The notes under the pieces are model-generated. The model was given only the letters and a program-made list of their open reading frames with translations. It was not told where the DNA came from and searched no databases. 33,720 nt of DNA from Eggerthellaceae bacterium (GTDB lineage Bacteria; Actinomycetota; Coriobacteriia; Coriobacteriales; Eggerthellaceae): assembly GCA_017440565.1 (NCBI GenBank), contig JAFSHA010000096.1:1-33720 (forward strand). Reading direction: 5' to 3'. Position 1 is the first letter of the stretch. Every line of letters starts with the position of its first letter. Below, piece by piece: positions 1 to 33,720 of the stretch. The position numbers and the translations under genes are program-made.

Positions 1-145
1 CGAACATGTTGGTGGAGTTGACGATCATGAAGTCATAACCGTCGAAGATCTGAGCGATGATCAGGAGGAAGAAGACAACCCAGGTATGCTTGGTGATACC
101 GAAGGAGTCAATTACCTCAGAGATCGTGTACTCTTTGTTATTCAT
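1..145 (-). CDS. MFS transporter, N-terminal part (runs off window)
   Basis: The minus strand encodes an ORF starting at ATG 143-145 and running off the left edge, so only 48 codons are visible. An AGGAGG ribosome-binding site lies six bases upstream. The peptide begins MNNKEYTISEVIDSFG and continues into a hydrophobic first membrane segment ending in a DGYD motif. In the MFS, a DGYD-type motif in the first helix is typical of the aromatic acid:H+ symporter (AAHS) group. The inner-membrane carrier role is known for the family; the substrate is unknown. It has its own promoter at 471-499 and a long leader, so it is probably regulated separately from the divergent pseudouridine synthase. The family call rests on a short N-terminus only. 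Confidence 0.7.
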   Translation of the reverse strand, partial: MNNKEYTISEVIDSFGITKHTWVVFFLLIIAQIFDGYDFMIVNSTNMF

Positions 146-465
146 GAATCCCTCCTATTCGAATAACGTCGAGTTTGACTGTTTCGGCGGGAAGGGACCC
201 GCCTATTTGCGTAGTAGCAAACCTGATTATTGCTTTCGGCGTTCAGGAGCACGTGGAAGCTTCGGGATCAGCCACACGCACGCGGCGTGGACTGTGCGTC
301 CGCGGCTCACGAGCTTTGTTCCCCAACCAAGCTCGATCACCCCAAACAGACCGTCACAATAAGCAGAACCTACGACTACGCGTATCCTCCTTTCGCGACT
401 CGTAGTTGATTCTTGCCCTTGCCTCTTCGGGCAGCCGTAAAGACAGTTTCTCCGTTAGAAGCATT
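146..465 (-). promoter_or_regulatory. long structured 5' leader of the MFS gene, possible riboregulator
   Basis: There is no convincing gene between the MFS start (145) and the pseudouridine synthase start (647). Read on the minus strand, the predicted leader contains three hairpins. One is a TGCCC/GGGCA stem (414-433). The second is a longer stem CTACGA..CGCG / CGCG..TCGTAG (370-405) whose loop exposes AAAGGAGG. The third is a GGCGGG/CCCGCC stem (186-203) about 40 bases before the start codon. It matches no riboswitch class I recognise. The remainder (500-646) holds the promoter region of the divergent rluA-like gene, including an inverted repeat GAGGCG/CGCCTC around 521-554. Confidence 0.4.
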
Positions 466-470
466 GGAAA

Positions 471-499
471 ATCATAGGAGATCGAGGGGGTTTGGTCAA
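471..499 (-). promoter_or_regulatory. sigma70-like promoter for the partial MFS gene
   Basis: On the minus strand, -35 TTGACC (494-499) and -10 TATGAT (471-476) are separated by exactly 17 bases. This predicts a start near 464 and therefore a 5' leader of roughly 320 nt before the ATG at 145. Seen directly as sequence; promoter activity is inferred. Confidence 0.6.
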
Positions 500-646
500 T
501 CTTTTTGATTTCAGCTTTAGTCTGAGGCGGTACACCTTAAAGGTTGATTTCGCCTCAAATTGCCGCATTTTGTGGGTGGAATTCGGCAAAAGGCCTGTTC
601 ACCGAAGACCGTCCTCAAACACCCGCCTTTGCGCTACCATGAACCC

Positions 647-1597
647 ATGAGCGATAGATTTTCCCACATAGTCACACCTGATGAAGACGGCCTGAGCGTC
701 TACCGAATCCTGCGAGAACGCCTGGGCGTAAGCGAAGCTATCGTACGCCATGCCCGGCGCCTCGACTTCGGCGTCAACCTCGACGGGTTTTCATGCCGAA
801 CCGATGCCATCGTGACCCCCGGGCAGGTTGTATCGCTCACGCTGTTCGAAAACGGCAGGGAAACGAGCATAGCCCCCGAGCCCGGCCCTCTCGAGGTGGT
901 TTACGAAGACGCCGACATGCTCGTCGTGAACAAGCCAGCTGGTTTGGTGGTGCATCCCAGCCGTGGCCACTTCGAAGGAACCCTGTGCAACTTCGTTGCC
1001 CATTATCTTGCGCAGTCGGAACAGGCTCCCACCCCGCATCCCGTCAACCGGCTCGATCGCGAAACGTCGGGCCTTATCCTGTTTGCCAAGCATGCACATG
1101 CGCAAAACCTCCTCCAAGCGCAGCTGCATACGAACGCGCTCGAGCGAACCTACTTGGCAATTTGCGAGGGCCTTCCCAACCCAGCTGAAGGCACCATCGA
1201 CGCGCCCATAGCCCGTCTGCGCGACGAATACGGAAGCTTTGGCGTTTCAAGCGCGGGCAAACCCGCCGTTACGCATTACCGCGTTCTGGCGTCCAAAGAA
1301 TGCGTCTTCGTGGAGAGCGGGCAGCTCAGTCTTGTCCAACTTTCCCTGGAAACAGGGCGCACCCACCAGATTCGCGTTCACATGAGCCACATCGGATGCC
1401 CCCTGCTGGGAGACGACGCCTACGGCAAGCCCTCGCACGTCATCGATCGCTGCGCGCTTCATTCCTGGAAGCTCGTGCTCACGCATCCCGCCACGAAAGG
1501 ACGTATCGAGCTGCGCGCATCACTGCCCAACGACATGAGGTTCGCCCTAGAAGCACTGGGAGCGAATCTATCCCAGCTGGACTCCCCCGCGCTTTAG
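647..1597 (+). CDS. RluA-family RNA pseudouridine synthase
   Basis: A 316-residue protein that isomerises uridine to pseudouridine in rRNA or tRNA. Residues 10-70 resemble an S4-like RNA-binding region (VYRILRERLGVSE..., then NLDGF and PGQVV). The catalytic domain follows, with the signature NRLDRETSG at about 134-142; Asp137 is the expected catalytic aspartate of the HRLDxxTSG motif, with Asn in place of the usual His. A later GRTHQIRVH motif is also typical of RluA/RluC/RluD. An in-frame extension reaches upstream to 560, but its sequence is not family-like, so ATG 647 is chosen. The 3' end overlaps the convergent gene by 30 bases. The target site cannot be assigned, so no symbol is given. 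Confidence 0.88.
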   Translation: MSDRFSHIVTPDEDGLSVYRILRERLGVSEAIVRHARRLDFGVNLDGFSCRTDAIVTPGQVVSLTLFENGRETSIAPEPGPLEVVYEDADMLVVNKPAGLVVHPSRGHFEGTLCNFVAHYLAQSEQAPTPHPVNRLDRETSGLILFAKHAHAQNLLQAQLHTNALERTYLAICEGLPNPAEGTIDAPIARLRDEYGSFGVSSAGKPAVTHYRVLASKECVFVESGQLSLVQLSLETGRTHQIRVHMSHIGCPLLGDDAYGKPSHVIDRCALHSWKLVLTHPATKGRIELRASLPNDMRFALEALGANLSQLDSPAL

Positions 1598-2320
1598 AAG
1601 ATCTTGGATAACGTAGCCGGCCACCATCTGCCCCATGATGGGCGGTATGTACGACATCGTACCTAAATTAGTGCGCTCACGGGCATCCGAACCCTCGTCG
1701 TGAGCCACGGCAATGGGCTCCTCGCAAGAGTACAGCACCTGAAGCTTGCGAATGCCCCGGGCGCGCGCCTGCTTACGCATGGCTCGGCACAACGGGCAGT
1801 GGTCGGTCTTGAATAGGTCGACGAAGCGCAACTTCGTAGGATCCACTTTGTTCGCTGCACCCATGCTCGAGATGATAGGCACGCCCGTCTCCTGAGCCCA
1901 CGCCGCCAGCGAAACCTTAGCCGAGAGCGTGTCAATGGCATCGACGATATAGTCGGAGTTTTGCGGAAGGCGTCTCATGACCTCCTCAAGGTTTTCAGGC
2001 AACACGAAAGCGTCGATGCCCTCCACCTGCACTTCGGGGTAGATGTCGCGCGCCATGGCGCACATCACATCCACCTTGCGTCTGCCAACCGTGCTGCGAA
2101 ACGCGATTGCCTGACGGTTCACGTTGCTTTCCTGCACCACATCTCCGTCAACGAAGGCGAGTCGTCCCACGCCGCCGCGCACCAGCGCCTCGGCGCAACT
2201 TGCGCCCACGCCGCCCACACCGAACACGATCACGCAGCTATCCTGCAGCACCGTCAGGCCCTCTTCGCCCAGCATGCGCCGCAAACGGCTCTTCGCATCC
2301 TCCAAAGCCCCTCCCAACAA
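1568..2320 (-). CDS. tcdA: ThiF/MoeB-family protein, TcdA-like tRNA threonylcarbamoyladenosine dehydratase
   Basis: About 250 residues. An N-terminal Rossmann motif GVGGVGAS (about 34-41) is followed by FVDGD and a VNRQ motif (about 67-70), the ATP-adenylating signature of E1-like ThiF/HesA/MoeB proteins. The spacing and the VIDAIDTLSAKVSL and PTKLRFVDLFKTDHCPLC segments fit the TcdA (YgdL/CsdL) subgroup, which cyclises t6A37 of tRNA to ct6A using ATP. The start is uncertain. The longest frame begins at TTG 2320 without a clear ribosome-binding site; a TTG 12 bases further in follows a GGGAGG, and an ATG lies at codon 15. The gene is convergent with the pseudouridine synthase and overlaps its last 30 bases. 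Confidence 0.82.
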   Translation of the reverse strand: MLGGALEDAKSRLRRMLGEEGLTVLQDSCVIVFGVGGVGASCAEALVRGGVGRLAFVDGDVVQESNVNRQAIAFRSTVGRRKVDVMCAMARDIYPEVQVEGIDAFVLPENLEEVMRRLPQNSDYIVDAIDTLSAKVSLAAWAQETGVPIISSMGAANKVDPTKLRFVDLFKTDHCPLCRAMRKQARARGIRKLQVLYSCEEPIAVAHDEGSDARERTNLGTMSYIPPIMGQMVAGYVIQDLLKRGGVQLG

Positions 2321-2388
2321 TGAGCTCGGTTAGCCAACCTACCCACATACGAATGTCTCACGCGAAACATGCTTTCCATAATACAAGA

Positions 2389-2413
2389 GGCGCGCACCTC
2401 AACGGCACGCGCC
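2389..2413 (-). terminator. hairpin downstream of rplL, probable terminator
   Basis: A GGCGCG..CGCGCC stem, extended by TGCC/GGTG pairing, lies 28 bases after the rplL stop codon on the minus strand. It is followed by TCTTGTATT, a weak U-rich tract. It would separate rplJL from the TcdA-like gene. Confidence 0.5.
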
Positions 2414-2440
2414 CCCAGAAAGTCATCCTGTAACAGAAAG

Positions 2441-2815
2441 TTACTTGATGGAGATAGCAGCACCAGCCTCTTCGAGCTTAGCCTTGACTTCCTCAGCCTT
2501 CTCCTTGTTGACGCCCTCGACGACCGGCTTCGGAGCCTCCTCGACCAGAGCCTTGGCCTCCTTCAGGCCCAGACCGGTGATCTCGCGGACAACCTTGATG
2601 ACGCCGATCTTCTGATCGCCAAAGCCCTCGAGAATGACGTCGAACTCGGTCTTCTCCTCCTCGGCAGCAGCCTCAGCCGGAGCAGCGGCAGCAACAGCAA
2701 CCGGAGCGGCAGCGGAAACGCCGAAGGTCTCCTCGATGTCCTTCACGAGCTGAGATGCCTCAAGCAGGGTCATCTCCTTCAGAGCCTCAATGATCTCCTC
2801 GCGGGTAACAGCCAT
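2441..2815 (-). CDS. rplL: 50S ribosomal protein L7/L12
   Basis: A 124-residue acidic ribosomal stalk protein that binds L10 as dimers and recruits translation GTPases. The N-terminal dimerisation helix region ([19 protein letters not shown]) is followed by an Ala-rich hinge (about 36-52). The conserved C-terminal domain contains KTEFDVIL, the [16 protein letters not shown]-type motif and [10 protein letters not shown]. Length and domain order are standard. A ribosome-binding site (GAAAGGAAAC) precedes the ATG. It lies 89 bases downstream of rplJ and is surely cotranscribed from the promoter at 3656-3683. Confidence 0.97.
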
Positions 2816-2904
2816 GTTAGTTTCCTTTCAAAGGGACCAGGCTTCCTGCCTGGTCATATGTTCAATTTACTTACGCGGCGCACCTTACGCCGCTGTTGCT
2901 GCAA

Positions 2905-3426
2905 CTAGGCAGCATCCTTCTGCTCGGCGACAGCCTTGATGGCACGTGCCAGACCAGCCGGAACGGCGTCGACGCACACGGCGAGACCACGGGCCACACC
3001 AGAGATAGCGCCAGCAACCATTGCGATGAGCTCCTCGCGAGAAGGCAGAGCGGCGATAGCCTCGACACCAGCGGCATCGATTGCCTGACCCTCCATGAGA
3101 CCGCCCTTGATGACCAGCTTCTTGCTGGTCTTGGCGAAGTTCTTCACGGCCTTAGCGGCAGCAGCCACGTCCTCACCGGGGAACACAAACGCGCTCGGGC
3201 CCTGCAGGATGTCATCCAGCGTGGGCAGCTCGGCTTCCTGCAGAGCCAGGTGAACCAGCGTGTTCTTGTAGACCTTAACGGAAGCACCGCACTCGCGAAT
3301 CTCGCGACGGAAAGCCTCCATCTCCTTGACGGTCAGACCACGGTAGTCAACCACATAGACTGCAGTTACGCCCTCAAGGTCAGCCTTGACCTTGGCGAGC
3401 ATCTCAGTATTCTGAGCATTCGGCAT
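2905..3426 (-). CDS. rplJ: 50S ribosomal protein L10
   Basis: A 173-residue stalk-base protein that binds 23S rRNA and anchors L7/L12 dimers. The start MPNAQNTEMLAKVKADLEG and the motif VVDYRGLTVKEMEAFRREIRE are typical of L10. The C-terminal helix (ARAIKAVAEQKDAA) would carry the L7/L12-binding sites. AAAGGAGG lies upstream of the ATG. The gene follows a leader that matches the L10 autoregulatory element, so expression is probably controlled by L10-L12 binding to its own mRNA. Confidence 0.97.
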   Translation of the reverse strand: MPNAQNTEMLAKVKADLEGVTAVYVVDYRGLTVKEMEAFRREIRECGASVKVYKNTLVHLALQEAELPTLDDILQGPSAFVFPGEDVAAAAKAVKNFAKTSKKLVIKGGLMEGQAIDAAGVEAIAALPSREELIAMVAGAISGVARGLAVCVDAVPAGLARAIKAVAEQKDAA

Positions 3427-3549
3427 ATGTTACGTACACCTCCTTTTCCCAAACTCACGTTCCGCCCTTTCGGGTGGGATCGTCGCTTGAGAAAAGAAAC
3501 GACCCCTGCTTGTCTCAAGACGGCAGAGGTCGATAAGCTTCGATATCAT

Positions 3550-3620
3550 TTCGACCACCTCGGCGGGCCGCTTTCGCGATTAAACCCCAATGGGTACCTG
3601 CTGTCTTAAGCAGCGGAACT
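3550..3620 (-). promoter_or_regulatory. L10 ribosomal protein leader
   Basis: On the minus strand, 3620 to 3550 contains AGACAGCAGG, then TTTAAT, then CCCGCCGAGG in the order and spacing of the known L10 leader that binds the L10-(L12) complex. Two short stems (around TACCCATTGGGGT and CGCGAAAGCG) lie between them, as in the family. It sits between the rplJL promoter and the rplJ start. Recognised from memory of the motif; a covariance-model search would confirm it. Confidence 0.75.
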
Positions 3621-3655
3621 ATTCCGTTGTTACACTGCGAAAACGCAGCCCTTAC

Positions 3656-3683
3656 ATATTAGCGAAATGAATCCTTTCGTCAA
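3656..3683 (-). promoter_or_regulatory. rplJL promoter
   Basis: Minus strand -35 TTGACG (3678-3683) and -10 TAATAT (3656-3661) with a 16-base spacer. The predicted start near 3648 falls just before a small CTGCG/CGCAG hairpin and the L10 leader. The stretch 3684-3782 up to the LysR stop codon shows only a short GCGGA/TCCGC inverted repeat and no gene. Confidence 0.6.
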
Positions 3684-3782
3684 GATCTTTTTTCTCTGTT
3701 ACGCAATGAGAAACGTACAGTGTCTTGGTTGCCGAACGAGAAAAGGGCGGACGATCCGCGAAGCCCCACCCCTTAGAGCAAA

Positions 3783-4679
3783 TCATCTCTCAACGCTTCG
3801 TGTTTCCACGAAGTCGATCAGCCTTTCCGCAGCGCGCGATCTTGAATGCTTGGCATGATACGCGAGGTAGACCGTATAAAAACCCGAGGGGATCTCAGCT
3901 ATGGGAAGAGCCACCAAATTGGGGAACAGCTTCATTCCCACCGAGTCGAGCATCAGTGCCCCCACACTTGGATCATCTCCAAACGAAATGAAGGAGCCCA
4001 TGGCAACATCTTCCTGATACACTTGGACAACACCCTCTATCCCGTAGTGCGCCAACACGTCGGCAACCTGCTCCCCGATGGGCGTTCCCCTCCCGTAGCT
4101 GTATACGGCATATCGGTTCATATCCTCGATGGAAACGCAGCTGCTTTTCGCAAGAGGGTGATCCCGTCTGACGCAAAGCCGCAGATCGTACCTGGTGACA
4201 GGAATGTAGACGATGTCCGGCTCGTTATCGCGCTTTCCACAAAAAGCAAGATCGATCGATCCTTCATGCAGCTGCGAAATGAGACTATTTGTAAAGTTCT
4301 GATATGTTTTGACCAGTACGGAATCGCCCGTCTCCCTCAAAAACTCTTTGAGAAGCTGAGGCAGATAGTCGTCTTGCACGGTGAAGATCGCGCCAAGGCT
4401 AATAGTGCCATCAAGAGCGTCGCGACGATTCTTCACGGCCGCAATTCCTTCGTCAAGCTCCCTCAAGGCAACGCGAACCGCTTCATAGAAAACCTTTCCG
4501 CACTCAGTAAGAAACACGCCTTTGCCTTCACGCCTGAACAAAGCAACGCCCAGTTCCTTCTCAAGAGCCGAAATGGAACTCGATAGCGTTGGTTGCGATA
4601 TATAGAGCTCCTTAGCCGCCTTCGAATAATGCTGAATCTCGGCCAGTCTCTTAAAATACTGCAGCTGCGATAAGTTCAT
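3783..4679 (-). CDS. LysR-family transcriptional regulator
   Basis: A 298-residue LysR-type regulator. The N-terminal winged helix-turn-helix (MNLSQLQYFKRLAEIQHYSKAA at the start, then ISQPTLSSSISALEKELG around 27-44) binds DNA; the remainder is a periplasmic-binding-like effector domain. The longer frame from GTG 4691 would start inside the ribosome-binding site. ATG 4679, five bases after GGAGG, is therefore chosen. It lies just downstream of and co-oriented with the MFS transporter, but a terminator-like inverted repeat separates them. LysR regulators usually act on neighbouring genes, so the transporter is the best candidate target; this is inference. The effector is unknown. Confidence 0.9.
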   Translation of the reverse strand: MNLSQLQYFKRLAEIQHYSKAAKELYISQPTLSSSISALEKELGVALFRREGKGVFLTECGKVFYEAVRVALRELDEGIAAVKNRRDALDGTISLGAIFTVQDDYLPQLLKEFLRETGDSVLVKTYQNFTNSLISQLHEGSIDLAFCGKRDNEPDIVYIPVTRYDLRLCVRRDHPLAKSSCVSIEDMNRYAVYSYGRGTPIGEQVADVLAHYGIEGVVQVYQEDVAMGSFISFGDDPSVGALMLDSVGMKLFPNLVALPIAEIPSGFYTVYLAYHAKHSRSRAAERLIDFVETRSVER

Positions 4680-4711
4680 ACGAACCTCCACGTACGGCTA
4701 GTCCTGAATAG

Positions 4712-4746
4712 ACTTCGACCCCGCCCACACGGGACGAGGTCGAAGT
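4712..4746 (-). terminator. inverted repeat between MFS gene and LysR gene, possible terminator
   Basis: Nine-base arms ACTTCGACC (4712-4720) and GGTCGAAGT (4738-4746) with a GC-rich loop that can extend the stem. It lies 21 bases after the MFS stop codon. There is no strong U-run on either side, so termination efficiency is uncertain. Confidence 0.45.
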
Positions 4747-4766
4747 GAAGCTTAGCGGGTGTTAAG

Positions 4767-6044
4767 TTACTCAGTCCACTCGGACTTATACTTCTTCGCA
4801 TCAGCGAAGACGAACAGGCCCAGCGCCAGAATCACAACAAGCATGACCAGCGCAACGATGAACACGATATCGAAACCGAAGCTGGAGCCAATCCACGCCC
4901 AGATCATAGCTGCGAAAGCGGCGATCAGGTTGAATACGGTGGAGACACGCGAATAGATGATCGAGTACTCACGAGATCCGAAAGACTGGCGAACAACAAC
5001 CGGAACCAGAACAACAGCCGTTGCGTACGCACCGCCGAAGATGAATGCGCCGCCGTACATAATAAACTCGTTAAACGTGCACATCCAGCACAGAAGGATA
5101 CCCACGACACCAGCCGCGAAGGCGAAAATGAGCGCGCCCTTAGCAGACTTATCGGCCGCCGCGCCCAGAACCACCTTGAAGATGGCCTGGCCAACCATCA
5201 TGACAGTCAACATAATGCCGCCAACCACCATAACGTCATAGGGAACGTCGGTAAGGGACTTCGTATAGGTCGGGAACTGCTGAGCAACCAAAATGGCGAT
5301 ATTGATAAGGCCGGCAAACAGGCAAACTGCATAGAAGGCAGGGGTTTTCATAGCGCGGGAGGCGGAAAGGCCAGTCGGCTTTACAGAAGCAGTCTTGCCA
5401 GCAGCGGCTGCTGCGGCGGCAGCACCATAAGGCTGAAGCCCACAGTCGGCGGGGCTGTTGCGCACGCAGAAAAGGGTAAAGGGAAGCGAGGTGACCAGCG
5501 CAATAACGGCCCAGATCAGGTAAATCTGATGGAAATCCATGCCGCTCGAGCGAAGCGCGGTAAACACCGCCGACCAAAGCGCACCGCCAATGCCGGTAAA
5601 GGCCATGCACAGACCGATAAAAAAGCCGGCGCGATCGGCGAACCAACGATTGATAAGCGTCGGAATCGCAAGCCAGAGAATAGAGATCTCGCCCAAGCCG
5701 AGCATGACGGCAGCAATGTAGAACAGCAAAATGGTGTTGGAGAAGCTCATCAACAAGAATGCGCCACCCACAAGAGCCACCGACACGGAAAGGACGATGC
5801 GGATATCCATCACCTGCAGAAGCTTGCCGGCGAACGGAGAGGCAACGGTCATGGTTAGATACATAACCGTAACGTAGAGAGCAAACTCGGTCGTAGCGAC
5901 GCCGAGACTCTCAGCCACGACAGGCTGGAACAAGCCCCACGTGGAAAAGCACAGTGCCGAGCATCCAAACGTGATCATGATGCCCGTAAGAACTACGAGA
6001 AGATGGCGAACGCTCATCTTCTCTTTCGTCGTTGCGGTAGCCAA
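4767..6044 (-). CDS. MFS transporter, OFA-like
   Basis: A 425-residue, strongly hydrophobic protein with about 12 predicted membrane segments and a cytoplasmic loop rich in Ala near residue 205-215 dividing the two six-helix halves. The beginning (TGIMITFGCSALCFSTWGLFQPVV) and the pattern of a GxGxx stretch in helix 4 resemble oxalate/formate antiporter-like (OFA) MFS carriers, which often exchange carboxylates. The start is TTG at 6042-6044, supported by AAGGAGG six bases upstream; no ATG start is equally placed. It follows an ACAD gene on the same strand, but a strong terminator and a 281-base gap separate them, so it likely has its own promoter. It is probably the uptake or exchange system for the block's organic-acid substrate; the substrate is not inferable. 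Confidence 0.85.
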   Translation of the reverse strand: MATATTKEKMSVRHLLVVLTGIMITFGCSALCFSTWGLFQPVVAESLGVATTEFALYVTVMYLTMTVASPFAGKLLQVMDIRIVLSVSVALVGGAFLLMSFSNTILLFYIAAVMLGLGEISILWLAIPTLINRWFADRAGFFIGLCMAFTGIGGALWSAVFTALRSSGMDFHQIYLIWAVIALVTSLPFTLFCVRNSPADCGLQPYGAAAAAAAAGKTASVKPTGLSASRAMKTPAFYAVCLFAGLINIAILVAQQFPTYTKSLTDVPYDVMVVGGIMLTVMMVGQAIFKVVLGAAADKSAKGALIFAFAAGVVGILLCWMCTFNEFIMYGGAFIFGGAYATAVVLVPVVVRQSFGSREYSIIYSRVSTVFNLIAAFAAMIWAWIGSSFGFDIVFIVALVMLVVILALGLFVFADAKKYKSEWTE

Positions 6045-6210
6045 GGTAATCCTCCTTAATGGTTGTGGTGGGGATCACGTTCGAGCTACCCCAAGCTCTA
6101 TGACCCCCTAGAACGGCTTCACTGCCTATCCGAAGCCTATTGTGGAGAAAACATCGGGCCCTTTGCATGGTCAAAAGGATTGATTTTGGGTGCTAAATAC
6201 GTATTTATAC

Positions 6211-6241
6211 GGTCATTATTAATAATTTATGTGTTATTAAT
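6211..6241 (-). promoter_or_regulatory. AT-rich palindromes upstream of the MFS gene, candidate operator
   Basis: ATTATTAATAAT is a perfect 12-base palindrome at 6215-6226. It overlaps an ATTAATAA / TTATTAAT inverted repeat (6218-6225 and 6234-6241) with an eight-base spacer. The minus-strand 13-mer ATTAATAATGACC (6211-6223) recurs exactly at 21945-21957, upstream of another gene in the block and also on the coding strand. Candidate binding site for the adjacent LysR protein or another regulator; inferred. Confidence 0.35.
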
Positions 6242-6256
6242 CGAGCCAATAGATTA

Positions 6257-6294
6257 AGAAAAAACGTGCATACCAATTTTTTGGCATACACGTT
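6257..6294 (-). terminator. Rho-independent terminator after ACAD gene
   Basis: On the minus strand a 14-base stem (6281-6294 with 6263-6276; two G-U pairs) with a short A-rich loop is followed directly by six T's (6257-6262). It ends the transcript of the ACAD gene that stops at 6326. Confidence 0.85.
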
Positions 6295-6325
6295 TCTCAA
6301 AAACGGATAAATGTGAGCAAAAACC

Positions 6326-7483
6326 TCAGTTCGTTCGGTACTTGTCCATAATAAGTGGAGCCGCTATGCGCACCATGATCTGATCGGTGCCCTCGGCAAT
6401 CTGGTTGCCGCGACAGTCCTGCCAGATTCTGCTCACCCGGGAATTTTCGGTATAGCCAACACCACCAAGAATCTGCATGGCATCATCGGCAACCTCGAAA
6501 GCCGCGCGGGGAACGTAGCGCTTCATAAGCGCCACAGTTAGCCGACGCTCGGGATCGTCGGTCTCGATGGATCGAATGGCGGCCGCCATCATCATTCTCA
6601 TGTTCATCAGACGCACTTCCATGTCGGTCAGCATCTGCTCAACCTGCTGAAAGCGCCCGATCTGAACGCCGAACGCCTTTCTGCTTTGGGCGTAGGCAAC
6701 GGCATCCTCCATGGCCGCCTGCGCCATGCCAATAGAGGAAGCGCAGGAGAAAACACGCCCACACTCCAAAATGCGGAACAGCTTACGAAAACCGCCTACT
6801 GAATTCGACAGACGATACTCAGGCTTGAGCTCAACGTTATCGAAGGAAATCGAGGCGAACGGCATCATCGACTGTCCGATCTTGGTTATGGGCACCGCTT
6901 TGATTCCCTCCAAATTCCTTGGAATGAGCCAGAACGCCAAAGAAGGATACTTACCCGGATTTGGATCGTCCCCATCGATGGCCGCCACGAGAATGTAAGG
7001 GGCATACTCGCCATTGTTCACATACGTTTTGCGACCATCGAGGATTAGGCGTCCGTCAACGGTGTGAGTGTAGGTCTGCATGGCCATGGTGTCAGAGCCA
7101 CCATGCGGCTCTGAAACGGCCAACGCGCAGATAATGCGTCCCGTTTGGCGATACTCCTCCTCAACCCACGCAGTTTCGCTCTCCTCCGAAAAAGCCTCTA
7201 TGATCTCAAGGTTGAACATGTCGTTCTGGAACGGCAGCGTCGCACCCGCGCACCGAGACAATTCCTCGACCACGAGGGCGCGCGAGGAAAGGGAGGTGAG
7301 TCCGTGCGAAGAATCGGCACCGTCACCGAAAGAATAGTACAGATCGGCAAAGCGCTTTACCACCTCATCGGGCAAACCCTGATCCCGGGTCCACTGGCTG
7401 ACGTTTTCGGGCGTAAAAACCTCTTCCCCGAACGTCCTAAAGCTGAGGAGCACCTTCTCCTGATTCTCGGCAATGCAGACCAT
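6326..7483 (-). CDS. acyl-CoA dehydrogenase (ACAD copy 1)
   Basis: A 385-residue flavoprotein that dehydrogenates acyl-CoA, or reduces enoyl-CoA, with FAD and passes electrons to ETF. Family features in order: LAVSEPHGGSD (flavin/substrate-loop motif), GRKTYVNNGEYAPYILVAA, the helical C-terminal domain with RKAFGVQIGRFQQVEQMLTDM, LGGVGYTENSRVSRIWQDCR, and AEGTDQIM. The Glu in AEGTDQIM is at the usual MCAD-type catalytic base position. The start ATG 7483 has a G-rich weak ribosome-binding site. It diverges from the CoA-transferase gene across a 491-base region with inverted TTATCCG sites. CaiA-like ACADs are among the closest matches I can recall, but substrate assignment is not possible. Confidence 0.92.
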   Translation of the reverse strand: MVCIAENQEKVLLSFRTFGEEVFTPENVSQWTRDQGLPDEVVKRFADLYYSFGDGADSSHGLTSLSSRALVVEELSRCAGATLPFQNDMFNLEIIEAFSEESETAWVEEEYRQTGRIICALAVSEPHGGSDTMAMQTYTHTVDGRLILDGRKTYVNNGEYAPYILVAAIDGDDPNPGKYPSLAFWLIPRNLEGIKAVPITKIGQSMMPFASISFDNVELKPEYRLSNSVGGFRKLFRILECGRVFSCASSIGMAQAAMEDAVAYAQSRKAFGVQIGRFQQVEQMLTDMEVRLMNMRMMMAAAIRSIETDDPERRLTVALMKRYVPRAAFEVADDAMQILGGVGYTENSRVSRIWQDCRGNQIAEGTDQIMVRIAAPLIMDKYRTN

Positions 7484-7974
7484 CGCTTACGCCCCCTATC
7501 CGCGCACTTAAGTCACCGAAAGCGCGCTCCATTCAAATACACGATTAGTATACCGATCGAATCCCCCCAACAGCTTTCCAGTCACATGTTCTTCACCCCA
7601 AAACACTGCTTTTGTGGGAAGGGCGGCATTGCGATCGTTAAGCGGAAAGAGATCACTAACCCAAGGAGCACGCAGCGCAGATAAAGCAACGCCCAACATA
7701 CATGCGTAAGCGCACGTCAAACCCCTTTTCTACCCGATCCCTCACAAGTCGAAACGCCCTTTTGGCATCCCATACAAAAATCTGAATATGTCCTTCCTTC
7801 ATCAACTATATCTATACCTTGATCAATTCGGATAATCATCGCATCTATCATCTCACACACAATTCGAATAAATTATCCGTGGTTTGATCAGTTTCAACGT
7901 GTGACCATAAGCATAGGCGCATTACAAGCCACAAACAATTAAAACGATTCCGTGCAAAGAAAGGAGAGCCCCCA
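7484..7974. other. divergent intergenic region, ACAD1 / CoA-transferase
   Basis: 491 bases with no supportable gene. The half nearer the ACAD gene shows nothing recognisable. The half nearer the CoA-transferase is AT-rich and carries the inverted pair described at 7819-7890; an AAGGAGAG ribosome-binding site lies just before the CoA-transferase ATG. Confidence 0.6.
7819..7890. promoter_or_regulatory. paired operator-like inverted repeat, CGGATAAT / ATTATCCG
   Basis: CGGATAAT (7829-7836) and ATTATCCG (7872-7879) are perfect inverted copies separated by 35 bases. Each is flanked outward by TTGATCA (7819-7825 and 7884-7890), which lengthens the symmetry. The same core occurs as an inverted pair before the crotonase gene and as a palindrome near the TetR gene. 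Candidate looped operator for the divergent ACAD1 / CoA-transferase genes. Confidence 0.5.
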
Positions 7975-9285
7975 ATGTCAGTGACAGAAAAGCTGAACGG
8001 GTATGGTCCTCTGAACGGTGTCAAGGTCGTCGAACTGTGCGAGTGGGTAGCTGCCCCTGCTACGGTTCGCGTCCTTTCCGAAATGGGTGCAGAAGTCATC
8101 AAGGTTGAGCCGCTTCACGGCGATGCCCAGCGCACCCAGGGCCCAGGCTTCGGCTGCGAGCAAAGCGACATCGAGGATCCCACCATCGACCTCAACAACA
8201 CCAATAAGACCTGGGTTTCCCTCAACCTCAAAACCGAGGAGGGTGCCAAGGTCATGCAGCAGCTCCTTGCCGAGGCTGATGTGTTCGTCAACAACCTGCG
8301 TGACAAGGCTCTTGTCAAGCTCGGTCTTGACTACGAGACGCTGAGCGCCAAATACCCCCAGCTCATCTGGGCGCAAATGCGCGGCTACGGCGAGTTCGGC
8401 CCCGAAAAGGACACCCCGGGCTTCGATGCCGTGTGCTGGGCTGCTCGTGGCGGCGTTGCCAACTGCTTCCGCGAGGACGGCGAGTCCCCCGCCATCCCGC
8501 CGCAGGCGTTCGGCGACTACAACGCAGCCTCCGTTCTCTCCGGCGGCATCCTTGCAGCATTGTTCAACCGCACCCGCACTGGCAAGGGCGAAAAGGTTAC
8601 CTGCAATCTGTATGGCGTAGCCATTTGGGGCGGCAATATCGGCGTTATGGCTTCGCAGTTCGGCGCCCCCTACCCGAAGTCGCGCAAGCGCGTCCCCAAC
8701 CCCTTCAACAACACGTACAAGACTGCCGACGGTGAGTGGATGCTCATCTGCATGCCCCAGTACGACAAGTACTACAACATGATGATGGAAATCACCGGCA
8801 ACGCCGAGCACGTCGATGAGCCCGACACCTGCAATCTGCCGGCGCTCAAAGCCTCTGCCAAGCAACCCGAGGTTATCGGTTGGCTTGAAGCAGCCTTCGT
8901 CACCAAGACCTTCGAGGAATGGGACGAAATCCTGCGCGAGCACGAGGTCCCTCATCAGAAGTGCTTCCGTTATCCCGACATCATTGCCGACGAGGAAGCC
9001 TACGACAACGACTCCCTACGCTGGGTCGAGTATCAGGGCTTTGGAAAGAAGGCGCTGCCCATGTCTCCGCTGCGCTTCGGCGGATATGGCGATCCGCCCA
9101 TCATCCTCTCGAAGCCCGTTGGCTACCACACCGTAGAGGTGCTTTCCGGCTTGGGCTACACGGCTGATGAGATTGCCGCCATGGAGGCAGGCGACGCCAT
9201 TAAGTGCTGGCACGGCCAGGAGCTGCCCGACGTCATCTTCAAGTCGAAGCGTCAGGAAGCCGGAGAGGCACCCTGTAACTGGTAA
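7975..9285 (+). CDS. class III CoA-transferase, FldA/CaiB-like
   Basis: A 436-residue family III CoA-transferase moving CoA between carboxylic acids. The N-terminal domain contains LNGVKVVELCEWVAAPA and GAEVIKVEP. NNLRDKALVKLGLDYETL and MRGYGEFGPEKDTPGFDA follow. The FGDYNAA motif places the conserved catalytic aspartate at Asp181 (the formyl-CoA transferase GDSN position). Overall wording is close to cinnamoyl-CoA:phenyllactate CoA-transferase (FldA) and HadA as I remember them, and less close to CaiB, suggesting an aryl- or branched 2-enoate/2-hydroxy acid pair. That is family-level inference. ATG 7975 follows AAGGAGAG. It has its own terminator at 9328-9357 and precedes the thioesterase gene. 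Confidence 0.9.
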   Translation: MSVTEKLNGYGPLNGVKVVELCEWVAAPATVRVLSEMGAEVIKVEPLHGDAQRTQGPGFGCEQSDIEDPTIDLNNTNKTWVSLNLKTEEGAKVMQQLLAEADVFVNNLRDKALVKLGLDYETLSAKYPQLIWAQMRGYGEFGPEKDTPGFDAVCWAARGGVANCFREDGESPAIPPQAFGDYNAASVLSGGILAALFNRTRTGKGEKVTCNLYGVAIWGGNIGVMASQFGAPYPKSRKRVPNPFNNTYKTADGEWMLICMPQYDKYYNMMMEITGNAEHVDEPDTCNLPALKASAKQPEVIGWLEAAFVTKTFEEWDEILREHEVPHQKCFRYPDIIADEEAYDNDSLRWVEYQGFGKKALPMSPLRFGGYGDPPIILSKPVGYHTVEVLSGLGYTADEIAAMEAGDAIKCWHGQELPDVIFKSKRQEAGEAPCNW

Positions 9286-9327
9286 CGCTTTAAACTACAA
9301 CCTACTTGTTGGAAATGCTTCCAGCAC

Positions 9328-9357
9328 AAAGAAGCGAGGCAATGGCCTCGCTTCTTT
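9328..9357 (+). terminator. strong hairpin terminator after CoA-transferase
   Basis: 13-base perfect arms (9328-9340 and 9345-9357) with a four-base loop, ending in CTTCTTTG. It lies between the CoA-transferase stop codon and the thioesterase ribosome-binding site, so it may allow partial read-through. Confidence 0.75.
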
Positions 9358-9431
9358 GCAAGATGGGTAAACCTCTCGCCTTATATACGTCTCATCCATA
9401 TCTTCAGCCCACAACCGTGAAGGAGAAGGCC

Positions 9432-9917
9432 ATGAAAACACTCAATCCTGCCCATATCGAAGCTCTGTTTGCCCTCATCAACCGGTCTCCCTACTTCGAA
9501 CTCTTGGGAATGAAGCTTGTTGAGATGCGCAGTGGATATTGCAAAGCCATCGTGGATCTTGAGAGAAAGCATCTCAACGCTTTTGGAGGCGTACACGGAG
9601 GCGCATACGCCTCGCTCGTGGATACTGCCGCCTATTGGGCTCTTTATCCCGAATTAGACGAAGATGCGGGCTTCATAACGCTCGACCTTAGCGTGAGTAA
9701 CTTGCGCGCCGTACGTGAGGGACGTATCGTCATCGAGGGTAGCGTAATCAAGCGGGGAAGAAACATCGCGCTTTGCGAGGCATCGGCCTTTGATGAACAG
9801 GGCAGACTACTTGTTCACTGTACCTCCAAGCAGTTTCTAAGCCCTACGCTCCAACCCATGAGCGCAGCCATCCTTGAGCTCGGATGCGACCCCCTACCCC
9901 CGAAGTTCCTCAACTGA
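9432..9917 (+). CDS. PaaI-type hotdog-fold acyl-CoA thioesterase
   Basis: A 161-residue single hotdog domain that hydrolyses acyl- or aryl-CoA to free acid and CoA. The PaaI/YdiI-type signature FGGVHGGAYASLVDTAAYWA places His55-Gly-Gly and Asp64 at the expected active-site helix. A longer frame from 9306 would run through the terminator hairpin. ATG 9432 with AAGGAG six bases upstream is therefore chosen. Position after the CoA-transferase and convergent with an acyl-CoA ligase suggests a release or proofreading role for CoA intermediates of the block; inferred. Confidence 0.85.
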   Translation: MKTLNPAHIEALFALINRSPYFELLGMKLVEMRSGYCKAIVDLERKHLNAFGGVHGGAYASLVDTAAYWALYPELDEDAGFITLDLSVSNLRAVREGRIVIEGSVIKRGRNIALCEASAFDEQGRLLVHCTSKQFLSPTLQPMSAAILELGCDPLPPKFLN

Positions 9918-9969
9918 GTACGCAACGCATAGCGCAGCCGCTTTCCCCAGGCAGAGCGGTCATGCGAAA

Positions 9970-9995
9970 AAGGGCTCGGCGATCGCCGAGCCCTT
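9970..9995. terminator. bidirectional terminator, 26-base perfect palindrome
   Basis: A perfect 26-base palindrome centred on GCGATCGC, flanked by A's on the left and by a TACTTATATA stretch on the right. It sits between the convergent thioesterase (ends 9917) and acyl-CoA ligase (ends 10019). Confidence 0.8.
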
Positions 9996-10018
9996 ACTTA
10001 TATATATGTATGCAAAAG

Positions 10019-11650
10019 CTAGCTCTCGGCACTCATGCGCTCGGCCAGCACGGCAGCCAACTCAAAACGTTTCACCTTGCCGGTGGCCGTATGCGGAATT
10101 TCGTCGATAAGCTCAAGGCGCTCGGGCCACAACCTCTTGGCCACATGCTTTGATGCCAGATACGCCGTCACGTCCTCAAGCTTAGGTTCCATTCCATCAC
10201 AAGCAACCACAAAGGTGCAGATACGCTCGCCCATGCGATCGTCGGGCATGCCAATGGTCGCATGCGCTCCGACACCCGGACATCCCGTGATGTTGTCATC
10301 GATCTCGCGGGCGCAGATATTCTCGCCGCCTCGAATAATGATTTCCTTTTTACGGCCGTTGATTCGGATCCTTCCCTGATCATCATGGCAACAGAGATCT
10401 CCGCTGAAGAACCACCCCTCATCGTCAAGCGCGCGATCGGTACGCTCGCGATCGTTCAGGTAACCGACAAACGTATGCGGACCTCGCGAGATCTCCTCCC
10501 CCTGTACGCCATATTCGACGTCGCGGCCCTCGGCGTCCACCACACGTACCTCAACGCCCTCGAAAGGAACACCCGACCATGCACCGTTCCATGCTAGACA
10601 CTCTGCTGGGGGCACAAATACATGAGGGCAGCTTTCCGTAGAGCCGTACACCTCGCAAAGCAAAAAGCCGTGCTCGCGTGCATGCTGAACCATATACCCC
10701 GGCACAGGAGCACCGCCGCACAAGAACAGCTCAAGCGTCTCGAGCTTGAGGCCCTCGCGATCGCATACGCCCAGCGTGTCGTACACAAACGGCGTAGCAC
10801 CCATGGTCCACGTAACACCCTCCGCGTTCATGAGCTCAACGGCGGCAACGGGATTGAAATCCTGCTGCAAGAAGGTTCGCCCACCTAGCAGCATAGGCGA
10901 GATAACGCCATGGAAAAAGCCCGTAGCATGGTTGAGCGGCGATGCCATAAACATGACATCAGCCTTCGTCCGGCCTGTCCCCTTGGTAAACGTACGCTCG
11001 GAAAACAGCAGGGTGTTATGCGTGAACAGCGCCGCCTTCGGCTTTCCCGTCGTGCCTGACGTAGTGAGGATGCACGCCACGTCATCGGACGCAACCTCAG
11101 GAAACTCGGACAACGGCTCGTAGGATTCGAAGATGTCCTCGAGCGTTGGCAAGTCAGTCTCGCTCGGCTCTCCCTTCTCCAGCACGGCAACGGCCTTGAG
11201 AGAGGGGACATCGCCCCACACATCAAGCGCCTGCTTCTCATAGCTGCACTTGTGGAAGAACGTCGGGCACACGAAAGCGACCGTCGAAACCTGATTCATA
11301 GCATAGCGCAGATCCTCGTCATTGAAAGTGCGCGGCAGCGGGTGCATGACGGCGCCCGCTTTCAGGCACGCCACATACACAATGCAAAACTCGGCCCACG
11401 TGGGCAACTGGAACGACACCACATCGCCAGGCTTCACGCCCTGTTCAACCAGCCATGAAGCCAAACATCCGGCCAGCTCATCGGTCTTGCTATACGTCAA
11501 GCGCGTTCCTTGGTCATCGGCGACATACTCCTCGTCGGCAAAGGTTGCAGCTTGGACATGCCATACATCTCGCAACGTCTCGTGGCCCCAATAACCCATG
11601 TTGTAATAATGCTTCTTACGCTCCTCGTTAACTTTGAGGTCAGTAATCAT
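10019..11650 (-). CDS. AMP-forming acyl-CoA ligase (ANL superfamily, CaiC/FadD-like)
   Basis: A 543-residue acid:CoA ligase forming an acyl-adenylate and then the CoA thioester. Motifs in order: TTSGTTGKPKA (about 196-206, ATP-binding), YGSTES (335-340), FFSGDL (414-419, the adenylate-binding Asp418), NGRKKEIIIRGGENI (431-445, hinge), and TATGKVKRF (521-529) with the adenylation lysine near 525. Full length for the family. ATG 11650 follows AGAGGATTGAG. It lies downstream of an ACAD gene on the same strand with a 152-base gap containing two hairpins. Substrate class (fatty, aryl, carnitine-like) cannot be told from motifs. Confidence 0.92.
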   Translation of the reverse strand: MITDLKVNEERKKHYYNMGYWGHETLRDVWHVQAATFADEEYVADDQGTRLTYSKTDELAGCLASWLVEQGVKPGDVVSFQLPTWAEFCIVYVACLKAGAVMHPLPRTFNDEDLRYAMNQVSTVAFVCPTFFHKCSYEKQALDVWGDVPSLKAVAVLEKGEPSETDLPTLEDIFESYEPLSEFPEVASDDVACILTTSGTTGKPKAALFTHNTLLFSERTFTKGTGRTKADVMFMASPLNHATGFFHGVISPMLLGGRTFLQQDFNPVAAVELMNAEGVTWTMGATPFVYDTLGVCDREGLKLETLELFLCGGAPVPGYMVQHAREHGFLLCEVYGSTESCPHVFVPPAECLAWNGAWSGVPFEGVEVRVVDAEGRDVEYGVQGEEISRGPHTFVGYLNDRERTDRALDDEGWFFSGDLCCHDDQGRIRINGRKKEIIIRGGENICAREIDDNITGCPGVGAHATIGMPDDRMGERICTFVVACDGMEPKLEDVTAYLASKHVAKRLWPERLELIDEIPHTATGKVKRFELAAVLAERMSAES

Positions 11651-11715
11651 CTCAATCCTCTCAGATGTGCGTTTATGCGATCAGAGGAATAGAACGGTGA
11701 AGCTTAAGCGAATAG

Positions 11716-11784
11716 GTTGGCAAAACGGGGGTATCCCAACCACCTCGCATTTCACCGGACATCCCTGGCTGGAGGGGATGCCCG
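11716..11784 (-). other. two hairpins between ACAD2 and acyl-CoA ligase
   Basis: On the minus strand, CCGGGCATCCC pairs with GGGATGTCCGG (about 11754-11784, one G-U pair). Further on, GGTTGG pairs with CCAACC (about 11716-11742). Neither is followed by a U-run, so these may be RNA-processing or attenuation structures rather than classical terminators. Confidence 0.4.
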
Positions 11785-11802
11785 GCGTCGTGCAGACTAA
11801 GT

Positions 11803-12999
11803 CTAGTCGAGGTAGGCGAGCCTACCTCCGTGGCGAAGGCACTCGCGCGCGATGGTGACACGCTGCACCGGCGGTGCACCTTCCTCAAGCCACAAAGCTC
11901 GACAGTCGCGATACAGGCGCTCGGTAGGCCCATAGGGAGAGTCCTCGAAGTAGCCGTCGCCGCCGAAGATCTCGAGCATCTCATCAGACACGCGACGCAC
12001 CGCATCGATCGAGAACAGCTTGCACATGGCAGCCTTCTCATCGACGTAGTCGTTGTGCGGGTCGGCGTCGAAATCCTTTGCGAAGTCGTACACCATGCAA
12101 CGCAGGGCATGTGTGGCGGTTGCCATATCAGCGATCTTCATGCGAATGGCCTGACGAGTGGAAATGGGCTTGCCGAATGTAATGCGATCATTGGCTCGTG
12201 CAATGCTCATCTCGAGCATGCGCTGGCACATTCCCAAGTTGGAGGCGGCAATATGAACGCGCGAGATAGACAGCGAATGGATGGCGATCTCCATACCCTG
12301 GCCCTCCTTGCCGAGCAGGTATTTGGGATCGAGGCGCACGTTCGTAAACTTCAGCCCGGCGTGGCCAGCGCCACGGCAGCCCATCATATGGGGCATGTCG
12401 ACGAGCTCAAAGCCCGGAGCATCCATGGGAACGAAGAAAGCAGACAGTCGCGTGTCCTTGTCGTCATCGGGGTTAGTGACGGCAATGACATAAGCGTACT
12501 GGGAGCAATCGGTGTGCGAGATAAGCCACTTCTCGCCATTGAGCAGGTACGAACCGTCGGGTTGCTTGATAGCGGTGCTGTGGACGTCGGCTCCCGTACC
12601 GCCGGTCTGCTCGGTGAGGGCAAAGCAGGTGAACACCGACTTGTCCTGGAACTTAGGCATGAACTCAGTCTTGAGCTCCTCGCATCCGTATTCATCAAGG
12701 ATGCGCCAGTTCAAATCAGCCGCATAATGCAAGTGCATGCGCATGCCGCCAGGACCACGGCTGAACTCCTCCTGAACCTTCAATATCTCAAGCTCGCTCA
12801 AGTCCCAACCGCCATACTCAGACGGCAATGCGAAACGGTACAGGTCATTCTCCCGAGCAAGATCGAAAAACTCTGCGGGGAATTTATTGGTGCGTTCCAC
12901 CTCCTTCTGCATTTGCTCAAAGGGGCCTTCCGCAAGCGCACGGACTTTCTCAAGATATGAAGCAAAGGCCTCATCGGAGATCTTGGCATTCGGATTCAT
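11803..12999 (-). CDS. acyl-CoA dehydrogenase (ACAD copy 2)
   Basis: A 398-residue ACAD. ALTEQTGGTGADVHSTA takes the place of the usual LTEPxAGSD motif. NGEKWLISHTD, the MMGCRGAGHAGLKFTNVRL flavin-domain segment and IFGGDGYFEDSPYGPTERLYRD follow. LEEGAPPVQR keeps a Glu at the MCAD-type catalytic position. The diverged loops set it apart from the other three ACADs in this window, implying a different substrate. ATG 12999 has GGAGGAGGGCGT directly upstream. It diverges from the crotonase gene over a region with nested inverted repeats and precedes the acyl-CoA ligase on the same strand. Confidence 0.9.
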   Translation of the reverse strand: MNPNAKISDEAFASYLEKVRALAEGPFEQMQKEVERTNKFPAEFFDLARENDLYRFALPSEYGGWDLSELEILKVQEEFSRGPGGMRMHLHYAADLNWRILDEYGCEELKTEFMPKFQDKSVFTCFALTEQTGGTGADVHSTAIKQPDGSYLLNGEKWLISHTDCSQYAYVIAVTNPDDDKDTRLSAFFVPMDAPGFELVDMPHMMGCRGAGHAGLKFTNVRLDPKYLLGKEGQGMEIAIHSLSISRVHIAASNLGMCQRMLEMSIARANDRITFGKPISTRQAIRMKIADMATATHALRCMVYDFAKDFDADPHNDYVDEKAAMCKLFSIDAVRRVSDEMLEIFGGDGYFEDSPYGPTERLYRDCRALWLEEGAPPVQRVTIARECLRHGGRLAYLD

Positions 13000-13313
13000 A
13001 CGCCCTCCTCCTCACTATCTGTTGCCTAACCGTTGCTGCTGGCAATCATAGTACGCCGCAAACGTCCCTTGCGAACTGCAATTATCCAACATCCCAATTG
13101 AAAGATCCTATTGGAGCATAGTCTACGTTAATTCCCCTTGTCTCCAATACACTCAATCTGTCGAATATGGGTGAATCGAGAAACATATTTATTAATTTAT
13201 CCGTAGTAATTTACTTTGACACTCGACAACATACAAGTTACCTCGAACACTTCCGAGGTAAGTACGGATAAATCTGTTCATTGTGTATAAAAGCACAGGA
13301 AAGGGGTTATCAG
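13000..13313. other. divergent intergenic region, ACAD2 / crotonase
   Basis: 314 bases without a gene. The ACAD2-proximal part (13000-13190) shows only its ribosome-binding site. The crotonase-proximal part carries the outer and inner inverted repeats listed separately. A TTGACA (13216-13221) lies between them but I find no -10 at proper spacing; TATAAA at 13286-13291 is an alternative -10 without a good -35. Confidence 0.55.
13195..13273. promoter_or_regulatory. paired operator-like inverted repeat, ATTTATCCGTA / TACGGATAAAT
   Basis: Two perfect inverted 11-base copies at 13195-13205 and 13263-13273, 57 bases apart, carrying the TTATCCGT core shared with 7872-7880 and 26551-26564. They bracket a second inverted repeat, TTACCTCG / CGAGGTAA (13238-13245, 13254-13261). 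The layout suggests a dimeric regulator binding two sites around the promoter. Confidence 0.55.
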
Positions 13314-14192
13314 ATGAGCGTCTACCAGGAAAGCTACCATCTGCCCGAGTTCACCTACGAGTACGAGAAGCTGAAGATCGAGCGCCGCGGCCCGGTTTAC
13401 ATCTGCTCGTTCAACGATGCCCAGAACCTCAACGCCATGTCCTACCAGCAGATGGCGGAGTTCAACGACTTCCTCATCAAGGTTCGCATGGACAAAGACT
13501 GCCGCGTCATCGTGCTCACCGGCGAGGGCAAGTCCTTCTGCGCTGGCTTCAACCTGAATGACCTCGCACTCGATCCGCCGGAGGATATGGGTCGCATCCA
13601 GCGTGACTTCTACATCATGCAGCGTATGTGCTCCGACCAGATCATCAACATGCGTCGCTGCGAGCAGCCCATTATCGGTGCTCTCAAGGGTTACGCCGTC
13701 GGAGGCGGCCTGTCCATCTCCTGCGCTTGCGACATGCGTGTTCTCGGCGAGTCCTTCAAGATGAATGCCGGCTATCTGTCCATCGGCTACACGGGCACCG
13801 ATATGGGCGGCGCATTCTTCCTCCCGAAGATCGTCGGCTACGCACGCGCTGCCGAGATCCTCATGAACCCTGCACGCTTCGACGCCGCCAAGCTTTATGA
13901 GTGGGGCTTCGCCAATCGCGTGGTTGCCGACGACGATGTGCTCGAAACCGCCGTCGCCATGGCTGAGGAGATGTGTGCGGCCACCGCGCCGTTTGGCCTG
14001 CGCCTTACCAAGGAATGCCTGCAGTCCTCTCTCGACGGCACCAGCTTCGAGAACGTCATCAAGATGGAGAACCGCAACCAGGTGCTCGCCTCCAATACCA
14101 ACGATGGCATCATGGGCACCCTCAAGATGAACCCGAAGAATCGCGAAGACGTCAAGGCCAACCCCGAGAAGTACGCCTTCCACAACATGTAG
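13314..14192 (+). CDS. crotonase-family protein (enoyl-CoA hydratase/isomerase-like), atypical active site
   Basis: A 292-residue crotonase fold protein. GKSFCAGFNL (about 72-81) and KGYAVGGGLSISCACD (about 125-140) form the CoA oxyanion-hole region. The two Glu residues that catalyse hydration in classical crotonase (the GGGCE and QPE positions) are not evident: the first is Ser and the second falls in an NAGYLSIG segment. Instead TGTDMGGAFFLP puts Asp163 where 4-chlorobenzoyl-CoA dehalogenase has its catalytic Asp and where some EchA-type proteins have DMG. It could be a hydratase of the EchA subgroup, an isomerase or a hydrolase. ATG 13314 follows AGGAAAGGGG. It has a strong terminator after it. 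Confidence 0.88.
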   Translation: MSVYQESYHLPEFTYEYEKLKIERRGPVYICSFNDAQNLNAMSYQQMAEFNDFLIKVRMDKDCRVIVLTGEGKSFCAGFNLNDLALDPPEDMGRIQRDFYIMQRMCSDQIINMRRCEQPIIGALKGYAVGGGLSISCACDMRVLGESFKMNAGYLSIGYTGTDMGGAFFLPKIVGYARAAEILMNPARFDAAKLYEWGFANRVVADDDVLETAVAMAEEMCAATAPFGLRLTKECLQSSLDGTSFENVIKMENRNQVLASNTNDGIMGTLKMNPKNREDVKANPEKYAFHNM

Positions 14193-14213
14193 GCCCCTTC
14201 GTCCGACAATTTC

Positions 14214-14252
14214 AAGGCCCGAGCGGGAACAATCGCCTCGCTCGGGCCTTTT
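14214..14252 (+). terminator. Rho-independent terminator after crotonase
   Basis: 12-base arms AAGGCCCGAGCG (14214-14225) and CGCTCGGGCCTT (14239-14250) followed by TT. It lies between the crotonase and the flavoprotein gene. Confidence 0.8.
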
Positions 14253-14300
14253 AGCACTTGCGGGCATACCGCCCGCAGCTCATCTGGTAAAGGAGGCGTC

Positions 14301-14918
14301 ATGAGAATACTCGCCATCAATGGCAGCCACCGTCCCGGCAAGGGCACAGCCACGCTTTTGCAAGCCGCTCTCGATGCGGCGAAGGAAGAGGGAGCCGATG
14401 TCGAGTTAATCGAGCTCTCCCAGCTCAACATCGGCTTTTGCGTCGGCTGCAATACCTGCATGGGCAAGCCGCATTGCCCCATCGACGATGACATGCACGA
14501 GGTTGTCTCCAAGATGCTCGAAGCCGACGGCATCGTACTTGGATCTCCCGATTACTTTTCAAATGTCTCATCACGCATGAAAGCGTTCATGGAGCGCACG
14601 CGTCCATTGCATATGATCGAAAACGCGCTGAAGGGAAAAGTCGGAGGCGCCGTGGTAACGGCAGGCCTGCCCGACTGCGGTGCCGAAAAGACGCTCGCGG
14701 AGCTCAATCACTTCTTCGCAATACAGGAAGTGACCGCCGTGAACCCACGTCCTGCGGGTCCGGTAGCAGGAAATGGCCCGATAGCAACCCAATTTGCCGG
14801 GCTGGACGAGACGGGCCGTACTCGATGGCGCAACGTCAAAGCCGATTCCACTGGCTTCGCGTTCGCCAGGCAGCTGGGCAAGGATATGGTGAAGCTCATC
14901 GAGAGGCTTGCGGTTTAA
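14301..14918 (+). CDS. flavodoxin-fold iron-sulfur flavoprotein / NAD(P)H-dependent FMN reductase
   Basis: A 205-residue flavodoxin-like protein. INGSHRPGKGTA near the N-terminus is the FMN phosphate-binding loop of the NADPH-dependent FMN reductase family. CVGCNTCMGKPHC (about 49-61) gives the compact four-cysteine pattern of iron-sulfur flavoproteins (Isf), and GSPDYFSNVSSRMKAFMER is the second flavin-binding segment. It probably carries FMN and perhaps a 4Fe-4S cluster and moves electrons in the cytoplasm. ATG 14301 follows AAAGGAGG. Its place in the block suggests an electron-transfer helper, but such proteins are common and the partner is unknown. Confidence 0.82.
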   Translation: MRILAINGSHRPGKGTATLLQAALDAAKEEGADVELIELSQLNIGFCVGCNTCMGKPHCPIDDDMHEVVSKMLEADGIVLGSPDYFSNVSSRMKAFMERTRPLHMIENALKGKVGGAVVTAGLPDCGAEKTLAELNHFFAIQEVTAVNPRPAGPVAGNGPIATQFAGLDETGRTRWRNVKADSTGFAFARQLGKDMVKLIERLAV

Positions 14919-14955
14919 ACCCGCATGGGATACCCCGAAACTCTTAAGACCCCCT

Positions 14956-14997
14956 CATGCGCCCCGTGCCATCCATCAAAACCGCACGGGGCGCATG
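14956..14997. terminator. bidirectional hairpin between flavoprotein and ACAD3
   Basis: 14-base perfect arms (14956-14969 and 14984-14997) with a 14-base loop, lying between two convergent genes. There is no U-run, but the placement fits a shared transcription barrier. Confidence 0.6.
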
Positions 14998-15002
14998 CAG
15001 GT

Positions 15003-16139
15003 TTAGTAGCTCTTGTCCAAGATCTTTGCAATGACAGTACGCTGGATCTGGTTCGTACCCTCGAAAATCTGGAAGATTTTCGCATCGCGCATCAATTTTT
15101 CAACCGGATAGTCCTTGCTGTACCCGTAGCCGCCAAATACCTGCACGGCATTCGAGGTCACCTCCTGCATGCAATCGGTGACAAACGTCTTAACTATGGC
15201 GCCTTCGAGACGCACCAAATCTCCTGCATCCATCATACGCATTGCGTTGTTTACCAGGCAACGTGAGGCTTCGACCTTGATCGCCATATCCGCCAACAAA
15301 CCCTGCACCAGCTGAAACTCGATGATCGGCTTTCCGAACTGCTTGCGCTGCTTCGCATACGACACCGCCTCATCTAGGGCTCGCTGCATAATGCCAACGC
15401 CAAGGGTCGATATGAAGGCACGAGAGAGATTCAGGGCGTTCAAAGCAATGCTCATGCCCTGCCCTTCGCATCCGATTACGGCGCTTTCGTGGACGCGCAC
15501 GTTCTCCATGACGACTTCACATGTATCCGACAGCCTGAAGCCCATCTTGTGCTCACGCGCCCCCGCGTAAAGCCCCGGGGTTCCCGCGTCAACCAGAAAT
15601 GCCGTGATGCCCTTACCGCCCGCCGCAGGATCTGTCTTGGCGAAGATCACATAGATAGACGCAATGGAGCCGTTGGTGATGAATGTTTTCGTTCCATTGA
15701 GCACATAGTGATCTCCATCTCGTGTGGCGGTTGAGCGCATGGACGCGACATCCGATCCCGCACCAGCCTCGCTCAAACAGAAAGCCGCAAATCCCGGATT
15801 CGTCGCCTCGACGAAATGGCGGGCCTGCTCGGGAGTACCGCTTAGATGGATGTTGCGAAAGGCTACGAAATTGGTCACGAAGGTATCGGCGTACGCCGCA
15901 TCGACTTTCGCCAACTCCTCAAACATCATGGCGCAGGTTTCGTAGTCAAGCCCCATGCCGCCAAACTCCTCGGGAATCTCTACCATGTGAAGCCCCATGT
16001 CAAAACCCCATTTGAACAGCTCGGGCGGGCATTCACCGGCCTCGTCAGCTGCTGCCACATAAGGCTTGATCTCGCTCTCGGCCACATCGCGCACAAGCTC
16101 TATCAGCTCTCGCTGCTCCTCGGTGTACATAAGAGCCAT
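15003..16139 (-). CDS. acyl-CoA dehydrogenase, short-chain/butyryl-CoA type (ACAD copy 3)
   Basis: A 378-residue ACAD with the most canonical sequence of the four. MYTEEQRELIELVRDVAE starts the helical domain. LSEAGAGSDVASM and NGTKTFITNG are the FAD/substrate motifs. RKQFGKPIIEFQLVQGLLADM and VFGGYGYSKDYPVEKLMRDAK follow, and FEGTNQIQR contains the catalytic Glu. It resembles butyryl/short-chain ACADs that use ETF as partner. It is the last gene of the operon etfB-etfA-EMO-NUDIX-MBL-ACAD, so its electrons probably go to this ETF. ATG 16139 follows AGGAGG; a second ATG three codons later is possible. Confidence 0.93.
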   Translation of the reverse strand: MALMYTEEQRELIELVRDVAESEIKPYVAAADEAGECPPELFKWGFDMGLHMVEIPEEFGGMGLDYETCAMMFEELAKVDAAYADTFVTNFVAFRNIHLSGTPEQARHFVEATNPGFAAFCLSEAGAGSDVASMRSTATRDGDHYVLNGTKTFITNGSIASIYVIFAKTDPAAGGKGITAFLVDAGTPGLYAGAREHKMGFRLSDTCEVVMENVRVHESAVIGCEGQGMSIALNALNLSRAFISTLGVGIMQRALDEAVSYAKQRKQFGKPIIEFQLVQGLLADMAIKVEASRCLVNNAMRMMDAGDLVRLEGAIVKTFVTDCMQEVTSNAVQVFGGYGYSKDYPVEKLMRDAKIFQIFEGTNQIQRTVIAKILDKSY

Positions 16140-16192
16140 AACTCCTCCTATTCATCTTTTCAAGACGATCAAAAGCATGCCAAGCGTGCAAG

Positions 16193-16219
16193 TTGCCAAC
16201 TCGCGGAGCGAGTCGGCAA
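16193..16219 (-). other. intergenic hairpin before ACAD3
   Basis: 12-base arms with a 3-base loop and one G-U pair in the 94-base gap between the MBL-fold gene and ACAD3. No U-run follows, so it may stabilise or process mRNA and set a different level for ACAD3 within the operon. Confidence 0.4.
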
Positions 16220-16233
16220 GATCCCCAGATCAA

Positions 16234-17058
16234 CTATGTGTGCTCCTCCAGCAGACCCCTGTCGAATGCATATCGCAGCTGGGCGTTCACGCTGCGTTCC
16301 GCAGCTTGCAAAAGAGCGCTGTCGACGTCGTTGTAAATCACATCGACAATACGATCGGCTTTCGCAGGCACACCCGAGCGCACCGCGGAAACCACTTGAC
16401 GCAATCGTTTGAGTCGGTGCCGACGACACTGCGCAACCCTCGTCGCAGGATCGTCGATGGTCTTCCCATGACCCGTCAACAACCTCGACACACGTCCCAC
16501 ATCTACCAAACCCGCGATCACGTCAAGCGAGGCAAGATACTGCTCAAGAGAGCCATCGGGCCAGCACACCATTGTCGAACTGTGCGCAAACAGCACATCG
16601 CCCGTTAAAAACAGCCCCTCTCTTTCGATCAGATATCCAACTGAATCGCTCGAATGCCCGAACAGCAAAACAACCTCTACGTCCATGTCGAACCCCGGAA
16701 TCGAAAGCTTTCCCTCCTTGACATTACCTCCCGCATGGGAATAAACAGGCGCACCCGTCAAGGAAGAAAGTTCCTCGGCCGCCGGCGCGTGATCCAGATG
16801 CACATGGGTGAGCAAGATTCCTGCGATGCGCTTCTCCTCAGCACGGCAGAATGAAAGAATGCGCCGCACGTGGCCCGAATCACGTGGCCCTGGATCAACC
16901 ACCACGCAGCCCTTAGAACCTGGCGGCGACACGATCCAGGTATTCGTGCCCACATTGGTTAACGGCGAAGGGTTCGGCGCGATCATGCAGTAAGCGCACT
17001 CGCTCACCCAGCCGCCTTCCCAGGCAGTCTCAACTCGCCCGCTCATGTCAATTCTCAT
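16234..17058 (-). CDS. MBL-fold metallo-hydrolase, LACTB2-like
   Basis: A 274-residue metallo-beta-lactamase fold protein. THVHLDHAPAA (about 84-94) is the HxHxDH zinc-binding motif, preceded by NVGTNTWIV and VVVDPGP, and followed by YSHAGG and a LTGDVLFA segment with a further metal-ligand Asp. The LLTGHG motif fits the C-terminal region of LACTB2-like proteins. The ATG overlaps the NUDIX stop codon (ATGA), showing translational coupling. Such proteins hydrolyse thioesters, glyoxalase-type substrates or RNA. In this operon a CoA-thioester or repair role is plausible but inferred. Confidence 0.87.
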   Translation of the reverse strand: MRIDMSGRVETAWEGGWVSECAYCMIAPNPSPLTNVGTNTWIVSPPGSKGCVVVDPGPRDSGHVRRILSFCRAEEKRIAGILLTHVHLDHAPAAEELSSLTGAPVYSHAGGNVKEGKLSIPGFDMDVEVVLLFGHSSDSVGYLIEREGLFLTGDVLFAHSSTMVCWPDGSLEQYLASLDVIAGLVDVGRVSRLLTGHGKTIDDPATRVAQCRRHRLKRLRQVVSAVRSGVPAKADRIVDVIYNDVDSALLQAAERSVNAQLRYAFDRGLLEEHT

Positions 17059-17948
17059 GAGATTTCGCTCCTTAAAACCACGGCCCCGTCTTCTAGTGCA
17101 ACGGGCCTGAGCATAACGTTAGGCACGCACGTACCCGAAAACAACTCGTCAATCGAATGCGTCCGTGCAAGCATGGAGAGGTTCGAGACCGTAGGGGGCA
17201 CCACAATCGCCTCACCTCGATCAGCGAGGTCAAGCATCTCTTTCGGCCTTATCCACGCCGCACCGTTCGATTCGGTCGTCTTACTGTCCGCACGCTGCCC
17301 TTCGGGTATGCGCGCCGCGAAGAAGCAGGTATCATAGCGACGCGATTCGTATGGCGGAGTGATCCAATGACTCTGCAGACTTAGGAGGTCGGCGCGCAAA
17401 ACAAGTCTCTCGCGCTTAAGGAAAGCCGAGAGAGACAGCTCATGTCCGTCAAGCGATCTGCGTGCATCGAGCCATGAAGAAGCATTCAGCGCCAACCCAC
17501 CCGCTTTCGCAGGACTGGCAAGCAACACGCCGCATTCCTCAAACAACTCTCGCACGGCGGCAACCACAAATGCTGCGGCATCCGACTCACTGCATCCAAT
17601 CTTTTCCGACCACTCCGCTGGACTTGGACCATCCCACGGACAGGGATCGTAATCAAGGCGGCTTACCCCTCCGCCCGGAAAGACAACGGCGTCTGGGACG
17701 AAGGCCATCGTATGGGCACGACGCATCATGAACACCTCAAGGCCCGCATCTGCACCCTCACGCAACAGCATGACCGTAGCAGCAAGTCTCGGCTCGGTAG
17801 GCACGAAGGCCTCGTTAGCTAGATACGCCTCTATCTTGGGCACGGCGGAAGCCATTGGCTTGGTTTCCAGGAACGATCCTGGGACCAACGCGTCCCTCAG
17901 GCCTCTCTTCCTCAACTCGGACATATCACAACCCCAATTCCCTCGCAT
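17055..17948 (-). CDS. NUDIX hydrolase, NUDT19/CoA-diphosphatase-like
   Basis: A 297-residue NUDIX protein. VVFPGGGVSRLD (about 88-99) and AVRELFEECGVLL (131-143) together form the NUDIX box, but about 35 residues are inserted between the Gly and RELxEExG halves. This is typical of NUDT19-type CoA and acyl-CoA diphosphohydrolases. The N-terminal MMRRAHTMAFVPDA motif also matches that group. It would cleave CoA to 3',5'-ADP and phosphopantetheine. The start ATG 17948 is one base after the EMO stop codon; an internal ATG at codon 9 is an alternative. It is coupled to the MBL gene by a four-base overlap, suggesting the pair controls CoA or acyl-CoA levels. Confidence 0.85.
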   Translation of the reverse strand: MRGNWGCDMSELRKRGLRDALVPGSFLETKPMASAVPKIEAYLANEAFVPTEPRLAATVMLLREGADAGLEVFMMRRAHTMAFVPDAVVFPGGGVSRLDYDPCPWDGPSPAEWSEKIGCSESDAAAFVVAAVRELFEECGVLLASPAKAGGLALNASSWLDARRSLDGHELSLSAFLKRERLVLRADLLSLQSHWITPPYESRRYDTCFFAARIPEGQRADSKTTESNGAAWIRPKEMLDLADRGEAIVVPPTVSNLSMLARTHSIDELFSGTCVPNVMLRPVALEDGAVVLRSEIS

Positions 17949-17949
17949 C

Positions 17950-19950
17950 TCATGCGGTCTGAATCGATGAATCCGCCTGAGCCTCCAACAGAAGCTCCGC
18001 TACATCCTTCACAACCACCTGATCGTCTAAGCCAGACAATCCATCAGAAAGCATCGACAAGCAGAAAGGGCACGCGGTTGCCGCAATCTTAGCGCCCGTC
18101 GCAAGCACCTGTTCTGATCGCAAAACGCTGACGCGATGCTCCTGAGGCTCTTCAAGCCACATTCGCCCACCGCCCGCGCCGCAGCACAGCGCGTCTTCCC
18201 GGCTCATCGAGCACTCCACCACTTCATGCCCGCTTGCGGCAATCAGAGTACGCGGTTCGTCGTAGAGCCCCCGGTAGCGGCCGAGATAGCACGAATCATG
18301 AAATGCCACCAAACTCGACGAGCGCGCCTCTTCCTGCGGCAAACCTTTCAAGCGCCCCTGCGCCACTAAGGACGCCAGCAACTCAGTATGATGAACGACC
18401 TCGAAACAGCCTCCCATCTGAGGATAGTCACGTGAAAGCACCTGCAGGCAATGGGGGCACTGCGTCACGATCTTTTTCACGCCATATGCATTCAGAGTCT
18501 CTATGTTTTCTTGGGCAAGCAAGTAATACACGTATTCGTTGCCCAGTCTGCGAGCCGAATCGCCGCAGCACTTCTCCTCGTTTCCTAAGATGGCAAAACT
18601 CACGTCTGCACTGCGCAGCAACGCAACTACAGCAGCCGACACCTTCTTTCCCCGTGCATCCAACGCACCCGAACAGCCAGGCCAGTACAGGTATTCAGCA
18701 TCCGGATTCTCCGTCAGCGTAGGAACCCCAAGGGCCTCAGCCCATTTCTCACGAGTACGCCATCCCAAGCCCCAAGGGTTGCCGTTGTTCTCCAAATTGC
18801 GAAACATGGCTTGCGCTTCCTGCGGAAATGCGCTTTCCATGGATACCTGATACGTTCGCATGCGTGCAATTTTGATGGGATGCTCTAGATGAGAAGGGCA
18901 ATGCTGCGTACAAGAAGCGCATGTCGTGCACGCCCACAGCGCCTCTTCGCTCACAACATCACCCACAAGACGCACTTCCCCAGCGGCGCCAGGATGAGCC
19001 TCAAGGCCCGCGTTCAGCCTTTGCATCAGCTCTTTCGGCGAAAGGGCCTTGCCGCTCAAGTTGGCGGGGCACGATTCCACGCACCGATTGCACCCTACGC
19101 ACGCCTGCGCGTCCAGCAGGTCTTTCCACGTTAAATCAGACGCGACGCCGGCACCCATCACATCGAGCGACTCATCCTCAAAATCAATGGGGTCGAGCGT
19201 TCCGCGCGGCCTCAGATCGCGACAGTACACAGCCGCAGGAATGAGAAATACGTGCACGAGCTTCGAATAGGCCCAGTACGCGATAAGGGCAAACGCAAGT
19301 GCCATATGGCCCCACCAAAACACCTGGTGAAGCGCCTCGACGGCGCTGGCATTCATGCCAGAGAATGCAAGAGAAAGCGCGTATCCCACCGGAGACCACG
19401 CCGCCCACGGATCGTTTGTTCCCACGATACGTAGGGCCTCCACCACAAACCCGGACACGCCCACCGCCAGCAAAAACACCAGCACCGCATAGTCAGCCAT
19501 CGTCGACTCGAGCGTATCGCGCTTAAGAATACGCCGCACAATGCAACCGACCATAGCAAGGCAGAAAGCCAAGCCAGCAAGGTCGACGGTAAGCGCGAGA
19601 AAATACAGATAAAAGTTGCCGCTCACAATGTCGAGGCCCAGGTCAATATAAGCCGCATAGCTTGCCGTAGCTACGAGAAGGATGAGCATGCTCGCATACA
19701 TGGCAACATGCATCGCGCCTACGCCGCGCTTGCGCACCACACGCAACTGAAGAAAGGCGTCTTTCAGAGTTCCTTCGAGCCTCTTGCAAGCATTATCCGT
19801 ACGTTCGACAGGCCTGCCCGCTTTCCACAAGCGCATTCTTCGTATGAAACAGAAGGCGAACGCACCCAGCGCGGCAGCCATGCACACATACATGATCCAC
19901 TCATGATCGACGTTCCAAAAAACCTCCCTCGAAGGCACTTCGGCACTCAT
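17950..19950 (-). CDS. membrane ETF:menaquinone oxidoreductase-type Fe-S protein (EMO / HdrD-like)
   Basis: A 666-residue fusion of a NarI-like cytochrome b domain and an HdrD-like domain. Five membrane segments are visible at about 17-35, 82-101, 115-138, 153-172 and 212-236, with His81, His208, His215 and His233 as possible haem ligands. Two ferredoxin-type clusters follow: CVGCNRCVESCP (284-295) and CTTCASCTQHCP (341-352). Two CCG domains come next, with CCG at 461-463 and 589-591. This architecture is known as the ETF:(mena)quinone oxidoreductase of Geobacter and Syntrophus and EtfD of mycobacteria. It lies nine bases after etfA, strongly supporting electron flow between ETF and menaquinone. 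It is also near-coupled to the NUDIX gene. Confidence 0.9.
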   Translation of the reverse strand: MSAEVPSREVFWNVDHEWIMYVCMAAALGAFAFCFIRRMRLWKAGRPVERTDNACKRLEGTLKDAFLQLRVVRKRGVGAMHVAMYASMLILLVATASYAAYIDLGLDIVSGNFYLYFLALTVDLAGLAFCLAMVGCIVRRILKRDTLESTMADYAVLVFLLAVGVSGFVVEALRIVGTNDPWAAWSPVGYALSLAFSGMNASAVEALHQVFWWGHMALAFALIAYWAYSKLVHVFLIPAAVYCRDLRPRGTLDPIDFEDESLDVMGAGVASDLTWKDLLDAQACVGCNRCVESCPANLSGKALSPKELMQRLNAGLEAHPGAAGEVRLVGDVVSEEALWACTTCASCTQHCPSHLEHPIKIARMRTYQVSMESAFPQEAQAMFRNLENNGNPWGLGWRTREKWAEALGVPTLTENPDAEYLYWPGCSGALDARGKKVSAAVVALLRSADVSFAILGNEEKCCGDSARRLGNEYVYYLLAQENIETLNAYGVKKIVTQCPHCLQVLSRDYPQMGGCFEVVHHTELLASLVAQGRLKGLPQEEARSSSLVAFHDSCYLGRYRGLYDEPRTLIAASGHEVVECSMSREDALCCGAGGGRMWLEEPQEHRVSVLRSEQVLATGAKIAATACPFCLSMLSDGLSGLDDQVVVKDVAELLLEAQADSSIQTA

Positions 19951-19959
19951 GGGTCATCC

Positions 19960-20961
19960 TCACGATGCCGCGCGCAACGCACGCAATTCTTGGACGAGAA
20001 GGGGCACCGCCTCAAATAAATCGGCGACTATGCCGTAATCGGCTATGGAAAAGATTTCAGCGTCAGGATCCTTGTTGATGGCAACGATGCACTTCGAGGC
20101 CGTCATCCCCGCCATATGCTGAATGGACCCGGAAATACCACATGCGATGTAAAGGCTGGGAGCAACCGTCTTGCCTGTCTGGCCAACTTGGTATTGGGCA
20201 TCAATCCATCCCTCGTCAACAGCCGGGCGCGATGCGCCGACTGCGGCACCCAGTTCATTTGCCAAATCTTCGAGCAGGGCGAATCCATCAGGCCCCTTCG
20301 CCCCCCGACCGCCCGAAACGACGACATCGGCCTCAGAAAGATCAATGCGACCCGATACGGCTTTCGCCAACTCACGTACATCCTTAGCCAAAGAACGGTC
20401 GGCGAGGACTATTGTCTCGACGCTCGCCTGCCCACTACCGACACATTCCGCGACGTCAAACGCTTTCGGTCGCACGGTGATCAGCACCGGCGCATTCTCG
20501 CTCGACACGCTTACTATTTCGACAAGCTTACCCGAATACGGAAAGCGTTCGACAAGGAAAGAGCTCGGGCGTGCCTCATCGCGCTTCAAACCTACAACAT
20601 CCCCCAGCAGCATCGATCCCAGCTTCTGCGCAAGCCTAGGGGCAATCGAACGAGCCGGAGAACCATCGGCAAACAGAACCAAACTGGGTCGGCGATCCTC
20701 CTCGCGGGCAAGACCAGCCAGCGTTTCAAGCACCGCTTCCTGCACAAACGCCGTATTGCATCCGCCCTTCAAAACGATGATACGATCGGCTCCGCGTAAG
20801 CTTAGCTGCTCCACCTGCTCATCAGGCCGCATGCCATACGCGATCGCGCACACTCTGTCGGCAGCAGAACCCTTCATCTGGCTCGCTGCCCCCATCATCT
20901 CGAGCGCAACCCTGCGTAAGCCATCCTCGCGAGCCTCCACGATAACCCAAATGTCGGCCAT
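19960..20961 (-). CDS. etfA: electron transfer flavoprotein alpha subunit
   Basis: A 333-residue ETF alpha chain. The C-terminal FAD domain has VVVSGGRGAKGPDGF (about 213-227), VGQTGKTVAPSLYIACGISG (about 259-278) and the motif AINKDPDAEIFSIADYGIVAD (about 294-314), all diagnostic. Length is normal and there is no N-terminal ferredoxin extension of the type seen in caffeyl-CoA reductase EtfA. It heterodimerises with the EtfB encoded 70 bases upstream and transfers electrons between acyl-CoA dehydrogenases and the membrane oxidoreductase encoded next. Confidence 0.95.
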   Translation of the reverse strand: MADIWVIVEAREDGLRRVALEMMGAASQMKGSAADRVCAIAYGMRPDEQVEQLSLRGADRIIVLKGGCNTAFVQEAVLETLAGLAREEDRRPSLVLFADGSPARSIAPRLAQKLGSMLLGDVVGLKRDEARPSSFLVERFPYSGKLVEIVSVSSENAPVLITVRPKAFDVAECVGSGQASVETIVLADRSLAKDVRELAKAVSGRIDLSEADVVVSGGRGAKGPDGFALLEDLANELGAAVGASRPAVDEGWIDAQYQVGQTGKTVAPSLYIACGISGSIQHMAGMTASKCIVAINKDPDAEIFSIADYGIVADLFEAVPLLVQELRALRAAS

Positions 20962-21031
20962 CCACCGCTCTCCTTCCTCGAAATAGGCGCCCTCAAGCCG
21001 CTTTCGAAGCTCGATGAACGCTCGTCAATAA

Positions 21032-21790
21032 TTACAAGACTTTCGCCTCTTCCCTAAGGCAGCGAACCGTCTCGGTCACGGCTTCGGCCGTGCCGCCGGA
21101 GACGATGCGGCCACCACCCCTCGGCGGCTTCACCGCGCGCGATACCAGAGTAGCCTCACCGGAGCAATCAAAATCTGCGGCAGCCAAATACTCGATGGGC
21201 TTCTTGCGCGCCTGAATCACGTCACGGACCGTCGGATAACGCGGCTCCGCGAAACCCTGCTGTACGGAAACGACAAGCGGAAAAGGCAGGGAAGCTTCGA
21301 ACGAGCCATCGTCGGTTTCGCATTCGACGCGCACTCCGCCATCTTCGATTTGCAGCGAGGTAACCATGCTGGCAAACGGCCAGTGAAGCAGCTCGGCGAC
21401 ACGACCCATAACCTGGGCATTGCCCGTATCCCCCGATTTCCAACCGCCCATAATCACGTCGAATTCCTCAGCTCGCATCGCCTCAGCCAATTGAGCGGCT
21501 TTCAGAGCCGGCGACATCTCATGCCATGCGACATCCTCGATGACAATCGCGCGATCACCGCCCATAGCAAGCGCATGTCGCACGGCGGTCAACGCCGAGT
21601 TCTCCCCCACAGAAACGATGACGACCTCACCGCCCCGCTCTTCTTTGAGCTGCACGGCACGTTCGACACAAAACTCCCCGTATGGATCTATCACCTGGGC
21701 TTGGCCGACCATGTCAAGCGAACCATCAGGCTCAACCCTAATCATCTCCTCGGTGTCGACTATTTGCTTTACGCATACGGCAATCTTCAA
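21032..21790 (-). CDS. etfB: electron transfer flavoprotein beta subunit
   Basis: A 252-residue ETF beta chain beginning MKIAVCVKQIVDTEEMIRV, with VIDPYGEFCVERAVQLKE and MGGDRAIVIED typical of the family. A DTGNAQVMGRVAELL motif sits in the nucleotide-binding region, and QQGFAEPRYPTVRDVIQARKK is near the recognition loop. It is the first gene of the six-gene minus-strand operon, with GGAGGTTTGGCTTG before the ATG. Whether the site binds AMP (simple ETF) or a second FAD (bifurcating ETF) cannot be settled by eye; the linked EMO argues for a menaquinone-linked ETF. Confidence 0.94.
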   Translation of the reverse strand: MKIAVCVKQIVDTEEMIRVEPDGSLDMVGQAQVIDPYGEFCVERAVQLKEERGGEVVIVSVGENSALTAVRHALAMGGDRAIVIEDVAWHEMSPALKAAQLAEAMRAEEFDVIMGGWKSGDTGNAQVMGRVAELLHWPFASMVTSLQIEDGGVRVECETDDGSFEASLPFPLVVSVQQGFAEPRYPTVRDVIQARKKPIEYLAAADFDCSGEATLVSRAVKPPRGGGRIVSGGTAEAVTETVRCLREEAKVL

Positions 21791-21944
21791 GCCAAACCTC
21801 CTTGTCCGTCTCTCAAATTAATTGTAAGACCGAAAAACACTTCAAAACATACACAGTAAACTGCATTTGCCCGTCCATTACATTTGAAATGAAAATCGCT
21901 AGACGATATAATCCCTAATCAATACAGAGAATTACCTTCTAGAT

Positions 21945-21957
21945 ATTAATAATGACC
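21945..21957 (+). promoter_or_regulatory. shared 13-mer motif ATTAATAATGACC
   Basis: An exact copy of the 13-mer found on the minus strand at 6211-6223 upstream of the MFS gene. Here it is 41 bases before the start of the B12-activation-like gene and in the same orientation relative to the gene. The surrounding 21791-21997 is the divergent promoter region with etfB. AT-rich sequence makes a chance match possible. Confidence 0.3.
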
Positions 21958-21997
21958 ATCATTTTCTATAATTTGTTGGTGTTTTGGAGAACGCCTT

Positions 21998-22771
21998 ATG
22001 TCAATTTCCGCACATCAGATCGTCGAGGTGCCATGCTCCTGCGAGCAAATCTCGCTCGAACGCGTGCTCGAGAGAGCCTTTCCGCAAGGTGAACCCGATC
22101 CAGCCACAAAAGAAAAGACACGGGCAATGCTCAACGCATGTCTTGTCGAGATCGAACCAAAAGGCGTGTACAAGATCTTCAACCCAGCCACCTGCACGCT
22201 CCCGCCAGAATACACCGAGCCAGGCATCAAGCTTGTCGGAACGCTGGTCGTACTCAAAGGGCAGCTAATATATGAAAAGCTCTCCAAAGCGAAACACTGC
22301 GTCATGCTGGGGGCAACCGCCGGCAGTCCTGACAAAATCAATCGTCTCGCCAGCACCTTTGTTACGTCAGATGAGGACCGTCGCCTCTTCGAGGCAATTC
22401 TAGCCGTGATGGCCGAACACGCCGCCAGTCTCACCAACCTTGCCGTTGTAAAGGAAGCCATGGCGCTCGGCTTGAGCACCGATGACTTCATCAGCCCTGG
22501 CACAGGCGACTTTCCCCTTGAGCAAAACGACCAAATTCACTTCTACACACAAGCTGAACAACGCTTGGAAATGCCGTTGGAGAACAAGATGCAGGCCCTT
22601 GACCCCTGGAACATCCTCGGCGTCGTAGCCCTGTACGACGAATCGCAAAGAAGTCGCCGCCGCGCATGCGGTCGCTGCAAGTTCCGCACGTTCTGCAGTA
22701 TCCGCGCCATCGGCATGAATTGCCACGGCCGTAAAGGCTCGTTCAAGAAGCCCGCAGCCGAAAGCGCCTGA
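21998..22771 (+). CDS. vitamin B12-dependent methionine synthase activation domain-like protein
   Basis: A 257-residue protein. Residues 76-104 (IKLVGTLVVLKG... KHCVMLGATAGSP), FISPGTGDFPLEQNDQI (164-180) and the downstream LENKMQALDPWNILGVVALYDE follow the pattern of stand-alone MetH reactivation-domain proteins, where SPGYGDxPL is the hallmark. The C-terminus has a CGRCKFRTFC cluster (Cys 224, 227, 233), as in several such proteins. These proteins help reactivate corrinoid methyltransferases with SAM. No methyltransferase or corrinoid protein is present in the window, so its partner is elsewhere or its role here differs. ATG 21998 follows TTGGAGAACGC. The call comes from motif memory, not a search. 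Confidence 0.62.
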   Translation: MSISAHQIVEVPCSCEQISLERVLERAFPQGEPDPATKEKTRAMLNACLVEIEPKGVYKIFNPATCTLPPEYTEPGIKLVGTLVVLKGQLIYEKLSKAKHCVMLGATAGSPDKINRLASTFVTSDEDRRLFEAILAVMAEHAASLTNLAVVKEAMALGLSTDDFISPGTGDFPLEQNDQIHFYTQAEQRLEMPLENKMQALDPWNILGVVALYDESQRSRRRACGRCKFRTFCSIRAIGMNCHGRKGSFKKPAAESA

Positions 22772-22848
22772 CAATCCAAAGGGCACGATTTTAAGGCAAA
22801 TCCCACGTTTAGACTTGCCCAATAGGTCAGTTACTCTTGATTCAAATC

Positions 22849-22888
22849 AATATAGCCCGGATGGCCTCACGCCAACCCGGGCTATATT
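22849..22888. terminator. bidirectional terminator
   Basis: 12-base arms AATATAGCCCGG (22849-22860) and CCGGGCTATATT (22877-22888), with inner GGC/GCC pairing. It sits between the convergent B12-activation-like gene (ends 22771) and ACAD4 (ends 23036). The rest of the gap (22889-23035) holds no recognisable feature. Confidence 0.8.
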
Positions 22889-23035
22889 CTTAAGAGAACG
22901 AAGCCGCCACGCTACCGTTTAGCAGGAGGACCGCATCTCGATCTGCGTGGAAGAAACCCAGCTCCGCCGCACGTTCCGCGAGCACGCCGCCTCAAGAGAC
23001 GGCGCCGAGTTGCCCGCAGAACTGACTCGTTGCGT

Positions 23036-24220
23036 TTAGAGCGTGTACAGATGGTCGGCGTCCTCAGCAACCTTCGCGTACTCCTTGAGGATACCGCGAC
23101 CGGAAATGTGCACCATGATCTCGACAGTGCCGCCGCCGATCTGGAAGCCACGGCAGTCGAGCATGAGACGAGACACGCGCGTCTGATCGGTGTAGCCCAG
23201 ACCACCCATGAGCTGAAGAGCGCGGGAGCACACATCGGTCAGAGCCGGTGCGCCATAACGCTTGAGCATTGCAGCATCGTTGTTGACCGGAATGCCATTA
23301 TCAAGCTTCCAGCAGGTGCGATACAGGAAGTTACGAGTGTTGGAAAGAGCGATCTGCATCTCAACGATGTGCTCCTGAACGAGCTGGAAGGTCTTGATGC
23401 CCTTACCAAACTGCTGACGCTCGTTAACCCAGGCACATGCATCTTCCATGGCAGCCTGAGCCTCACCGAGAAGCTCGGCGAGAAGCACGCAGCGCTCCCA
23501 CTCGAAGTTCTTCATAAGCTGGTAGAAGCCCTTGCCCTTGATGCCAAGAAGCTCGGTCTCCTCGACGACAACATCGTCAAAGTGAATCATCGAGAAGGGC
23601 ATGATCTGCATGCCGATCTTGTTGAGAGGCTCGATGGTAACGCCCGCGGCATCCGCCGGAACGAGGTACATCGACATTTCCTTGTTCTCGCGAGACGGAT
23701 CCTCATCCTTGCATACCACGATGAAGCCAGCGGAGTTCTCACCCGAGGTAACCCAAGTCTTGGTGCCGTTGATGTGAATCTTGCCATCCTCGCCCTTGGT
23801 GGCGGTGGTGGTCATACCCTGATTGTCAGAACCGGCACCCGGCTCAGAAATGGCCAGGCAGTACGGCGGATAGCCGTTCTCCTTGTAATAGTCCATCGCG
23901 TACTTGACCTGCTCAGGATTACCAAACTCACACATATCGAACATGATGAGCAGATTGGGAGCCATGGGAATGTTGCCGCCAGCATGGTTGAGCTCTTCGA
24001 TGATCATGGCCATGGTCTGATGGTCAACAGGCTTTCCGCCGTGCTCCTCGGGCAGACCATACAGGCCCCAGCCAGAGTCAACCCAAGACTTTGCAACCTT
24101 CGGATCAATACCGCGGTTCTTGTAACCCTCGGCGATGACCTCCTCGGTCAGGTGAACCTTCGCCCACTCGCGAATGCCCTTCTTGATCTCAAGCTGTTCC
24201 GGGGTGTATCCGAAATCCAT
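23036..24220 (-). CDS. acyl-CoA dehydrogenase, alternative catalytic-base type (ACAD copy 4)
   Basis: A 394-residue ACAD with LAISEPGAGSDNQGM, NGTKTWVTSGENSAGF, RQQFGKGIKTFQLVQEH and LMGGLGYTDQTRVSRLMLDCR. The usual C-terminal catalytic Glu is missing: the motif reads IGGGTVEIM where other ACADs have an EGT sequence. A Glu is instead present in FEWERCVLL, matching the helix-G Glu used by isovaleryl- and long-chain-type ACADs and, as I recall, CaiA. It is therefore probably active with a relocated base. It is the second gene of a two-gene operon after the OYE/FadH-like flavoenzyme (59-base gap), with AAGGAGG before the ATG. That pairing suggests both act on the same unsaturated acyl substrate. 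Confidence 0.9.
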   Translation of the reverse strand: MDFGYTPEQLEIKKGIREWAKVHLTEEVIAEGYKNRGIDPKVAKSWVDSGWGLYGLPEEHGGKPVDHQTMAMIIEELNHAGGNIPMAPNLLIMFDMCEFGNPEQVKYAMDYYKENGYPPYCLAISEPGAGSDNQGMTTTATKGEDGKIHINGTKTWVTSGENSAGFIVVCKDEDPSRENKEMSMYLVPADAAGVTIEPLNKIGMQIMPFSMIHFDDVVVEETELLGIKGKGFYQLMKNFEWERCVLLAELLGEAQAAMEDACAWVNERQQFGKGIKTFQLVQEHIVEMQIALSNTRNFLYRTCWKLDNGIPVNNDAAMLKRYGAPALTDVCSRALQLMGGLGYTDQTRVSRLMLDCRGFQIGGGTVEIMVHISGRGILKEYAKVAEDADHLYTL

Positions 24221-24279
24221 CTTTCCTCCTTAAAGGTAATAACTGTCTATTCAAAGCACCAATACGGTGATTGAACCCA

Positions 24280-26361
24280 CTAGATTGCCATCGAGGCTTC
24301 GAAGCCGCCCTTGACCGCCTCGAGAGTGCGATACACCTTGCCCTCCGGCGTCGTTGCGTCGCCGATAAGCTTGGCATTCGGGAAAGCCTTCACAATCTCG
24401 TCGTAGAGCTTCGTGTTGGCCTCGACTCCCAGCGAGGTGAGCACGGTGTCGCACTCAAGCAGCTGAACTTCGCCAGTCTCGAGGTTTTGAACCTTTGCAC
24501 CCTTCTTCGTCACCTCGACAAGCTTCGTGGAGGGCATAAGCTTCACGCCCTTCTTCTTTACCAGGTTGATAGTGGGGTTCTTATCGATGATGCCGATGCC
24601 GTTACCCATCTTCTTGGCCTCTTCGATGACCGTGATCTCACGGTTGTCGCACATTGCCTCGGCAACCTCGAGTCCGGCGAATCCGCCGCCCACAACCACG
24701 ACACGCTTGCCCACGATGGCGGTGGGGCCAGACGCCATGTTCAAGCCGAAGCGCATGAACTCAACGGTTCCTCCCTGAGCCTTGATGGCTGCCACGGCCG
24801 CCTTCCACAGCATGCCCTTGCCTTCCGGCACCTTCCCCGCGCACATTTCCTTGATATCCTCGGACTTCACGACGTTCTTGCCGTCGATGCCAGGCACGTC
24901 GAGCGCGATGATGCCACCACCGGGAGAAACGATGACCTCGTCAGGATTCAGAGCCGCAAGGGTCTCAGGCGTAATCTCGGTCTTGAGCTTGAGCGTGATG
25001 TTCTCGTGCAGCTTAACCTCTTCATTCCAATAAGAGACAAGCGGTTCGATCTTTGCGTTGAGTACCTGAGCCATGTTGAGCAGGCCGGCAACGCGATCGC
25101 TCTTGTCAACCAGCGTCACCTTGTGACCGCGAACGGCCGCCACACGCGCAGCCTCAAGACCACCTGGGCCCGCGCCCACCACGACCACATGCTTCGGCGC
25201 ATCAGCAGGCTTGTCCTCGGGAAGACCAAGCGCAATACCGCCCCACACGTTGGCGTTGACCGAGCACTGGCAAGGCTTACCAATGAAGATGTTGTCCAGG
25301 CAACGGCTGCATACGATACAGGGGCGAACCTGTTCAGGATGGCCAGCGGCAACCTTGGCGGCAGTGTAAGGATCGGCGATAAACTGACGAGCCATGCCCA
25401 CCGCGTCACCATAGCCTTCGTTGACGACCTTGTCGCACATATCAAGGCTGTTGATGCGCGTGCCGGGGAACACGGGCTTTGAGGTCACGGTCTTTACCTG
25501 CTTGGCCAGGTCGATAAACTCACCTTCGGGAACAATCTGGTTGGCTACCGGACGCGGCGCCTCATGGAAGCCCGCCTGAATGCTCCACGCATCAACGCCA
25601 TGCTTCTCGACGATGGGGATGATTTCAAGCGTATCCTCAATGCGATTGCCATTCGGCATCAAATCGTCAGCAGAAATGCGAACGAGAATGGGCATGTCTT
25701 CGCCGCAGGTGCGGTGAATTTCATCAATGATCTCGCACAGCAGTCGAGCGCGATTCTCAGCACTCCCACCATACTCATCGGTACGATGATTGGAATACTT
25801 CGAAAGGAATCGCATCACCATGTAACCGATGCCCGCATGAATCTCGATAATATCGATGCCGCAGTCCTTGGCGCGCTTAGCTGCCTCGCCATACTGCTTG
25901 ACTACGACAGCGATCTCCTCCTTCGTGTATTCACGTTCGGGCATGCCGACAAACGGGCCACTCGGAACATCCTTGGAAGGAGCGTAGGAAAGAAGCTCGA
26001 CGTCGCCATTCGGTCGCCACTCATAGCAAAGCTGCAGCTGAGCTGCAACCTTCGCGCCATGCTTGTGGCACGCCTCGGCAACACGCACCCATCCGGGGTT
26101 AAAGCAGTCGTCCCAAATGCCGCATGCGCCCGTGGTGGTGTGGTACTTGGGATGCGTGTCAAAACAGTCGCATACATAAGCGGAGCCAACCTCAATAAGG
26201 CCCACGCCGCCCTTGGCTCTCTGCTCGTAAAAGTCCACCAGATCATCGGAGATGTGGTAGTTATCAACCTTCTCGATGGTCATCGGCAGCATCACGAAAC
26301 GATTTCGCACCTCGACTTTGCCGATATTGAAGGGTTCCAGAAGTTTCTGATACTTTGCCAC
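24280..26361 (-). CDS. OYE-type FMN/4Fe-4S/FAD oxidoreductase (2,4-dienoyl-CoA reductase / BaiCD / TMADH-like)
   Basis: A 693-residue multi-cofactor reductase. Residues 1-345 are an Old Yellow Enzyme barrel binding FMN; Tyr180 (GIGYMVMRF) and His266 (GFHEAPR) match the Tyr/His pair of FadH. CIVCSRC (348-354) and Cys366 form the 4Fe-4S site in a CxxCxxC spacing, closer to trimethylamine dehydrogenase than to FadH's CxxCxxxC. A FAD Rossmann motif VVVVGAGPGGLE (392-403) and an NAD(P) motif VVVVGGGFAGLE (554-565) complete it. Relatives reduce enoates, dienoyl-CoA or bile-acid enones using NAD(P)H. First gene of an operon with ACAD4, divergent from the TetR gene. Confidence 0.9.
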   Translation of the reverse strand: MAKYQKLLEPFNIGKVEVRNRFVMLPMTIEKVDNYHISDDLVDFYEQRAKGGVGLIEVGSAYVCDCFDTHPKYHTTTGACGIWDDCFNPGWVRVAEACHKHGAKVAAQLQLCYEWRPNGDVELLSYAPSKDVPSGPFVGMPEREYTKEEIAVVVKQYGEAAKRAKDCGIDIIEIHAGIGYMVMRFLSKYSNHRTDEYGGSAENRARLLCEIIDEIHRTCGEDMPILVRISADDLMPNGNRIEDTLEIIPIVEKHGVDAWSIQAGFHEAPRPVANQIVPEGEFIDLAKQVKTVTSKPVFPGTRINSLDMCDKVVNEGYGDAVGMARQFIADPYTAAKVAAGHPEQVRPCIVCSRCLDNIFIGKPCQCSVNANVWGGIALGLPEDKPADAPKHVVVVGAGPGGLEAARVAAVRGHKVTLVDKSDRVAGLLNMAQVLNAKIEPLVSYWNEEVKLHENITLKLKTEITPETLAALNPDEVIVSPGGGIIALDVPGIDGKNVVKSEDIKEMCAGKVPEGKGMLWKAAVAAIKAQGGTVEFMRFGLNMASGPTAIVGKRVVVVGGGFAGLEVAEAMCDNREITVIEEAKKMGNGIGIIDKNPTINLVKKKGVKLMPSTKLVEVTKKGAKVQNLETGEVQLLECDTVLTSLGVEANTKLYDEIVKAFPNAKLIGDATTPEGKVYRTLEAVKGGFEASMAI

Positions 26362-26550
26362 GGAACAGCCCCTTTCACCTTGTTTGCTCGTCGCTCAACG
26401 GAGCGCGATCGTCTTAAGATCAATCGAAACGCTAGGGGAAATGCACGGAGCTGGTTTTCTCCTCGGTCTGCCTTGCCCCTTTGTCCAATTGGGAAGAAAG
26501 CCGAAACTCTCTTTACCGCTATTGTAGGAAGGAGCTGTTTTCCTATCGAT

Positions 26551-26564
26551 GGATAAGTTATCCG
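26551..26564. promoter_or_regulatory. operator-like palindrome GGATAAGTTATCC
   Basis: A perfect 6+1+6 palindrome (26551-26563) followed by G, so it contains the TTATCCG core found in two other divergent promoter regions of the block. Located between the reductase/ACAD4 operon and the TetR gene; the best candidate site for the TetR protein. Inferred. Confidence 0.5.
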
Positions 26565-26646
26565 TTTTGGTGGAATTTGAATTTCATTTACTATATAAAA
26601 ATCAAGTTTTAGGTGAATTTCAAATGACTGAATATTATTATTGCTA

Positions 26647-26688
26647 TTGATAATAAAACTATTAGAGATATATACTCACATTATGAGT
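26647..26688 (+). promoter_or_regulatory. promoter and operator-like repeat of the TetR gene
   Basis: -35 TTGATA (26647-26652) and -10 TATACT (26671-26676), spacer 18. An inverted repeat ACTCA-CATTA-TGAGT (26674-26688) overlaps the -10 end and predicted start site, an ideal place for autorepression. Confidence 0.5.
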
Positions 26689-26741
26689 AATTTGTCCTAT
26701 TGTATTAAAGAGAGTCTGTAACGCCAAACAAAGGGGAAGCC

Positions 26742-27422
26742 ATGCAGCGCAGAATCAAGAAGACAGAGAACGCCAGCGCCTTGGGCACCATGCTCACTTT
26801 TGCCGATGCGTTTGTCGAGCTATGCGAGGAAACGCCCCTTAAAAAGGTATCCATCAGCGACATCATTGAGCGCACAGGGAAGAACCGAAAAACGTTCTAC
26901 TATCATTTCGAAAACAAGGACTACCTCATTATCTGGATATTCCGCCACGACCTGAGCACGGCATTGAAAGCCCGTTTCTCCGAGTCGTCTCTCATCTACG
27001 AAGAACCCTCACCCGCTGCAACTTCACGTCTTCCCTTCTATATTCGTCAGAAGTCGGGGATTCGCTCGCTCAACCATGCGGAGTTCTTCGATTGCTTCGC
27101 CAGCGTCCTTGAATCACGCCGAAGCTTCTATTACCAGGCCCTCATGGAGACAGGACCCGGTTCGCTTCACTCTCATTTGTTCGATCTATACTCTCAGGCT
27201 TTCAAAAGCGACATTGACCTGGTTCTCTCCAACCGATATCTACCCAAACGAGAGATCGATTTTCTCGCCGAGTTTTACGCAAGTGCATTTCTCTCCTACT
27301 TTATCCGTAAATGCGGGCAGGCAAATCAACCTCTCCTGGGTACTGCGGGCGGCTTTGCAAACATTATCCACGGTTCGCTCGAGCATGCCATCAACAGCGC
27401 TCAACTTCGAAGGAACCTGTAG
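26742..27422 (+). CDS. TetR-family transcriptional regulator
   Basis: A 226-residue regulator. The N-terminal helix-turn-helix has TPLKKVSISDIIERTGKNRKTFYYHFENKDYLI (about 33-65), the standard TetR pattern of a DNA-binding helix followed by the FYYHF motif. The C-terminal 160 residues are helical and unrecognised, as usual for the ligand domain of TetR proteins. ATG 26742 follows AAAGGGGAAGCC. It is divergent from the reductase/ACAD4 operon and is probably the regulator of that operon. A wider role is suggested by the shared TTATCCGT motif. The ligand is likely an acyl-CoA or free acid of the pathway; inferred. Confidence 0.88.
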   Translation: MQRRIKKTENASALGTMLTFADAFVELCEETPLKKVSISDIIERTGKNRKTFYYHFENKDYLIIWIFRHDLSTALKARFSESSLIYEEPSPAATSRLPFYIRQKSGIRSLNHAEFFDCFASVLESRRSFYYQALMETGPGSLHSHLFDLYSQAFKSDIDLVLSNRYLPKREIDFLAEFYASAFLSYFIRKCGQANQPLLGTAGGFANIIHGSLEHAINSAQLRRNL

Positions 27423-27511
27423 GTAAGAATTCCGAAAAACCGAATACCTCCGCCCTCGGAAAGAGCCATTATGCTCCACGGGGGCTTCATTCTATCTACG
27501 ACTAGAAACGA

Positions 27512-27545
27512 GACGAGGCCCAGCTAGGGGGAGCTGGGCCTCGTC
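27512..27545 (+). terminator. hairpin after TetR gene, probable terminator
   Basis: 14-base perfect arms (27512-27525, 27532-27545) with a G-rich six-base loop, extended outward by AAACGA/TCGTTT-like pairing and ending in GTTTCG. It lies about 90 bases after the TetR stop codon. Confidence 0.65.
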
Positions 27546-27550
27546 GTTTC

Positions 27551-27584
27551 GAGGCGGTCGGGAGGAGGGAGGATCGACCGCCTC
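27551..27584 (+). other. second hairpin in tandem
   Basis: 10-base arms GAGGCGGTCG (27551-27560) and CGACCGCCTC (27575-27584) with a purine-rich loop, five bases after the previous hairpin. No U-run. It could be a backup terminator or part of a small RNA; no evidence for transcription. Confidence 0.4.
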
Positions 27585-27889
27585 TCGCCATCGCATTTAG
27601 GGGGAGAGAATCGATGGCTCGTTAAGAGAAGAAAGGAAATATGGCATCATGGAGAAATTCAGGGGGTTTCAATCTCCGCATTTCCTTGATTCTCAGAATA
27701 CGCTTTGTATGGTCGCTATAATACGGTTAATTATTCAAAACTGTTTCTATAATTGTTTTTGAATATATTAGTCTTCTTGAAACAATTATTATTTTAAGTA
27801 ATTTTACCCATCAATTTCTTATAAATGTCTTCTTTAGGAGACACGTTTGCATCACTCTAAAGAGACCGTGAGTAAACCCGACCACAACA

Positions 27890-27917
27890 GCGAGGGCCCG
27901 CAATGGCAGGCCCTCGC
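27890..27917 (-). terminator. hairpin after membrane-protein gene
   Basis: Nine-base arms GCGAGGGCC (27890-27898) and GGCCCTCGC (27909-27917), 24 bases past the stop codon on the minus strand. No clear U-run, so moderate support only. Confidence 0.55.
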
Positions 27918-27940
27918 TTCATCTGCTCTTTTACAATGCC

Positions 27941-30001
27941 CTAAACAACTTCCTCAGCTTCGGTTGAAGGATTGTCAACCGCTTCGGCCTCAGACTCAAC
28001 CCCAGATTCGGGAGCCGCTTCCGGTTCCGGCTCAGGCTCAGCCTCGCCCGATGCCGTCTCCTGGCCGCTCGCTTCTTCGATGGCGTAGGCCACATTCACC
28101 GTCGTACCTTCCAGATAGGTGAATGCAATGCGATCGCCCTCGTTATACGCGACAATGTCAAGCAGGCCGGGCATCGCGAAGTCGAATATGCCTTCGGCCT
28201 CCTCAAGGGTCACGTAGAAATGCGAGTTGCCCTCGATAACTGCCTGAGCAATGGTGCGGATGGTTCCCTCGGCCTCGAGCAAGTCGGGTGCGCCCGTCGC
28301 ACCGGTAATCACGCCATTGGTAGCCAGCAGGTTCTCGTAGTTCTTCTGGCACTCGGCAACCGTAGCGCCCGTGGCGACGTTCTGATAACGCTGAATGTCG
28401 ACCATGGCAAACTGCTTGACCACGCCGGCGCCGTCCTTCAGAGCCATGAAGTACGTCGGCTGGTTGTCCACGTTGATGAGCAGGGGGAACGTAGCCTCAT
28501 ATCCGAGGTCTTGCACCTGGCCCTCGGCCGAGAGCATGGCCGAGTCCTCGGTCGCGCCGGGAACGCTGTAGAAGTGAGACTCCTGCGTACGCTGGTTCAC
28601 CAGCACAAAGCCGATGATGGAGTTGTCGGCGGTAGCCGAAGTCACGCCAGAGTACACCCACACATCGTCGTCCTTGGCAATGTAGTTGTAGCCCAAACGT
28701 CCGTCGGTACCAGGCGTGGTACGCACGACGCCCTCCTGACCCAAGAACGAGTTGAGCCAGCCGTTGAGGTAGGTGCCGTACCAGTTGTACTGCTGAATAA
28801 GCAGATCAGCCGGGTAAACGCCATCAACCCACTGCGGGCATTCCTCAACCGCCAAGTCCTGGCACTCGCCCGTCGTAGCATCGCACAGAACCACGCGACT
28901 GACGGTAGCACCGCCGAACAGGCCGATAGTGTAATCACGCACAGGGCAGATCCACCAGGCATGGCCCTCTTCGTCAATCTCGAACGACTTGTCATCGAAA
29001 ATATAGAAGGGGTACTTCAGCTGCACGTGACGGTCGATGTTGCGGAACAGCGGCTCAGACTGCGAATAATGGATGGGGCTATCGCCCAAACGCACGATCT
29101 CGGCATCCTGCGTTGTCATATCGACCAAAGAATACGCCGGGATGCCGCCCTCGCGGTTCGTAAACCATTTGAACAGGTCGGCGTAGCCAAGCGGGCTTAC
29201 GCGCACGGGCGTGCCCTGGTAGTTGATCTGGCTGTACATGGGCGAGATCTCGAACTGGCTTACGTATTCGGGGATGGAGCCCATCTCGCGGTTGCCGTAC
29301 AGGATGGCCGACTCGCGGTCGATGACCGGGATCTCGGAGTAGTTGACCTCTTGAATGTCCTCGGCAAACTCAAGCGTATCGGTCTCCAGAACGCTTGCGT
29401 ACTTGGCCGCGTTGCCCGGGATGATGGGCAGCGAAAGTAGCGCGCCGATGACGCCCACCGCAGCCAGCGCAACGGGAACGTAGGAGAGGATCTTGAACGT
29501 CTTCGCCTTTCCGGGGCTTGGCGCCGTGCGCTCATCGCCCTTCGCGTAACCATGCGACTTCCACACGAAGAAAAGGAACAGCGGCAGCAAAATGACGATA
29601 GCCACAGCCATCCACGTATCGACGCTGTGGATGCTTATAGGCGGATGGAACCACCAGTACGCCACGGCCAGTGCAAGCACGGCAACGATGGCCAGCAAAA
29701 CAAGAGCCTTTTTGCTGAAGCCCTTGAGCTTGTCCATGAACGAGAGGTCAAAATGGATCTGCCCGCCGCCATTGCCGCCAGCGGCGCCACCTGCCCCTTG
29801 GCCGCCGCCGAAGGGGTTGCCGCCGAAGGGGTTAGCGCCTCCGTCGAACGGAGAACCGCTTCCCGCACCCGGAGCGCTTCCGCCAGCACCCGCAGAGCCA
29901 CCGGCAGCGCTTGCACCGCCCTGACCCCCGATGTCTCCCGTGTTGACACCTGACTGCTTGAGGGCCTCAAGCAGGGCGTCAATTCCCGATGTTTGCTTCA
30001 C
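27941..30001 (-). CDS. large membrane-anchored protein of unknown function, Gly-rich N-terminus and acidic C-terminal tail
   Basis: 686 residues, no assignable function. Order: a short N-terminal segment (1-23), a Gly/Ala/Pro-rich low-complexity stretch (24-80) with repeated NPFGG units, and three hydrophobic helices at about 98-117, 129-148 and 172-194. A long extracytoplasmic or cytoplasmic domain (200-640) follows, with blocks such as NREMGSIPEYVSQFEIS, GIPAYSLVDMTTQDAEIV and WWICPVRDYTIGLFGG. A Glu/Pro-rich tail runs from about 640 to 686. The central blocks recall a conserved family in Firmicutes and Coriobacteriia, sometimes labelled CvpA-like, though I see no CvpA relation. It lies between aconitase and the TetR region with its own terminator. 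GAAAGAGGATATC precedes the ATG. Confidence 0.8.
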   Translation of the reverse strand: MKQTSGIDALLEALKQSGVNTGDIGGQGGASAAGGSAGAGGSAPGAGSGSPFDGGANPFGGNPFGGGQGAGGAAGGNGGGQIHFDLSFMDKLKGFSKKALVLLAIVAVLALAVAYWWFHPPISIHSVDTWMAVAIVILLPLFLFFVWKSHGYAKGDERTAPSPGKAKTFKILSYVPVALAAVGVIGALLSLPIIPGNAAKYASVLETDTLEFAEDIQEVNYSEIPVIDRESAILYGNREMGSIPEYVSQFEISPMYSQINYQGTPVRVSPLGYADLFKWFTNREGGIPAYSLVDMTTQDAEIVRLGDSPIHYSQSEPLFRNIDRHVQLKYPFYIFDDKSFEIDEEGHAWWICPVRDYTIGLFGGATVSRVVLCDATTGECQDLAVEECPQWVDGVYPADLLIQQYNWYGTYLNGWLNSFLGQEGVVRTTPGTDGRLGYNYIAKDDDVWVYSGVTSATADNSIIGFVLVNQRTQESHFYSVPGATEDSAMLSAEGQVQDLGYEATFPLLINVDNQPTYFMALKDGAGVVKQFAMVDIQRYQNVATGATVAECQKNYENLLATNGVITGATGAPDLLEAEGTIRTIAQAVIEGNSHFYVTLEEAEGIFDFAMPGLLDIVAYNEGDRIAFTYLEGTTVNVAYAIEEASGQETASGEAEPEPEPEAAPESGVESEAEAVDNPSTEAEEVV

Positions 30002-30052
30002 GATATCCTCTTTCCTTCGGATAAACTGCTTTGGCGTCCATTGTAAAGCACG

Positions 30053-30081
30053 GCGCCCAGCCCCTCTTTGAGGCTGGGCGC
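30053..30081 (-). terminator. terminator after aconitase
   Basis: 10-base arms GCGCCCAGCC (30053-30062) and GGCTGGGCGC (30072-30081) in the 168-base gap between acnA and the membrane-protein gene; the minus strand continues CGTGCTTTAC, a weak U-rich tail. Confidence 0.6.
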
Positions 30082-30169
30082 ACTATCACACATTCGTCAA
30101 GTTAGCGGCTCACTATAATACGCAAACCACCAGCTTGTGAGGCCTTTTCAACGAAGTGGGTCCCTTTGG

Positions 30170-32824
30170 CTAACGAGCAGAAAGCTCCCTCAGAACGTAC
30201 TGGAGAATTCCACCGTTCTCGTAGTAACGCCCCTCGGTCGGGGTGTCGATACGCACCCGCGCGTTGAAGACCACTGTCGATCCGTCGGCCTTCTCCGCGC
30301 GTACCTCGACCAAAGCAGGTTCGGGAAGCCCCTTTGAAAAGTCGATGTCAGCCACATTGAATACCTCTGAACCGTCAAGGCCCAAGGCTTCGACGTTTTC
30401 CCCACCCTCGAACTGCAGCGGCAGGATGCCCATGCCAATCAGGTTAGAGCGGTGAATGCGCTCGAAGCTCTCGGCGATAACGGCGCGTACACCCAGCAAA
30501 GCAGGGCCCTTTGCCGCCCAGTCACGCGAGGATCCGCTTCCGTACATCTTTCCCGCCAAAACAACAGAGGGCACGTCAGCTTCGGCGTACGCAACCGAGG
30601 CGTCGTAGAGCGCCACGACCTGCCCCGTTGCGAAATCACGCGTCCAACCGCCCTTCCTCCCATCAGCAAGCAGGTTGACGAGCTTCACATTGGCGAACGT
30701 GCCGCGCATCATGACTTCGTGATTGCCTCGCCTGCTTCCATACGTGTTGAAATCAGCTGCGGCCACGCCACGCTCCTCAAGATAGCGCGCCGCGGGCGAG
30801 TCAAGCGCAATGGAGCCAGCCGGTGAAATATGATCAGTCGTGATAAAGTCACCGAAGCAGCCGATAGCACGCGCACCCTGGACAGCGGCCGGTGCCGCAA
30901 CCTCACGCGTCATGCCGTCGAAGTACGGAGGGCGGCGCACATAAGTCGACTGCTCGTTCCAGGAAAACACATCGCTCGCCTCAGCGGAAAGGGCCTTCCA
31001 CGCCTCATCTCCCTCGTAGATACCGCGCGTTCCCTCCGCATACAGCTCTGCCGTCACGAAACGGCTCGTCAGCTTCGCCACTTCACTTGCCTCGGGCACG
31101 ATGTCGGCATAGTAGACCGGCGCTCCCTGCATGTCGTAGCCCAAGGGAACCGACATCAAATCGATGTCCATGGTACCCGCGATCGCATACGCAATCACAT
31201 TCGCCGGAGCCGTCAAATAGTTCTGCGAAACATCCGGCGAGATACGCCCCTCGAAATTTCGGTTACCTGACAGCACGCTGGCCAGCTCGATCTTATCAGC
31301 CACCTCGTGCATCGCATCCATAATGGAGCCCGAATTGCCGATGCAGCTCATGCAACCGAAACCGCATGTGTAAAAGCCCAGCTGACGCAGAGGCTCCAGC
31401 AGACCTGCTCGCTCAAGCAAAAGCTCGGTCGCGCGACTTCCAGGAGCGAGAATGGTCTTCACCCAAGGCTTCGGAGAAAGTCCCCGCGCGGCGGCATTGC
31501 GCGCCATAAGACCTGCCGCCAACATCATGGCAGGATCGGTGGCCGTCGTGCAGCTTGTCACCGCAGCGATAGCCAATGCGCCATGCGTAAGCTCGTAGTC
31601 CTCACCCAGAATGCTCACGTTCACGCAGTCGCCCTTGTCAAGCCCGCGCTCCTGGCAAATCTCATCAAAACGCTTCCCCATGCGAGAAAGCTCGATACGA
31701 TCATGCGGACGCGACGGACCGGCCAAAGCCGGCTTCACCGTCGAAAGATCAAGCGTCAATACATCTGCGTACTTTCTCTTAGCCGCACCCTCTGCGCCCC
31801 AGAAACCCTGAGCCTTCGCATAGGCCTCGACAAGAGCCAGCTGACGTTCATCACGACCCGTAAGACGCAGGTATTCGATGGTGTTCTCGTCCACAGGGAA
31901 CAGAGTGCACGTACAGCCGTATTCCGGCGTCATGTTGGCGATGCAGGAGCGCTGCGTTGCCGAAAGAGCGGTAACGCCTTCACCAAAGCACTCGACAAAG
32001 CACCCTACCACGCCCTTGGCGCGCAGCATCTGAGCAAAGGCAAGTGCGACATCCATGGCCGAAACGCCATCCTGCAACGAACCTGTAAGCTCCACGCCTA
32101 TGACACGCGGAACGAGCGTGGTGATTGGCTGGCCCAAAGCAGCGGCCTCAGCCTCAATGCCACCGACGCCCCAGCCCAAAACGCCAATTCCGTTTGCCGT
32201 AGGCGTATGGCTATCGGTTCCCACCAGCGTGTCAAAATAGGCAACAGGACGGCCCTCGCCCTGCGCGCAGAAAGCCACCTGAGCGAACTGCTCAATATTC
32301 AGCTGATGGCAAATACCCATTCCCGGCGGTACGATGCGAACGTTCTCAAAGGACTCCTGCGCCCACTTCAAAAACTCGTAACGCTCGAGATTGCGCTCGT
32401 ACTCTAACTTCATGTTTGCATCAAGAGCTGCCGCGCAACCCGCAACGTCGGCGATGACCGAATGATCGATCACGAGGTCGCAGGGAACCTGCGGGTTGAT
32501 CTTTTTCGGATCGCCGCCCAGCTCGGCGCATGCCTCGCGCATAACGGCGAAATCAACGAAGACGGGGACGCCCGTAAAATCCTGAAACAGCACACGCGCC
32601 GGCGCAAACTCAAGCTCTTCGCCCACTTCACCTGCACGTGCCGCATTCACAATACGCTCTGCCATGGAAAGCGCCTGCTCGCGCGAAGGCGCGTTGCGCA
32701 ACACGTTCTCAAGAAGAACCGTCAACGAATACGGAAGAACTTCATGCCCCTCCACCGCAGACACGGGATAATACTCATATTCAGCGTCGCCAACGGTCAA
32801 GACCGCAGCAAAAGAACGATCCAT
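30170..32824 (-). CDS. acnA: aconitate hydratase A
   Basis: An 884-residue aconitase interconverting citrate and isocitrate. The 4Fe-4S ligands are visible in TSCTTATDPAMM and GCMSCIGNSG. DTLVGTDSHTPTANGIGVLGWGVGGIEAEA lies in the N-terminal half, and YGSRRGNHEVMMRGTFAN plus YGSGSSRDWAAKGP are the C-terminal swivel-domain substrate-binding motifs. The frame extends 42 codons upstream without family resemblance; ATG 32824, six bases after GAGGAGG, matches the usual AcnA start MDRSFAAV-like. It follows the HEAT-like gene by 37 bases, so they share a transcript. Role: oxidative or reductive TCA steps for glutamate supply. Confidence 0.95.
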   Translation of the reverse strand: MDRSFAAVLTVGDAEYEYYPVSAVEGHEVLPYSLTVLLENVLRNAPSREQALSMAERIVNAARAGEVGEELEFAPARVLFQDFTGVPVFVDFAVMREACAELGGDPKKINPQVPCDLVIDHSVIADVAGCAAALDANMKLEYERNLERYEFLKWAQESFENVRIVPPGMGICHQLNIEQFAQVAFCAQGEGRPVAYFDTLVGTDSHTPTANGIGVLGWGVGGIEAEAAALGQPITTLVPRVIGVELTGSLQDGVSAMDVALAFAQMLRAKGVVGCFVECFGEGVTALSATQRSCIANMTPEYGCTCTLFPVDENTIEYLRLTGRDERQLALVEAYAKAQGFWGAEGAAKRKYADVLTLDLSTVKPALAGPSRPHDRIELSRMGKRFDEICQERGLDKGDCVNVSILGEDYELTHGALAIAAVTSCTTATDPAMMLAAGLMARNAAARGLSPKPWVKTILAPGSRATELLLERAGLLEPLRQLGFYTCGFGCMSCIGNSGSIMDAMHEVADKIELASVLSGNRNFEGRISPDVSQNYLTAPANVIAYAIAGTMDIDLMSVPLGYDMQGAPVYYADIVPEASEVAKLTSRFVTAELYAEGTRGIYEGDEAWKALSAEASDVFSWNEQSTYVRRPPYFDGMTREVAAPAAVQGARAIGCFGDFITTDHISPAGSIALDSPAARYLEERGVAAADFNTYGSRRGNHEVMMRGTFANVKLVNLLADGRKGGWTRDFATGQVVALYDASVAYAEADVPSVVLAGKMYGSGSSRDWAAKGPALLGVRAVIAESFERIHRSNLIGMGILPLQFEGGENVEALGLDGSEVFNVADIDFSKGLPEPALVEVRAEKADGSTVVFNARVRIDTPTEGRYYENGGILQYVLRELSAR

Positions 32825-32861
32825 AGCAGACCTCCTCTTGTTATTGCCTTGTAAGAACAAA

Positions 32862-33461
32862 CTATGCGCGTGTAACGTTTTCCACAATAATCTTAGCGCG
32901 CTTTCCAAGCGGGCCACGGGCGTTGCGAGCGTCAAAGCCCATGCGCGCACCCAGCTGAGCCTTCACTTCAGCCGAAAGCTTACCCTCCGAAAACTCAATG
33001 AGAGCGATGAGCATGTCCTGGAACTCGAGATCGCCGTGATAGCATTGGATAGCCTCATCAATAAGCGGCCACACCTTTTCAGAGCGAGCTTCGGTAGTCG
33101 AACCAACCTTGCAAAGGAACTTCATGGCCGCAAGACGTGCAGGGCCGCTATCTTCGTCAAAAAGCGAAGCCTCGGCACCGACAAGACCCTTCTCGCAAGC
33201 ACGCGAGTCGAACTGAACCAAGCGCGTGAGCGCGTCAAGGACTTCCCAGCGCGTCTGAGACTCCGGAACCTCAAGCACACCCACAAGATCAGCGATATGG
33301 GGCTGAAGGGCCTCCGGGCGCTCGGCAGAGACAAGAGCCGCAACCGATGCAGCCTTCTGCCTCTCCCTGCGTTTGCCCTCAACAAGAGTGCCTATGACAC
33401 TCGAAAGAACATCGGGGCTTTCCGCGGCGGAAGCCGCCAGCTGACTAAGACTTTGAGACAT
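32862..33461 (-). CDS. small HEAT-repeat-like protein of unknown function
   Basis: 199 residues starting MSQSLSQLAASAAESPDVLS, almost entirely predicted helical. It has repeated amphipathic helix pairs (e.g. KAASVAALVSAERPEALQPH, then RWEVLDALTRLVQFD, then PARLAAMKFLCKVG) that look like degenerate HEAT/ARM units. No catalytic motif or signal sequence. A GTG at 33497 gives a longer frame, but a perfect TATAAT -10 at 33509-33514 predicts transcription starting around 33502. ATG 33461 with AGAGGA upstream (long spacing) is therefore preferred. It precedes acnA by 37 bases in the same orientation, so it may be cotranscribed; a functional link is unproven. Confidence 0.7.
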   Translation of the reverse strand: MSQSLSQLAASAAESPDVLSSVIGTLVEGKRRERQKAASVAALVSAERPEALQPHIADLVGVLEVPESQTRWEVLDALTRLVQFDSRACEKGLVGAEASLFDEDSGPARLAAMKFLCKVGSTTEARSEKVWPLIDEAIQCYHGDLEFQDMLIALIEFSEGKLSAEVKAQLGARMGFDARNARGPLGKRAKIIVENVTRA

Positions 33462-33508
33462 CGCGAAACAAACCAATCCTCTCAGAAACAAGTTCACATA
33501 ATCGATTA

Positions 33509-33514
33509 ATTATA
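33509..33514 (-). promoter_or_regulatory. -10 element for the HEAT-like gene/acnA transcript
   Basis: A consensus TATAAT on the minus strand; the hexamer 17 bases upstream (GCTGAA) is a weak -35. Located between the 5S rRNA terminator and the HEAT-like gene. Confidence 0.4.
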
Positions 33515-33588
33515 GGTCGCGATTACGGCAATTCAGCGCTTTGATCGATAATTTACCTGAGTGCAACGGCAAGAAGTCAAGCACATAA

Positions 33589-33614
33589 AGAAAAAGCCGG
33601 CTTTCAGCCGGCTT
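33589..33614 (-). terminator. rRNA operon terminator
   Basis: Minus strand stem AAGCCGGC / GCCGGCTT (33594-33614) followed by a TTTTTC run, 12 or so bases after the 5S rRNA 3' end. Confidence 0.85.
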
Positions 33615-33626
33615 GCCTTCGGAAGC

Positions 33627-33720
33627 ACACCCCATGAGCGGAACGCCCTATCCTCCCACGGACTCCACCGCAGTACTTTCGGCGAAGAGGGGCTTAACTG
33701 CCGAGTTCGGAATGGGATCG
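33627..33720 (-). rRNA. rrf: 5S rRNA, 3' part (5' end beyond window)
   Basis: On the minus strand the sequence contains GATCCCATTCCGAACTCGG and CAGTTAAGCCCC, the universally conserved 5S loop B/helix III segment. GCCGAAAGTACTGC and GGGAGGATAGGGCGTTCC follow, the helix IV/V and 3' region. About 94 of an expected 115-120 bases are visible, so the 5' end lies past the right edge. This indicates the end of a rRNA operon transcribed leftward; 16S and 23S genes would be further right. The exact 3' end is approximate. Confidence 0.93.

Follow-up and report, generated by a model that had tools for sequence, protein, structure and literature searches.

An iron-sulfur flavoenzyme (OYE) and the acyl-CoA dehydrogenase-like protein encoded next to it (ACADx) form a conserved pair in Eggerthellaceae, and we favor, at a probability of roughly 0.5, the view that they belong to a conserved module for the two-step reduction of unsaturated acyl-CoA using two electron sources. 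The pair may thereby let gut anaerobes of the Eggerthella family respire unsaturated acids. Eggerthella genomes are rich in Fe-S flavoenzymes, with 38 reported in 10 genomes (PMC7371122), and the majority of the clades of this superfamily are without an assigned function. The strict partner, the catalytic-residue pattern and the link to quinone turn one such flavoenzyme into a testable respiration hypothesis for gut anaerobes.

Gene organization and conservation

The pair is located on contig JAFSHA010000096.1 of Eggerthellaceae bacterium (GCA_017440565.1), in a 33,720 nt stretch of DNA that was analyzed as a whole and is referred to here as the window. OYE (24280..26361, minus strand), a FadH-like protein of 693 aa with a GTG start at 26361, is followed on the same strand by ACADx (23036..24220, 394 aa) after a gap of 59 bp, where a scan revealed no terminator-like site. 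Divergent from the pair is a gene for a TetR-family regulator (26742..27422, plus strand; TetR_N and TetR_C_8 in Pfam), and the intervening 380 bp (26362..26741, assigned to neither strand) hold promoter-like sites on both strands. This is the arrangement of reductase, acyl-CoA dehydrogenase and divergent TetR gene that was originally predicted, with correct coordinates and agreeing Pfam domains. Judged by strand, gap and conservation, OYE and ACADx probably constitute one operon.

Next, the pair was followed through 396 genomes of the class, representing even samples of the larger groups with certain genomes present in both samples. ACADx (at least 87% identical) occurs in 19 of these, each time immediately 3' of OYE, and genome G154 contains a more distant OYE-ACADx pair. 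At a level of at least 54%, OYE is immediately upstream of ACADx in all 20 genomes possessing the latter, a regularity beyond what chance would give, and no ACADx apart from OYE was found among the 396. These counts, like the other co-occurrence counts given here, are not independent because the genomes are related. The original prediction held that separation of the genes in most relatives would speak against it; the opposite was observed. Nine of the 29 genomes of the family possess OYE but lack ACADx, so that OYE can function without it, and since these OYEs sit on several branches of the OYE tree the partnership has been lost or gained more than once.

OYE2, the sister clade of OYE, shares a cluster with genes of the CaiD, CaiC and YdiO types in all but one of 12 genomes, the acyl-CoA dehydrogenase (ACAD) being 2.5-3.7 kb from OYE2 with the CaiD- and CaiC-like genes in between. 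The single ACAD of these clusters that was scanned scores 604 bits, above the cut-off of 537 of the YdiO model NF008997. That both OYE and OYE2 adjoin CaiA/YdiO-type ACADs in most genomes examined suggests a general partnership. The relay that the original prediction proposed is thus reasonable on one CoA-thioester pathway, given that ACADx is never away from OYE and that OYE2 keeps such company. It is also conceivable, if rather unlikely, that the two proteins are co-regulated but serve separate branches, with OYE acting on a free enone or enoate (from diet, bile acid or steroid) and ACADx on an unrelated acyl-CoA. The nine genomes with OYE alone are congruent with such a division, as are the nearest named NCBIfam models of OYE, namely BaiCD, mycofactocin OYE and bilirubin reductase, each matched at less than half of its cut-off. 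However, no ACADx of at least 54% was found in the absence of OYE, OYE2 is repeatedly associated with CoA genes, and the ligase, CoA-transferase, thioesterase and crotonase genes of the window indicate CoA thioesters.

In 24 out of 29 loci of the OYE family a divergent regulator gene adjoins OYE; in G154 a TetR of 30% identity lies 4.4 kb off, and none was seen in four loci. A repeat, TGAANTTCA, is present in the divergent region of the window, and was rejected as the TetR operator since it is restricted to the window and absent from 29 other loci examined. Weak blocks are also present in the divergent region, AGGACA (13/21) and TGTCC[AG]TCG (15/21).

Between the pair and etfB resides orf257 (21998..22771, plus strand), with a C-terminal C-x2-C-x5-C-x8-C-H that is conserved in an alignment of five sequences and zero matches in Pfam and NCBIfam. 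It is present in 16 of 29 loci, every one with ACADx, according to a neighbor table of the OYE-family loci with identity floors of 52% for ACADx, 50% for the ligase, CaiB and ACADa-c, and 36% for Etf and EMO, lower homologues being dropped.

The OYE flavoenzyme

OYE carries Oxidored_FMN (216 bits) and Pyr_redox_2 (85 bits), both above the Pfam cut-offs, the domain content of the Fe-S flavoenzyme superfamily, and both Rossmann motifs are intact. Tyr180 (codon 25822..25824, minus strand) and His266 (25564..25566, minus strand) align with Y166 and H252, the Tyr/His pair of E. coli FadH, and the pair is maintained in 30 of 30 OYE family rows, bearing out the original claim of its retention. FadH and 2-naphthoyl-CoA reductase (NCR) are both CoA-thioester enzymes, and that they share the Tyr/His pair with OYE counts in favor of a CoA-thioester substrate. 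In OYE2, Gly replaces the Tyr.

The 4Fe-4S motif was identified by alignment as C348-x2-C351-x2-C354-x11-C366 (25264..25320, minus strand). The reviewed superfamily motif is CX2CX3CX11-13C (PMC11574389), from which the CX2CX2CX11C of OYE departs by one residue with the four Cys kept, likewise in other Eggerthellaceae OYEs aligned. The corresponding spacing is x2-x3-x11 in FadH, x2-x2-x12 in TMADH and x2-x2-x11 in histamine dehydrogenase (HDH, 6de6). With this match, and with etf genes close by, OYE could be regarded as resembling TMADH in function, a dehydrogenase that oxidizes some N-methyl compound and donates the electrons to ETF. However, CxxCxxC is common to 38 of 38 non-FadH alignment rows, including three other OYEs from the genome of the window, and TMADH and HDH are separated from all remaining rows in the OYE tree (support 100/100). 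Moreover, Ile178 and Phe265 of OYE occupy the positions of His172 and Asp267 of TMADH, presumably its active-site residues, so that the Tyr/His/Asp triad is missing, and the intact Rossmann motifs likewise argue against such an enzyme. We therefore rejected the TMADH-like reading, which appears highly improbable; the original prediction was right about the spacing, which supports no link to TMADH.

The original prediction also called for placement against FadH and TMADH. Here OYE pairs with OYE2 (100/99, with a warning of long branches) rather than with FadH; because long branches meet, the branching order among OYE, OYE2, FadH and NCR is uncertain. Named loci (L008-L017), pieces of OYE from L082-L121 and rows shorter than 480 aa were excluded from the tree, which was built without BaiH, FldZ and DZNR. 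An AlphaFold model of OYE, with 9 close sequences as input, reached a pLDDT of 58.6 and a pTM of 0.54, a quality that is too poor.

ACADx and its catalytic residues

Three acyl-CoA dehydrogenase domains are recognized in ACADx by Pfam, and alignment places a Glu, E242 (codon 23495..23497, minus strand), at the IVD position on helix G, and a small residue, Gly363 (23132..23134, minus strand), on the J-K loop where the catalytic Glu of SCAD-type ACADs stands. E242 together with G/A363 is found in 45 of 45 ACADx/CaiA/YdiO-type rows, the converse pattern in 12 of 12 other rows, and the IVD structure 4o5m agrees with ACADx. A rule for the catalytic Glu position in LCAD/IVD enzymes is given in PMC10925408, and Glu242 is the predicted catalytic base. 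The Gly at the SCAD site might hint at a dead enzyme, an option rejected as the Glu is present at the IVD position. Thus, ACADx is of the CaiA/YdiO/IVD type, an acyl-CoA dehydrogenase-like enoyl-CoA reductase/dehydrogenase. It is 38% identical to YdiO and 34% to CaiA, and is not proven to be YdiO because its score of 412 bits is below the NF008997 cut-off. In other Eggerthellaceae, the ACADs closest to it (46-51%) stand immediately ahead of fixABCX in 6 of 10 regions fetched. The ACAD tree left out identical sequences, matches with less than 70% query coverage, and loci L008-L017, L047-L064 and L137-L145.

Electron transfer and CoA metabolism

Downstream of ACADx, all on the minus strand, follow etfB (21032..21790; PF01012), etfA (19960..20961; PF01012 and PF00766) and, adjoining them, a gene for a membrane Fe-S protein (17950..19950) with a NarI-like membrane part, 4Fe-4S and two CCG domains. 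From this architecture, its distribution and a precedent (PMC3582634), the protein is predicted to be an ETF:menaquinone oxidoreductase (EMO). EMO is present in 16 of 20 ACADx genomes, in 0 of 9 with OYE and without ACADx, and in 0 of 6 hand-picked genomes with neither, totaling 0/15 in the absence of ACADx. EtfB (E <1e-50) is found in the same 16 genomes, so that four of the 20 lack both EMO and this EtfB. All four contain FixC, which could also connect ETF to quinone, yet FixC is not specific since it occurs in 33 of 35 genomes. The ETF half of the originally proposed relay hence likely has a route to the quinone pool.

The window continues with genes for a NUDIX hydrolase (17055..17948, minus strand; homologue in 20/29 loci) and a metallo-beta-lactamase-fold hydrolase (16234..17058, minus; 19/29 loci). 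Three further acyl-CoA dehydrogenases have Glu at the SCAD position by alignment: ACADc (15003..16139, minus; also supported by Pfam and NCBIfam), ACADb (11803..12999, minus) and ACADa (6326..7483, minus). A crotonase-family protein (13281..14192), a 4HBT-fold thioesterase (9306..9917) and a class III (CaiB/BaiF-family) CoA-transferase (7975..9285) are encoded on the plus strand. The medium-chain fatty-acid-CoA ligase (10019..11650, minus), 12.6 kb downstream, is of FadK type (789.5 bits for NF004758, cut-off 736; 39% identical to E. coli FadK), which would point to a medium chain length of the substrate. Eight of the 29 loci have a homologue (at least 50%) no farther than 13 kb from OYE, the majority of the 29 extending just 9-10 kb downstream.

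The same ligase is compatible with oxidative use, where ACADx, EtfBA and EMO would oxidize acyl-CoA and deliver the electrons to menaquinone, while OYE would remove the dienoyl-CoA arising from unsaturated fatty acids, like FadH in beta-oxidation. EtfAB-DUF224 of Syntrophomonas wolfei is assigned to butyryl-CoA oxidation (PMC3582634), and ydiO, etf-like genes and fadK share one locus in E. coli. Against this, Thiolase_N was detected in 1 of 22 genomes (weakly, E 2e-12; 0 of 19 among those of good quality) and 3HCDH_N in 3 of 22, with controls positive in 11 and 7 of 14, respectively; the usual enzymes thus cannot complete the spiral in most genomes. The thiolase scarcity makes ordinary beta-oxidation unlikely, and we consider oxidative use improbable overall, a partial oxidation halting before thiolysis being possible.

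For the favored two-step reduction, we envision that the FadK-type ligase or the CoA-transferase activates the acid. OYE would accept hydride from NAD(P)H and relay it to FMN by way of FAD and the 4Fe-4S cluster. In its substrate, a CoA thioester of the dienoyl or another alpha,beta-unsaturated type, a single conjugated double bond would be reduced, and Tyr180 and His266 would supply the protons in the manner of FadH. With its predicted catalytic Glu on helix G, ACADx would next reduce the leftover alpha,beta double bond, receiving electrons from menaquinol through EMO and EtfBA, so that enoyl-CoA serves as a respiratory electron acceptor. TetR may detect substrate or product. In its most specific form, a respiration of conjugated dienoyl-CoA in Eggerthella lenta and relatives, where the first double bond would draw on NAD(P)H, the second on menaquinol (via EMO and ETF), and unsaturated acids would be the terminal acceptors, the proposal is tentative.

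Comparison with known systems

No description of the OYE-ACADx pair was found in the open-license PMC literature, the scope of our search. OYE shares the superfamily with BaiCD, BaiH, DZNR and BilR (PMC7371122, PMC11574389), but scores just 351 bits against the cut-off of 825 of the BaiCD model NF041087, and 328 against 750 for the BilR long-form model, and differs from these in the one-residue departure from the reviewed motif. E. coli FadH has the same domain order and Tyr/His pair, however it is only 29% identical, with another cluster spacing and tree position; seven loci fetched from the phylum carry proteins nearer to FadH (36-37%) than to OYE. NCR (6qkg) is the best solved-structure match and contains the Tyr/His pair, but exhibits CxxCxxxC spacing and does not cluster with OYE phylogenetically.

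As for the electron-transfer genes, in S. wolfei EtfAB-DUF224 the etfB-etfA genes similarly adjoin a membrane CCG-type Fe-S protein, although that system is drawn for oxidation of butyryl-CoA whereas the direction in the window is probably reductive. The E. coli ydiO-ydiQRST-fadK locus (and caiTABCDE/fixABCX) likewise combines a CaiA/YdiO-type ACAD having Glu at the IVD position with ETF genes, an ETF:quinone route and a FadK-type ligase. Here, in contrast, the ACAD comes after an Fe-S flavoenzyme, and the connection to quinone is EMO-like instead of FixCX. The module is thus a variant of the YdiO/FixABCX/FadK kind.

Linkage and distribution of the pair

Gene calls in the window and Pfam matches agree with the original prediction that a TetR gene (26742-27422, + strand) diverges from the pair formed by the FadH-like Fe-S flavoenzyme OYE (24280-26361, - strand, 693 aa) and the acyl-CoA dehydrogenase (ACAD) ACADx. 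The proposed pairing was also recovered: OYE immediately precedes ACADx in all 20 cases, with both genes in the same orientation and 59-169 bp between them; in the named locus L010 the gap is 171 bp. The OYE family (at least 46% identity) is present in 29 of 396 sampled genomes of the class, all members of the window's own family, with 21 at 72% or above, seven at 60-64% and one at 46%. A sample of 396 genomes from the phylum added none above 36% among the matches listed. ACADx was detected in 19 of the class genomes at 87% or above and in one at 54%, followed by matches at 51% and lower.

OYE lacks ACADx in G112, G134 and the seven genomes at 60-64%. Since these nine are scattered over several branches of the OYE tree while G154, equipped with the pair, branches first, losses or regains of the ACADx partnership must be assumed. 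Moreover, G384, a genus mate of the window's genome (G000), is devoid of OYE, ACADx, EtfB and EMO, a predicted ETF:menaquinone oxidoreductase, at the thresholds used, and thus the module is accessory. The assembly that contains the window measures 2.41 Mb; ten named loci, from Paraeggerthella, Adlercreutzia, Eggerthella sinensis and MAGs, carry an OYE 82-90% identical to the window's, with titles that are all Eggerthellaceae or Eggerthellales.

Active sites of OYE and ACADx

OYE exceeded no cut-off in the NCBIfam scan, reaching 351 bits for BaiCD (cut-off 825), 337 for the mycofactocin OYE (793) and 328 for bilirubin reductase (750). As anticipated from the sequence, Tyr180 and His266 coincide with the FadH Tyr/His pair in alignments with solved structures, a pair present also in 2-naphthoyl-CoA reductase, and both are retained in 30/30 family rows. 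In OYE2, the sister clade, Tyr is replaced by Gly and His is retained (4/4 aligned rows); both are missing from four other OYEs, of which G000 contributes three. The CxxCxxC spacing, proposed to be TMADH-like, is present, but is no TMADH marker because all 38 non-FadH rows carry it. The second Rossmann strand of OYE ends in an acidic residue, E or D, in the alignment, which suggests NADH as its putative donor. The three further OYEs of G000 that lack both residues, two of them in tandem (L076:944-4939 and L077:121-2088; C17, C93), score 407-410 bits with the BaiCD model, below the cut-off.

ACADx (23036-24220, - strand) comprises three acyl-CoA dehydrogenase domains and scores 412 bits against the YdiO model of NCBIfam (cut-off 537). 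Gly363 occupies the site of the SCAD-position Glu, and a Glu is found at position 242. This E242 and G/A363 combination recurs in all 45 aligned rows of ACADx, ACADx-like, OYE2-cluster, CaiA and YdiO proteins, whereas the 12 other ACADs all display the opposite pattern, G/S242 with E/D/Q363. In isovaleryl-CoA dehydrogenase 4o5m, DYER aligns with EWER of ACADx and IGAGT with IGGGT. Passages of PMC10925408 describe a base placed differently in LCAD and IVD than in other ACADs, extending from helix G in LCAD. Considering this pattern, the 4o5m alignment and the LCAD/IVD precedent, ACADx should be active.

Three further ACADs of different types lie less than 20 kb from ACADx (6326-7483, 11803-12999 and 15003-16139); relatives of one, ACADa, carry Glu, Asp or Gln at the catalytic site of SCAD type in the alignment.

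Proposed electron route and metabolic context

Past ACADx follow orf257, etfB, etfA and the EMO gene. EMO (666 aa) harbors NarI-like, 4Fe-4S and two CCG domains (Pfam); CCG and DUF224 denote one domain, and EMO is the name given to such NarI-like/4Fe-4S/CCG membrane proteins. For Syntrophomonas wolfei, EtfAB with an adjacent DUF224 membrane protein has been assigned the function of an EtfAB:quinone oxidoreductase serving butyryl-CoA dehydrogenase (parts of PMC3582634). EMO was found in 16/35 tested genomes, namely 16/20 with ACADx, 0/9 with OYE only and 0/6 with neither (the six being chosen by us), and EtfB at E <1e-50 in the same 16, numbers that do not represent 35 independent trials because the lineages are related. 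EtfB matches reach only ~1e-21 in G058 and at a second place in G138. The etfB start lies 2.5-4.2 kb downstream of OYE in 13 loci, and in G154 etfB is divergent and 0.3 kb off; it is absent near OYE in four loci of the neighbor table (G220, G266, G258 and G345), and two further contigs end too early to show its position. FixC homologues occur in 33/35 genomes, including these four, the exceptions being G335 and G384. The orf257 product (21998-22771, + strand), encoded near ACADx in 16/29 loci of the neighbor table, matches neither Pfam nor NCBIfam; with an invariant C-terminal C-x2-C-x5-C-x8-C-H (five aligned), it may be a small protein that binds an Fe-S cluster or zinc.

The window's FadK-type ligase exceeds its model cut-off (39% to E. 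coli FadK), and class III CoA-transferase, thioesterase, crotonase, MFS transporter and LysR regulator genes accompany it and the three additional ACADs. Close ligase homologues are found near OYE in 8/29 loci, NUDIX homologues in 20/29 and metallo-beta-lactamase-fold (MBL) homologues in 19/29, most loci extending only 9-10 kb downstream; L047 and L017 show partial ligase matches where the region ends. The NUDIX and MBL genes, overlapping end to start (16234-17948, - strand), have homologues that extend to four loci lacking ACADx and EMO, and perhaps serve acyl-CoA or CoA turnover. A 686-aa protein (27941-30001, - strand) has a Gly-rich N-terminus, likely membrane segments as judged by eye, and no Pfam match.

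Thiolase_N was detected in 1/22 genomes (G355, E 2.4e-12) versus 11/14 controls, and 3HCDH_N in 3/22 (G254, G299 and G361) versus 7/14. Thus, complete beta-oxidation is unlikely in most of the 22 genomes, and a putative reductive role of the module is favored.

Relatives and comparison with known clusters

The nearest ACADx homologues elsewhere (46-51%) directly precede fixA-fixB-fixC-fixX in 6/10 fetched regions, with a divergent TetR gene in L112, L113, L114, L117 and L119, and without one in L120. An ACADa-type gene lies behind this operon in four of the five former. In L111, L115, L116 and L118 the homologue has other neighbors, i.e. ACADs and ligases, with fixABCX further on in L118 and fixA at the region edge in L115.

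OYE2 is placed as sister of OYE with 100/99 support, in a tree flagged for long branches. Its cluster (L078-L080, L129-L137) reads CaiB, MFS, (FixC, FixX), OYE2, CaiD, CaiC and YdiO-type ACAD; the CaiD- and CaiC-like genes are present in 12/12 genomes, FixC and FixX adjoin in 5/12, and the ACAD is present in 11/12, the twelfth contig stopping 1.2 kb past the CaiC-like gene. One such ACAD, when scanned, exceeded the YdiO cut-off at 604 bits. A combination of Fe-S flavoenzyme and CaiA/YdiO-type ACAD is therefore common to both clades, in differing gene order.

A sequential relay, in which OYE using NAD(P)H and ACADx linked to menaquinol via EtfBA and EMO would reduce unsaturated acyl-CoA stepwise, is putative, as are the acyl-CoA substrate and the reductive direction. 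PMC7371122 puts the number of Fe-S flavoenzymes in 10 Eggerthella genomes at 38, analyzes gene neighborhoods in Clostridia, and reports an MFS transporter in most Fe-S flavoenzyme clusters and flavodoxin or ETF domains in many; its main text contains neither 'acyl-CoA dehydrogenase' nor words starting with 'etf'. Equol clusters comprise DZNR, fixA and fixB, with fixC and fixX too in 13/18 (passages of PMC8898433). The six-gene bbu cluster, as outlined in portions of PMC8364193, encodes an ACAD, two CoA-transferases, ferredoxin, transporter and thioesterase, and no OYE.
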